A stretch of 64,000 bases of DNA from [Phialemoniopsis] sp. UDSM-2020. Taxonomy: Eukaryota; Ascomycota; Sordariomycetes; Thyridiales; Thyridiaceae. The notes beneath the pieces were generated by a model that was given only the letters and a program-made list of their open reading frames with translations, searched no databases and was not told where the DNA came from. The stretch is from positions 806,001 to 870,000 of the forward strand of contig JAEILZ010000008.1 in the NCBI GenBank assembly GCA_018873225.1, in the 5' to 3' direction. The position numbers and the translations under genes were made by a program. Every line of letters begins with the position of its first letter. The first letter of the stretch is position 1. Shown in pieces: positions 1-64,000 of this stretch.

Positions 1-663
1 CAGATTGTCAGCTCTGGGCGAGAGAGGGTGTCTCTTCTCCATACCTCGGCAATTGCGTTGGCAATGCAGGGGTCGTATGAGTACATGTATCCGATGTGGT
101 ACAACACTGATGAGAAGACGGTCGACCATCTCGCTCTGGTGGGGGAAATCATCGGGACTCCGGCGGGAAAGAAGGAACTGCATAGAATCGAGGATATTCA
201 ATGTGGGTGTCGAGCTTCTCGAGCAAAGTACCATCCCTGCGGCGTCTGGAGGGGCACGCCGCTCATGTCTCTGCTGAGATCTGTGTTTTGCGGGCTGCAC
301 AGGGATCGTCTGGGCAAAGGCCCGGAGCACTGGGAGAAGGCATGCAACGACATCCTGAGACGATGGCTGAGGGTCCTAAAGGCCTGCGACATTGATCTTG
401 TGCAGTATGGAGCTAAGGAACAAGCCATCTTGGACAGGGTCGATGGAGGTAAAGAGGCGAGGCAGGACTTTACACTGCCCAAAAGGTTCATGAACCAGGA
501 CTGGGAAGTACCGTGGCACCTGAGCAGCTTCGTATATGGTCCCGAGGTGAGGGACTGGCGTCTAGACTGGGAGCTCAACTACGAGATTATGGCCCGGGGA
601 TTCTGGGAGGATGTAGATCCGTGGGAGGCTGATCTAGCGATACCAGGAGGCTGGGTTGAGTGA
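1..663 (+). CDS. 3'-terminal part of a hypothetical fungal protein
   Basis: The reading frame is open from the first base and stops at 661-663, so at least 220 residues of the C-terminus are present and the start lies outside the window. The protein is Trp- and acid-rich and ends with a run of W-x-L-D-W-E-L, F-W-E-D-V-D and P-G-G-W-V-E. I have seen this type of ending in uncharacterised fungal proteins, some of them with ankyrin repeats upstream, but no enzymatic motif is visible here. No intron is needed in the visible part. Function unknown. Confidence 0.6.
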   Translation, partial: QIVSSGRERVSLLHTSAIALAMQGSYEYMYPMWYNTDEKTVDHLALVGEIIGTPAGKKELHRIEDIQCGCRASRAKYHPCGVWRGTPLMSLLRSVFCGLHRDRLGKGPEHWEKACNDILRRWLRVLKACDIDLVQYGAKEQAILDRVDGGKEARQDFTLPKRFMNQDWEVPWHLSSFVYGPEVRDWRLDWELNYEIMARGFWEDVDPWEADLAIPGGWVE

Positions 664-1043
664 GTTTATTAGAGATAACATCTGCGTACTTGGTCTCGAA
701 GTGATTATTGTAAAGCAAAGCACACGATTCGTTTCACATGAAGATGGCATAAGCAAACAGCCTCATTGCGTATCTGGCAAACTTTGGACCGTGTAGCGTG
801 GAGTTTCGGCGATGCTCATGGATGACGTGGGGGAGCTTCACCTGACTTGTGAGTGGGTGACCGCGCGTGTTCCACCCAAAAACCACTTTCCATCCCAAGG
901 TTTCAAAACCCCGCCTTGACATCTCTTCATTTCCACCCCTCACTTTCAACTGCTCATGCTCTCATCTGAGTCCCATGTTCTGTGTCGTCTAGTATCTGTG
1001 CTTTAGATAGCTCGTTTTTTGTGTCTCGTGACCTGCTCAGATA
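664..1043. other. Intergenic, promoter side of the MEMO-like gene
   Basis: 380 bp between the partial gene and the MEMO-like start. Pyrimidine-rich tracts near 900-960 fit a fungal 5' leader. No other signal seen. Confidence 0.4.
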
Positions 1044-2169
1044 ATGCAATTGGACGGCATCCGCGAAGCGACAAAGGCCGGCAGCTGGTATACCGGCCAT
1101 CCCGGCATCCTTACGGAGCAGCTCGACCAGTGGCTCGAAGATGTCCCCCCCGAGATCAACGGCAGCAGCCTGCCCGTTGCTGGTGCCCGGGTGATTATTG
1201 CACCGTAAGTCTGGCGACCAGTTTGATTTCATTTCGCCTTTTTCTCGTGCTTTGTCGAATGTTACTGCTGTTGCGATGAAGAGCATCTGGGCCTGACTTC
1301 TTATCGCGGGGTCAAACAGACATGCCGGCTACACCTACTCGGGACCATGCGCGGCATGGGCTTACAAGTCTTGGGACATTCGGGGTGCTAAGCGCATCTT
1401 CCTTCTCGGACCTAGCCACACTTACTACCTGCTCGGCTGCGCGCTCACTTCGTTTGAGAAGTACGAGACACCATTCGGCGACTTCACGATTGACGAGGGT
1501 ATCACTGCGGAGCTTGCCGCCACGGGCCGTTTCAAGAGGATGCCGGAGTACAATGACACCGAAGAGCACAGCCTCGAGATGCATCTGCCCTACATCTGGA
1601 AACGCTGCGAGCAGACGTTCGGCGAGGACCAAGAATGGCCGACTCTGATCCCCATCCTTGTCGGCGATGGCGACGGCCCGGCGGAGAAGACCATCGCCAA
1701 GGTGCTGCTACCGTATCTGCGAGACCCGGAGAATGTCTTTGTCGTGAGCTCAGACTTTTGCCATTGGGGCAAGAACTTTAGGTACTTCAAATATTGCGAG
1801 GGCCCCAAACTCCAGGGCCTGCGGAATCTCGAAAAGGGCGAGGCACCTACGGACCCGCCGATCCACGAGGGCATCCGGGCTCTGGACGAGGCCGCCATGG
1901 ACGCCATCGAGACGGGCGTTTACGACAAGTTCCGAGCCAATCTAGACGTCACCGAGAACACAGTCTGTGGGCGACACCCCATCGGCGTGGTGATGGCGGC
2001 GTTGGAGATGCTGGCGGATGAGGGAGAGTCGGGGTCTGACGAGGATTCGACGTCCGACATTGTTAAGGGCAAGGGCAAGTTTACCTTCGTTCAGTACCAG
2101 AGGAGCAGCATGGCGAAACTCTACAAAGACAGTAGCGTCAGCTATGCGTCGGCGTACGCCATTGTCTGA
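1044..2169 (+). CDS. MEMO1-family protein
   Basis: Two exons, 1044-1204 and 1320-2169, separated by a GTAAGT...CAG intron, give 336 residues. Joining the exons restores the diagnostic P-HAGYTYSGP block (His55). It is followed by GPSHTYY (His87), EEHSLEMHLPY, SSDFCHWG and VCGRHPIGV (Cys270). His55, His87 and Cys270 correspond to the metal-ligand triad described for human MEMO1. The family is structurally related to aromatic-ring-opening LigB-type dioxygenases, has been linked to cytoskeletal signalling and copper or iron handling, and its fungal role is poorly defined. The start is chosen because it is the first ATG before the conserved core and is followed by the family's N-terminal REATKAGSWY sequence. 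Length is close to the usual 300-340. Confidence 0.93.
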
Positions 2170-3893
2170 ATGGAACAAGAGGCGCGCATGGAGGCCGGGA
2201 GTTTTGGGGATTGGTAGGAGTTATCACATGAGAATAGATATGATACTGTACGAAGCTCTCTAGAGAGGGGAAACCGCCTGATTCAATGAAGACATTATGA
2301 GAAACATCCTGGCTTTGCAGCGCAAATGGTCAATCACCCGATGACTGAGAACACTGTCGATTCAAGAGGTCGATATGCCGCTGGTCGTAGCTGAACAAAC
2401 CTATTAACGCCAAATTGGATAGCGTAGGCTGACTGTGTCAAAGCTGAAGCAGAGCTGCATCCTCGAGTGGAGATGCAGCAGCAGCAGTGCCACGGGGAAA
2501 CCTGTTAACCTCAAAGGACCCCGACAAGCTCGTATGAAGAGAGGGGCCGCTAAGCAATGTCTAGTGGCGCTCAGCCCTTCCTTCGCAGGCGGCGGGCCGG
2601 TGCTTAGTGCTGCGGGCGGATGGTCTTGGTCTGGAATGTGGGATTCAATGATCAGCTTTGTCCAGTCAGTGATCTCCGATATATCGCTGGAGGAACCCGG
2701 CAGCCCTTGAGCCCTTGCTTGTTTTGCTTCGGGGAGATACTGCTCGTGTTTGGCCAGCAAAGATTGCCAATCTTGAACCGATTCATCAAGAAGCCCATTC
2801 CACCCAGAGAGGGCCCCAATTAATCTTTAACGGGATTTGTGGGGTTGCGACAGGACGCCAGGACGCGAGCAAGGTTGCAGGTCTGTCGGGGGTGGTGAAG
2901 CGCCAGGGCCAGTGGTAGCCGACGCCGATCATGCTCTTGAAACCAAATTGCAGCAGCCACCCCTGTCGCTCTTGTTACAGCGGCGAAACCGTCTTGTCTC
3001 TTTTTCCTCTCTTCTCTTGCAGGGCATGACGGAGGGTCGAATAGCCGCGTCGGGTAGCCTGCCCTGATTTGCCCTGATCTGATCTGGGCATCTTCCTGAT
3101 TGCCGGTGCCTGGTTCACGAACCCAATAATGCTGCCTCCTGGTTATTTGACTTGCAAGTTGATGGTGTATGGAGGGTACCGGATTGGTACTTGGCGAGAT
3201 AAGTGTCCAGAGGGCAGCCCTGAAGGGTTGCAATGGTACCTGAAGGTGTCCCTGAGAGAGGAGCACCCTTTGAGAGCTTAGCGCACGCAGGGACCAATTA
3301 TTCGCTCCAACACTCCAGCAGCAGCCACCACCCGACAGGGATTAATTTTGGCAACAAAGCCCAAATGGATCCACCAAATACCCCTGACACGCCTGGACCT
3401 TTGAGATCCATGAAATCCATCCATTCCCCCTTTAGCCAACACATCTGCCCTTTTTGCTCCTTCGATTCTTCCTTTTCGGCCCAGCATACTCAAACAAGTC
3501 AATAACCGTTTACCAGACATCACGATACCCTCGAAGTCGAAATCGACAGTTCCAAAATCCACCACGAGACCGGGCAGAGAACCGACAAACATACCAGAGC
3601 GGGAAGCCTCTCGCGCGTTTACCCGCCTTAGCATCACGAGGTCCATTCCTCGCTCCTCGACAAGATGAGTGTCAGTGTTTCACCTCCCCTTCTCTGTGTT
3701 TCAATGCCTGCCCCACTGCCAGACCAAGCCTCTACCACGAGGCTTGCTTCTTTCTGTCAGACCTCGTTGTCTCACACAGTGGTTTCCCCAATTCTGCATC
3801 ACTTTCACCTTCTTGTTCTCTCTTCCGTTTCCTTAGGCGTTTCTGTGTTTACGTCCAGACAGTGGTGTTGAGCATCACGAACCGGAGCTAACA
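2170..3893. other. Intergenic plus probable 5' leader of the syntaxin gene
   Basis: No supportable gene. The last 500 bp (about 3400-3890) are strongly C/T-rich and probably belong to the 5' leader of the syntaxin gene. An upstream ATG at 3665 and a TTCCTTAG acceptor-like site near 3838 could mark a leader intron, but this is weak. Confidence 0.35.
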
Positions 3894-5527
3894 ATGGCGC
3901 AGTACGGGTTAGTTTTGTCTCCCACCACTCCCACGGCCCTCGCGAGACTACGTCGGACCGGGCTTCGAAAGCCAAAGTACTGACGGAGATTACACATGCA
4001 GATACGGCGGGCAGCAGAACCCCTTCGACCAGCGGGACCCTCCGTCATATGGCGGCGGAGGCGGCCGGGCGCCGCCACCGGCTGCCTTTGGTCAAGGTCC
4101 TCGCCCCGGCGGCGGTGCACCCAGATACAACCAAGGACCGGCCATGGGACGCGACGAGTATGGCTGTGAGTAGATATATATCTGTCTCCGACGAAGAGGA
4201 ACCACCAATGCTGATGCACAGTGCTCCCCCAATAGCCGGTAACGTCGAGATGGCCTCGCTGGCCCAAAACGCCGGCGCTTTTGGCAGCAACAAGGACCCC
4301 AACGCCATCCTGAACGAGTGCCGTAGCATCGACCAAGGGATCGACCAAATCGAGCAGAACCTCAACTCACTCCGCATGCTGCAGGACCGCTCCCTCGGCG
4401 AGGCGGACTCGTCGGGCTCCGCCACCACCCGCCAGCTCGACGCCCTTTCGTCAGAGACCATGGCCCTCTACCGCGAGCTGACGGACCGCGTGCGCCAGGT
4501 CAAGTCGCAGGTCGAGTCGCGGCAGCCCAAGAACGCGCCCCAGGTCGGCCGCGTCGACCGGCGCCTCAAGCAGGCCATCCAGTCCTTCCAGCAGCTCGAG
4601 TCGGCCTTCCGCAAGAAGACGCAGGACCAGATGGCGCGCCAGTACCGCATCGTGCGCCCCGACGCCTCGGAGCAGGAGGTCCGTGCCGTCGTCGAGGACA
4701 ACGGCGCCGGCGGCGGCCAGGTCTTCCAGCAGGCCATGATGCAGAGCAGCCGCCAGGGCCAGGCCCGCGCCGTCCTGAGCGCCGTCCAGGACCGCCACGC
4801 CGCCCTGCAGCGCATCGAGCAGCAGATGGTCGAGCTCGCCCAGCTGTTCCAGGACATGGACACGCTCGTCGTGCAGCAGGACGTCGCCATCGTGCAGATT
4901 GAGCAAAAGGGCGAAGAGGTCGTCGAGAACCTCGACAAGGGCAACGAGGAGATCACGGTCGCCGTCGAGACGGCCAAGAAGACGCGCAGGAAGAAGTGGT
5001 GGTGCCTCGGTATCTGCGGTATGTCTCACTTTCGTCCACGACTTCTGATTTTATCACTAACTTTTGTTGTAGTGGCCATCATTGTCGTCATCGCAGTCAT
5101 CGTTACCGTCTACATGCTCATCCAGAACCCGCCCGGCGGCAAGAAGGACGAGAACAAGAAGCGGTCAGCCATCAACGACGTCGAGTTCGCCGCCGGCAGC
5201 GACACCGTGCCCCTGCTCAGCCTCGCCCAGAGCAACGTCGTCATTCCCGCGCTCGACGACGAGATCAACGCCGCCACCGCCGAGGCCGACCTTGCCACCA
5301 AGTTTGGCACCATTGCCGGTGGTCCCAGCCGCATCCGCGTCGGCAGGCGCTTCGTCCGCGTGGGCGTGCCCTACAACCCCGAGGACAAGACCGTCGAGTC
5401 GAGCAGCAAGCCCAAGCGATACGTCCTGCCCGGCGCCGTGTTCCACGAGCCTGAGCCCGAGCCGCCTATCGACTCCGAGGAGAAGCGGTACGTCGTGCCC
5501 GGCCAGGACTGGGAGGGCGACGAGTAA
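3894..5527 (+). CDS. Sso1/syntaxin-type plasma-membrane t-SNARE with a long lumenal tail
   Basis: Four exons: 3894-3907, 4002-4165, 4236-5018 and 5073-5527, giving 471 residues. Exon 1 holds only 14 coding bases. Residues 1-60 are Gly/Pro/Tyr-rich. Residues about 65-230 form the Habc-like helical bundle (DPNAILNEC, IDQIEQNL). Residues about 245-305 form the Qa-SNARE helix (MVELAQLFQDMDTLV followed by QQ). A KKTRRKKWW basic patch precedes one membrane segment at about 319-337. Syntaxins normally end a few residues after this segment. Here about 130 residues follow, with dibasic sites KKR351, RR413, KR436 and KR459, the last two followed by near-identical YVLPG and YVVPG. The product should act in exocytosis at the plasma membrane with Sec9 and Snc partners. 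The last intron is 54 bp, in frame and stop-free. Confidence 0.9.
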
Positions 5528-6296
5528 GGGGGCAATCATCATCATACAACATCAGCAGCAAGCTTTTTCTTTTTTTGGTCCGGCATATCCAGCTTGTATC
5601 TTTTCCAGGTCTTCTCGGGAGTCAAAATTGGGAATACTGGCTTCCGCGCGGCCGTGGCTTTGGCCGTTTTTCTTTGTCTTTTTGTGTACACCCTCACCCG
5701 ATATGGTTGCTTGGACACCCCGCAGAAAGATGGATTTCTAGATATCCATCAAGGGGAAGTGACAGGCAGCATCGGCAACTACTACCCGATCAGCAGGCGT
5801 TTTCCTTTTGAAATAGTTGCATTATAGGCGTTTGGGTGTGTGACAGTAGGAGTATAATCTGCTAGACTACAATCCTTTTGAGCTCCATGAATGCTGTGAT
5901 ACTTGATCTGACCTGCATAATGTTTGTGAGGCGTAATGAAATTAAACTATACTGTAAAAATATCTCGCTGGCTGTGGGGAGGCTCTATCTAATAGCCTTG
6001 CTTGCCTCGCTGAGCCGTTGAAGTAGATATTTGAAGAGGGCCAGCAGTAATGCTCATGGCATGGACTCGACTCGTAGACTATCTGACAGGCCCAGATGTG
6101 CCTATGAGTCTAGACTTGGGATGTATCGCTGGTAGTAGCGCTTGGTAATAAGCCGTTAACCGGCGCAAGATACGTCTCATCTGGCGAGAGCACCTGGCAG
6201 CTACAAGCATTAGCCTTGGTTGTTCGCGGTAGATTCGCCGTTAGAAGTAGTCCGTAAGACTCCTACTAGGATGAGAGGGTAGGACTTCCGATGTCA
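5528..6296. other. Convergent intergenic region
   Basis: 3' flanks of the syntaxin gene and of the minus-strand hypothetical gene. No ORF with family features, repeat or RNA gene seen. Confidence 0.4.
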
Positions 6297-7181
6297 TCAA
6301 CCGCCCTCCTCTAGCCTCTTATGCTCATCCCCCGGCTCATGCCCGGGCTCGCGCTGCTGCTCTTCCTCACCAGCCTGATCAGCCCCCATAGCCCGTCTCC
6401 TCTCCTCACCGGCGTCGACGACCCTCCTCAGCACCGCCATCCTCCTGTCAAACTCCTCGATGAGCACGGTGTAGTCCTCCTCCGTGCTACCGCCTTGCTG
6501 TTGCTGACTGCTCCCGGAGCCGGATCCGCCCGACCCACCTAGCTCCGTCGACAGCGCCGCGCCCGTCGTGGGCTTCCCGCCACCGCCTCCGGGTGCGGGC
6601 GGCACGGCGTCGACGCCCACGCCCTCGATCCGCAGCATCAGCGTCCCGCCGCCGCCGCCGTCGCCGCTGGCCGCGTCGGCGCTCTTCCCGGCGTCTTCTT
6701 CCATGCGGCTGATGCGCGCCGACGTCACGGCCCAGCCGGGCGACAGGCTGCAGGCGCCGGTCACTGTGTACGGCGTATTACTGTGATCGGTGCTTGCGGC
6801 CGCGGTTGTATGGTCTGATGTCGTTGTAGGAGCGACGTCGAGCAGCAGGACCGGGTGTGAGTTTCCCGTAGTGGAAGAGGTGGATAGCGCGGCGCTCAGG
6901 GCGTCGGGGTCGTCGTCGGAGAAGATGTAGTGCACGCGGGGGTGGTGCGTCGTCGGGGCGCCGCCCTGCCTTGCGGACTGGGGCGTCGTGTCTGTTACGA
7001 GGGTGTAGAGGGGCGTGAACGGTGGAGGGTGGTGTTGTGATGTTGATGCCGCGGGTTCTTGGATCTGAGGGGGTTGTTGTGCCGGAGGGCTCGTGGCAGA
7101 GACGTTGGAGCGGATGGACGCCGGCCGGTGGGAGGATGCGGCGTCTGTGGAGAGGCGGCGGACTGGGTTCGGGTCCGTCAT
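6297..7181 (-). CDS. Conserved low-complexity hypothetical protein
   Basis: A single-exon frame of 294 residues starting MTDPNPVRRLSTD. The first 70 residues are Ser/Pro/Gln-rich. A more ordered part follows: TPLYTLVTDT, RVHYIFSDDDPDAL, HPVLLLDV, YTVTGACSLSPGWAVTSARI and LMLRIEGV. After a Gly/Ser/Gln-rich linker comes a C-terminal helix, YTVLIEEFDRRMAVLRRVV. The alternating hydrophobic strands and the C-terminal coiled region argue for a real gene, and the ordered blocks survive between simple-sequence linkers. The frame is open upstream to 7748, but that part has UTR-like composition, so the internal ATG is preferred. Function unknown. Confidence 0.6.
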   Translation of the reverse strand: MTDPNPVRRLSTDAASSHRPASIRSNVSATSPPAQQPPQIQEPAASTSQHHPPPFTPLYTLVTDTTPQSARQGGAPTTHHPRVHYIFSDDDPDALSAALSTSSTTGNSHPVLLLDVAPTTTSDHTTAAASTDHSNTPYTVTGACSLSPGWAVTSARISRMEEDAGKSADAASGDGGGGGTLMLRIEGVGVDAVPPAPGGGGGKPTTGAALSTELGGSGGSGSGSSQQQQGGSTEEDYTVLIEEFDRRMAVLRRVVDAGEERRRAMGADQAGEEEQQREPGHEPGDEHKRLEEGG

Positions 7182-7997
7182 GATGGCTGTCTGCTGTCGC
7201 GGGTGTTGTTGGGGAAGTAATAGTCGGTGGGGATAGTGTTGCTGGAAGATGCTGCTCGGTTTGTGGTGGTAAGCGAGGCAGTAGGCTGAATCATGATGCT
7301 GCGCCCTCTGAGTAGCTACCCGCTCGTCTCTGCGCAAGCGGTGATTACATAGCTTCGCGAGCGGCCGGCCGTTCTGCTTTTGGTGTTTTTGGGATATTCT
7401 CGAGGATCCAGTCCCGAGTCGTTGCCGGAGTGTGAGAAGATGGTGAAGGTCTCGAAGTGGTTGCCGATCGCAGGAGGATTCACAGAGACAAGCACGGGTT
7501 GGGGGAAGGTGATGATGCTGTAGTGGATCCGCGGATGGTGGGAGATCGGCGGCCTTACAGCGGCTGGGGTTCTGATTTAGGTGTTTTGGGGGATGCCGAT
7601 AAGATAAGCAGCTGCCGATAACGGTCAAGCCCGGGGAAGCTCCCATCAAGGTGCCGTCTCTTCGAGCTATTGAACTCTGCATGGTGCCAGCTTGCTGGTC
7701 AGACAGCGGCAAGTCTGGATGGTTGCGAGCATATAGAAGCTCCAACATGTACTATTTAGCATAGCATTGCATGATGCGTAGCTTGCCGAGAGTCTTGGGG
7801 TGGAAGCACATGTCGAGCGCGTTGAGAAAGCATGCTCATTGTCATATCCTGGGATTAATCACTTCAAAATACAAGGCCATTCTTTTCCACTGGGTATCAT
7901 AAATACAGCCTGAAGCCCATGCCTAAACGCCGATTCCCTTCGTAACGATGTCATGACAACGTGCAGAGCCGTTGGCCCATACCTCACACACACCCCT
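7182..7997. other. Leader of the hypothetical gene and 3' flank of APC11
   Basis: The part next to 7182 probably is 5' leader of the minus-strand hypothetical gene. The frame stays open to 7748 by chance or as an unlikely longer N-terminus. No other gene seen. Confidence 0.35.
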
Positions 7998-8480
7998 TCA
8001 TGATGTTACATCCTGTGCGCGAGGGGAGGTCATAGCCACAGACTGGTCGTGCCACTCGAATGCTATAGCAAATATCAGTATCATGAGCTGAAGAGGGCAA
8101 TACTTGGGCAAGGGATGGCTTACGCTGGCGGCACATTGGACATTGCCCCTTGGCCGAGTCTTGCTTTATCCATTCGAGGATGCAGTGCTGATATGCGTCA
8201 GGAAAAGGGGGCCCAGAAGGAATTATCGAGACGAGATAGACCCACCATGTGAAAATTGTGACCGCATTTGCCAGATACTTCATGAGATGTCAGTCGCGTT
8301 GTCAGGTCAGACGTCAGACGTAAGAGGACCAGACTCACACAGGATGCAGTCGTCTCCAGGGAATTTGCACGAGGGGCAGGTGCCGTCAAAGTGGTTCTGA
8401 CAGATGCCGCAGACGTCGTCCTCGGGGAGATCCCACCTCCACGTGGCGACCGCGTTCCACTGCTTGATCTTGACCTTCAT
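7998..8480 (-). CDS. APC11: Anaphase-promoting complex RING-H2 subunit Apc11
   Basis: Four exons on the minus strand: 8480-8339, 8277-8246, 8187-8124 and 8062-7998, giving 100 residues. Splicing reconstructs the RING-H2 finger in order: MKVKIKQWNAVATWRWD, CGICQNHFDGTCPSCKFPGDDC, SGKCGHNFHMHCILEWI, then GQCPMCRQ and FEW. This matches Apc11, the catalytic RING subunit that with the Apc2 cullin ubiquitinates cyclins and securin. The Trp-rich N-terminus that inserts into Apc2 is complete. The length fits the family (84 residues in human), with a short extra C-terminal tail. Three introns of about 60 bp within 483 bp explain why no long open frame marks this gene. All junctions keep frame and have GT-AG ends. 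Confidence 0.95.
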
Positions 8481-9291
8481 GCTGAGATTGATGCGATGCT
8501 CACGATACGCGCCCCGACGCGTCGAGTGCGGTAGGCGGTGAGTGCTGACAGGGGCAATGCGCGAGGGCTTAAAGCTTGAACATGTGAGTCGGTCAAGGGC
8601 CGCTATACAGTGAGTGAGCGGTACAAGGCGTGCCGATGAGATTGAAGAGATGTTGGCCCCCGAGGACAATTCTAAATGACTGAGAAAGGCCGATATCATG
8701 GATGTTGTGGTGACCCCCATGCTCCACCGACACTCACTGCGCTGTGGCCCGAGCTCCAGGCTCGTGGGTCCAGAAATTCCCTTATCGCTAGGCAAATGGC
8801 GTATGTGCTTTAGGGGCTCCACAGTGAGCTCTCGAGCTTCCGAGAGGTCTAGCTTTCCCAATTCCTTTTCGCTCCGACGAAAAATATCCCATCACCACCA
8901 AAAAGAAGCCAACCACCCCCCCTCCCCCAGACCAATTGCCCAAAGTCTAAACCCCGCCTTTCCCTCTCTCTGCGGGCATCTGGCTGACGTCTTTCTTTTC
9001 CTCCTCAATTTGCGCTTCACTTTGTGCTCACCTGCGATTGACGACCACCTCTGTGACCCGTTTGGGCGCCTTGGAGATCTGAAGTCATAGTGCAGTCGCT
9101 TCGGGGAGCTACAGTGACCCGACATCGCACCCAGATCACCTGTCTTCGCCTGCGTGGGTCTTCCGCACCTCCGAGTCACCGACCGACCTCCAACGCTTGC
9201 TCCAAACCTCCCGCGTGCGGAGAAAGAGAGAACATTTGTTCACAGTCCCCTCGAATAGTTCGAACACGATCTTCAATTCACCTCACCCACC
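8481..9291. other. Divergent promoter between APC11 and the rhodanese gene
   Basis: C/T-rich leader sequence occupies about 8870-9290. No further gene seen. Confidence 0.4.
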
Positions 9292-10378
9292 ATGGTCGCA
9301 ATCGCCGCCATGGCGCGGTTAACCCGCCCGTCGCTCTCCAAGCCCGTCTTCCGGGCCGCCCGATTCGGCCTCGTCCTGCCGGCGGCGCGCTCCTTCTCCT
9401 CCTACCTCGTCACCCCCAAGGAGCTCAGCGAGGCCCTCAAGAAGAACCCGCCCTCGACCATCTCGCCCGACCCCCGCGTCATCCCGCTCTGCGCCGCCTG
9501 GTTCATGCCCAACGACCCGGAGAAGCGCACCGGCATCGAGGTCTTCCGCAAGGAGCGCATCCCCAAGGCCCGCTTCTTCGACGTCGACAAGATCTCGGAC
9601 CGCCGCAGCCCCTACCCCCACATGCTGCCCAGCGCCAAGGACTTTGCCGCCGCCATGTCCGAGATGGGCATCCGCAAGGAGGACACCGTCGTCGTCTACG
9701 ACACCAAGGAGCTCGGCATCTTCTCGGCCCCGCGCGTCGGCTGGACCCTGCGCGTCTTTGGCCACCCCAAGGTCCACGTCCTCAACAATTTTAGGCTCTG
9801 GGTCGAGCAAGGCCTACCCACCGAGAGCGGCGAGCTGTACAACGTCGAGTGCCACCCCTACCCCATCCCCGAGGTCGACGCCGACAAGGTCGCCAGCTAC
9901 GAAGAGGTGCGCGAGGTCGCCCTCGACTTCAACAAGGAGGGCGCCGAGGGCGTCCAGGTGCTCGACGCCAGGTCCCCGGGCCGCTTCACCGGCAAGGACC
10001 CGGAGCCCCGCAAGGAGCTGTCCTCGGGCCACATGCCCGGCTCCATCAACATCCCCTTCAACGAGGTGCTCGACCCGACCACCAAGACTTTTCTTCCCGC
10101 AGACAAGCTCAAGGCCTACTTTGAGAAGAAGGGAGTCGACCCCGTCAAGCCCGTCATTGCGAGCTGCGGCTCCGGCGTCACGGCTGCCGTGGTCGAGACG
10201 GCGCTCAACGAGGCCAACTACGGCAACCCGGAGCAGAGGAAAGTCTACGACGGTAGCTGGACGTGAGTTTCATCCCCTGTGTCGCGAGCGCTGGATTTTT
10301 AGTTTCTAACATGTCTTTAGTGAATGGGCCCAGCGAGTCCGTCCCTCAGACTCTCTGATTCGCAAGTCGGAAGGTTAG
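9292..10378 (+). CDS. Mitochondrial 3-mercaptopyruvate/thiosulfate sulfurtransferase (rhodanese family)
   Basis: Two exons, 9292-10262 and 10321-10378, give 342 residues. The N-terminus (about 35 residues, rich in Arg, Ala and Ser without acids) looks like a mitochondrial presequence. Tandem rhodanese domains follow. The first is inactive (VVVYDTKELGIFSAPRVGW). The second carries the active-site loop SCGSGVTA with Cys292. A CGSG loop is typical of mercaptopyruvate sulfurtransferases, whereas thiosulfate sulfurtransferases usually have CRKG, so mercaptopyruvate is the likelier substrate. The last exon adds EWAQRV and a short tail, which is standard for the family. The Kozak-like CACCATGGTC supports the start. 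Confidence 0.93.
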
Positions 10379-11783
10379 AGGACCCAAGGATGGGGAAGCG
10401 AAGGGGAAGTGTGGCGGGGCTGCGATACCCATAGCATCAAGTCTTTTCTTGCGAATGTACTCTTGCCTTTGGTTGTTTCATTTTCTTTCCTTGTTCTCTA
10501 TCTGGCATTGGCATACTGGACCGGCGATGATTTACAAGTCTTGGAAGCTTCTCGGCTTCTCTCATTTCTCTCCTCTCACCACAACACTATTTGTTTTGTA
10601 TCTCGTGCGAGCTATCTTGCTGCAGGACATGCTGCTAGCTGTAGTGCTCTGGACTTTCACGCGACGGAGCTGTACATAGACGTAGTCGAGTAAAATGGAA
10701 GTGCTCCGCAGATATCCAGATTCTACAGTGACTGTATGCCCGTCCCCTCGTGCTGGTCTAAATGATTTTGTCAGATTTTAGTGAAGTATGGACTTGTCGG
10801 TAGTAGCAGTGACATTGAAGGACACAGGCATCAATTATAGAGAGGGCCATATGGCGTCGCTCCAGTGGTATTTTCACGAGGATGCAGCATTGTGCTGGTT
10901 CTTCACTTCTGGAAAGTGCGGACCAATATCTGGTCTTGAGCATGCGTGAAACATGCCACATTCACTTGCTCTGCATGCTGCATTGGCAGGGCGAGTTGCT
11001 GTGACGAGGCTGTGGAGTGCAGCTCGGTGGGCTCGGGGAGACTCTGTGACTATGAACTGGCTTGAATGATGCCATGCTATGCAAGTGGTTGCTTGCAACT
11101 CAGGCTACGATGCATAGTGAGCAGTGAATTCACAGGAACACATGAACAGGTGAGCTTTTGGGCATGTCAAGATGTATATATATTTCCTGTCCATCCACAG
11201 TAATGATGCTTCCCACCTTTGCGAACATCGAAAGCAGCATGTCACTCCGTTCCAGCCAACTCAACATCTCACAAACGGTCTTCATCCATTCACAAGGACC
11301 TCACTTCGACATGACGCCATGCAATGCCCACCAATTCTTCGGCAATGGCACCGACAGCAAGGCTCCGCATCGCCGTGCAAGGTGCCTCTGCAAGCGCTGT
11401 AAACACTGCATCGAACCAAGAGTCGATCCTGATTACCTCTGCGCCAAATGTGCCGCCCGCATGTGTGAGCTCATCTACCAATCCAGATAGTGTAGAGTCG
11501 AGGAGTTCTGGCACCCTGTCAGTCCGAGATGGGTCAGGACCGACAGTCGCGTTGAAGAGAGCGGCGTAAAACCCTGATTTTACTCCAGAGGTTGAAGCCC
11601 CTGTTATGAACAATCACAATATAACATATTTAACACAAATGAACACTATCAATTCTATTCAAGTACCAGTTCATCCATTTGCGATATGTGAGTTGCAGTA
11701 CACGAATGTCTTTAACGGAGTGCAGTATATGCTCGCTCCAAACGAGCATGCGAGCAAGATTGAGTTCAAGAAATCAACAGCTT
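10379..11783. other. Intergenic, convergent flanks
   Basis: 1.4 kb between the rhodanese and the NACHT gene ends. The only coding-looking piece is a small Cys-rich frame at 11311-11490. The rest shows nothing I can support. Confidence 0.35.
11311..11490 (+). CDS. Possible small cysteine-rich protein
   Basis: A 59-residue frame beginning MTPCN. Its second half holds eight cysteines spaced like a compact zinc-ribbon or knuckle: CLCKRCKHC, then DYLCAKCAARMC. Codons in this half end mostly in C or G (tgc ctc tgc aag cgc), like real genes nearby, which is why I list it. The frame is open upstream to 11158, so the true start or an upstream exon is uncertain. An overlapping minus-strand frame (11290-11613) competes. 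No family recognised. Confidence 0.3.
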   Translation: MTPCNAHQFFGNGTDSKAPHRRARCLCKRCKHCIEPRVDPDYLCAKCAARMCELIYQSR

Positions 11784-14663
11784 TTATCTTAGACGCTCTC
11801 CCAGGAGTCCAAATATATCTTCCCAAACGTGATCTGGTGTGCCCGGGAACGGCCTCCATACGCGCAGCCAGTCTGTGAGCAAGTCGAGAAAACTCCAAGT
11901 AATTCGCCTCTCGCCTACATGCAAGCCTCGTCTAATTGCAATCATCACGCGCAAGAGGTCAGCTGGAATCCGTGGGTCCCACCTTTGAGAAACCGATAGT
12001 CGATAGTATGGAAACTCCACTGGCTGTGCTCCGGCATCCAAGAGCACTTTGATCATCTCCAGTTGTTTGTGAAAGCCGCCCTCAAAGCTGTTCCAGAAGT
12101 CTGTCGTCAAGTAAGAGGGATCTTCCCTTCCCATTAGAGCAAAGGCGTAGCCAGTAATAGCGTTCTCAAGCAGAGTTCTCCTTCTACGGCTTCTCTTGAG
12201 CAGATTCTTATCGTTTTGGATCTTGTGTTTCACATATGCTACCACCCCGAATTGTGCCATTACGCCGGCGAAGCAGTCTTTTGTGGATCGTTTGTACTGG
12301 TGGTGAATCGACAGAGCCTGGCTGAGTGACCAATGACCTGAGACATATGTGTCTCTGTGCTGGCCAATCTCTGTGGAACCAAGCTTGTGTTCCGGGTCGA
12401 GGACTTTGTTCTGAGCTTCGACTGCCTTGTCGACAATACACTTCAACTCCTCTAGTCTCTGAATAAGCAGAGGAGTTATCACAGGTGACTCTGCAACTTT
12501 GGACGCATATAGAAAGCAGGGAACCACCTGCTCCCACATGAAGAAGTCTTCACTGTCGCGGAAGTTATTGCGTGGTGCATGATATGGTGGTCCAAGAGCA
12601 AGCTGTCTGGTCCATGCCTCCAGCAGTAAGAGGTTCTCATCAAAGGTAGCTGCTCGATGTGACGTTATCTTTTGCCAGACACCTGGTTCTAGCAGCCACT
12701 CCTTTGCGCTACGGTGGGGGTAGTCCACCAGCCCCGTAGCTGACAGTTCTAGGATTCCGCGTGTGGAACTGCTCAGGCGCCTAGCCACAACCTTGTAAAG
12801 AGCTTCACGCTTCACTTGCTCTTCTGCGAAGCCCTCAGGAATAGCTTCCCCTTCTGTTGTCCATAATATGGCCGCATGCAATGAAGTAAAAGAAGCAACT
12901 TTGATCAGGAGGTACCTTGCTGCCCTGTCAGCTTCATCCGGATCCAAATCATTGTAAATCTTGCCGTAGAACTGTACAAGGTCCCCAGGGAGGCTTTCCA
13001 AGACAGTTTGGAGATCTGGCAAGCTTTTTCCCTTGGCCATCGCAGACTGTAGCTGTTGTAGAACAAGAAACACCCATAGAAAAACACCCTCAACTCTGGT
13101 CAGGATCTGCTCTCGTAGATCTTGGGCAGCTCTGGGGGAGACATCGCGCCGCTCGCGAAATCCCTGGCTGGACTCCAACGTACCGTCGGTATAGGTGACG
13201 ATGTCGTTGGTTGTTAGACTTTGCATATTCAACGACGGATACTTCCCAAACGCATCGGAGAACGCGACCCAAGGACGGCTTCCTATACAGATCTTGACTT
13301 TATACCTTTCCATTGTGCACTGAATCCATGTGACAAGCGTTTCACTATCGCCATCAAGCTCATCGAGGCCATCAATGAACAGAGCCAGCTTGAATGTTTG
13401 ACCACTCAGCCCTGCCAACACCGAAAAGGCTTCCCCCAGCTCGGCCCAAGTCCACAAGGGAGGCAGTGCGGTTTGTCCTCGGAATGCATTATGTACTGCC
13501 CACCGTCGGGGTACAATGGTCGGTATGAGTTCTGGCCAGTCGCGTAGTACTTTCCACAGGATAGTCTGTAGTAAGCCTTCGTGCGACTTCTGAAGCTTGT
13601 CTGAACCCGCGTGCCAGAAATAGTAGTGAGCAACAGCCAGCGGTGTCTCTCCTGCCCACGACTGCAACACCGCGAGTGTCTTCTTGTGAGGGGCAATGGA
13701 TTTCATCAGCGTTGACTTTCCCGACCCAGGCTTGCCGGTGATCCAGTAAAGCTGTTGATGAGGACTTCCCAACCACTCCTCAAAGCCTGTACCAGACTCT
13801 TGGTGATAAATCCACTCGTAGGTCGAAGCGTAGGCTTTCGAGATACCGTCTACCCTATAGCCCATGGAGTCAAAGTATAGGCTTTCCAGGATTTGATGAC
13901 CGATCTCGTCACTCAGCTCTTCAGCGATGCTCAGCGCAGTCATGACAACATCTCCTTTCCCTTTCTCCCAGTCGGCTTCCCAAAGATCTCTGAATACATC
14001 CCTGCACGTTATGGTTGCCTCGTAGCCTGCGCTGGTTATTAAGCGCATCACCGTTCTGTGAATCTGATCGATCTTCTTTCCTGGCGAGCGAAGGCTACGA
14101 GAACGTCTTTACTATGCTGCCAAAGATGGTTCTCCTGATGTTGGGATGCAGCTTTTATATCTTCTCTGATATCAATGTTAGAGCAACCACCCAAAACGAC
14201 AGAGTGCATAGCTGAGAGCATACCTTGCGGCCATCAGCTGGATCATGATCATCTCCGACTGGATCTGCTGGAGTCGTTGACACAAAGCATTGATCTTTGC
14301 CTGCGACCAACTGTTCCTAAAGGCCACCGCAATGCTGCCAAGCCTGCGATGGGAAGTAGATGTGCTGCCAACCTGTAGACCTTCGAGAACGTCCAAGTAG
14401 TCCTGCTTGATCCGAAGACACTCTTGGCAGATGTCAACCAGTAGTGTGTAAGAGCCACCCTTTGCTTCGGCGTCTACCAACGAAAGAGAGATCTTCTCGC
14501 CATAGTCCGAGAGTTGTTCGACTACCTGAGACAGGCGTTGCATTCGCGGCGATGTTCCGGCCGGGTTGTGGTACACAGCTCTCGCGTCGGCGATTAGGCT
14601 CCGAGAGAAATCGACAAACGCCACCACCGTGCCGGCGACCTGGAGAGCCGTGATGGGATCCAT
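11784..14663 (-). CDS. NACHT-domain STAND (NLR-like) protein without C-terminal repeats
   Basis: Two exons, 14663-14224 and 14094-11784, give 916 residues. Residues 1-150 (MDPITALQVAGTVVAFVDFS) are the helical N-terminal domain found on many fungal STAND proteins. A hinge helix with SLRSPGKKIDQIHRTVM follows. The NACHT NTPase has Walker A GKPGSGKST at about 267-275 and Walker B LALFIDGLDELDG at about 383-395. The helical region runs to the end with no ankyrin, WD or TPR repeats visible, as in the common repeat-less class of fungal NACHT proteins. Such proteins act in non-self recognition or programmed cell death; the ligand here is unknown. The second exon uses the CTCGTAG acceptor, which keeps frame and removes an in-frame TAA upstream. 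Confidence 0.88.
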
Positions 14664-16114
14664 TATCTCCGTCTTGCCAGCAGGATCCTGGGAAAGTGGA
14701 CAGAAGCAAGACTGCGGGGTGTGCATGAGACGAAAAGGGGCAACTGGTTGTAATGGTCCATGCGGTTGTACGACGACCCCTCTTTCTCGTTATGCATCGC
14801 CATGCCATTTCGTTTGCGGCACTCCAGCTGCTCAGCTTATTCGCCGACGGATCATGCTGTGTGCACTGAAGCCAAGAATGCTTCGCTCAGAGGGGCTGCT
14901 CTTCCGTGTCGACGTTGCATGTGCTACATGCAAGTCCTGACCTTCCTCTCCCGGTCTTTAACAACCAGACCGAGCCAACGACGGGCTGGGAACATGGAGA
15001 AGAAAGAGCAATGATCTAGACCTTCCCATGCACACTGATCGTTTCTCTATCGAACAAACCATCTGCAGCCTCTCCTATCAAGCACGTGGGTTTATACACC
15101 TTCCAGAAGAAATGTATTCCAATAGGGGTCCGACCCAAGTCAAAGGATAAGCGCTACTACGCAAAGGGAAGAAATGTCACCGCCGAAATTTTCAGGTGCC
15201 CGCGTACGGCGACCAATCGCATTACATCAGTTGAATGATCGGGTGTTGAACGCTGCCGTGGGTCGAGACTCCCATCATAAGCTCAACAGTGCGAAGCTCT
15301 CGGACTACCCAAGTTGTGGAACGACAAGCAAGGAGGCCGAGTGGGGGACATCGTCCAAAGACCTGAAGCTTATTGGAGGTCGTGATCCTTACGCTGAGGC
15401 GACAGCCTCGCATTGTTGACTTGTTACATTGACTGTGGTACAGTTCATTCTACGTTGAACAAATAGGATTAGATATGCTGCTCAGCGTTGTCTAGAAATT
15501 GATCTCGCCCTCGCATCTGCGAGACCTTGCTACACCTGATGTGATACAAGCAAAAGTTTTCCCCTTTGAGAGTCGCCTATCCCCATGGAGATATAATGGC
15601 GCTCAGCCAAGCCTTGTTGGCTTGAGGTCATTGGTTGTAAATCTGTTCCGCCGGAAACTTTACACGGCGGAGACATCTGCTCGGCGTATTCGGAGAGAGT
15701 TATCCTCCGCTGTACTCGCGCACGGTCAGAGCCGACTTTCTGCTGATCGCGAGTTTGCCAATGGATGTTGCGACTGGAACGTCGGACTTGGAGTGAGTTC
15801 GCCAAGATCGCGGGATTGCCACGAGAGGTGCGAGCGTGCCACAGAGTCAAGGAGAGATTGTCAGCGCCGGTCCCGATCATCCGCCAAGTTCAAGGCGATA
15901 GCAGACATGAAAGGAGGACTGGTTTAGCGAGATGAGCGGCGACAAGCTAGATGTGGCATTGAACAAGAGTCGGCGAGGTATTCTCCGTCGTCTATAAAAG
16001 GGGGTCGTTGACCTCGCCATTTTCACCTCGAGAACTCGTCTCCATCGACTTCAGAATCAACAGCAGCAAACAAAGACTACAACTCTAGCTCTTAGCATCT
16101 TTTATCAACTCAAA
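14664..16114. other. Divergent intergenic region
   Basis: 1.45 kb between the NACHT gene and the secreted-protein gene. It holds the TATA box described at 15993. A 142-codon frame at 15499-15927 has no recognisable features and random-looking composition, and I do not call it a gene. Confidence 0.4.
15993..16000 (+). promoter_or_regulatory. TATA box of the small secreted protein gene
   Basis: A consensus TATAAAAG stands 115 bp before the ATG at 16115 and is followed by a CT-rich start region and an A-rich leader. Strong TATA boxes are unusual in this window and fit a highly inducible gene. Confidence 0.65.
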
Positions 16115-16576
16115 ATGAAGACCTCCGCCGCTCTCGCCACCCTCGTCGCTCTGCTGAGCACCAGCATCACGACAGTCTCTGCCAACTGCTACACTGGCGG
16201 CGACGTCTGGCAGGACGCGGCAAACGCCCGCTGGCACGTCGAGAGGGCCTGCAAGGGCTACGACGGCAAGCAGGGTGCGTTCCAGGGCTGGTTCAACCCC
16301 GGCCAGGCCAAGTCCGCCTGCGTCCAGGGCAGCGGCACCCAGAGGCTCGACTTCCTCGTCCAGAACCTCAACACCGGCGCCGGCTTCGACCTCGGCGACA
16401 ACGACTGTGTTCTGCGCCTCCAGAACATCATCAACGGCTGCTCGCATGGCGGCGAGGACACCATTTCCGGGTGGAAGTTCCGGTAAGAAGTAAACCCTTA
16501 ACTCTTAACTTAAGCATGTCTTTTGCTGACAAGGGCGGTGTGCCTCAGTGCTGATCCCAACAACGGCCACTGCTAG
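16115..16576 (+). CDS. Small secreted cysteine protein, Y3-like glycan-binding-domain type
   Basis: Two exons, 16115-16482 and 16549-16576, give 131 residues. A signal peptide covers about residues 1-23 (MKTSAALATLVALLS...VSA). The mature part has six cysteines: NCYTGG, ACKGY, SACVQG, NDCVLRL, INGCSHGG and the terminal GHC. Splicing restores the ending WKFRADPNNGHC. This pattern resembles a widespread family of fungal secreted proteins related to the glycan-binding Y3 protein of Coprinus. Membership is recalled from motif pattern, not searched. A strong TATA box precedes it. Likely extracellular, perhaps a host- or competitor-facing protein; target unknown. Confidence 0.75.
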
Positions 16577-16808
16577 ATGGCCCGTCTTATGTCTCAGGTT
16601 GCCAAGGAGGTGAATACTCTCCATCGAATTCAGGGGCGGGCGGAGGATGGCACCTCGGCTCCGAAGTCGTACTTTCGAGTCTCTTGAAATACATGTTTCT
16701 TTATGTTCACTCATTTACAATGGCCGTCTCCTCAGTCAGTTCCGTAGTTGTAGTCATCACTAGGCAATGCAAAATTTTGATAGATGCTTCCACAAATTGA
16801 GACCCTCT

Positions 16809-17980
16809 TCAATTGTACGCATAGTACTCGTTAGCGTACACAACCGTCTTTCTCGCCTCATTTCCCTTCCATCTCACTGACACGAGGTCGGCAATAGGAC
16901 GCTCATCAGTAGTGAACTCGACCCCGATCTCATTCTTCATGATTTCGATCGCCCGTTGCATCTCCGGGGGCGGACTCCACACCTCGACCGTCGCGAGCTG
17001 CCACTTCTCGGCCTCTTCAAGAGCGTGCTTCAGGATGGCGGTCATTGCCGATATCGTGCTCCCCATGTCATACTTGTCGAGCGGAGTCCTCACCCGCTGA
17101 ATGAGGAGCCTGTTCTTGATGAAGTCGTGGTACCAGTAGACCCATGTGTCTAATGGGTAGCAGTGGCTGCCCTTGATATCTGGCGGAACGCCGACGGCAT
17201 GAGTAGCAATGAACTCCTCCTTGACGTGCTGAAGACTGATGACTTCTTCTACTGGCATCACACATATGACAGACTCATTGGATGCAAGCTTGAGCTGTGC
17301 GATTTCGTCCTTGATGGCCTTTACATCTTTTGGAACCAGGTCCTGTATGTGGTCTTTTGGAACCAGCCATGTTGTGTAGAGTTGCAGTTGCTCCCAGGGC
17401 AGATCCTTGTTGACCTTGAGTATCGTTTTGTTCTCTATGGGAGACTTTGGAGCATGCCAGCCCAGTTTCGCATAGTACTGTGTCCCAATTAGTGAGCCGG
17501 CAAGCACCAAGGCAGACTAGAAGACGCTACCTCTCCCACGGCCGAGTAGAGCAGGCTTGCAACGCTGTCACCAGGCCCGTCCAGCCACTTGCTCAGCTCC
17601 TTCATCAGGAACGCCGCGATGCCCTGCCTTCGGTACGCGCTGTCGCTGACGACGGACGCGACACAGTACGCCTTGGCCTGCCTCGTCCCCTTCTTGTCCC
17701 GGACCAGGACCTGCCGGTGTATCGTCTTGCAGGTCGCAAACACCTGCGCGGGCTTGTCGGCGCGGTACACGCACCACTGGCGCAACCCGCCGTCGCGAGT
17801 GAGTGGCTGTGTCGGCAGCAGCTTCTCTGCCTCGAAGAATGGTTCACGGCCAAGTGCTTCGCCCCACGCGGCGAATCCGAGCTCCGCGCATCCGACCAAC
17901 TGCTCCGGCGTCGCTTCGCCGAAGAAGGCCGTCATGGACTCGCCGTCCGGGCTGCGGATGGTGATCTCTGCTTGTGACAT
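16809..17980 (-). CDS. LYC1-type lysine N6-acetyltransferase-like GNAT protein
   Basis: Two exons, 17980-17531 and 17477-16809, give 372 residues. The first half is a GNAT fold with the acetyl-CoA loop VASVVSDSAYRRQGIAAFLMKEL (Q/R-x-x-G-x-A pattern). The intron (GTAGCG...ACAG) joins SAVGE to YYAKLGW, a typical GNAT helix-strand junction. The C-terminal 200 residues match the arrangement of fungal LYC1 proteins, which acetylate the lysine side chain in lysine catabolism. An upstream in-frame ATG at 18001 would add seven residues; the one at 17980 is preferred. No signal peptide, so probably cytosolic. Confidence 0.8.
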
Positions 17981-18427
17981 GGTACTGACAGACACAGGCA
18001 TCCGCCGCGTATGTTTGACCGAGTAGTAATCATGGAATTGCGAGGCAGCGCAACAGGATACTTAAAACGCGCGGCGTGCCCCGCATATATTCTCAGCCGA
18101 TGACCGTGCCGCATTGGGCATCTCGGTGTCTAGCGCGGTGTTCGGAGTTCATATCTCTGTCCTCTTTGCCGGTGCCAAGACTTCTACGTATAGAATGAAA
18201 ATTGTTACTGTCCGGGGTAGAGAATAGTGCGATAGCGGGTTTGAGCGGAGCGGTTCGTCGGTTGATAGATGTCTCCCGATCTGGCTCTCGCGTAATTCAC
18301 AACGTGGCATGTTATTGAAACCAACAAGCAACAGCCCTGGTCAAAAAACCTCGTCGTTAAGATCAGAGTTGAGACCCACGGTGCGACCGACAGAACAAGC
18401 CTGCATCCAGCTTCTTGAAACAGCAGC
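17981..18427. other. Divergent promoter region
   Basis: 447 bp between the LYC1-like gene and the secreted Hsp70-like gene. No distinct motif identified. Confidence 0.35.
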
Positions 18428-19718
18428 ATGTGGCCCTCGATACTTGCAATTCCAATTCTCTTCCTCTCGTCGACTACTCTATCATGGGCTCAATTATATG
18501 CTAGCGGCGGATGTAGTCCTGGAACACCGCGCGTCGGCTTTCATCTCGGTCAATCATATGGGTACGGCGTATGATCAACGGAAACGCTATTGACTTTGGA
18601 ACTGACTGGCACTCTATTAGCACATCCGCCTTTGCTTTCGAGAATGGCACCATCATCCCCGTTGCAAAGGTAACCGGGAGTGCGGCGTATAAGGCCCTCA
18701 TGGAGGAGCTAGTTCCTGCACCTGAAGCATACGGGCTTCGATACAAAGGTAGAGTCGGATACTGGGCAAGCTTATTCCACGCCTTCCAGAGGATTCTAGG
18801 CCTTTCTCCGACCGTCGAGGGAAGGATCCTGGGTGACATGATCACTGCACTCAGGACGGCTACCGAGACGGCTCTAGATATTAAGATGGAGACAGTCTCG
18901 GTGGCTGCGCCGTGGATCGAGGACTGGCGCGACCAAAGGCCTTCTAACAGCATCTTCAACGACGCTATTCGACATGCGGGCCTGAGGACATGGGCTTGGT
19001 CGAACGTAGCTTCGATCTACCTCAGCGAGGTCAATGCTGTGTTGGCAAGCGAGAAGCGATGGCCATGCATGGAGCACTGGTGTGCCGAACACTACATGGA
19101 CTCGGAGGATGTGGTGACGTCGGGAGATCCAGTCCTTTATATCAGGTTGGTGATGAGAATGCCGCCCGATGCCCTTGATGCTGACGAGGTTGTGCGTCTT
19201 GGAAAAGTCTGACGAATGCGTCATTGTACACGACGTTCCAAACCAGCCAATGCTTTTTCTTCAACCCATACTATGAACACCAGGCGAGCATTGATTCTCG
19301 CTATGGTCTCGATGCCGCAAGCCGTTCACTGAACTCGACGGATTTTTGGGCCCAAACCAAAACGCATCTGCTCTCTCTCGTCGAGGAACAAATTACGCAA
19401 TACGGGACTTGCTATACTGAGGAGCCACAAAGAGTGTTCGTGGCTGGAGAAGCGGCCGAAACCCGACAGTTTCTCGAAGTCATAAATTCTGTCGTCCAGA
19501 AGATACCAAGTCTTTGTGCAAGCGTCAAGGCTCCAAGATGCTACATAAAGCCCCTGCAGAAGAGTGTCGAGCTTGTGGTTTTGGCAGATGAAACATATGG
19601 ACCTGCCAAGGGGGCCGCGTTCTGGTCGTGGGCAAAGTGTAGCGAGACATACTGCGACGCCTACGATGCCGAGTACTGTGTCAGCGACCAATACAAGACG
19701 GCCCGTGAAGAATTGTGA
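18428..19718 (+). CDS. Secreted protein with Hsp70/actin-like ATPase start
   Basis: Three exons, 18428-18561, 18621-19145 and 19208-19718, give 389 residues. The introns are 59 and 62 bp, each with a CTGAC branch site. The N-terminus (MWPSILAIPILFLSSTTLSWA) is a clear signal peptide. After splicing, GFHLGQSYGTSAFAFENGTIIPVAKV resembles the phosphate-loop strands of Hsp70/actin ATPases (G-x-D-x-G-x-x-Y...NG). ALDIKMETVSVAAPW corresponds to the following strand of that fold. Further on come LYISLTNASLYTTF and a Cys-containing C-terminal third. The usual Asp of the loop is His here. Function unknown; an ATP-dependent chaperone outside the cell is unlikely, so it may be a repurposed fold. Confidence 0.7.
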
Positions 19719-19766
19719 TAGTCCATATAGGGAGATATCGCAGCACAAATGAGTGTTTAATTCGTC

Positions 19767-21197
19767 TCAACGGATCTCGTGGTCTCTTCTCTCGACATAG
19801 TCGAATGGCTTCCACACCATTTCGAGTCCTGCATTGCCGCCTACATCTTCAAACAGTGCGATGACCCGCTGCGGCGGTCTCCAGTCCCCAACTTGCCACT
19901 CCAACAGCCCCTTGCCGCCATCTCTGCCTGGCACGTACCTTAGACCCCATCTGTGGATGCTTCTTTCCGAGTCATAGGGTGCTTCATCGCCGTAGTCGGC
20001 CTCCCTCTTCGGTGACGGCAACCAGGCCAGATAGACAAACAGGTCGGCCTCTTCCAGTGCCGGCATACCCTTGAGTGCCGCAGCAAAAGAGGACAGAAGT
20101 GGCTCGATCCTACCTGCCGCTGGCTCGGTGCGAAACATATCTTGGCGGCGCTCGTCCCCCTCATCCCAGTTCTCCTCCCAGTCTTCGTCGACCTCATCGT
20201 CCCCAGTGTTTGGTGCGGTGGGTGGATAATGATCTCCAGTCACCTGGGAGCCCTTGGGACTGTCTTCGCCTCGGGGTCCGACAAAGTACCACTGACCGTC
20301 AGGCCGCCAAGGATGAAACTCGACGCGAAGACGTCTCATGCGGAGCCACGATACCGGAGCCTTGAATAAGTCGGGCGTCAGGAAAGCACGCACATCGAAC
20401 TCCTCAAGCCGCGACGCCAGCGTGCGTAGTCCAAGCGACACGGGATCGCTCTCGGCGGGATGAACAAGATCTGGTAGGGTGATGCTCTGGTCCTCGTCGT
20501 TCATGTAGGCATCTGCTTCCCAGAACCACAACTTTGCTTTTCGCAACGAGGCAGGTATTCGGTCCTGCATCTGGTCCACGGCCCGGCCGAAATCATGACG
20601 AGCATCCCGCCACGGCCCCTCCCAGGGACGCGTGTAGTGGCGCAACGTGGGCGTAGGAAATGCAATCGGCATGTGCTCCCAGAGCCATGGACATTCGAGT
20701 TCCTCCACGGCCGGGAGCCGGGCTAGGCACTCGAGGATGACACGCAGCGATATGGGACGGTTGTTAGTGAACGAGGTGTAGCCGCCATAGTTGGGATGCG
20801 AGGAGAGACGGAACGTTTTCACGTGCGACAACTGCGGCAGTCCCTCTGGGTCGTTGAGCCACAGGCGATGCGAGTGGTACTGGCGGTGGTCGCAGGGATA
20901 CCGGTCGAAGGACTGCGGATCAACCGTGATGGAGAGGCCGAGGACTGGAGTTTCGGAATTCAACTCGTCAAAGGCGCGAACGGCAATGAACAGCGAGTGA
21001 ACTTGGGCAGAGAATTGCGCGTTGACGGCAGCTAGCTCGTCAAGAGTTTCGCGGCATGGTAGGGGCTTTTGATTGGAGTTCATAAGCAACCGCAAGCCCA
21101 CGGTATACCAGAAGCACTGGACATATCTATATTTGGCTGCCACATCCTGTATCTGTTGTAGAATCTGTTGTTTGGACTCGAATCGGTACGAGTCCAT
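19767..21197 (-). CDS. F-box-family-like hypothetical protein
   Basis: A single-exon frame of 476 residues from MDSYRFESK. It has the composition of fungal F-box/leucine-rich relatives: LPQLSHVKTFRLSS, LARLPAVEELECPWLW, LLSSFAAALKGMPALEEADL, with a very acidic linker (TGDDEVDEDWEENWDEGDERR) near residue 365. No F-box itself is visible at the N-terminus. The frame is open 132 bp upstream to 21329, but that stretch looks like a leader. It ends 48 bp from the stop of the convergent Hsp70-like gene. Function unknown. Confidence 0.6.
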   Translation of the reverse strand: MDSYRFESKQQILQQIQDVAAKYRYVQCFWYTVGLRLLMNSNQKPLPCRETLDELAAVNAQFSAQVHSLFIAVRAFDELNSETPVLGLSITVDPQSFDRYPCDHRQYHSHRLWLNDPEGLPQLSHVKTFRLSSHPNYGGYTSFTNNRPISLRVILECLARLPAVEELECPWLWEHMPIAFPTPTLRHYTRPWEGPWRDARHDFGRAVDQMQDRIPASLRKAKLWFWEADAYMNDEDQSITLPDLVHPAESDPVSLGLRTLASRLEEFDVRAFLTPDLFKAPVSWLRMRRLRVEFHPWRPDGQWYFVGPRGEDSPKGSQVTGDHYPPTAPNTGDDEVDEDWEENWDEGDERRQDMFRTEPAAGRIEPLLSSFAAALKGMPALEEADLFVYLAWLPSPKREADYGDEAPYDSERSIHRWGLRYVPGRDGGKGLLEWQVGDWRPPQRVIALFEDVGGNAGLEMVWKPFDYVERRDHEIR

Positions 21198-21860
21198 TGT
21201 GAGAGAGCGGCACGAGATGGTCGGAAGCTTTGAACGAGTGCTCGACGCGATATTTTGACGTGGAGCCCAATATGACCGACCCCTGTAGTTAGAGCTAACT
21301 AGGCTTCTAGGGAGCTGCCTGTCCTTCAAACTCTTGGCGGTGTGGACTTTTCACTCGCACGCCAGTCAACCCACCTCGGCGCTACATCAAAGCGAAGAAA
21401 CCTGGGAGACTTCTTCTGTTACTACGGAAGTCGATCTCGGAGATGAAGCTCTACAAACCCCTTGTAGTCTTGGAATCTCTTCGGGATATCCAAAGCATCC
21501 CGCTGACTGTCCACCGCGCCATGGAACAATTCCATGCCCATAGACCTTCACAGTCATCTCCTGGAGGGAGGAGCTTGTCAATTACTGGGCGACTTTCTAT
21601 TTCGGCCTTCTTTTTAAATGACTTGTTGTGGTGATAGGATGCCTGTCAAGTCATTTCGCCTGAGGGACACTGGCGTCATTGGCCGGGATCATTCCGCGGA
21701 TCGGATGTGCTAGATCAACCCGCGGATCGGAATTCTTCATTTCTTGCCCAAATGAGTTGTGCTATCTAGCTCAGCAACAAGCTGCAGACTTAGCTTGGTC
21801 AAGTGGATAAAGGTTAAGTCTATAACACAGAGTGGCATTGAAGGCCAATAGTTCGCTTAC
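21198..21860. other. Divergent promoter of the F-box-like and P450 genes
   Basis: 663 bp with no gene. Contains the duplicated CCGCGGATCGGA motif described at 21694-21731. Confidence 0.45.
21694..21731 (+). promoter_or_regulatory. Duplicated CCGCGGATCGGA upstream of the P450
   Basis: Two identical 12-mers, 21694-21705 and 21720-21731, lie 26 bp apart and about 130-165 bp before the P450 start. CCGCGG is a two-half-site palindrome (CGG/CCG) of the kind bound by Zn2Cys6 dimers. The same hexamer recurs in the next two divergent promoters of the cluster. Confidence 0.55.
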
Positions 21861-23455
21861 ATGTTCAACACTGTCAAAAATTGTAGCATCATGATCCCCT
21901 ACATCACCGTGGCAGCGGCATTGGCCGTTGCAGTTCTTTTGATCAAACAGCTCCTCAGCTACCTCGACAAAGACAAATTGTCGCACGTGCCAACCCACAG
22001 CTTCATCGGAGACAACTCGCGACGGCGCTACCTAACCGACCTCAAGTCCTTGCTCGAGTCTGGCTACAGAAAGTATAGCAAGGCAGGCAAGGCGTTCAAG
22101 GTCACGATCCCTGTCGGCGGCTACTCTGTCAAGTATCGCGTGATCCTCCCGAAAGATCATTTAGAGGAGATCAAGCACTTGTCCAACAATGTGTTTAGCT
22201 GGCAGCTTGCTTCCAGGGTCATATTCGCACAAGACTACACTGGCGCACCTGACCGCGGCGCCTGGAGCGGCAAGGCACTGCGAGTCGGCATTCACCAGAA
22301 CCTCAAGGACATTACATCCCAGCTGCAGCAGAGGATCAGCACCTACTTCAAGGCGAACCTGCCTCAACATCCAGGTCAGGTTACTTCGATTGACTCCATG
22401 GACTTCTTTATCCCGACAATCACATACGTCACCAACGCTCTGCTTGTGGACGAGCGCTTGTCGTCGGACCCAGAGTGGCTGAGACAGACTTCCGAATTTG
22501 CCGTCAACCGCTACGGTGCGGCCGACGACGTGCGACAGTACCCTCCATACATCTCGAAGGTAGTCGCTCCTTTCATCCCCTCGGTCAGAAGACTCCGCCA
22601 GCAGAGGAAGTACGTGATGGAAAAGCTGAAGCCCATCTACGAGGAGCTCTTGGCCCAGGGTCTGCTCGAGAAGAAGAGCAAGCGAAAAGGCATCTTCGGA
22701 TACGAGTGGCTCTGGAGTGGTGCTCCAGACGACGTCACACTGCTGGACTTTTCCGACACGATGATGCGCACCTTGATCGCTGCAATTCATACAACAGCCA
22801 AGACCATCAGTGTAGCCTTCTTGGATCTGCTGTCCCGTCCAGAGCTTGTCCGGGAACTGGTAACGGAAGCCAAAGAAGCTAGCGATGGAGACAGCGTCGA
22901 TCTGGAGAAGCTTGTCAAGCTGGACTGCTTCTTGAAGGAATCACAGCGGCTGAGCCCGGTGTTTCTCTGTATGTTCACCTTGAATCTCTGGAAAGATACA
23001 TTACTAATCCATTGAGTGAATCAGTCACGATGAATCGAATCGTCACCGCAGATTACGAGTTCAAATGCTCGGGCTTGAAGCTGCCAAAAGGCACAATGGT
23101 CATGGCACCTGCGGCGGCGATCGCCACGGATGCAGACACGTTCCCAGACCCCAACACCTTTGACGGCCACCGCTATCTTCGCATGCGGGAGAATCACAAA
23201 GAGTCAGCGAGCTCTCTCGTGCTGGGCATGTCGACCATCGACTCGCTCGGCTTCGGCCTCGGGAACCAGGCATGCCCTGGCCGTTTTCTGGCCGTTAACA
23301 ACCTCAAACTGATGATGGCCAAGCTTCTCGTTGGCTGGGACATGGAGATTGCCAAGGATGGCGAAAGATACTCGGGGCCACCGCCAGTCATGCCGTACAA
23401 TGACTTTTCGATCGCTCCACCCAGAGAGTATAGCCTGCGCCTGAGGAAGATCTAA
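21861..23455 (+). CDS. Membrane-anchored cytochrome P450 monooxygenase
   Basis: Two exons, 21861-22968 and 23025-23455, give 512 residues. An N-terminal anchor helix (MIPYITVAAALAVAVLLI) places it on the ER. Then come the I-helix region (LIAAIHTTAKTISVAF), the ExxR motif E360-S-Q-R363 just before the intron, and the haem loop FGLGNQACPGRF with axial Cys453. The overall pattern (HVPTHSFIGDN, GYRKYSKAGKAFKV) resembles ent-kaurene-oxidase-like and trichodiene-oxygenase-like fungal P450s. A second ATG at 21891 is possible. The duplicated CCGCGGATCGGA upstream links it to the neighbouring catabolic genes. Substrate unknown; it could hydroxylate the cluster's aromatic substrate. Confidence 0.93.
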
Positions 23456-23871
23456 GAATCATGAGTGATGGCTATATCACTCGAACGTCGATTAGCTTGC
23501 TCTCCTCAGTGTAATTTATCAACAAATGCTCTATTGACCTGCGGAACTGAACTCGTAACCCATGCTTTGAAACACATTTGCTCATATCTCGGTGAAGCCT
23601 GTAACTAGTATCATCACTTAGTGGAATGATCCTATCAATACAATGGCCCAAGCCTCCTTGTGCTGAGCATGCATTGTAAGTGATATAGGATCTTCAATTG
23701 CAAGTATATGTCTTTACTCTTCCAGCTTCTGCTCATTATTCTTCCTCTTTTGAAGTCTAGACAATGAGAAGTCGCATATCTAGCTGGGGCGGTTCTCTCA
23801 AAATTACGCTTTGATAGACTAGAGAGGGTAACTTGATCTGCTCTAAATTTCTGTTGCCAGGCGAAACTCGA
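23456..23871. other. Convergent 3' flanks
   Basis: 416 AT-rich bp between the P450 and the decarboxylase-like gene. Nothing else seen. Confidence 0.4.
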
Positions 23872-24985
23872 TTATAACACGAACGACTCTAGCGTATTGG
23901 GTGCGAATAGTTCTTCAGGCTTGAACTTTCTCTTTGCCAGCCCCTGACCATAAGAGTACTGCAGGAACTTCTCTATCACATGTTGGTTTTGCGCAAATCC
24001 GTCCTGCCAGTACTTCTCCTCTCCCATCAGTCTCTTGGTTTCCAGGACATGGTCCTCGAGCCATGGGAGCATGTAGCGCAGGGCTGACCGGTCTGCGAGA
24101 GCGTCTTCAGCAACTTCAATGGATTTGGCAAACGCCTTTTGTAGAGATCTGGCAATCCAAGGGTTGGCTTTGTAGACCGTCCGTTTGATGGCGACGACAT
24201 GCATGATGGGGAAAATTCGAGTCCTTCGATAGTAGTCGGCCTCGACGCTCTTGAAGTCTGGGAAGAGGTAGGTGCAGTGCTCGCAGCGGTCGACGCTTGA
24301 GGGCTTGGATGCACTGAAGATGGCATCTATCTCGCCATCTTCGAGCATCTGGGACAGATTTTGGCCTGGCTTGATGGCTGTGACCCGCACGCCTGGCGGT
24401 AGAGAGTGCTGGACCTTGCTCTTGCGTTGCTCCTCAGAGGGCTCAATCGCACCGGTGAAGAACTCGACTTCAGTGAGGGCAACTCCAAAGTCTTCTTCCA
24501 TGATTCCTCTTTGCCACACTGCAGCAGTCACTGTGACTAAATTAGACTTTGTTGGAACTCTCGTCAAGAGTAGACATACTTTGATACTCTGGAATGCCTA
24601 TCCGCTTATGACGCAGGTCTGAAGGCTGTTTGATGCCCGAGTTGGTATTGATGTACATGGACTGGTGTCTGAAGAATCGTGATGGGAACACCGGCAGCGC
24701 GATGAACGGCGGGTTGTCCTGGTTGAGAGTAAGGACATACGATGACAGGGACAACTCTGAAACGTCAAATTCCTGGAAACGCAGCTGCCTGAAGAACCTG
24801 GGAAAGGGGCGAGATGAAGGGTCAGGCTCAGGAGAAGAGTTGAAGATTTCAAGAGGCATTACTTACGTTTCTTCGACACGGTAATTCAAGAAGGTTAGAT
24901 CTATTCCCTCTGCACGTACCCTCCCGTCCTCCAAAGCTTTCATGCGATCATAGTCCCAGCACGCGAACGATAGTTTGAGCACCAT
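23872..24985 (-). CDS. 4,5-dihydroxyphthalate decarboxylase-like protein
   Basis: Three exons, 24985-24867, 24797-24580 and 24530-23872, give 331 residues. The spliced protein starts MVLKLSFACWDYDRMKAL. It continues with FRQLRFQEFDVSELSLSSYVL, FPSRFFRHQSMYINTNSGI and DLRHKRIGIPEYQMTAAVWQRGI. This is the signature order of the 4,5-dihydroxyphthalate decarboxylase family, which has a periplasmic-binding-protein type 2 fold but no signal peptide here, so it is cytosolic. In bacteria the enzyme turns 4,5-dihydroxyphthalate into protocatechuate. It is divergent from the Zn2Cys6 regulator with CCGCGG sites between. The real substrate in fungi is not established. Confidence 0.88.
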
Positions 24986-25316
24986 GTTGAAATTGTGTTG
25001 CAGCAATGATGGGTATCAACGACTGATGCTAGGTTGAGGAAGCATTCCTCCTGGGGTCCTCCATAATAAGCTAGACAGAATAATGAGCTACCCCGGGAAG
25101 ATCCCCGCGGCGGAATTCCCAGCCAGCGATCGTTGACCCGGACATGCTTGCCCCCGCACTTTTCCCCACTGACGCTACTTGGCTAGCTTGGGTGAATGAT
25201 GTGGATGATCGAAAGCATTTAACAGTAATTCCGTCCCGCGGCAAGTTGGATGCTGTCGGCTCATCTCTTGTGTCTGCAACCCCTTAGGCGACACAACTGC
25301 TTGGAGCCGCCCAGCC
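24986..25316. promoter_or_regulatory. Divergent promoter with two CCGCGG palindromes
   Basis: 331 bp between the decarboxylase-like gene and the regulator. CCGCGG occurs at 25105-25110 (in CCCCGCGGCGG) and at 25236-25241. This suggests autoregulation and control of the decarboxylase by the adjacent Zn2Cys6 factor. Confidence 0.5.
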
Positions 25317-27679
25317 ATGTCCGAAGCCTCAGGGATATCGCGCAAGAAGCGCCTGGGGTTCAGGAGGGCCTGCGTTCCGTGCCGTCAGAAGAAACATCGC
25401 TGCGATGGCGTGAAGCCTCAGTGTCTGGGTTGTACCAGCAGAGGCCTTTTGTGCCGATATGGACAACGCGAAACATCGTCGTAAGGAGCTCCTTCTCTTG
25501 TCTGGTGTCGATACCGTTTATTGGTGTTCAACCTCTTGCTGATGCACTGTAATAGGCGCGACGAATCAAGCGTGATAACCCAGGGGCATCATGACAGCAG
25601 CCGGCCACTCAGCCATCAAGAACATCATCAAGACGTTGTTGGGTTGGCACAGCGGAATGCCCTCCCGACCCTTGGCCCTTTCGATTCGACATACTCGCCC
25701 GAAATACCAAGTCCGCCTGAAGACTTTCACAGGCGATCAAACGCTACGACCGTGTCCAGCACAGGGGACGAGGACAACAGGCCCAATCGAGGGCCTCGCA
25801 TTTCCTCTCAGCCAAATGGATACTTTGGCGACTCGTCGTCGTTCAAATTCGTCTCGGCGATAGGACCGGCATGTGATCCGGATCTCAGTAAAGACACAAC
25901 ATCACTTCAGGTACGCATTGCCAACACCACTTCCAGTCCGAGACATGTTGCTGATCAAGATTCATGACTGGATCAGGCACCAACCCCAACTCGATCATTC
26001 GAGTCTCCTCCCTCGGTTCTGCAAGGCACTTCGCTTTGCATGGATGGATTTCCTCCACAAGAATCCGCAAATCGTCTAGTGGACGCGTACTTTGAGCGTG
26101 TCCATGTTCTGTATCCGTTCATTCACGAGGGGAGCTTCCGAGCCCGCTACGAACGCCTGTGGGTCCAGGACGAACAGGACACCGAGCCGGCAGCTGACGG
26201 TGTCATCTGGATGGCCATTGCCAACCTTGTGTTTGCCTATGGACACGAGTTCTGTGTACAGTCGGAGGATGGCTTCGCCACCCTGGCCGCTCCATTCGTG
26301 GATCGTGCCAAGAGTATCATCATTTCCCATGTCTTCAAACATACAACCCTGCACCTCGTTCAAGCCCTGTTATTGTTGTGTCACTACCTGCAGGGCACCC
26401 TGGAACTGAACGAGTGCTGGAATCTCGTTGGCCTGATGATACGGGGTGCTATCAGCATTGGTCTGCACCTCGATCCAACAAAAGACAAGACGCTTTCGAT
26501 GGTGGAAAGGGAAGAACGGAAACGAGTCTGGTGGGGGTGTTTTGTCATGGACCGCACTATGAGCATGAAGCTCGGGCGTCCACCGTCAATCATCTTTGAC
26601 GATGCAAAGAACGTCGACCTGCCGCTCGAGGTGGATGATCAATACATTGGAGAGGCCGCCAGGCAGCCGTGGGGACGACCCTCACGCCTCTCTTTCTTTG
26701 TCCACACAATCAGACTGGCCGAGGTGATTGACAACATTCTTTTCAGGATGTATGACATCGGCAGGAAATCCCAGGCCGAGTCAAACGACAAGTTGTTCTG
26801 GTCTCACATCCCCGAAGAGTCTACGAACCTGGGCAATGCTGTCCTTCTCGATGGCCAGCTACATGCGTGGTGGGAGTCGATGCCCGTACATCTCAAGGTG
26901 GAGCCTAGCATCTCGGACGGCAAAGACTTTCAGCGCCAACGCCTGGTCATGCGTATCCGGTTCCTCCAGATCCGACTACTGTTGCAACGTCCTGTATTTG
27001 TTCTCTTGACTAAGAAGAAGATCAAAGACGAGTTTCTTAGCGGAGTGGCCATGGCGTCTGCTCAGACCTGCATGTCTGCGGCACGAGAGACGATCCGGCT
27101 GATCCACGACCGGTACGATGAGCAAATGCTAGGCTCTCTCTGGTATAATCTACACTGTAAGTTTGACGTCTTTATAGTTCCTTGACCCATGCCGTGGAAG
27201 CTGAATTGTCCATAGATGTCTTTACTTCGTTAGGGGTCCTCTTTACTGCACAAACGATGGAGCCGTCGATACGGAAACTGTTGACCTCCAATGAAGACGG
27301 ACACATCTTGCATTGTGGCATGGAGTTCTTGCGATCGGCCAGTGCGAATAGCATCCTCGCCTCTCGCTACGTCGCAATGCTGTCCAAACCCAAAAATCCG
27401 CCGAGCAACGGAAACACATCACTGCTGGGACATAGCAACACAGCTCCCACAGGTGATGAGACTGACGTGATCGAGGAAATTGCAAATGGCGGCTCAGACG
27501 AACAGGCGTATGATTTACAGCAAGTCCTCGACCGATCGGCAACTGGTGTTCATGAAACGGGCTTGGAGTTTGATCTTGCGCATCTCGATGCGATGTATTC
27601 ATATGACTTTTTGTTTGGGACGGGCTTGCCGCAGGAATTCGTGTCAACGGACTGGCCAAATTATGAGGCTACGATGTGA
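25317..27679 (+). CDS. Zn2Cys6 transcription factor, likely cluster regulator
   Basis: Four exons, 25317-25480, 25556-25910, 25977-27156 and 27216-27679, give 720 residues. The binuclear zinc cluster is complete: Cys19, 22, 29, 36, 39 and 46 (ACVPCRQKKHRCDGVKPQC). A Ser/Pro/His-rich linker follows. The fungal-specific transcription factor domain starts at VDAYFERVHVLYPFIHEGSF and contains GLMIRGAISIGLHLDPTKD and ERKRVWWGCFVMDR. The last splice restores WYNLHYVFTSLGVL, typical of this domain. It sits between the decarboxylase and monooxygenase genes, in the middle of the CCGCGG-bearing group. The acidic C-terminus may activate transcription. Confidence 0.9.
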
Positions 27680-27889
27680 TAATGAACAGCTCTTGAGAAG
27701 TTTTGGTTGTAAAATTGTTACGACTTCTAACACATACGAGATGGAATGTGAACAATCTTGTTGATTAATGTGGTGTATCACCGTGATATTCAGGCCCATA
27801 ACGAAGCTGTCGTTGTCTAAGTACTAATCTAATTATGGTGTATACATGGGACTTCCGAGTGACGAGGCAGCTGTTGCAACTTAATCTAC

Positions 27890-29964
27890 TCATTGTTGCA
27901 CATCCTTGACATCCTCGTTGGCCGGTAGTGCAAAGCCATCGAAGAATGATGAAATCTGGGCAACGTCTTCCAGACTCGTGATCAAAGAAACATCTACGTC
28001 GTGGAAACTTTAGTCTTGAATGGTAGTAAGAGGGAAAAAAGCCTTACGTTGATCTGGTCTAACGATGATAATCGCACCGTCATTCTCATCAATCCCAAAC
28101 TGCTCATAAGCATGACCGTGACCCGAATTGTAGCTCTCATCGTCAACGAAGACTTTATGGAGATCTAAATCATCCTGGCGTCAGCATACAAAAGTTTATC
28201 TACCATCCGACTCGTATCCAACCAAGACGGAAAACCTACCTTGGATTGCCCACTTCCCAGTGATAGGGGTGAAGACTGGTGGAATGGAATCCGAGTCAAT
28301 ATCTGTGCGTTGGCCGCATAAGACTAAGAGTAGTGACACAAAGCTGTCAGGATCTGCGTGCCGACTTGTATATCTACTCAATGGACTCTGATCCGAAGAA
28401 AAAGATTGTTGTAGCTAGAATGGGAGATATCATCAGTCGCCAGCTCAACCGAATGTCGACAGCTCTACTTGCCTTGTTCAGCCTCGATACAGTCTTCTCT
28501 CGGGTCAGATTGCCAGCAAATACCAAGATGCGCCATCGCAGATCCGCCCGAAGCGCCGTAGCCAGCTGCATAGCCCGAGCATCGCAGAACCTGACAACCT
28601 GAGCACTGGGCATTCGCATGCCGACATGGACGTGTTTCGCAAGGTGTTGCCGACTAGCGGCGACAGCTGTGATTGGGGACTCTTCATAGTTGTGTGTGAG
28701 GCCAGCCATATATTTCGCGCTCTGAAGAAAGTACTCGTGAAACTCTTCGTGGGTCGCAGAGTGGCCATTGGAGATTCTCGGTGTGTTCTCGGAAGTCCTA
28801 GCTGTGTCTTCGGACAGGATCGCATTCAGTTGGCGGTCAAACTTGATGAGATCTGCAGCAACCTTGCCACGTTCTTGAACATAAGTCTTGACAACTTCCG
28901 GCTTGACCTTCCCTTGCAGGGTCAGTGCCAATTTCCAGCCGATATTATATCCATCCTGTAAGCTGGTGTTCATGCCCTGCCCGGCTTTCGGGGAGTGTGT
29001 ATGGCAAGCATCACCAGCGAGAAAGACCCGATCCTGATAGGAGAACTCGTCTGCCACTCGCTGGCCGATGGAGTAGGCAGACCACCAGAACGTGTCTCTG
29101 ATCTCCAATTCGAAACCAGAGAGCACATCCTTGGCATGCTGGTGCAGATTCTCTAGTGTGACTTCTCGAGCGACGGTGCCCCGAGGCAGCTGCAGATAGA
29201 AACGGACAAGTGACCCTCCCTCTCTTGGAATTATGATTAGTATTCCGGCTTTCGAGTGGATAGTACACTTTCGACGGATATCTGGAAAGTTTGTGTGAGG
29301 ATAAATGTCGAGAACCCCCCACACAGCATCGCTCGAGTCGCCGACCATCTTGTACCCAAGGCATCGGCGCACGCTGCTATGAGCACCATCGCATCCCTGT
29401 TGACGAGTGTTACACCTCTGTACCGTACTCGAAGTCTCTGTGTGGACTTACAAGTGCATATTTCGCTCGGAAGATCTGCTCGCTACCTCCTTTGACAGCC
29501 ACGACCTCCACCGGGAACTCTTCAGACAACTGGTCCTCGACAACCTTTACTTCCTGTACGGTGTAGCCATAATCTATAGTCTGCCCCGGGTCTTGGCGAA
29601 AGATCTCACGCAGCATAATGTCATTGACACGTGCTTGATTTAGGATGACGTGCGGCTGATGGGAGAGTCCTTTGGGGGTGTCAGGGGCTCGACTGGTCCG
29701 GCGAATTTTCCCGGTCACATCATCTGCAGCCCAGAACGCCAGCTCCATGACATGGTAAGCTTCCTTGAGCAGTGGCTCGACAATGTCGAAGCTCTCAAAG
29801 ACCTCAACCGTCCGGCACTGCACTCCGTCAGCTTGGCCGACCTGCAGCGGGCCTGGCGATCGCTCCAGCAGTCTGAACGAAACCCCTGCCTTTGCCAGCC
29901 ACAGGGCTGCACAGATACCTGCAGACCCGCTGCCGCAGATGACTACGTCTGTCTTGATAACCAT
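27890..29964 (-). CDS. Phenol-hydroxylase-family FAD monooxygenase
   Basis: Five exons, 29964-29452, 29396-28473, 28414-28240, 28164-28048 and 27993-27890, give 610 residues. The FAD dinucleotide motif is GSGSAG at 11-16 (VVICGSGSAG). The substrate domain contains GCDGAHSSVRR, and the second FAD motif is GDACHTHSPKAGQGMNTSLQDG. The C-terminus is the thioredoxin-like dimerisation domain of phenol 2-monooxygenases (LHKVFVDDESYNSGHG, IIIVRPDQ, FFDGF). Intron 2 (28415-28472) has a GC donor, AAG|GCAAGT, and a TCTAG acceptor; only this splice joins SRLNK to the next domain in frame. It hydroxylates phenolic acids by analogy. It is divergent from the MFS gene across a CCGCGG-rich promoter. Confidence 0.88.
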
Positions 29965-30460
29965 GGTCGCGCCGCGCAAGCTTTCGGTACGCGAATGTTG
30001 CTTTTGCTGTGAGCTCTCTCGACTGGTCAGCCATGCTGAAAGAGGCGCTTCGTAACGCAGAGCAGGTGACGCAGGTGACTTTACAAAAAGACCTAGAAGC
30101 TCCCCGCAATCTCCAACATGAGTTAGCGGGGCCGTGTGGGGAGGGTGTTCACACCTTTGTGGGACTGGCTGGTCCCGCTACGGCAAGTTGACTGTTCCGC
30201 GGATCAATGGCTTGGCATGCCGCGGTTCGTTTCGATTCCTTCACACTTCTCGCGGCGACTCCCATGCGCTCAATGTGATGCAGACAACTCGTGTAGTCTG
30301 CGGATGAGGAGTTGTCTGGAGATGCCAAGCCGCGGGGACTCCATGCTGTGACAATCCGGCGTAAGGTCCATCGAGTCTCACATACTTATAGCAGCATTTG
30401 CGTGCGCATTGGACCTCAGCTTCTTGCTTGTCTCTGCAAGCCAACTGCTCTTCTGTGATC
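29965..30460. promoter_or_regulatory. Divergent promoter with three CCGCGG palindromes
   Basis: 496 bp between the monooxygenase and the MFS transporter. CCGCGG occurs at 30197-30202 (followed by ATC, as upstream of the P450), 30220-30225 and 30330-30335. A nested inverted repeat lies in the same stretch. Confidence 0.5.
30211..30329. repeat. Nested inverted repeat in the monooxygenase/MFS promoter
   Basis: Outer arms CTTGGCAT (30211-30218) and ATGCCAAG (30322-30329), each beside a CCGCGG, enclose inner arms CAGACAACTC (about 30281-30290) and GAGTTGTCTG (about 30309-30318). Both arm pairs are perfect. This could be a protein-binding array or a hairpin. Confidence 0.5.
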
Positions 30461-32210
30461 ATGGCTAAAGAGACCGATAGTAGGCCACAGGAGGCAACTA
30501 ACACGTCCGTGGCGACCATGACTCTCACCAAAGAAGACTCCTTTTCCGAGGTCAACAAACCCAAGTCGACCTTCAACCACATCGAAGACGGTGAACTTGA
30601 CGCAAGATACAATCAGTATCGCGCTGCCGGACTCACCGAAGATGACGCCACGTTTCTAGCTGGTTTCAGCCCCGAGCAAGAGCATGCTGTCTACCGCAAG
30701 GTCGACCTGCGACTTGTACCTCTCCTATCCCTGCTGTACCTCGTCTCCCATCTGGATCGCGCAAATATTGGTACGTACTCCTGTGTCACGGATTTAGCTG
30801 TCTTTGAGGATTGACGTTATTGGTACTTTGCAGGCAACGCCAAGATTGAAGGGCTAGAGAAGAGCCTGAACATGAAAGGCTCCGACTACAATGTTGCCGT
30901 CGCAATGTTCTTCATTCCCTACATCATCTGCGAAGTGCCCAGCAACATGATTCTGGCCAAGTTCAAACGGCCAAGCCGCTACATCGGCATGCTCGTCGTG
31001 GCTTGGGGCATCGTCGTGACATTGACAGGTCTGGTCAAGAGTTTCGCCAGCCTTTGCGGCACGAGGTTTCTCGTGGGCTTCTTCGAGGCTGGGTTCTTCC
31101 CCGGCAGCATCTGGCTCATTTCGCAGTGGTATCCTCCACGTCGAACCCAGGCTCGTACCGCCTGGTTCTACCTCTCGAGCGCCGCATCCGGGGCCTTTTC
31201 AGGCCTGCTCGCGGCGGGTATCGCTCAGATGGATGGGATCGGGGGTTATGCAGGGTGAGTTGGCACGCTCCAGCGACGGTCTCAATCTATTGACTTCTTG
31301 CCTTAGTTGGAGCTGGATCTTTATCATTGAGGGAATAGTATCAGTTTTGTTTGGATTGGTGACATTCTTTCTCCTGCCTGATACTCCAGCCTTTTCCGGA
31401 CGATGGCTCAAGCCCGAGGAACAACGCTTTCTCAACCTGATGCACTGGGTCACCCGAGGACACAGTACGCGGGAGGTCGAGGAAGGGCAGAGGAGACGAC
31501 ATTTTGACTGGGCAGTAGCAAAGCAAGTTGTCTGCGATCCTCACCTGTACCTCCAGGCACTGGTGCAGGCCGCCAACACCGTGCCGAACAACGGTCTCAA
31601 GTTCACCATGCCCCAGATTATCCGGAATATGGGCTTCACCTCCACTCGTGCCCAACTCCTGAGCGCCCCGCCCTACATCAGCGGTGCCGTCGCCGCCATC
31701 GTCTCCTCGATCTGGGCAGACAGGTACTCAAAGCGTATGCCGCCGATCGTGTTGTTTCAAGGCCTGGTCATCGTCTCTATGGCCGTGCTTTTCGCCTTCG
31801 CAAGCCAGATCAAGACACACGTCGCACTCTGCTATTCCATGGTCGTACTGGCATGTATCGGCGTATATCCGATCGTACCTGGCTGCAACGCATGGACGGT
31901 GAACAACCTCGCCCCGACCGAGAAAAGGGCCATGGGGATTGCCTACGTGGTGACCTTGTCTAACCTGGGTGGCTTTGTCGGAAGTTGGATCTTTATCGAT
32001 CACGAAGCCCCAAGGTATCCCACCGGGTTTGGCACATCGCTGTCTTTTGCTGCTGCCGGTATGTGCGCGGCATTTCTAGTCGACTTTCTTTACTGGCGGC
32101 ACAACAGCAAGTGGGAGCGTGTGCCCAGGCACGAGATCGAGGCCAAGTATACCGCGGAGCAGCTACACAAGATGGGTGACAGGTCTCCTCTATTTCGATA
32201 TGGACTCTAA
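30461..32210 (+). CDS. MFS transporter, anion:cation symporter (Dal5/Tna1-like) family
   Basis: Three exons, 30461-30770, 30834-31254 and 31307-32210, give 544 residues with about twelve membrane segments. The family signature SHLDRANIGNAKIEGL spans the first junction. It continues with DYNVAVAMFFIPYIICEVPSNMIL, GTRFLVGFFEAGFFPGSIWL and SWIFIIEGIV. Members carry carboxylates and related anions such as allantoate, nicotinate or phthalate-like acids into the cell at the plasma membrane. A cytosolic loop of about 60 residues with a basic RRRHFDW stretch separates the halves. Its position beside the monooxygenase and the shared CCGCGG sites make it the probable importer for this cluster. Confidence 0.9.
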
Positions 32211-32931
32211 CCTTGAGGAGTGGGATCCGGGCATCGAAAGGATGGCAACTACGAACTGCGTGGTGAGAATGCTGATTCACTAATTAGAACCATGCAGTCC
32301 ATGAGATGGATTGGGTTAGGAGGTTCAGAGCTTGATGATCTGTCAATTCTACTTCTTGGACACTACAATAAAATGCTGGCGCTGTGCTTTCCAAATGACG
32401 ACGACTCTCTTGTAACTTGCCTCACTCTGGGCTCCAGCCAACAAGGTTCAACAAAAGCAGCCATTCAGGCTGCAGGTCAGAGAAGTTCACTGACTGCAGC
32501 AACAGTAGGGTGGCTTGAATCTGCATTGACGACAACCCCAAGCCTTTCTGCTGATACCATGACGCACAAATCGATAGTCTGTCTAATCCCCGCATCGAAC
32601 CAGACTTGCGATTGCCGGCGTTCTGCCCGCCTCGGCGATAGCTGTGCCTGTTCGCCTCTAGCATGCATGAGCTGACAAGGTTCGCTACCGGGGTCGGCCC
32701 ATGTTCATGCAGGTCCGGAGCTCTGAGCGGCATCTTCAGCAGTCTTCCACCATGGCCAAGGCAAATTGGCCATGACGAAAAGTGTTCATGCTCCCGCGCT
32801 TTGCGCTTACCAGGATCGCGATCGCGATCTTGTATAAGACAACGGACTGACACCTGGATTTCCGATTACCTGGACTTCGTCTTCACACCAGCTTCTCCAC
32901 GCAGTCTCTTGAAGACAATTGCTTGATCGTC
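32211..32931. other. Intergenic, promoter side of the GMC gene
   Basis: 721 bp without a gene. No CCGCGG is present, unlike the control regions to the left. A GATCGCGATCGCGATC palindrome lies near 32815-32830. Confidence 0.4.
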
Positions 32932-34922
32932 ATGAGAATTGCAAAAATGCGCTCTTCGGCATTTCACGCGGCCGTAGCCACCGCCTTCCTTTCTACGACA
33001 GCCGCCGACTCGTCTTCCACCAGAAGCCAGCACAGGCTGTTTTCCAGCGCCTTTGGCTATCCTGGAATCGATGCTACCTACGACTATGTCGGTACGTCTA
33101 TTCGCCTCGTCATACTGCATTGTTCAATGCCCATTAACACACACAGTCGTCGGCGGCGGCACGGCCGGCCTGACACTCGCCCGGCGCCTCGCAGCGCACG
33201 CCTCCGTCGCCGTCATCGAGGCCGGCGGCTTCTACGAGGTCGAGACGGGAAACGCGAGCGTCGTGCCGCTCCTGTCCCTCACGGGGCTCGCCTTCCTCGA
33301 CCCCACAGACACCTTCCTCCCGCAGCCCCTGGCCGACTGGTCTCTCGTCACGCAGCCCGTCGCCGGCGCCGCGGGCCGCCGCTTCCACTACGCGCAGGGC
33401 AAGACGCTCGGCGGCTCCTCGGCCATCAACACCATAAGCTACATCCGCCCGACGCGCGGCGCGTACGGGCGCTGGGCCGAGATCGTCGGCGACGACGGCT
33501 ACGAGTGGGACGCCATGCTGCCGTTCCTTAAGAAGTCCGTACACCTGACGCCACCGGACGAAGTCAAGCGCAACTCGACGGCCGCGCCGGTGGTGTATGA
33601 CCCGGCGGCGTTCGACCCGGCTGGCGGCCCGCTGCAGGTGTCGTGGAACAACTGGGTCGACCCGACGCTCGCGTGGATGGCCGAGGCCGTCGCGCAGGCA
33701 GGCTTGCCGCTCAGCGACGAGGGCTTCGAGAGCGGATCGCTTGTCGGGCACGGGGCGTGGGTTCCGTCGACGATTGACCCTGAGAGGGCGACGCGGTCGT
33801 CGGCTGAGTCGAGCTTTCTGCGGGAGGCGATCGAGCAGACAGATCTCGTTGCTTACACGCACACCCGTGCCAAGAAGATCTTGTTTGACGGGTCTAGTCC
33901 GCCCAAGGCTACTGGCGTTTCGGTAGATACAGGTGGCCTGGGTTACACTATCTCGGCCAAGAAAGAAGTCATTGTGTCCGCCGGTGTCTTTCACTCTCCA
34001 CAGCTGCTCATGGTATCTGGTAAGACAAAGGCTGAACCCATTGATTTCATTACTCCCCAGCTAATATGATACAGGGATTGGACCTGCATCAACACTGCAG
34101 TCCCACTCGGTCCCCGTCGTGGCTGACCTTCCAGGCGTTGGCCAGAACCTGTGGGATCCCATCCAGATCTTTGCTTCCTACCAGACCGACACAGTCTCGG
34201 GCCAGGTCCTGACCGCCAACCTCGCGACTGCTCCCCAGTACCTCGAGCAGTATCTCGACGACGCCTCCGGTCCCTACAGCTCCGCCGCCGGGTTCTTGGC
34301 CGCCGAGCGTGTGCCCCCCCGCTACCGTTCCAACCTGACCAACGAGACCCTCACAAAGCTCGCCTCATGGCCCGATGACATGCCCGAGCTCGAGTACATT
34401 GTCGGCAGCTTCGTCGGCCCCAACCTGACCACCATGGCCACGACGGCCGTCTTCATGCCCCTAGCCTTCAGCCGCGGCAACGTGAGCATATCTTCGGCCG
34501 ACACCGCGGACCCGCCCGTTATCGACCTGGGCTGGTTCACCGACGACGCGGACCTCGAGCTCGCCCTCGTCGGACTGAAACGCTTGCGCAACGACGTCTG
34601 GCAGACACCGGCGGCACAGGAGCACAAGGTGGGCGAGGAGCTGTTGCCCGGTGCTGCGGTGCAGACGGACGAGCAGATGCGCGAGTACATCCGGCAGAAC
34701 GCGAACCCGATCTGGCACGCGTGCGGAACATGCGCCATGGGTAAGGCTGCGGATGCGGCGGCTGGGAAGGCTGTAGTAGACAGCCATGGCAAGGTGTTTG
34801 GCGTCGAGGGTCTGCGTGTAGTCGACGCGAGTGCCTTTCCTTTTGCTATGCCTGGTCATCCACAGTCGGCTGTGTACGGACTCGCTGAGAAGATTGCGGA
34901 TGACATCTTGAACGGAGCATGA
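32932..34922 (+). CDS. Secreted GMC-family FAD oxidoreductase
   Basis: Three exons, 32932-33091, 33147-34019 and 34075-34922, give 626 residues. A signal peptide is likely (SAFHAAVATAFLSTTAA). The FAD motif VVGGGTAGLTLARRL spans the first junction. GMC signatures follow: YAQGKTLGGSSAINTISYIR, EVIVSAGVFHSPQLLMVSGIGP, and at the C-terminus WHACGTCAMG with the active-site His, then MPGHPQSAVYGLAEKIAD with the second His. Several N-x-S/T sites fit secretion. It may oxidise an alcohol or sugar and make hydrogen peroxide. Exon 2 is much more GC-rich than flanking DNA. Membership in the catabolic cluster is doubtful because its promoter lacks CCGCGG. Confidence 0.9.
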
Positions 34923-37900
34923 TCAGGCGTAACAAACGTCGCAACAACAGCCAAGGGGTATCATTACAACCATGCGGCGGTTTTAATTTATGCGGACAAT
35001 TTAAGCAAAGATATAAAAGACTGAAGTTGCAAGCTGTAAACATATGATTCTGAAAAGTGTAATGCCTTCATTGTAACGCATGAGCACCTTGACATTGCTT
35101 TCAACTTGTTTGACAATAATATGCATACACTCTTGCAGCCATTCTACCCTCTTTCCTGTCGACCTGAAAGAGCTTGCTCTGTATACGCGCAGGTTCCTCT
35201 CATCATTGATGGTACTTATGGAAACAGAACCTTGCCTCTTGTGAACTTCTCAATCTTAATGACTGAACAAGCAAGCTGTATGTGCTACGAGGTACTTTGG
35301 CATCGATGTCTTCCATGAGGTCGGTGCGAGCCTCGCCCCCGTCTCTTACGACAGGCAGTTAATCTACAGCAATGGAACACAACTCATCCCTCGAGCTACT
35401 GTCAGCACGTTAATTGTCCTAGCAACACCATCGAGAACCCTGCACGCGTGTCGGCCACATGTCTGCGCCCTCCGGATCCTTCGGTAAGCGCTCTCCTACG
35501 CTCACCGGCCCCCCGTAGATCACGGACCCTGAAATGCAACCAACAGCAAAGCACCAAGGATGCACAGACGAAATTTAAAATAGCCCCAAGAACTCTATCG
35601 TTTCGACAGAGAGCCTCAGTGCAACGAGGGACGGGTATGAGATTCAGGGGGACCCTGGCCAGCGAGCCGCTGACGGCCTTGCTTACTGCTTTCAGCAGCA
35701 CGCAAATGATTTGCTGCGGACGCGCGAGACGGGCTCGACTGGTCAAACGCAGACTTTGGCACGGGCTGGACGCGCAACGGACAGCCGTTATGTCTGGCCT
35801 GGCTCCCCTGTCACAAGGGTCATCACATACCTGAACATATCTTATTATTTTCAGCGTGTGCCTAACGGCTCTGACACTGATCAAGATAGGGGTTCAAGCT
35901 CAGCCATCTTTCCAAATGTAGATCTGCTCATATATCCAGAGAGGACGAAAAAAAGGTTCGAAACACCCGAAATTTGATACTCCACCAATAAGGCGGCACT
36001 GCAGCGCGTAAACGCCGAAATTTGCATCGCAGACGGGCTCCCTCGCTAGCCGGCAGAATTACCACGCCGCTGGGAATTAGCAGTCAGAATTTGCGACTGG
36101 ACCGACCAGGCAAATGAGGTGCTGGAGGAGCTCGCAAGGTCCGCTGCGTGGCCAGCCAGGCAGCACGAGCAGTGCGGACAGGGGGGGTCGCAAAAGCGGC
36201 CGAGGCTTGGCGATGACGGCCCGTGAAGCCCGCCTGAAAACGGGGCATGGGGAAACGACTGGGGTGTCGTTGAGCTCACCTTGACGGGGGGAGGGCCATG
36301 TCTAGTGGGAGCATCTAGGCGGTGAACTCTTTTTGGATGTTGACACGCCGACGAGATGTCATTTGTGGTTTTGTTTTTTTCTGGGCCATTCTCCGCACCA
36401 AACACATACCCAAGAGGTGATATTCATGGCCGATGATCACGGCGTTGCAACGAGTGTGGCCACCAGCGTCGCATTCACGGTCGGCCAAGATCTCGTCGCT
36501 TCCAGGCAAAGCAAGCAGAGAGGACAGAACACGGGCTTGGCACGGCGTGGCATAATCCCATTCATTCAGGATATCCCTTCCCACATGACGGGTTGCGGCT
36601 GTCAGCGAAGAGCGTCCGGGTAAATGGAAATGCCTAAATGGTACAGTAAAGGTAGCGAGCAGCGCCGCCATTGTGTTACACGCGGGGGGCGTCTGTAAAG
36701 GAGCCCCAAAGATGTTTCTCCCGTGTCGTGTAAAAGAAAAGACGGATCTGGATGCATTGGTGGTGAGCTAGTGTCGACATGGGCGTTGCTTTGTTCGTTT
36801 CTTGCACGCAATCCAGTTTTGTTCATGATATTGGCATCCGCGTACAGTCAGCTGCACGCATCGCATTCCTGCCGTCCCAGCGCGGGGAATTTGATCATCT
36901 ATTGTTGGCTCGCCGTCCGTTCCCTCACCGCGTGGCACCCACGGACTGGCGCTCTGGCAAAGGAGGGTGGACGCCGTTCTCCAGGCGCCCATTGGCCGCG
37001 GCAGGCCAATGGCTGGCGAGCCAGGGTGAGCAGGGAGGGTTGCATCGTCAACGAGGTCTCACGCAGTGCAGACGGCACCCCATGTGTCCCCAGTTTCCAT
37101 TGGACACGACCTCGACGCATCTGGTTGTTCCTGGGGATAGTATGCCGTCAATATATTTACTGATAAAGCACATGGCAGAACGCGGCACGGCGATGGGGTG
37201 GTGTCTGTGTGTGAGAGCCGCCAGTCCAGGCGAGATGTCTGGATTAATATATCTCGTTTGGCGATGCTGACATTCATTACCAATGGCGGCACCAGATGCA
37301 GGTCGTCTATGGCGCGGACGAGGGGTTGCAGTTGCTACTGGCGGATAGGGGTATTTTCTTCCATTTCGCAATATCTGGCCTGTTAAGCCGATCTGTTTCC
37401 CAAATCGTGCCTGTCAGCACTGTTTGGAATCGCCGTTGCAATGGTTTCAAGCCGCTGTATCGGGATGCTTCAGACAAGATGCGCATCTTCAGACGCTGGG
37501 AGCAGGGATGCCATTGTAAAACAGAGGCCAGCTTCGTATCGACATGCGCATCTTCATGGATGTAGACTCAAAATTATTCCCGTTCATTCTCCCAGAACAG
37601 CACTGTCAGCATGCCGGCCGCAGAGAGTGTCGAATTCGAATCTGAAATTCCAATCGACGCCTGTTGTTCCACCTGGTCTTCCCCACATATGCACATAAAG
37701 GGGCCTTCTCCCATGCCAAGTCATCAAATCTGTCAATCCCAGGCACTTTTTCCTTCCCCAAACGTGCTAGCACGGCGAAGCTAGCAAGGAAGCGATGCCC
37801 AGGATTCCGCTGGGCGGAACTCGATCCCCTAGTGCTAGCGCGATCCGCATCCAGAAACTCCGCCGAGAAGCTTCAGGTCTTGGGGTATGACGATGCTGTA

Positions 37901-40900
37901 GAGGGCTGGCTGCTGCTCCGGCACGGTAGCTTCATTCACCTAGGCTGGCAGGGCAGAGTCCACCACAGTGGAGGAGCTGCACAAACTTCCGTTGCCCCGG
38001 GGGTGGCCAGCACCCAAGGCTGCGGATTACACGGCCCAGCAAGGTGAGTCTCCACTGGCTTTCGGTGGCCGTTTTGGGGTTGATGTCAGTGGGTTTTCTC
38101 GTCTCGAATGTTGAGGCTACGGCCAGCGACCCGAGAAGTTGGAATGCGTGCTGTCTGTTCATTTGGCCAGAGCCAGAGTGCCGGAGCCAAGAGGCGATGT
38201 TTCATGGCAGAGGCGAGGTTCTACCAGTCACTGGCAGTGGTGACAGTGGCCAAAAGGTTGCATCATGGCGGGTGTGATGTCAGTACGACCAGCGATCGTC
38301 AACGGCATGTCTTGTGCTGCCGGTGTCATGTTTCTGCCACTCTGCAACAGCGCACTGAAACTGTCGCTATCCGTGCAATCCTCCTACTCCCAACATGACC
38401 AGCCCTAGAACCCGTTCTCAACATCGCAATCTTGGCATTCGATGCCGTAGCGCGTGGCGTTCTGCGCGTTTCCCATCATGAAAAACTTCGCGTTGAGCCG
38501 CATCCTCCAGCATCAGGCATTGTCGTTAAAAGCACCATGTGGTCCTTTTGCTTGGTGGGAAATCGTGCTACTGGGAATGGAATGGCCTGAGCTTGGCTCT
38601 CTAGCGTGCCTACGGCAAGCGAGGACGGCAGATTTCTCTGTGTCAAGGCCCGGCCACTAAGCGCATTCTAGAACAAAAAGGGTCCCTCCCGGGGCTTCCA
38701 GTGGCTTTTTTCCTGAGCCCACAGCTTGCCTTTAGTTCCCTCAGGTGTTAGCTCTGGCGGTCTTCACCGTCATCCGTCATGATGTTTGATGTTGTGATTG
38801 CGCAGTGGCAGCCAAGGCCCTCAGCCTCTGGTACCGAGCCTCCCTGCCGTGGACGACATGCCAACTCCCAAGACCTCACGGACGCCCGTTGACCACTGAG
38901 GTCGAGGCCAAGCCGGGCGAGAGGGCTCGGCGAAGGAAACAGGAAATGTGCTGTAGATATTTGAAGTGCTGGGCACACGGCCGGCAGTGGGAAACAAACA
39001 ACGGCGCTAAGGTGTGTGATGAGGATACGCTATTTTGGCGGTCATGCGATCTCTGGACGAGATCATGCCGAGCTCTGCTCCACAACGGGGATTACTTTTC
39101 TCACTAAAACACCCCTGGACGTAAACGTGTGCGCCCAGCCCCCAACGCCCCTCCCAGGGCGAGCAGCATCAGCCAAGAGCAGACAGCCGATTTGACATCC
39201 TCGGACGGATGTGAGGATGCACGGCTCTCGTGCTCTTGGCATCTCGAGGATTGGACGCTTGGCCAGAGGTGGAATGCGAGAGAGCCAAGCGGGAGATTTC
39301 TGCCATGTGGTTCTCCTGACCCCGTCCCGCGCTGCAGCAGCCACGGCCACCGCACGGTAGCACCTTGAAGAACACCTGTCGTGCACTGTAGATGCATGCA
39401 GACGAGTACACTCAGAAGCATGGGAGCTCTACAGGGTGGAGAAGCCGAGGTGCTCAGCGACGATCGCCCAGCGAGACCCGCTGGAGAGTGGACATTCCAC
39501 CAGCCAAAAAGAAGCATCCCTGACGCAAGCCAATACCCGCGCCCTAGGCTCCCTAGTGCTGGCGATGAACGAACATCCACCCAATCTGGCGGGGTTCAAT
39601 GTCTTGTGGTGGTGTTCGCGACAACAGAGTCACAGCAGCAATGGAGAACGCAGAGATGAGGCACCGAGGGGAAAGAAGATCGTCATTCCCACTGGCGATA
39701 GCGGTGGTAGATGGCCTAAAAGTACAGAGTATTTGATTTGTCCTGTTTGACAAAGACAAATATCCAGTGGCCAGAAACCCAATAGCTCGGTGCGCGGAGC
39801 CAATCTGCGATGGCCGTACCCCAGATTTTGACGTTGGATGTGCTGCGGGTGACGTCTAGTGCCGCGGTGATCAACGCCTCAGAGTTTGGGATGGCCCTCC
39901 GTCATGAGATATGCTGAGTCGGACTCCGGCACGTTCGGCCACTGATGCGCTCAATGACAAGCCAGTCAGTCAGTCAGTCATGTAGTGCCCGTCTTTTGGC
40001 GCCGCGAATACACGTAGGCGCCGCCATCCGTGCGACCAATACTTTATTCAGAGAGATATATGACTTCATATCTCGCTCTGAGGGATGATTTCTGAATTTG
40101 GAATGACCCAAACTGTCATCTAATGTGGACAGGCGAGCCGGTGAAACCGCAGGTCTCGGTCCCTGATGCTGCCATGGCAGCTCTAATGCTCCTGGTGAAG
40201 ATGCGTTTCACGGGGGCCGATGCATCAGATCGACATGTCATCCAGCCCCCGGCCTTACCCCAGCTCGCCCAGAAAATGCCAACCGCGACGACTGCTACGC
40301 TCAAGGGGCTTTGCGCCGGCCTTGTGTCTTCAACGGGAACTGCTGTAGTGACATTCGGCCTGGGCATCCGGGGAGAAGGAAGCAACGGCAAACCAAACAA
40401 AGGCAACGTCGGGGCAGGGCCAGCCCCCGGGGTTCTACCTTACTGAGATCATTCGATGAGGCGCTCAACCCCGGATATGGGGTCTGGGCTGGGGGGCGAT
40501 GATGCGACAGGCTGATGGCGAGTGAGCCCTGAATCGTGGGCCCTCGAGGGGAGTGGAGGGTGCGCCACCACTCATCACCTCACACGACGTGACAGGGTCC
40601 TGGTCCTCGGGCGGATTAACGGATGGAGGCAGCAGTTCTTGTGCGTGCGTGTGTCCCAGATCTGTCGTGTGTCTGTGTGTGTGCATCTAACGGGGCCTTC
40701 GGCGGCTTTGTCTCGATCCAGCAGTTGATTTTTTTTTCTCTGTGCCCGCTCATTTACATCACTGCTTGTGTGCCAAGCGGTGGCAGTTGGAGTGGGGGAG
40801 TGACTCGTCCGGTACTTGATTCGTGATGATCAGAGCTGTTTCCAGAAGACAATGGCATTCAATTAGCCAATGCGTGCGTGTGTTCCCCAACAATTGTCAC

Positions 40901-42438
40901 TGTCGCAAACAGACAGTCATCCATTGACTACTCCGTAGACCTGGATCAGGACCTGAACAATAGCTTTTGTGCTGCTGGTGACTGTAAGCACGCAAGGTAC
41001 GTAACGTGTTCTCCCTCGCTTCCGGGGCAACTTTCTATTATTTCTGGTCTGTTTTATTTTAGCGATTTAACCTTTTCCCTCCCCATGGGACCCATAATTA
41101 GCAGCCCACTTTCACGGCGCTTCTTCTGCCATTCTTGTGCCTTTTTCTCCGGCGGGCGGTGGTGAGATTGACGTGCTGCTTTTGTTTTTCTTGGTCCCTT
41201 GTACCCCCTTTGCCCAAACCTGTGTGTGTGTCGTGTCGCCTGCGTCTGGTTCTGGTCGAGGGGGGCGTGGATCAATCCCGCTTCGGGTGCTTGTACCGGT
41301 CTGGTACCGTTCCATCCAAAGGATATAACAGCAGATTGCTATTGAACCCAAGCCCGACCTTTTTTGCTCCTGCGGGAGGGGGTGCTGCAGCGTGTGGAGG
41401 AGGTGTGATTGACTGACTGGTCGATTGATTGATTGACAGACGGACGGCGGATGACAATTGACAAAAGTGACAAGCTCCCCAGGAAGCGATGCCATGCGTA
41501 TGCGTGCGTGTGAGAGGTGTAGCTCCAGAGCTTAAGCAGCAGCCAGAGCTCTCGCGCGGCGCTCCCACCCCGTCATCTGCATCATGCATCCACTCGCTCG
41601 CTCGCTCGTTCGCGCCCGCAGGCTCCGGCTGGCTTTCCCCATTGTTTTTCTTTGCCCTGGGTCCTCTGTTTCGATGATTTCCCCCCTTCTCCAGTGGATG
41701 GATGATTTGATTGTATGTGTACGTACCGGTGTGTGTACACATGTTGTTGTGAGTGAATGGATGATGATGGACCCAGACAAGCCGTCTTAGTCTCGATGCT
41801 CCGGGAATACGGAGTACATACCTAGCTCACCCTCTCTCATCATATTCACTGCCCATCTCCATTCATTCCCCTCCCCTTCTTCATTCGACACTTCTCCATG
41901 CTTCCTCCGATCCGCACCAATTCGACGTGAATATTGCTTGCACACACACCTGCTTCATTGCCCACAGCTTCCACCGGTACGTGAGACACCCCTGGTCGTG
42001 AATGTCTCGTCCCCAGGTGAATACCACCACATGGTACTTCCCGACCCCAATTCCTGCTACTTAAAGCTTCCACACATCCCATCCCCATCCCCATCTCATC
42101 CCAGCACATCCCCATACCCTTGCATTTAGCATACTTCCCCAGTGCTACCCTTTCTTCCAATTTTCTCCATCCATCCTTGACCCGTTGTGTGGAAAGATCA
42201 ACCTCGCTTCCCACCTATATCAAGCCGTGGACCTCCCACCCTCCCTGCCCACCATTACTACCCTCTCCTCCTCTTCTCCTCCCAGCATCCTCTCGGTCAG
42301 CCCTTGAAACACATCGCCGTCAAGATAGTTTCTGACGCCGACCACCACCGGGGACATAGACCCAGACGACCTACTTCGCGAACGCCCTCGCCCATAGAGA
42401 CCATCGAGCTCGAGGACATCCCCCTCAACACAGCAGCC
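34923..42438. other. 7.5-kb region without supportable genes
   Basis: No frame over about 160 codons and no recognised domain on either strand. A coding-like but broken stretch lies at about 35130-35480. A (CAGT)n run lies at 39963-39980 and an imperfect hairpin at about 40051-40081. From about 41100 to 42438 the sequence is strongly C/T-rich with short simple repeats, which fits a long 5' leader or promoter of the acetate-transporter gene. No tRNA, LTR or transposase seen. Confidence 0.45.
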
Positions 42439-43526
42439 ATGGCCACCCACGAGACGACCACGGCCCCGATCGAGAAGGAGGGCGGCGCCCACGCCACGGG
42501 CCTCAACGCCGCCGCCGGACCCAACGGCGCCCAGCCCACCCAGCGCGCCTACGACTACGGCGGCAACCCGCTGTTCCACGCCCACACCGGCGGCGACGGC
42601 CGCCTGCCCGCCTTCGGAGGCGAGTTCCAGCCCGGTCTGTACCGCCCTACTGAGCACCGCAAGTTCGCCAACCCGGCGCCGCTCGGTCTGTCTGCTTTCG
42701 CCCTGACCACTTTTGTCTTGTCCTGCGTCAACCTCGGTGCTCGCGGCGTCTCGACGCCCAACATTGCTGTTCCCCTGGCTTTCGGCTACGGCGGTCTCGT
42801 CCAGCTTCTGGCTGGCATGTGGTAAGTCCTTTCGCCCCTTCCCTGAGCTGCAGCTAGTAAGCTTCCTCTCCTCCGCGGTGTCGCGTCCAGGCGAGCTTCA
42901 CGGAGCTTCGCTTGATGCGCGAGTCAAATCCTTCCGATGACGCGCCGTCGAGAGCTGGAGCTTGCGCTGCAGTGTGAATTCCTTCCAGATTAGATCCATC
43001 AATGCTGACTTCTCTTTCCTTTAGGGAAATGGCCGTCGGTAATACCTTCGGTGCCACTGCCCTCTCTTCGTATGGTGGCTTCTGGATCGCGTACGGCATC
43101 CTGCTCACGCCCAACTGGGGCCTGCACGACGTCTACGTCAAGGCGGGCGGTGATTCGGACCCGAACCAGTGGAACTCGGTCCTCGGCTTCTTCCTGACGG
43201 GCTGGTTCATCTTCACGACGATCCTGCTGCTCTGCACGCTTCGGTCCACCGTCATGTTCTTCATGCTCTTCTTCACGCTCGACCTAGCCTTCCTCATGCT
43301 CGCCTGCAGCGACTACGCCATGAACAACGGCGCCAAGTCGGCCAGCCAACACCTCCAGAAGGCAGGAGGCGCATTCGGCATGTTGGCCGCCTTCCTCGCT
43401 TGGTACAATGCCTTTGCCGGTATTGCCGACACCTCCAACTCGTTCTTCATCATCCCCGTCTTCCACTTCCCGTGGTCTGAGAAGGGCCGTGAGGCCAGGG
43501 TTAAGACTGAGCGCGAGACCGCTTAA
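42439..43526 (+). CDS. GPR1/FUN34/YaaH (Ady2-type) acetate transporter
   Basis: Two exons, 42439-42821 and 43025-43526, give 294 residues. After a soluble N-terminus of about 75 residues comes the family signature NPAPLGLSAFALTTFVLS and six membrane segments, including [31 protein letters not shown] (spliced at Trp128) and FFLTGWFIFTTILLLCTL. These plasma-membrane channels move acetate or other small anions or ammonium, and in ascomycetes they respond to acetate. The 203-bp intron is the longest in the window. The very pyrimidine-rich leader suggests high expression. The Kozak context CAGCCATGGCC supports the start. Confidence 0.95.
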
Positions 43527-45363
43527 GCGGCATTCGGTTTGTCGTCGGGAAAGAGCGATTTGGTCCTCGTTGCTGTTGTCTTTTCCGCCCGGCGTCCATC
43601 GTCGATTTTGCCTGCGTCTCGTTTGACATTGGAAGTTTGTCGGGCTTTCCGGGCCCTTCCGTGAGATACCTGGGATGGGCGATGCATCCCCCCAAAATTA
43701 CCGAATGATACCTTAATCGGGGTTTGTTAGCCTGTGGATATTTTGGTCCCGTAGTGAGCAGGCGCACACTGCGTCTGCTTCGCTCCGGTCTTTTCCTTCT
43801 TTTCCTTTCTCCTTCTTTGCTCTTGCGATTTTTCGGCATCGACAAATTGGGATACTACAAAAAAAATACCATTACTTACGTGTGTACAACTTTGCGCAAA
43901 GAATCATGCGGTGCACGATGGGATCCGTATCGGCCCTCATCTCGCGTGTTGTCGTAAAACCACCATAATATCGCTTTTAATTGAAATTCTTCCCCGGTTG
44001 GGGGAGCCTGTGATTGGTGTTCCTGGCCGAGGTATGCTGTGATCCAGATGATGCTGTGCTGCGTTGCGTGCTATGTGTGATCGTCCATGGTTTTTCGTCG
44101 ATTTGAACCCTGCGTTTGTGCGCTGACAATGCGGTGTGGCCGGTGCGACGTATACATGAATGATGCTGTCAGGTACCGTCAAACCCCGTGGCGATGGAAG
44201 GCTGCCTCTAAACGATGCTGGGACAAGCTCATGTGCGACGGAAGCGTCCTCCATGTCGTCACGACGGTGCCGATGAATGTAAGTAATAAGATGAGCCGAG
44301 ACAGCGACCAACGCTGGCTGGCTCGTCGCCTACTGCTGCTCATCCGGGCTCCATGATGTTTCGGTCCCCGATTCGTTCTCGAATCCTGGGCAATCGTCAA
44401 TCGAAAATGTTGCTTTGCGCGAATATTGCAAATGTACAGAATGAGAGAAATGAAAGCTCCAGGAAGTGATGGGGTGCTGTCGGGTCGAGTACCGCCTCCG
44501 TGGAAGTCATTCCGGGTGTTGACTTCCGCCGCCAACCTCGGGTACGGGTTGTTCGTGTCAGGGGATGCTGGATGGGGCCCGCGAAGGATCCTTAGCCTTC
44601 TTTCGCCGTGCGTATCTGAACAACCTTCAATGTAGGCAACCCTCGCCCTTTTGACGACGTCTAGAAGGTGTTTGGATTCTGGGGAAAAGAAGCAAAGAGC
44701 AAAAGTGAGGCTTGAGGTGGGAGGGATTGCCAGCACTGGCAGGCTGCCTTCGTGTCACACCCCCCGCGCGCCGTTGCGGATTGTGGCTTCCTTGCCAAGC
44801 TTTGTGATCCGTGTGCGCGCGAGCAGCTTCGAAGCCAACGAACATCGATGATATCAAATAAGTAGTAAGCACGCATTTCGGCAGTGTTGGGTTGTTGCTG
44901 CCATTTGAGACACCGAAGGGCATTGATCCCACTGGCCCGCCTCCGATATATGGTTCGTCAATTTTCTTCAAGTTCATATGAGCAGTGCAAGCAGATCAAG
45001 ACGGACTGCGTCCATTTTTACAGTATGACACAGCAGCAATTTCAAGCCATCAACGCAAGTTTACAATGCACGATTGAAATTAGGGAGAACAAGTTTCTAT
45101 TACAGGAACTGATGCCGTCTCTTTCGTTCTAGACATGCCTCTATTTCCCACTTAGGCGGACAGTGAGTGCAATAACGCCCTCGGCTTCGCATCATGATGT
45201 TGATACGGTCAGCCAGGGTGGATGAACATAACTACTGCCATGCTTAGCCACCTCCTCTTATCGAACATTTTATGCCCTGTTCCATATCCCAAACTCTCAA
45301 GAGATAGCCCTCAACCCTCCGGCCGTCCCTGCAACCCGCGAAGTCATCAATGCCATAGCATTT
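43527..45363. other. Convergent intergenic region
   Basis: 1.8 kb between the acetate transporter and the RBR gene ends. Several frames under 190 codons have no features. I see no gene, RNA or repeat. Confidence 0.4.
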
Positions 45364-46691
45364 TTAACTGCGGTTGCGTTTGCACTTCCTACACTTCAGG
45401 ATGCGACACTGGTTGCATTCGTAGATGAATGATTGAAGCCAATCATGGCACTGCTCACACTGGTGCCGTCCAAGCCGCTTCCTCCAGCTGACATGTGTGC
45501 ACTCATGGTTTTCTTCGAGGTTCTGCGCTGCTTCGGCAACACGAGCTTGTCTCTCTTGGACTCCCATAGCAAGGTTTGCATCCCGATCCCTGTCAACATG
45601 GGCATTCGCGAGATCCAACAAACGAGCTTCATCCCAATGGTCGCAGTCGCAGGTTTTCCATTTCTGTCCACAAAGGTAGCAGAACTCTGCCTTGCATCGA
45701 CAGGCTTTATCCAAAGTCAGCATGGAATGCAGTTAACCAGCTTGGATCTAAACTTACTGATATGGTAACAACCTATACCTAACTCGATGACTCTGCGGCA
45801 AGAATAACAGCGCTGCCATCCCTTCTCGCCACCCACGCGTAGAAGTTCTTGGCCCTCGGTGTCCTCAGGACATTTGCCAGTATGGGCTGGCCCCTTGCAG
45901 AGAGCGCAAGTCTCTTGCTTGCACTTGGGACAAGTGGCTACGTCTTTGCAGATGAATCTCTGCGAGATGAATTTCGAACAAGTGGGTTGGTGGCAGTATG
46001 TTTTGTCGACGGTCTCGAACTCTTCCTTCTTGGCGTTGAATTCTCCGAGGACCTTAGCGGACACGCCCGCTTTCCAAGCACACTCAATTGGAACAGGCTC
46101 GCCGCAGCACTTCGGCGGGAAAAGTGACTCGTCGGTCATGGCAGCCCGGAAAAGCGACTCGAGGCAATCGTCGCAGTAATTGTGCTTGCAGGGACAGGTA
46201 GCCATCACCGCGGAATACTTTCTCTCTCGGCAGACGGCGCACTCCTTCCTAGCACTCTTGCCGCGCTCGATGGCGGCATCGGCCCATTGATTCAGGTTTG
46301 CAAGATCTTTGAGTTCCTTCGTAGCAGCGGCCTTTGATGTCTCTGAGGTGTTGTTCGTCGCTTGTGGAACAGTGTCGCCTGCGGTAGCCTGCGGGTTCTG
46401 GCCTGCTTGATCTTGATCCTCGTCTGCGCGATGTTGGCTTATCAGATCGGCATCATCCTGAACAGCCTGGGCAATGCTTCTGCCAAGGGCTTGGTCATCG
46501 TCGAGTTGCTTCTGCTGCGCGAGCTCATCGTTGTAGAACTGAAGAGCAAGCTCGAAATCCGAGAGTCCTCCTTCGGGTCCCTTTTCCGTTTCATCACCAA
46601 GGCCGCCGACGTCTTCGAGATGCAGCTCAGTCATGAGACGTAGCGTCTCAGCATCGAGGCCCAGATGAGCTAGGTGAGCCGGGTGGTCCAT
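45364..46691 (-). CDS. RBR (RING-IBR-RING) E3 ubiquitin ligase
   Basis: Two exons, 46691-45758 and 45704-45364, give 424 residues. The N-terminus is acidic and Gln-rich. RING1 starts at about 150 (ECAVCRERKYSAVMATCPCKHNYCDDCL). The IBR module follows (YCHQPTCSKFI...CPKCKQETCALC). RING2 is CYSCRRVIELGIGCYHITCRCKAEFCYLCG, restored by the splice inside GCYHI|TCRC. The Cys in this HITC segment is the expected thioester-forming residue of RBR ligases. A further Cys-rich tail (HECTHVSWRK, CEQCHDWLQ, CNQCRILKCRKCKRN) ends the protein, as in many fungal RBRs. Substrate unknown. Confidence 0.92.
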
Positions 46692-47075
46692 CTTGGTGAA
46701 ACTCAGGGACGGAATGAACTCTGAGCAAGATTGGTGGATGTTGGTGGAGGTCAGACGTCAACAAGATGGATTGGAAGATTTGAGAGCACTAGAAAATGCT
46801 CGGATAATTTGCGAATTAGATTAGTTTCAGCCAGAGCTCACTTCTTTGACATTTCTTTTCAGTCAACTGAGCCAGTGATGAAAATGACTAGTGGGTAATC
46901 TGTTGTGATTCAGCACTGCCGTTGAATCTACGGTCGCCTCTACGGGTGGGTTGGTCGAGACCAACAGGACTGACTTGGTTCAGATGAAACTCTAATTGCA
47001 TTACTGTCAGACCATTGCTCGAGTGGATCTCCTGGTCGTGTATTATCCGAAGGACTCATTATTCTTTTACTGCTC
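46692..47075. other. Intergenic, RBR promoter side
   Basis: 384 AT-rich bp between the RBR start and the stop of the ankyrin gene. Nothing distinct seen. Confidence 0.4.
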
Positions 47076-48681
47076 TTAATAATACGTACTATCAAGCAAC
47101 CAATGACTAAGAGACTTTGATGAGTGGCTTTGGAATAGTTCTAATGCTGTCATCCCATCCTGATTACGGATATCCAGCCGCGCCCCCTTCTGTACCAACA
47201 TTCGGACGGCTGCTCGTAGTGTCGGTTTATGTCCATGTCTGCTCCCCAGTATATGATGAAGTGCTGTCCGGTTCTTTGTGTCCACTGCATTGACATCACT
47301 GCTGGCACCTAAGACAATCTGAAAGCTCTGGAGACGAGTGATTACCGGCTCGGGAACGAAGGCATGTACGTTGCTCAGCATCCTACTAAAGGTAATCAAA
47401 GGCGTCTCTCCTGCCGAGTTACGAGCCGAGGTGTCAACCTGGGCGTCTAACAGTAGCTGAACTACCTCGGATGATGAGTTGGCAGCAGTATGTACTGTTC
47501 AAGAAAATTGTCAGTCATCACGTGTACCAGAGGTTGAGATGTTGTCATGTGATATATCATGTTCATGAAAGTTATGAGCTGCAGGCGACTCACACATATT
47601 ATTGCCAGCCAAGTACTGTGGCTCTTCGACGCGTGCAACGGAACAGTGCACATCAGCACCACTCTCGAGTAGTAGCTTCAGCATCACCAGGGTATGGGAA
47701 GTGCCAATGGCTGCTAGGAGTGGTGTTTGCCCAGCAAAGCCGTAGCCATTCACGTCGACCCCGAGTTCCAAGTACATCTTCACCAATGCTATGCAACCTG
47801 CGTTCGACGCACCACACAGCGCGGAGTAAACTCCAGGTGTCTGTAGGTCTCCCTCACGGGGTAGGAGCATTCGGACCATCTCAAGCTTCACGTGTTCGGG
47901 GGCTTCATTCCCAGCAACGCATCTCAATGCATCAGAGGTGTCATTGTCTTGTAGGCCTGCTTTATCGAGTAGGCATGAAATAGTCTGTGTGTTGCGACTC
48001 CAAATGACGGCGGTCGACAGGATATTGCAGGGCAAAACGGCGCCGCGGTCGATAAGCATTTCGACAAGCTCCGGGCTCTCGCACCTGACTGCGCGCTGAA
48101 TCTATCCGCAAAAATTTCAGGTTAGCATCGCAACGCTAGTCGGTTTGGTGAACAGGCCCAGCTCTTCGTACCAGGTTTCCATAACCAAACTCGGTAGCCG
48201 GGGCGTTGACATCCATGCCCCGGTCGAGAAGGAGACCGAGGGCGTCGAGATGTTTTTGTCCAACTATATTTAAACGTGGATATGGGCCAACCAAAACCTG
48301 AAAGGTTGCTGGCCCTTCGTCTTCGCCCACAGAGTACACGTTCATATCTGCACCATATTCTAGAAGCAAGCTGATTGCCTCTGCCGAGGCTGCTAAAGCC
48401 GCGACGTGCAATGCCGTCCACAAACAGGGGCGAGCCTTTACCTCAGGATCAGCACCGAGGGCAAGCAGCACGCCGACAATGTGTAGATTGTTCCCCCTGA
48501 GAGCAGCGTGTAGCGCAGGCTCGCAGGTATGGAATTGGCAATCAGGGTCATCGCCGTGAAAGCCGTCGATGTCGAGCCCAGGATGGATAGCTGCCTTGAG
48601 CCTGGTCAGGTCCCCAGCAGCAGCAGCATCATAGAACCCCCGGTCGGCCGCATTGTCGATACACGCACAAGTTCTCTCCAT
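47076..48681 (-). CDS. Ankyrin-repeat protein
   Basis: Three exons, 48681-48172, 48101-47594 and 47494-47076, give 478 residues made almost entirely of ankyrin repeats. Examples are EPALHAALRGNNLHIVGVLLALGADPEV, TALHVAALAASAEAISLLLEYGADMNV, TPLLAAIGTSHTLVMLKLLLESGADV, and after the last splice MLHTAANSSSEVVQLLLDAQVDTSA. About ten repeats are present and the C-terminal one is followed by a short helix. There is no N-terminal effector domain and no signal peptide, so it is probably a cytosolic scaffold. Many fungal genomes carry expanded families of this type. Partner unknown. Confidence 0.88.
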
Positions 48682-49150
48682 GGTGTGGTGGCTAGCCTGT
48701 CGGTCTGCCTATGATAGGGTATGGTGCTGGTCAACGCTGTAAAGAAGTCGGACGATGGCAGTGGGGGAAAGACAGTCAACGGGTTAATGCGGTTGAATGA
48801 CCAGAAAGTAATTGAATTAGCGCTGGCCGCTCACGTTCGCCCACTACGATGGGTTTCGAAACGCCTTGTTCATGCAGGGGAGGTTGTTGGTGTTTGTTGG
48901 TTTGTTGGTTGGGGCTTGGCGCTCTTCTCTTCGCCTCCTCAGGTGGAGCTTTGACCAGCCCTGGAGTCTGTTGCCTTCACGCTGGGCCGCTCTTTCAGGC
49001 CAACCTCGATCAAAGGCGCATAACACGGATGCCATGAATAATGTTCAGAGGCACCAACTATAACACAAGTTCAATTCTCTCTCTTCTCACCGTTGGTTGT
49101 CAGCAACACTTCATACGAGACGTTTTTCTTTCCCTCAAACTTGAGCCAAC
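48682..49150. other. Divergent promoter
   Basis: 469 bp between the ankyrin and pseudoprotease genes. Contains a TTGTTGGT-type simple tract near 48885-48915. Nothing else seen. Confidence 0.4.
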
Positions 49151-50462
49151 ATGAATTTCCTCTTGTGTCTTGCCGCCCTCCTGTTGATCCAGGCCCGTTG
49201 CGGCGGGGGTGTGGCCATCCACAGTCCTGTCAAGGTCCAGCACCCGTTGATACCAACAAGCAACGACCAGGCCCCAACGGGCAGGGTCGATTTGCCCTTG
49301 AAGGTCAGAACAGCTTTCCTTGCTCATGACGAGAAGACAATGCCAGACCTATGCTAAGATCCTTCCACAGCAACCCTTCGACTACAACCTAGCCTACACT
49401 TTCGAGGTCGGGGTGGGCACACCGCCGCAACCTCTGTCCCTCAAGCTGGGCATTGAATCTGCCCAGACCTACGTTCACGATGTATCCATTTTACAAGGCG
49501 CTGGGCGCTGTCCTAACCTCAACTTCTATGATGGTCAGAAGTCGTCCACCTTCCGCAGCAATGGCACCCGCAGGGATGCAAGCTTTGACTACGGCTTTCT
49601 CGACGTCTCGGGTATAGCGGTCGAGGATTTAATCCGTCTTGGCTCGTCTGAGCCCTTGTTAATCAAGGCGACATTCCTCGATGCCGATCACTTAAGATGG
49701 AATGGTATATCCTTCGATGGGGAATGCTACGACGGCGCACTGGGGTTCGCGCCATCCAAGCCCACCCAGGCGCCATTACTATCTCCGCTATTTCCTACGA
49801 TCATCGAGCAGCAGCAACTCGAGGCCAACCTCTTTGCGTTGCGGCTTCGTGAACCGGCCTATCTTTCCATTGGCGGTGTCAACGAGAACCTTTTCCAAGG
49901 CGACATCCTCCGCGTTCCGTTTCGCAACAACACAAATGAAGGCGACGCCATGGACAAGTGGCAGACAAGAATGGACTTCATCATGGTGGATTCTTTTGGC
50001 TCGGATCCTCCTGTGCAGTATGTGCTGGACGGCATCACTACGACGTTCAGCACGTCTTCGGCCTTCATATATTTGCCAGATATGATCGTCATGGACTTTA
50101 TAAATTCCCTTGAGTTTGAGGACGAGTTTATGTTGCCGCCGTCAGTCGACTGCGCACGACGGGCCAACATGCCGGACGTGACGTTCAACCTCGGAGGCGT
50201 AAATCTCACACTCACTGCGTATGAGTACACGCTGGAGTGGCGCTGGTCTGATCATTCACCCCGTTGTATCACGGCCATTTTCCCTATTGGTATGCCGGAC
50301 ATCTACAACAGTCAGGCTATTCTGGGCAACGCTTTTCTTCAGGCCTTTTACTCTGTGTATGATCTGGATTCAGACACTATCGGATGTAAGTGACTCTGCT
50401 TCAACCTTGTACGCTCTGCAGCACTAATCTGCCCGCAACCTGTAGTCGCTCGTCTAGCTTGA
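49151..50462 (+). CDS. Secreted aspartyl-protease-fold protein lacking both catalytic Asp motifs
   Basis: Three exons, 49151-49303, 49347-50385 and 50446-50462, give 402 residues. A signal peptide (MNFLLCLAALLLIQARCGG) and a short pro-part precede the pepsin-like fold: YTFEVGVGTPPQPLSLKLGIESAQTYV, GALGFAPSK, LEANLFALRL, YLSIGGVN, SQAILGNAFLQAFYSVYDLDSDTIGFA. The first active-site motif, normally DTG/DSG, reads GIES. The second, normally DSG(T/S) before x-Y-L-P, reads STSS before AFIYLP. Both aspartates are therefore missing, and proteolysis is not expected. Intron 1 is only 43 bp and was chosen because it alone keeps frame and restores the conserved lead-in. The open frame and intact splice sites suggest a functional pseudoenzyme rather than a decayed gene. 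Confidence 0.8.
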
Positions 50463-50873
50463 AGTGCTGGGAACCAGGAGCAAGCAGAGACCTTGACAGG
50501 ATTATTTGAACGGTCACATGGTCAGATCTTTCAAGAATTTAGGGAAAGAAATACTCAAGGATATGCTGCTGGACGTCTTCATGCCATGATTACCGGTGCT
50601 ATTGACGATTCAGAGGAAGGTCGCTTCTTGCCCGCGACGCGTGCAAATTGTTAGCATCCGTAGCAAATCCAGAATAGTGTCTGATGAATCTCATCCTCGA
50701 AGTCGAATGCATAGTATCTAGGTACCCACTATCTACCTCAACTACGCCGTATCGAAAGGCTCTCGTCCCGCCAGCACGCTCACTCTCTTAATCACACCGC
50801 CTCGACTGACATTGTTCTTTGCTTCCTAAAACCTCAAACCACTGGTGCCTATGCCCTGCCTGACGTTTGTCAC
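50463..50873. other. Convergent 3' flanks
   Basis: 411 bp with no gene. Confidence 0.4.
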
Positions 50874-51689
50874 CTATCTGGCAGCGCACGAAGCACTGTC
50901 ACGGGGATTAGCCACAATGTCAAACCGCCAGTCGTCCTGCCCAAAGGGATCAATAACAACAGTTTTAGGGACTGGTTTCAGCCCAAACTCTGATTTAAAT
51001 CTGTTGCAACCCCATCCTAGCGCATTTCGGTCGCAAGGGGGGAAGTACTGTCCCGTTGCCGTCAACGGATCCGCATTCTCATACGGCCTGCCCCAGACTG
51101 CGATCCTCGGGCTAGTGTCCGTTTTCGGTGGTGCGTTAAACGGTGAACCATGTTTAGGTCCAGGCTTTATGTAGTCGTCGAAGAGACGAAGCACGTTGGG
51201 CTCGGCACACCTCCCGCCCGAACGGTGGGGGCCCATGTCATCCTGCAGGCATTGTTTCATGTACCAGGCCGGAGAGTCTCTTTGGTCCTCGCCGAGACGA
51301 TTGACTTTGATGTCCCCGAGCGCGCGTACAGAGGAGGCGAAGAATATGTGGCCGTTAGACTCCATAGCGGCCATGGCACCTGGACAGGCCCTCGGAATGA
51401 GATTAGCGTCGCGCCAAATGTTCACCATCTCCTCGTAGGCAACCTTGGCTAGGTTTGTGAGTTGGCCATCAGTCAGCTTGCCCTTGTCGCCGGGGATGGA
51501 ACCGTCGTGGAAGCTGATGACGCTCGAGTAGCTAGAGTAAGAACCTCTTGGGATGGGCCCATGGTTCTTTGGGGGTGGAGGGATCGGATCTACCTGGATA
51601 CCGAGGTGTGGTACACCGAGGACCAGCGCTTGAAAGAGACAAAGAAGTAGGCAAAGGCCAAGCCAGGTACGGTGCACTCCGAACACCAT
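50874..51689 (-). CDS. Secreted protein with deaminase-like sequence pattern
   Basis: A single-exon frame of 271 residues with a clear signal peptide (LGLCLLLCLFQALVLG). The core reads PGAMAAMESNGHIFFASSV (two strands), GGRCAEPNVLRLFDDY (helix with C-A-E), PRIAVWGRP (strand), then PPCDRNALGWGCNRF. The order strand-strand, [C/H]-A-E helix, strand, PC...C is the zinc-site pattern of the cytidine-deaminase fold, including secreted and toxin-type deaminases. The spacing between the last two cysteines (C-x7-C) is unusual for that fold, so the assignment is tentative. Several fungi have secreted relatives of this type. Substrate unknown. Confidence 0.75.
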   Translation of the reverse strand: MVFGVHRTWLGLCLLLCLFQALVLGVPHLGIQVDPIPPPPKNHGPIPRGSYSSYSSVISFHDGSIPGDKGKLTDGQLTNLAKVAYEEMVNIWRDANLIPRACPGAMAAMESNGHIFFASSVRALGDIKVNRLGEDQRDSPAWYMKQCLQDDMGPHRSGGRCAEPNVLRLFDDYIKPGPKHGSPFNAPPKTDTSPRIAVWGRPYENADPLTATGQYFPPCDRNALGWGCNRFKSEFGLKPVPKTVVIDPFGQDDWRFDIVANPRDSASCAAR

Positions 51690-51864
51690 GGTTTGGAGAC
51701 TTAGCCGGGACTCAACGAGTGAAAGATATCGATGTGTTCGTATTGCATATGCTTAAACGATGCGTGTCACTGGTCTTTGGAGAGTTGTCGACGCCTTACA
51801 TCTTGAGACAAGGGCAACATTTACATATATAATAACATGAAAAGGTACAGATGAGCAGACCGAG

Positions 51865-51918
51865 GCGCTGTGCCTGATGCCGACTTGGGCGCTGTGCCTG
51901 ATGCCGACTTGGGCGCTG
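51865..51918 (+). repeat. 24-bp tandem repeat, 2.25 copies
   Basis: The unit begins GCGCTGTGCCTGATGCCGAC and repeats exactly from 51865 and 51889, with a six-base third start at 51913. Confidence 0.85.
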
Positions 51919-52339
51919 CAGTTTGGTCATCTCAGCGTCAGTGCCTGCCAACTAACAGATTTGTGTTTCAAGCATAGAGGCAACAGGAAGCCGTGCAGCC
52001 GAAGGAATGGGCCCATTAAGAGACCAGGCGGAGAAGGTTTCAACTTCTTGTGAGTGGCGCAGCATATTCTCCCAACGGACACAACCGATTTGAAGACTGT
52101 TGGATGCTGAATTGCCTATGTCCAACAGAAGTCAAAGTGTATGAAGCCTCGCGGCCTGCGTCGGTTGCGAGAATGTTGTGTCCTCGAGCCGTAAGTTGGT
52201 TGTTATTCTCAGCTTGAGACAGGAATGTTGGCTTGGCTGCAGGGCATATGCATGTAAGCAACAACGCTGTGATGCCATGATAATACGTGTTATTAAGGGT
52301 TGACACATCCAACTTGGGCCCCATGACAGTCGTTGCCAA

Positions 52340-52760
52340 CTTACACAACCATTGTTGGTTATGTTAGTGGGTCTCTGCTAGGTTTATGCGGGAGGGGGGC
52401 GGAAGCCGACCCGGGTGTCCTGAATGCGACTGTTTCATCAATCGCCAACGCTAAACTATTGTATGAATATGTTGTCAAGAATAGACCCGTCCAACTTCGC
52501 CCCAAAGTAGCCTTGGGCAACTCACAAGACTATCGCGGGCTGTGTTGGTAGTTCTAATCCATTTCCAACCTCTATGTAAGAAGGATGTTGGAACCAGCAT
52601 GAATACACAAAGGCTTTGATTGGGAGCTTTTCATCCATCACCAACGCCATTTAGTCACACGACGGTCGTTGGCCACCGCCTCACGAGACCATCGTGTGCT
52701 GTGTTGGTCGTCTTCTCCCAACATTGTGTGGGAGTGGGGTTGAAGTCAACATGAGCACAG
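52340..52760 (+). repeat. Diverged tandem repeats of about 160-180 bp
   Basis: Related segments start near 52341, 52521 and 52680. The best match is CTCACAAGACTATCG... at 52521 against CTCACGAGACCATCG... near 52680, both followed by GCTGTGTTGGT. Many differences are transitions. The first copy is weaker (TTACACAACCATTG). Confidence 0.45.
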
Positions 52761-52945
52761 AGGTGTCTTGGATGCGGCCATTCCATAGATCGCAGTAATG
52801 AATGAGTAGACTGAAGACTGAATTATCATATATTTGGACTGTGTCTCTTCACAAACTCGTCTCTTTGCAGCACGCTCAATCGCCTTCATGACAACCTCGC
52901 CTCAATTGAGCAAGAAGCTCCACCTACTACGCGTTTCGATACGTC

Positions 52946-55134
52946 ATGAACGTCTTCCTTGTCATTGTTACCCTTCTGGCTTACGGCTCTCATGCTCTGC
53001 CAAATACCCTTCCCTATCAGTCAGTGAGGGCGTTGTCGCCTCGTCAAGTGACAATTCAGGCAGACTCTCCCTTGGACCACCGATGGATTACGAGAATCAC
53101 TGCACTCGGGGAGTCGTATGCGACGGGATTAGGGTCTGGCCACACCATCAAAGGGTCTGAAAACGTGAGTTCCGCTACATTCACACGACAATAACTTCCT
53201 TGTCCTGACAAGTTCGCCTCAAGATCGAACTGAATGCCGACTGCGACCAATACTCGTATAGTTATCCAATCCTCCTCAACGCCTACGGTATGCTAGGAGA
53301 AAACTCGGACCGGAGAATACAGCATCTCGCGTGTTCGGGCGCTAAGGCCGAGGACGTGCTCACCAAGCAGATTCCCAAGATGAGGCCGTCGCAGCTCGTG
53401 ACTCTCTCTGTCGGCGGCAACGACGCTCACCTTGCCGCCATTCTAAACTACTGTATCTACCAGTGGTCGTTCGTAGTGGGATGGTCCTGCCAACAAGAGC
53501 TGGACGCCGCTAGAAAGGATGTTGAATCGCAGGAGTTCTTTGACAATTTGAACAAGGTTATGACGGAGACTAAAGCGAAGCTGCTCGATCAAAACAGTAG
53601 GATCATCTGGACCGGCTACGAACGTTTCTTTGATATTTCTACCAGAGAGTGCGATATAGTCACCTGGGGTTATCCGGTCAAGTGGGGCTTCCGCGAGTAT
53701 TTGACGCAAGCACGAAGGCATGTACAGACCTTGACCGAGCTGACCAAGCGTGCATGCGTCTTACGACCGAATCGTACTGATACACCAGCGTTCGCAGACA
53801 AACCATGAATGAGCTCGTCGACCTGGTAAACCATAAAGTCCAGTCAATATGCGAGCAGCATTCGGAGTGCATTTTCATCGACTCCAACAAGCAGGCCGAC
53901 GAACTTCGTGGGCATTTCTGTGAGCCAGGCGTTGACGAGACCTATGAGTGGTGGTTCTGGGGTAAAGGTGGTAGATCGCGCAACAGGTGACTGATTCGGG
54001 GACAGCCCTTGATCTACTCTGAGAATGAACAAAGGCTAACACAAGGCAGGGAAGAGACCTGGTTCTACGAATGGTACGTACAGACCTAGTCTCCCACATC
54101 GCCCTTCCAAGGAGCGCTCATCTAATCTTCTGCATGAAACAGGGACACCACCAAAGACGATGATGATGATACAGAAAAGAATATTGACCAGCCCCAGAAG
54201 CGTGATGAATCTGCAAACAGTCCGATTGTCTGGGACAACTCCACGTTTGAGGGCGCCATCATCAATTATATTACTGAAGGTATAAAATCCGGCAACATCG
54301 ACAAATCAATAAACTTCGTCGTGCCAACGCAGAAAGATCAGCTCTCAACGGAAAGTTCACCATCGTATGTATACATATTTGGGGTTATCCCACTGTCCAT
54401 GCTGTCTCCTTCGCTGACAAGCACTCTTCTTTGCAGTTGGTATCGTGTATTTCACCGCACCAAATACGCAAACAGCGTCATCGCGCGGAATGTCCTCCGG
54501 GCCATAGACCAGTATCAGGCAGACATCATGGGGGAGCCCGTACCTATTATCGAGTTGCCAGAACCGTGCCACAACGGACCCACGATCGCCGAGGCCGCCG
54601 TCCCTGAGCCGCCACCTAAAGACGCGCTCAACACACCGCCAGATCCGCCCAAGCCGCAGTACTCGCCCACTGGCAACCAGGGCGAGGGCCAGATAGACAA
54701 GTGCCACGTTCACGTCTGGCAGCACTGGCAATGCGAGGAAAACTTCGCAGCGTCTATCCAGATATGGGACGCCGACGGCAAGGAGTTTCTCCCCCCTACC
54801 GACGTGCGGCAGATCGGAAACTCGGCGAGCTTCCCGAGCAAGCTCGAGAGCCAGCTGATGCTGAAGGGTGACGAGGATAAGATTGAGTTTACGCTAGGGG
54901 CCGTGAAATGGAAGTCCACGGACAACGACAAGACAAAGGACTACTGGTGCAACACGGGCAGATGGTCCATTGGCGGCGGGCCGGATGGTCTGTTCTGCGA
55001 AGATGTGGTGAGTATATACCTGCCATTTTAAGGTTGAGTCGGGCACAAGTTAATGCTGAGATCACCAGATCAAACAAATGGACTGCTTTTTTAAGTGTCC
55101 CTACGGCGGTTGGAGGGCATCGGATGGAAGTTGA
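52946..55134 (+). CDS. Secreted SGNH/GDSL-type hydrolase with a long C-terminal region
   Basis: Seven exons give 594 residues: 52946-53164, 53224-53717, 53798-53986, 54050-54073, 54143-54364, 54437-55007 and 55069-55134. A signal peptide (MNVFLVIVTLLAYGSHA) and pro-like ALSPRQ precede block I, GESYATG with Ser57 (usual GDSxxxG). SVGGND at 135-140 is block III. LRGHFCEPG carries the likely catalytic His. The hydrolase acts on esters outside the cell. The second intron (53718-53797) needs a GC donor, AAG|GCATGT, to give the family sequence QARRQTMNELVDLVN. Exon 4 is a 24-bp micro-exon. A PEP-rich linker leads to a distinct C-terminal domain with paired Cys (KCHVHVWQHWQC, WCNTGRWS, MDCFFKCPYGGW), possibly a binding module. 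Confidence 0.85.
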
Positions 55135-55373
55135 GTTTGGTATTGGTGCGCGAGACAGGTCTTACTTTAGGTCGTGTTGATGCAATCCTCTTATCGGGCA
55201 AGAGAGACAAGTATTACATTGTTCCAATCGCTATCTTATTTATTGAATGTTTACCAGCTTCAAGATCAGAACAAGTATGCACCAACTTGACAAGAAATAT
55301 TCAAGCACGGCTTTCTCACTAGTTATGGGTGTTATAAGACCTTGGTTTGAGGTCTGTCCTTAGATACCTATTT

Positions 55374-56327
55374 CTATCCAATAAGAGACATTTTGTCAAG
55401 GTTCCAAGTATTATCCGGAGCGAACAGTCCCGCGAAATGCGCCGCGATATCATTACGCTTCGCAATCCATGCACCCTCAAACTTACTCACGTACTCGAGG
55501 AAGCGGAGTATGGAAGCCACCCGTCCGGGCCGCATAATCCGAGCGTGGAGACCGATCGACATGACCGTACCGCTCTCGTCAGACTCGCGATACAAGATGT
55601 CAAAGGCGTCTTTGAGGTAGTCAAGGAAGTCGGTGGAGCCAGTGTAGCCCGGACCGGACTGGCCACCCCAGAAACGAGCATCATTGGTGTCTACCGCGTA
55701 GGGAAGAACAAGCATCGGTCGGCCAGAAACGTCCGCGAAGTAGGGCCGGTCATCATTGGTGGTGGCCGAGTCGTAGAGGAGTCCTTCCTCTGCCATGATG
55801 CGACGGCTGTTGTCGGTGATAGGTGGGCGCGGGAAGGCGCCGAGTATATGCTTGCCCGTAAGCTCCAGGGTCTGATCAACAGATCGTCTTAAGTCTGCTC
55901 TCTCCATCTCCTCTGTCAGGCCGATTCGACTGATGGAACGGGTGCCGTGGGAAATGATATCGCAGTTTTCGGTCTTGAGCCTCTCTGCGAGAGCTGGGTT
56001 GACGGTAAGAGCTTCTGACGATAAGAAAACGCTGAAGGGAGCGTTAAACTCTTTGAAGAGGCGCAGTAGACGCCATATGCCGACTCGGGTGCCGTACTCG
56101 TACTCGCCCTCCTGCATGAGGTCGCGCTCGCTATCGGGGAGAGCGCTCCTCACCCAGGTGCGCGAGTCGCGAGAGCTGTCGCCCAACAAAGGGTTACGCT
56201 CCGTGCCCTCTTCATAGTTGATGGCAAAGTTGATGGCGACCTTCTTGCCTCCAGGCCATGAAAACTTTGGAGGGTTGTCACCATACCCGGTGAAATCTCG
56301 GACACGAGCTGTGGTCACGCCGGCCAT
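55374..56327 (-). CDS. PuuE/NodB-type polysaccharide-deacetylase-family hydrolase
   Basis: A single-exon frame of 317 residues without signal peptide. It follows the allantoinase-like PuuE branch of the NodB family: NFAINYEEGTERNPLLGD, YEYGTRVGIWRLLRLF, CDIISHG (His127), DLRRSVDQTLELTGK, GLLYDSATTNDDRPYF, LPYAVDTNDARFW, YLKDAFDILYRE and SIGLHARIMRPGR. PuuE enzymes open the hydantoin ring of allantoin; relatives act on other cyclic amides or N-acetyl groups. The usual SHGWRW is SHGTRS here, so the substrate may differ. It is divergent from the Zn2Cys6 regulator across 323 bp containing the shared operator-like motif. Confidence 0.85.
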   Translation of the reverse strand: MAGVTTARVRDFTGYGDNPPKFSWPGGKKVAINFAINYEEGTERNPLLGDSSRDSRTWVRSALPDSERDLMQEGEYEYGTRVGIWRLLRLFKEFNAPFSVFLSSEALTVNPALAERLKTENCDIISHGTRSISRIGLTEEMERADLRRSVDQTLELTGKHILGAFPRPPITDNSRRIMAEEGLLYDSATTNDDRPYFADVSGRPMLVLPYAVDTNDARFWGGQSGPGYTGSTDFLDYLKDAFDILYRESDESGTVMSIGLHARIMRPGRVASILRFLEYVSKFEGAWIAKRNDIAAHFAGLFAPDNTWNLDKMSLIG

Positions 56328-56650
56328 GTTGAGTTTGGTCTCGTCAAGAAAGGGTGTTTCCCTTCACGGGAGTTCCAGGAAGTCCCTATCTTCCGAGCCA
56401 TTATATCGTACAGGGCACGGACAGCGGTGTCGGAGTGACACGCTGATGCCGGTGATCTAGGACAGCATGCCGGACGGTGTTGAACACGCGGATAGCTTAT
56501 CCACCATGTTAGTCTCTCTGAGACCAATAACATCGTTCCATAGCTCTTATCATTTTCGCGCTAGGCGTTTCGACAAAAAACTCCGATATTAGCCTCCGCA
56601 TCCCCGCAATCCTTGGCTCGTATCCTCACTGTTCTCGACCAACAGATACC
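56328..56650. promoter_or_regulatory. Divergent promoter with CGCTAGGCG-type element
   Basis: 323 bp between the PuuE-like gene and the regulator. The element at 56559-56578 reads CGCTAGGCGTTTCGACAAAA and nearly matches one in the NMT1-like/MFS promoter at 60308. Confidence 0.5.
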
Positions 56651-58848
56651 ATGGAAAGCCTATCAACACGACATCAACGCAGGATGCCGTTGGAGCGCAG
56701 GAAGCGTGAGTACCGGGGGAACTCATGCCTTCGATGCCATAAGCAAAAGATCAAGTGTTCGAGAGGTTTGTATCACATGCCTATCGCCGACTGTGCCTTG
56801 CATCATATCCCTGACTCGACATGTGACAGAGACACCATGCCGGAATTGCGCACTGGCACAGCGGCCCTGTACCTATGCAGTTCGCGACAAGAAGGTGACC
56901 GTTACGGAAAGCTACATCAAAAGGCTTGAGGACGCAGCTGCTGCGTTAACACCGGGAGCCAGCAGGACCAGCTCGAAGACTGCACCGCGTAATGGCCATG
57001 AAGAGGCGCCACCGGCCAGCAACGCGCGGCCACTCAGTCCTCTGGTCGAGAACTCTACCGTCGAGCTCTTTGTGTCCAAGCTGAAACAGATACACAATGC
57101 GAGAGCGGACCAATACTCGTCACCAGGAAGCGACCCAGCTCATGGGTCATCAACGGAACTCCCGACTTACGAATACTTTGCGCTGAACTCTGATACATCA
57201 CGTACGTGTCTTCTCTGGGCCACTTACTACGCGCTTGAGTTGACATTCTTCTGTCTAGATGCGAAATGCACATTCAAGCTACCACCTCGTCCTTACGCCA
57301 TTTATCTCCTAGACCAATTCCTCACATATGTCGGGTACGACTGGCACTGGTTCCGCCTAAAAAGATTCCGACAACGACTGGACAGCATATACAGAGGCAC
57401 TGATGCCGCGCAGTCCAAGGATCGGATATGGCTCTGCCAATTGCTCCTTGTCTTCGCCTTTGGCGCGTCCATCAACGGCCAGGAGGCTCGGGTCGAGCTG
57501 GCGTCGTCGGGCCACACACCAGAGTTCATCGAATCTATATCCACTCCGAGTGCCATTCCCGGCACGGAGTTCTTTGAACAAGCGTTGGGTCTGCTCAAAG
57601 TACCCTACGAGGAGGTTTCGGTAGAGCATATTGAGACAATGAACTTGGTGGTACGAATGCATCCCCAGCTGCTGACCTGAAACGTTACTAACTTGGAGCT
57701 GCAGGCACTCTGCTCGTTCTCCTTGAACAGACAAAAGACGGCATACACCTACGCAGGTCTTAGTGCACGCATGTGCAACATGCTGCAGCTCCACAAGGCA
57801 TCGGCATCGGCAGATTGCTTACCTATCGAACGGGAGAACAGGAAACGGGTGTGGTGGTCGACGTTTTGCATCGACAGGATGGCAAGCACGCAGACAGGCC
57901 TGTTGCCCGCGCTGCAGATTGATCAAGTCGACCTGGACTATCCTTCACAGGCATGGCTACTACCTGAGGACCTCGAGGAATTTGGCGATGCACCATCACT
58001 CACGGCTCGTGTAAAGATCACCATCATCCAAGCCGACGCAGCGACCAGTACGTGTCAGTTTGGGCACGACGATGCCCACGACATTGATACAATATTGCGC
58101 CCGATACTCCGGAGGCTCGATACGTGGAGGGCGGAGCTCCCAGTCCACATGGCCGACGGTCTCAAAGATGGACTGCCGGATGCGACTGGACAAGTGGCTG
58201 CTGTGCGAGCCCTGGCCAACTTGCACCTTAGACACAACCAGGTAGGTTTACGCCCTCACATTCAACGACTTTGTTTCTGACCTTGACAGTGTGTAATACT
58301 CTTGCTTCGACCTCTTCTCTTGAGGCAAATAGCCTGCATTAGCTCCAATGAAGAGCTGACTGCACCACAAGACGACTGGCGCGGCCTTAATGATATTTGC
58401 TTGAGAGCTGCTCGATTCAACCTCAAGACCCTAGTTGAACTACGGAAACGTGGGTTGTTAGGTATGTAGACCTCCCCAGACGTCTCCCAACCACGCACTG
58501 ACAGCCCCGTCAGCACGGCTTGGTATCATGGAAGCCATGCACCTCTTCTCTAGTCTCATGATCGCCTGCCTTGCCATGTCGATCAATGCCCGGCGACCAG
58601 ACAGCTTCCAAGAAGAGGTTGATGATCCTTTGACCTACGCCACGGCCAAGGAGGCGCTTCACGATATGGCGCAGACGGGAAGTTTTGCCGCTCGGGGCCA
58701 CGAGGCGATGCTGCAAGAAGTTGAGACATTGGGACAGAGCATAGCGACAGTCAGCGCTGAGGGTATCGATCTTCTCACGGAACAATGGGATATGGATGAG
58801 TGGATTAGCCAGCTGTTTGAAGGCGAGAATATGCTGGACATGTTTTGA
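56651..58848 (+). CDS. Zn2Cys6 transcription factor, likely regulator of the second cluster
   Basis: Six exons, 56651-56765, 56830-57201, 57259-57650, 57705-58241, 58290-58461 and 58514-58848, give 640 residues. The first intron splits the zinc cluster; joined, it has Cys26, 29, 36, 42, 45 and 52 (SCLRCHKQKIKCSRETPC). A short coiled region follows (VTESYIKRLEDAAAAL). The regulatory domain includes TYAGLSARMCNMLQLHKAS and ERENRKRVWWSTFCIDRM. The C-terminus ends with acidic, Trp-containing WDMDEWISQLFEGENMLDMF, which looks like an activation segment. It sits between the PuuE-like and NMT1-like genes. Confidence 0.9.
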
Positions 58849-58912
58849 GTAGGCTTAATCATCACCAATAACAGTCTTGCATATCATACTTTTCTGATCC
58901 CTTCTATCGTGT

Positions 58913-59881
58913 CTATTGTGTCACCCCGTTTACACATCCTAGTAAAGCATTTGCTGCTTGAGCAGGCCCATCATCCACAATGACCTCGTACGGAAACGGC
59001 TCCCTCGTTAGATGCCCATCCGCAATGCCCTTCTGCCACCTGTCAAAGCCATGCCGGCTCACAGTTGGAGACGACCACATGCTATCGCGACGGTATGTAT
59101 TCGCGAGCTGTACAAGCAGATCGGCAGGAGCGGCAGGAAACAAAGCTACAAGGTCGTCTTTGTACGTCTCTGCGTCATTTTGCAACACGTACTCAGTTCC
59201 TTTCTGCAGCGCGGCGCAGAAACGCTTCTGCACGTCCAGTACCGCGGGCGTGATTGTCTCGGCCTCACGGTAGTACACGCTCCAGGGGATGTCGCCACCG
59301 CCCGTGACCATCTCCATCGCGATGGAGACGTCTGAGTTGTTCTGCGCCATCAGGCGGGCCGAGACGTTGTCGATGAGAAAGTACTCGCCCATGCCGCCCT
59401 GGAACAGCTTGGACAGCATCACGCCATCCAGGTCCTGGACGTAGCCGACAGAGTTCGGATCAACGCCGTTCTCGCGGAGCAGCATCTTGAAGAAGAGACC
59501 CACGCTCGCACCGTTGCCGGACTTCATCAGCACCGTCTTGCCAACCACATCGGCGAGCTTGAAGGGGCCAGCGGCGCCTCGCCTGATGAGGGCCAGTGGG
59601 CACCGGTTGGCGACCTGTGCGAAGGCAGTGTACTTCTTGACGGTGTTGTAGTACATGGAAGGCACCCATATTCCTCCGAGCGCCGCAGCGGCGGTGCCGT
59701 CAGCGAGCTCATCGAGCACGCGGTCCCATGGCTTGGGGACGGACACGGTCACTTCGAGGCCTTGTTCTTTGAAGAAGCCTTGTCTGTCGGCGATATATTC
59801 GGGCAGATAATTGAGACTGTGACCGGTTGCGGCGACATGAAAGCGTGTCAAGCCGCTGCTTTCCCCGTTGGAGGTTGCCAT
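58913..59881 (-). CDS. NMT1/THI5-like (SsuA-type binding-protein fold) cytosolic protein
   Basis: A single-exon frame of 322 residues. It has the type 2 periplasmic-binding-protein pattern of the NMT1/THI5 family: LNYLPEYIADRQGFFKEQGLEVTV, ALGGIWVPSMY, VGKTVLMKSGNGASVGLFF, GYVQDLDGVMLSKLFQGGMGEYFLIDN. No signal peptide or lipobox is present. The Cys-rich CCCFC motif of the THI5 HMP-P synthase is absent, so it is probably not the thiamine-precursor enzyme. The role could be an enzyme on the fold or a ligand carrier. It is convergent with the regulator (64 bp apart) and divergent from the MFS gene. Confidence 0.85.
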   Translation of the reverse strand: MATSNGESSGLTRFHVAATGHSLNYLPEYIADRQGFFKEQGLEVTVSVPKPWDRVLDELADGTAAAALGGIWVPSMYYNTVKKYTAFAQVANRCPLALIRRGAAGPFKLADVVGKTVLMKSGNGASVGLFFKMLLRENGVDPNSVGYVQDLDGVMLSKLFQGGMGEYFLIDNVSARLMAQNNSDVSIAMEMVTGGGDIPWSVYYREAETITPAVLDVQKRFCAALQKGTEYVLQNDAETYKDDLVALFPAAPADLLVQLANTYRRDSMWSSPTVSRHGFDRWQKGIADGHLTREPFPYEVIVDDGPAQAANALLGCVNGVTQ

Positions 59882-60697
59882 GGTTGGCTGGGGTTGCGGT
59901 ACAGTAAAGTGGGATGAGGTGTGTTGGGAGTGAATGGGTGGGCGGACTCAGACAGGTACTGGGTTGGGCACTTCATAGATCCTCAGAAGAAGTGCAGGCC
60001 AGCCACGCCAAAAGCTCTAAGGGCGTGCGCTTCTGTCAAGCATGCAGCCAAGACTGGGGTTCCCGCTCCCGGTCTGCACGGCGTTTTCCTTGGCGCTCCG
60101 GGTCTAAACGATAAAGGATAGGTAAAACAGGACAACCTGCCGTAGCGTTCGTTCACCTCTGGTTATCCTTCTCCGGATATTATTACGTGCCTCTTCTTCG
60201 CATGGTTTCCGCCTGATTTCTTTTCCCTAGCACAAGATGGTCTTGTGATAGGATTTACAAATGGGATCTGCGAGATAGGATCCTCGACAACAGGGCGATA
60301 TCAATGGCGCTAGGCGGTTCGAACAAAATGCCTAGCGTGGATTTCCTCCTTGCGGGGTCTCCGTGTACGGCAGGTCAAAGATACCGCTCATGAGTCGGTA
60401 GTCCGATTATGCGGGTCTGTGATAAGGATGGAGCCAGTGAAACGGATTGTGGCCAGACCGAAGTTTCCTTGCCACAGACATGCACAGTATCACGAGTTGC
60501 GGACGGTAAGCCAGGGAGGTTTCCCTGGGAGGGTGTCTCTATAGCGTCGCAATGGCTCGGTCGTGATTGTCCTTCCGGCTGTAGTTTATAACCAGCTTGA
60601 CCGGCTCTCTGTCTATTCCCTCGATCCGCAGAGTCCGGACTTGGTCGACATCCTTGTACTATTTGACAAGACTCCTGCAAAGTCTCCCTGCCTCACC
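59882..60697. other. Divergent promoter of the NMT1-like and MFS genes
   Basis: 816 bp without a gene, carrying the palindromic operator-like element at 60308-60337. Confidence 0.45.
60308..60337. promoter_or_regulatory. Palindromic operator-like element
   Basis: Perfect 8-bp arms CGCTAGGC (60308-60315) and GCCTAGCG (60330-60337) flank GGTTCGAACAAAAT. The left arm plus centre closely matches 56559-56578 in the other divergent promoter of this cluster. Confidence 0.55.
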
Positions 60698-62278
60698 ATG
60701 CACACTATCATACACGACACTGCAATGAAGGACATGAAGTCCCCCGAGGCTGGAATGGACTCCGGTCCCGAAGGACCGTCTGAAGCCGTCCACACCATCT
60801 ACGTCGACCCGGAAAAGGAGAAGGCTGCTCTGAGAAAGTTCGACAAGTGGCTCGTCCCTGTCGCCTTTGCCTTTCTCGTCCTGTCCTCTCTCGACAGAAA
60901 CAACGTATGTGCAGTTCTGAGTGTTGTCTTGCACTTCGAACACTAACCTCTGTTATAACAGCTCGGAAATGCTCGCGTATTCGGTCTTGATGATGATCTC
61001 AAACTCGACGGTGGAAAGTTTGGTAACCTCACCACCATCCTCAGTGTATCCCTGATCGTGTTCGAAGTCCCTTGGGTCATCGCCATCAAACGGTTCGGCG
61101 CCAACAGGGCGCTCGGCGTCGGCCTTGTCACATGGAGTATCGTCACCCTTGGCACTGCCTTCGTGCAGACGTACGAGCAGGCTCTGGCTGTCCGGTTCCT
61201 CCTCGGCATTTGCGAGGCTGGTGTCTCTCCCGGATTTGCCTATCTTTTCTCGACCATTTATCCCCAGACGGCAGCCGGAAAGCGAGTCATGATGGGCAAC
61301 CTCGCCAACTGCACCTCGGGTGCCTTTGGTGGCCTGTTTGCCTACGCTGTCCAGACCATGGGAAAGCAGAGGGGTCTTGAGGCCTGGAGATGGCTGTTCA
61401 TCGTCGAGTTTGCTGTGACCTTTGTCGTCGGAGGCATCGGCTGGTGCATCCTCCCCAACACCCCTGAAGATGCGTGGTTCCTGAGCGAGGAGGAGAAGGA
61501 AACCATGCGTCTGCGGAAGCGTCGCGATGAGGTCTTCCGCGGAGAGGGCGAGTTTGACAAGAAGTGGATCAAGGAGTCTCTCAAAGACCCGTACATCTAC
61601 ATCTGTGGTCTGGCCTTCTTCACTTCCTCTGTCGCCATCACTGGCTTCGGTGTCTTCTTGCCTACTATTATCGCCGGTCTAGGGTATGCCTCCCTCAGGG
61701 TCAACTACATGACCATCCCGGTTTACGTCCTGGGTGCCATCTCCCTCGTCACAAACTGCACATTCTCAGACAAGTTCAACCGCCGCGCTCCTTTCCTGAT
61801 CGGCTGCTGTGTTCCCGTCATCACTGGCTACCTGATCTGCGTGGGAACCCCAAACCCGCACGCCGGCTACGCGGGCATGTTTGTTCTCGTCCTTGGTAAG
61901 TAACCCTGTTTCTACATTAGACAAGAAGTAATCTGACCATATGTAGGAGTGTACCCCATCTCCACCCTTGTCGTTGCTTGGGTCGGCACCAACATCTCGC
62001 CCGACTCCAAGCGTGCATTCGCACTGCCGTACTTTTACTCCATCGGCAACCTATCCATGTTGGTGTCCTCGCAGCTCTACCCCAAGCAACAGGGCCCACG
62101 CTACGTGACTGGCAATGCCGTCTCTGCTGGTCTGGAAGTTGTGGCTGCCGCCCTGTATGCGTCTAGTTGGTTCCTGCTTCACCGACGCAATGCCCAAAAG
62201 AAAAAGATGTTTGCTCAAGGCGCCACGACCAATGGAAAGGAGGGCGACAGGGGCCTTGACTTCACATACGGTCTGTAA
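60698..62278 (+). CDS. MFS transporter, anion:cation symporter (Dal5-like) family
   Basis: Three exons, 60698-60904, 60962-61895 and 61947-62278, give 490 residues. The signature SSLDRNNLGNARVFGL spans the first junction. VRFLLGICEAGVSPGFAYLFSTIY and GVYPISTLVVAWVGTNISPDSKR are typical of the ACS group that imports carboxylates and allantoate-like compounds. About twelve membrane segments are predicted, with a charged central loop (EEEKETMRLRKRRDEVFRGEGEF). An upstream frame is open to 60563, but this ATG (CTCACCATGC) precedes a normal cytosolic N-terminus. It is probably the uptake system of the second cluster, divergent from the NMT1-like gene and convergent with the lactonase gene. Confidence 0.9.
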
Positions 62279-62585
62279 ACGTGATCGGCAGGGACTTCCA
62301 TGGTCAGAATAGGTGGATCTTGGCGATCAGTCTTGTCGGCCCTCTTCGTGAATGAAAATTTGTGCTTGGCATTGACCAAAGCGTAGATTGAGACAAGGGG
62401 CTGGAAAACGATGTTCTATCCAGAATTTTAGAAATAATAGATAGAAGTAAAGAGTTCAAAATTTCCCCTGCACGCATTTTCCGTAACTCAGAGCATTTAG
62501 ACATTTCAGAAATCCTAACGATGCCTGCCGGAGTATGATCTGAAACTTTTGTCTTATTTATGATACATCCGACTGCCATTACGGT
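62279..62585. other. Convergent 3' flanks
   Basis: 307 AT-rich bp between the MFS and SMP-30 genes. No gene. Confidence 0.4.
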
Positions 62586-63503
62586 TTACAGTGACTCTTG
62601 CTGGCCTCGACCAGCGAATGGCATGTCAACCGTAAAGATGGTTCCCTTTGCACTATCTGTTATAAACATTCGGCAACTATCGTGGTGTTCGAATGTGATG
62701 TTGGATGCAGATGAACCGGCAGGCATATGCACAAAGTGTGTCAAGATGCCGGACTGGTCGAAACGCATAATTCCCAGTCCCGGCTGGGCCACGACCAAGC
62801 CTCCTTCAACATCAACAGTGATTCCATCAGGCCCACCGCCGCCTGACAAATTCAGGAAGACGCCAACCTTGCTGACACCACCATCACGCACAAACGGAGC
62901 CCGCCAGATAGTGTTGGACCGCGTGACAGCGACAAACAGACGAGAGTTGTCGGTACCCAGGACCAGGCCATTGGGGCTGGGAATATTTGACAGTACTCTT
63001 TCGAGCGCGCCAGTCTCCTGATGCCACTTGTACACGCAACCGCTTTGCTCCTGCAACCCGGACTGTCCCTGGTCCGTAAAGTACACCCAGCCATCAGGGC
63101 TCAGGGTCAGGTCGTTCAGGCCTCGAAATCTTTCGCCACGATACCCACTGGCAAGCACTGTCGCCTTGCCGGAGCTGCTATCGATTTCGACCAGGCCTTG
63201 GCGGTGATCAGCCACGAGGATGCGCCCTTCTGGTGTGCACTTGAGCCCGTTTGGCCAGCCATCGTACTCGGCCAACAAGGTCCACTCTTTGTCTTTTGAA
63301 ATGCGGAAGATTCTGCCGAAAGGAATGTCTACCACATAGAGATTGCCTGCTTTGTCGAAGCAAGGACCCTCTAGGAAGGTACCGAGAGCCTTGCCGCCGA
63401 GGTGGTTGTTTGCCCACTCACTCGTCCTGGGAGTGGACCACCTCGCAGGAATTTCCGAGTAGACTTGTGCGTGCAGCCGGACTGGAGGATCGAGGAAGAA
63501 CAT
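62586..63503 (-). CDS. SMP-30/gluconolactonase-family lactonase
   Basis: A single-exon frame of 305 residues forming a six-bladed propeller. The expected metal-site segments are present in order: FLEGPCFDKAGNLYVVDIPFGRI (Glu45), GWPNGLKCTPEGRILVAD, FRGLNDLTLSPDGWVYFTDQG, SPNGLVLGTDNSRLFVA and GGPDGITVDVEGGLVVA. These supply the Glu, Asn and Asp ligands of SMP-30 lactonases. It has no signal peptide, so it probably is cytosolic and hydrolyses a lactone produced inside the cell. It is the right end of the second cluster and shares its 3' region with the MFS gene. Confidence 0.92.
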   Translation of the reverse strand: MFFLDPPVRLHAQVYSEIPARWSTPRTSEWANNHLGGKALGTFLEGPCFDKAGNLYVVDIPFGRIFRISKDKEWTLLAEYDGWPNGLKCTPEGRILVADHRQGLVEIDSSSGKATVLASGYRGERFRGLNDLTLSPDGWVYFTDQGQSGLQEQSGCVYKWHQETGALERVLSNIPSPNGLVLGTDNSRLFVAVTRSNTIWRAPFVRDGGVSKVGVFLNLSGGGGPDGITVDVEGGLVVAQPGLGIMRFDQSGILTHFVHMPAGSSASNITFEHHDSCRMFITDSAKGTIFTVDMPFAGRGQQESL

Positions 63504-64000
63504 GCCGACTAGCCGGGTACGCGGAGCCTGTCTTAGTGAACTTTGGAGAGTGTGTCTCTCAAGATAGCAGAGAAGCTGAAGATCCGTTGCGTCCTACAGA
63601 TATGGTCAGACGATCAATCATGAGACTAATTAGTGATCACTTACAGATAACACACTAGCTGGTAATGATGTCCATTTTCCCTCCATGTTAGGTGTTCCCC
63701 AGATTTGCCTAGTCTATCGACAAGGGGGCTCGGCGATCTCACCAGAACGCCTATCACCATTGTGGAGACCAGCCGGCTGTTTATCACTAACACACCTAGT
63801 GCCGAGACCGGGGAGGGCATGCGATTCGATTCTCGGAACTTCGTAGAGATAGGGATGTCCAAAATAAGAATCATGCGTATGAACTCTTGTGGGTGAGCAG
63901 TATGACTTCACAACCCTGTCAAAAGTACACCTCTTTCACTGGGAAAACACCATGACTGTGGACAATTATCCCGCGACATCGGGCTTCGTGGAAGTCTCCA
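63504..64000. other. Promoter side of the SMP-30 gene, to window end
   Basis: 497 bp with no supported gene. A partial match to the cluster element, GCCTAG followed by TCTATCGACAA, lies near 63704-63720 about 200 bp before the SMP-30 start. This is weak. Confidence 0.3.

Follow-up and report, generated by a model that had tools for sequence, protein, structure and literature searches.

Gene content of the locus

Five intact genes lie at positions 21861-32210 of the window, i.e. the whole 64,000-nucleotide stretch of DNA that was analysed. They encode a cytochrome P450, a homologue of 4,5-dihydroxyphthalate decarboxylase (DHPD), a Zn2Cys6 regulator, a flavoprotein hydroxylase and an MFS transporter; the first-pass annotation had placed five adjacent genes here, and all were present. 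Each gene contains introns, and each gives an uninterrupted protein once short GT..AG introns are taken out; the splice sites were hand-picked from the sequence, without RNA evidence. The P450 gene (21861-23455, + strand; exons 21861-22968 and 23025-23455) has one intron and encodes 512 aa, and the DHPD gene (24985-23872, - strand; exons 24985-24867, 24797-24580 and 24530-23872) has two introns and encodes 331 aa. The Zn2Cys6/Fungal_trans regulator (25317-27679, + strand; exons 25317-25480, 25556-25910, 25977-27156 and 27216-27679; three introns) is a protein of 720 aa, the group A flavoprotein hydroxylase (29964-27890, - strand; exons 29964-29452, 29396-28469, 28353-28240, 28164-28048 and 27993-27890; four introns) one of 591 aa, and the transporter (30461-32210, + strand; exons 30461-30770, 30834-31254 and 31307-32210; two introns) one of 544 aa. 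When exon pieces were compared with Pfam, p450 was found in the first gene, Zn_clus and Fungal_trans in the regulator, FAD_binding_3 (PF01494) and Phe_hydrox_dim (PF07976) in the flavoprotein and MFS_1 in the transporter; the two larger exon pieces of DHPD had no Pfam match at 0.001. The cluster start given earlier, 21694, coincides with the first CCGCGG site and lies 167 bases 5' of the P450 start codon; the end given, 32210, corresponds to the stop codon of the transporter gene. The best protein matches of the cluster genes are ascomycete. A GMC oxidoreductase is encoded next after the cluster, at 32978-34919.

The best solved relative of the transporter is the D-galactonate transporter 6e9n (E 2e-11), which we take to be a member of the anion:cation symporter (ACS) group; the protein is thus probably of the ACS type, as had been proposed for the importer. 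Among the 25 open frames of at least 230 aa kept in the window, no Rieske oxygenase, reductase or dihydrodiol dehydrogenase was found with Pfam. The earlier idea that the P450 and the flavoprotein take the place of a Rieske oxygenase and a dehydrogenase is supported. The same frames contained no PKS, NRPS or terpene synthase domain (0/25). This bears on the alternative of a secondary-metabolite or detoxification cluster, in which the P450, flavoprotein, transporter and regulator would tailor or export a toxin. Such gene classes are also typical of biosynthetic clusters and the downstream GMC oxidoreductase would suit one, but the lack of a backbone synthase in these frames, the sugar-acid symporter as the transporter's best solved relative and the presence of some bacterial decarboxylase relatives in catabolic operons make this explanation very improbable.

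A CCGCGG element in the cluster promoters

Three promoters, together 1337 bp long, serve all five genes and contain seven CCGCGG sites where 0.32 would be expected (Poisson P 5e-8). Two sites are in the P450 promoter (21694-21699, context TTCCGCGGATCGG; 21720-21725, context CCCGCGGATCGG), two in the divergent DHPD/regulator promoter (25105-25110 and 25236-25241) and three in the divergent flavoprotein/transporter promoter (30197-30202, context TTCCGCGGATC; 30220-30225, context GCCGCGGTTCG; 30330-30335); the common cis-element expected of a fungal catabolic cluster was therefore found in 3/3 promoters. None of 2000 dinucleotide shuffles reached seven sites, the largest count being three, and CCGCGG ranked first of the 911 canonical 6-mers in these promoters (runner-up, P 1e-4). 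The two convergent gaps of the cluster contained no site.

When the genome (44.2 Mb, 11 contigs) was scanned, a second locus, on C9, was found to carry paralogues of DHPD and of the regulator, and it is the best-scoring paralogue of the regulator that adjoins the DHPD paralogue there. All three CCGCGG sites in 10 kb of this locus fall in promoters, which were drawn by hand (P 0.002-0.003), and two of the five CGANCCGCGGNTCG palindromes in the 44.2 Mb are located in it. The element is an everted CCG-CGG without a spacer, as is the S. cerevisiae Pdr1/Pdr3 element, which we take to be TCCGCGGA and which is contained in two of the seven cluster sites. Unlike the yeast element, CCGCGG here precedes presumed catabolic genes, and its binding protein is only a candidate.

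Linkage and parallel divergence in other fungi

At E 0.001 the P450 had 92 relatives, the best of which, from F. oxysporum, stood at 78%. Its matches in the PDB were weak and general, and none of the relatives found has a tested aromatic-acid activity. Labels carried by these relatives, e.g. ent-kaurene oxidase, come from the source records.

Linkage was traced across species for the P450, DHPD and the flavoprotein, and genes were regarded as linked when they shared a contig, had consecutive tags or formed a single merged gene model. Both the P450 and DHPD were seen in 14 other fungi, and in nine of these they were linked; three of the nine were counted through merged gene models, and leaving them out gives 6/11. 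In four of the 14 (C. immunda, Leptodontidium 2 PMI_412, Ilyonectria robusta and Rhizodiscina) the two genes were on separate contigs. The P450 and DHPD proteins also diverge in parallel (Mantel r 0.77, P 4e-4, 10 linked pairs). Together, the promoter element, the linkage and the parallel divergence suggest that the five genes act together. A chance neighbourhood of unrelated genes, already disfavoured, would agree with the four unlinked fungi and with a flavoprotein that is seldom linked, but it would explain neither the parallel divergence nor the duplication of the DHPD-regulator pair in the genome; because of the promoter motif common to the cluster genes and the linkage in other fungi, the neighbourhood is more than chance, and we find this explanation scarcely credible.

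The flavoprotein was linked in few relatives. In Colletotrichum karsti a merged flavoprotein-DHPD model is directly beside the P450, and in Bogoriella the flavoprotein and DHPD have consecutive tags. The expectation that the families occur together elsewhere was thus borne out for the P450 and DHPD, with the flavoprotein added in C. karsti, but not for the flavoprotein in general; the proposed aromatic-acid cluster is supported as one aromatic-dicarboxylate cluster ending in decarboxylation, and an obligate set of all five genes would go further than this linkage.

The flavoprotein hydroxylase

By FAD_binding_3, Phe_hydrox_dim and a full-length match to members, the flavoprotein belongs to the group A hydroxylases with a thioredoxin-like domain (phenol hydroxylase/3HB4H clade). 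Its best structure is PDB 2dkh, 3-hydroxybenzoate hydroxylase (E 5e-122), and in the alignment with 2dkh its Lys214, retained in 119 of 121 sequences, pairs with 3HB4H Lys247, described in the available text of PMC12915361 as a basic residue that occupies the pocket position. Both domains and the basic pocket residue are thus common to the cluster protein and the 3-hydroxybenzoate 4-hydroxylase MobA (2dkh), in whose clade Aspergillus niger PhhA is also placed in that text (PMC12915361). Unlike that of MobA, the cluster gene sits near a dicarboxylate decarboxylase gene, and its substrate is putative. By analogy, 3-hydroxybenzoate 4-hydroxylase regiochemistry would fit the conversion of 4-hydroxyphthalate to 4,5-dihydroxyphthalate.

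Among the 120 best relatives of the flavoprotein, a list in which one listed cluster can hide other members, only the C. karsti orthologue stood out (64%). E. aquamarina, F. falciforme and A. californicus, in all of which the P450 and DHPD are linked, were not named among these 120, so that membership of the flavoprotein in the cluster is probably not fixed. The same cluster logic could serve another acid, the P450 O-demethylating or hydroxylating a substituted phthalate (e.g. 4,5-dimethoxyphthalate or a phthalic acid derivative of fungal or plant origin), with the P450 and DHPD as the core and the flavoprotein as an accessory recruited in some lineages. While the conserved unit observed is indeed the P450 with DHPD and few fungi have the flavoprotein linked, its CCGCGG-bearing promoter is shared with the transporter, it adjoins DHPD in C. 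karsti and Bogoriella, and such a substituted substrate is named by no evidence; we regard this possibility as rather unlikely.

DHPD and its bacterial relatives

The whole DHPD protein matched PDB 9jp7 ('4,5-dihydroxyphthalate decarboxylase') over residues 3-329 (E 3e-79), in agreement with its earlier description as an enzyme of this kind, and full-length homology would place it in the 4,5-dihydroxyphthalate decarboxylase family (EC 4.1.1.55 type). Its nearest named bacterial relatives are actinobacterial, at about 60% identity. In the tree, the fungal DHPD clade is nested within bacterial members with a mostly actinobacterial group as its sister, and the gene is likely of bacterial origin; the member from Novosphingobium KA1 and other operon members fall outside both the fungal clade and the sister group. 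The DHPD homologue adjoins Rieske, Gfo/Idh/MocA dehydrogenase and nadC genes in KA1, and Rieske, reductase and dehydrogenase genes in Polaromonas CJ2; of other bacterial homologues, one is beside a phthalate-4,5-dioxygenase-like Rieske protein and one beside 4-oxalomesaconate hydratase.

DHPD and its neighbours might instead decarboxylate a hydroxylated aromatic acid other than a phthalate, the family name being misleading. Between DHPD and the members encoded in the two plasmid regions of clearly phthalate-like content, identity is only about 43-48%, some of the bacterial contexts inspected were not phthalate-like, and the operon-linked relatives in phthalate-like contexts are more distant from DHPD than its actinobacterial ones. 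Against this, the solved decarboxylase is matched over its full length and phthalate-type contexts occur at several points of the DHPD tree, so that we consider a non-phthalate substrate quite unlikely.

The bacterial phthalate 4,5-dioxygenase operon (pht/oph; KA1 pCAR3, Polaromonas CJ2 pPNAP04) has the DHPD family in common with the fungal cluster, and on pCAR3 there are also an MFS transporter, regulators and, 3 kb away, a flavoprotein that belongs to the same class and shares 34% identity with the fungal one. The fungal cluster differs in that a P450 and a flavoprotein were found in it instead of a Rieske oxygenase, a reductase, a Gfo/Idh/MocA dehydrogenase and nadC, and the KA1 MFS protein has no detectable relation to the fungal transporter.

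Proposed pathway

We favour, with moderate confidence, a fungal catabolic cluster under common regulation that acts on an aromatic dicarboxylate of the ortho-phthalate type; the evidence supports the phthalate-type reading well but does not prove it. We infer the substrate, step order, regulator-site pairing and fate of protocatechuate as follows. The transporter would import the acid, phthalate or 4-hydroxyphthalate, and the P450 would hydroxylate the ring for the first time, turning phthalate into 4-hydroxyphthalate. A second hydroxyl, ortho to the first, would come from the flavoprotein, giving 4,5-dihydroxyphthalate, from which DHPD, presumably taken long ago from a bacterium, would strip one carboxyl; the protocatechuate so formed would enter the beta-ketoadipate pathway. 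By way of the CCGCGG elements, the Zn2Cys6 protein may activate its own gene and the other four. Nine intradiol-dioxygenase matches were found in the genome; the three that were compared with the PDB were nearest to catechol or hydroxyquinol types, and a protocatechuate 3,4-dioxygenase was therefore not demonstrated.

On a wider and more tentative reading, which is possible but which we would not put at even chances, fungi built a complete Rieske-free phthalate pathway: an actinobacterium-like decarboxylase was captured once and joined to a eukaryotic P450 and flavoprotein under a CCGCGG-binding Zn2Cys6 switch, the P450-decarboxylase unit was since kept, duplicated and possibly passed on among distant ascomycete orders, and soil fungi could mineralise phthalate. 

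Phthalate occurs as a residue of plasticisers and has also been seen to form during the oxidation of PAHs by fungi (PMC8087790); in Aspergillus sydowii a 'phthalic acid' pathway was inferred from spectroscopy and annotation, presented in the available text without a named gene set (PMC8087790). The cluster supplies candidate genes, a candidate regulator, a candidate site for it and an explicit sequence of reactions, and the fungal route is therefore open to testing. It would also be an example of an enzyme of bacterial descent built into a P450 pathway of fungi. Our literature search found no published fungal cluster of such composition. An15g07340 of Aspergillus niger, annotated as 4,5-dihydroxyphthalate decarboxylase in a 2007 genome-scale network (PMC2375020), resembles DHPD by the activity annotated in a fungus; the account available there is an annotation without a cluster, P450 or regulator. 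In the toluene-catabolic clusters of Cladophialophora immunda (PMC5595782) the benzoate hydroxylase is of the CYP53 kind and the main text has no occurrence of 'phthalate', but they likewise represent clustered fungal aromatic catabolism with bacterium-derived genes that proceeds via protocatechuate.

A candidate aromatic-acid cluster of five genes

The cluster occupies window positions 21861–32210 in a host genome of 44.2 Mb in 11 contigs. It consists of five genes, each containing short GT..AG introns; with splice sites chosen manually, their products are uninterrupted. The P450 gene (+ strand) has a promoter of its own, while the gene for a homologue of 4,5-dihydroxyphthalate decarboxylase (DHPD, −) shares a divergent promoter with a Zn2Cys6 regulator gene (+), and that for a flavoprotein hydroxylase (−) shares another with an MFS transporter gene (+). 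Because the GC content of the cluster (0.52–0.54) lies inside the range of the window (0.51–0.60) and introns are present, bacterial contamination is disfavoured. On the left the cluster is flanked by a 527-aa frame without a Pfam match. Directly 3' of the transporter, at 32978–34919, Pfam identifies a GMC oxidoreductase, which may be a further member and was left out of the cluster because no evidence linked it to the five genes; the hexamer CCGCGG occurs at 33369, 34472 and 34504 inside its coding frames. A reading as a secondary-metabolite cluster was dropped, since no backbone gene was found among the scanned frames of the window. Near the window's end (55377–61900), a polysaccharide-deacetylase-like gene, an NMT1/THI5-like protein, of a kind related to substrate-binding proteins, and an MFS transporter are found close to one another.

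Linkage of the genes in other fungi

Linkage was read from organism names, locus tags and contig sizes in protein lists, where equal contig size under one organism name was taken to mean the same contig. The lists held the best 120 of 7975 relatives for DHPD, the best 120 of 6883 for the flavoprotein, and 92 for the P450 at E 0.001. We counted the 14 other fungi named for both DHPD and P450, merged models included, and left fungi with a single listing uncounted. Among the matches listed, the two genes are linked in nine of the 14, or in six of 11 when T. pinophilus, A. thermomutatus and C. karsti, which entered the count through merged models alone, are set aside. They share one contig in F. 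falciforme (727 kb), A. californicus (107 kb), Cadophora 0126 (613 kb), Cadophora DSE1049 (94 kb), E. xenobiotica (71 kb, tags LTR96_011057 and 011058) and E. aquamarina, where the contig measures 5.4 Mb and the link is therefore weak. T. pinophilus (P0130) and A. thermomutatus (P0138) each have both in a single predicted protein, in opposite orders. In C. karsti (P0213) the flavoprotein (64%) and DHPD (81%) form one model, CkaCkLH20_05307, and since the P450 is the adjoining 05306, the three enzymes are neighbours there. The merged models may be true fusions of DHPD with the P450 or the flavoprotein; most likely, they are prediction errors over adjacent genes. A gene order that shifts while the neighbourhood is retained is the pattern of a functional cluster.

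For the flavoprotein, the Bogoriella protein M1820_004643 (54%) has a tag consecutive to that of DHPD (M1820_004642), and in Rhizodiscina the flavoprotein (56%) and DHPD lie on the same 496-kb contig. P450 and DHPD are on separate contigs in four of the 14 (C. immunda, Leptodontidium 2 PMI_412, I. robusta and R. lignyota). A. udagawae was counted neither way: the contigs given for it are not the same, and many member sequences stand behind its two clusters. The first-pass annotation had tied its cluster to the families being found together elsewhere, and this is borne out for the P450–DHPD pair in nine fungi and for all three enzymes in C. karsti; it was not seen in the four fungi with separate contigs, nor for the flavoprotein in several linked fungi, for which no orthologue is among the best 120 relatives.

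We also asked whether DHPD and P450 diverge in parallel, by comparing their identity matrices. For ten linked pairs, the window's included, the Mantel correlation was r 0.77 (P 4e-4), with the F. falciforme P450 entering as a partial model of 334 aa; it fell to 0.465 (P 6e-4) when the four unlinked species and A. udagawae were added. Some pairings within the ten run against kinship: A. thermomutatus is nearest Cadophora in both genes, and A. californicus is nearest T. pinophilus (82/81). Old duplications followed by loss would also produce such pairs; they are consistent with a P450–DHPD pair that may have been inherited or transferred as a unit.

A common promoter element

The promoters of the cluster have a common element, CCGCGG, an everted CCG–CGG pair, which is a common type of site for Zn2Cys6 proteins. 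The three promoters hold two, two and three copies, that is, seven in 1337 bp against 0.32 expected from the frequency in the remainder of the window (Poisson P 5e-8), and none of 2000 dinucleotide shuffles reached seven (maximum 3); the two convergent gaps of the cluster hold no copy. As the element had first been spotted by eye and tested afterwards, all 6-mers were ranked, and CCGCGG came first of 911 canonical 6-mers in the cluster promoters, followed by CCCCGC (P 1e-4). Elsewhere in the genome, 11 copies in 40 kb (0.28 per kb) give a density similar to that of the window.

A second DHPD locus served as an independent test of the element. Searching the genome turned up a single further DHPD-like gene (69% identity in the longest exon), on contig C9. 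Its locus, at about 3750050–3756310 (2054–8310 of the examined stretch L004), also contains an MFS transporter, identified by Pfam, and a paralogue of the regulator. This paralogue, which adjoins DHPD, is the best-scoring one (42–48%) among 62 scored of 394 candidates. A putative P450, read from the sequence, begins at L004:8592; its first exon has no Pfam match. All three CCGCGG sites of the 10-kb C9 stretch fall in promoters as drawn by hand (P 0.002–0.003); they are spread over two promoters, neither of them that of the C9 regulator. At two of these sites the match continues outward to CGANCCGCGGNTCG, a full palindrome absent from all seven CCGCGG sites of the window. The whole genome has five copies of CGANCCGCGGNTCG and eight of a reversed control pattern; since the control is the commoner, the palindrome is not over-represented as a word and it is the placing that matters.

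Family and origin of DHPD

Residues 3–329 of DHPD match PDB entry 9jp7, which its depositors named 4,5-dihydroxyphthalate decarboxylase, and this match gives the predicted fold. In a midpoint-rooted tree of 67 chosen sequences, in which L018 and L014 have long branches, the 31 ascomycete rows all fall together (100/100), and every fungal row joins three environmental ones in a further group (100/91). Next to this group stand Actinobacteria, among them Amycolatopsis, Actinomadura and Streptomyces, and environmental rows, with joint support of 100/99; Pseudomonadota, Bacillota and other Actinobacteria lie further out. This grouping therefore suggests a single origin of the fungal gene: most likely, it came once from bacteria and was later inherited or passed between fungi. 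The window's DHPD groups with those of Fusarium, Exophiala aquamarina, Cladophialophora psammophila and two Aspergillus, and the C9 paralogue belongs to a separate group of ascomycete sequences that includes Niveomyces and Coniochaeta.

Bacterial gene context was viewed in five of 40 listed plasmid matches and in three genomes reached through an Acidimicrobiaceae record, a sample drawn apart from L012–L018. On plasmid pCAR3 of Novosphingobium KA1, a Rieske gene, nadC, a Gfo/Idh/MocA dehydrogenase, DHPD and an MFS gene stand in a row, and on the Polaromonas CJ2 plasmid a Rieske gene, DHPD, a reductase and a dehydrogenase lie together. In one Acidimicrobiaceae-linked genome DHPD adjoins a Rieske protein (best match 9ina, E 6e-135; 7fhr, a putative phthalate 4,5-dioxygenase, E 1.5e-92), and in another it adjoins a 4-oxalomesaconate hydratase (2gwg, E 5e-140), an enzyme of protocatechuate 4,5-cleavage; the third (G011) showed no more than a hydrolase and a zinc dehydrogenase, with weak family matches. 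Outside fungi the family occurs in phthalate-type settings (KA1, CJ2 and others), and the setting is less clear in the Microbacterium, AntQ-1 and Caballeronia regions. On the Microbacterium sediminis plasmid (L028, 11303–14511), the DHPD homologue has two class II aldolase genes on one side, a cis-dihydrodiol dehydrogenase on the other and two Rieske systems nearby, a set that possibly makes up a composite route for some other aromatic acid. The AntQ-1 plasmid has nadC and a VanB-type reductase near DHPD, with no Rieske gene listed, and the Caballeronia plasmid record carries no annotation.

The proposed route

The analysis shows the gene set, the linkage of P450 and DHPD and the shared promoter element; the mechanism that we infer from there would run as follows. 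An aromatic acid would be taken up and the P450 would form a monohydroxy acid, which the flavoprotein would turn into a catechol; DHPD would then strip one carboxyl, and the resulting protocatechuate would go on. In the linked fungi for which the flavoprotein is missing among the best 120 relatives, its step would have to fall to a different hydroxylase or to the P450.

The nearest PDB entry to the flavoprotein is the 3-hydroxybenzoate hydroxylase 2dkh (E 5e-122), with phenol hydroxylase after it. Relative to one carboxyl, 4-hydroxyphthalate is a 3-hydroxybenzoate, so that a second hydroxyl placed para to this carboxyl and ortho to the first yields 4,5-dihydroxyphthalate. Conservation among 121 sequences is complete for Asp46 and reaches 119 of 121 for both His105 and Lys214. 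Lys214 aligns with Lys247 of 3-hydroxybenzoate 4-hydroxylase, described in PMC12915361 as a basic residue at a pocket position of the clade. Such conservation is a trait of the whole clade, insufficient alone to fix the substrate. On the KA1 plasmid a flavoprotein of the same class, 34% identical, lies 3 kb from DHPD.

The best solved relative of the transporter is a D-galactonate transporter; a shared origin with the MFS gene near DHPD in KA1 was considered, and direct comparison found no relation. To our knowledge none of the 92 P450 relatives has a tested function, and the cluster P450 belongs to no aromatic-acid family known to us. Downstream, the genome has nine intradiol dioxygenase matches, of which the three compared with PDB entries were all nearest catechol or hydroxyquinol types, and ten matches to PF10282, which we take to be the lactonase family that includes fungal carboxymuconate cyclase.

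From the decarboxylase onward the cluster resembles the bacterial phthalate 4,5-dioxygenase route, whose enzymes are listed in PMC13040137, a review whose passage on these routes concerns bacteria. Since neither a Rieske oxygenase nor a dihydrodiol dehydrogenase was found among the long open frames of the window, the cluster is not a member of the bacterial phthalate operon type. A passage of PMC6644310 leaves the place of 4,5-dihydroxyphthalate decarboxylases in the UbiD superfamily undecided. The enzyme's presence in fungi is not new, because A. niger An15g07340 has been so annotated since 2007, according to an entry in PMC2375020. The first-pass annotation knew of no described fungal cluster of this composition, and we likewise found none in the openly licensed full-text literature, outside which most subscription journals lie. 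As far as these searches reach, the cluster, the promoter element, the conservation and the proposed route to the DHPD substrate are new. Comparative evidence lends good support to a Rieske-free fungal route, familiar in its general type, that would act on a putative substrate.

A possible further aromatic cluster was seen on contig C10, at 2766268–2777030 (L037, L038), with an Amidohydrolase_2 protein, a zinc alcohol dehydrogenase, a Fungal_trans regulator and a flavoprotein that is the closest paralogue of the window's flavoprotein (54%).
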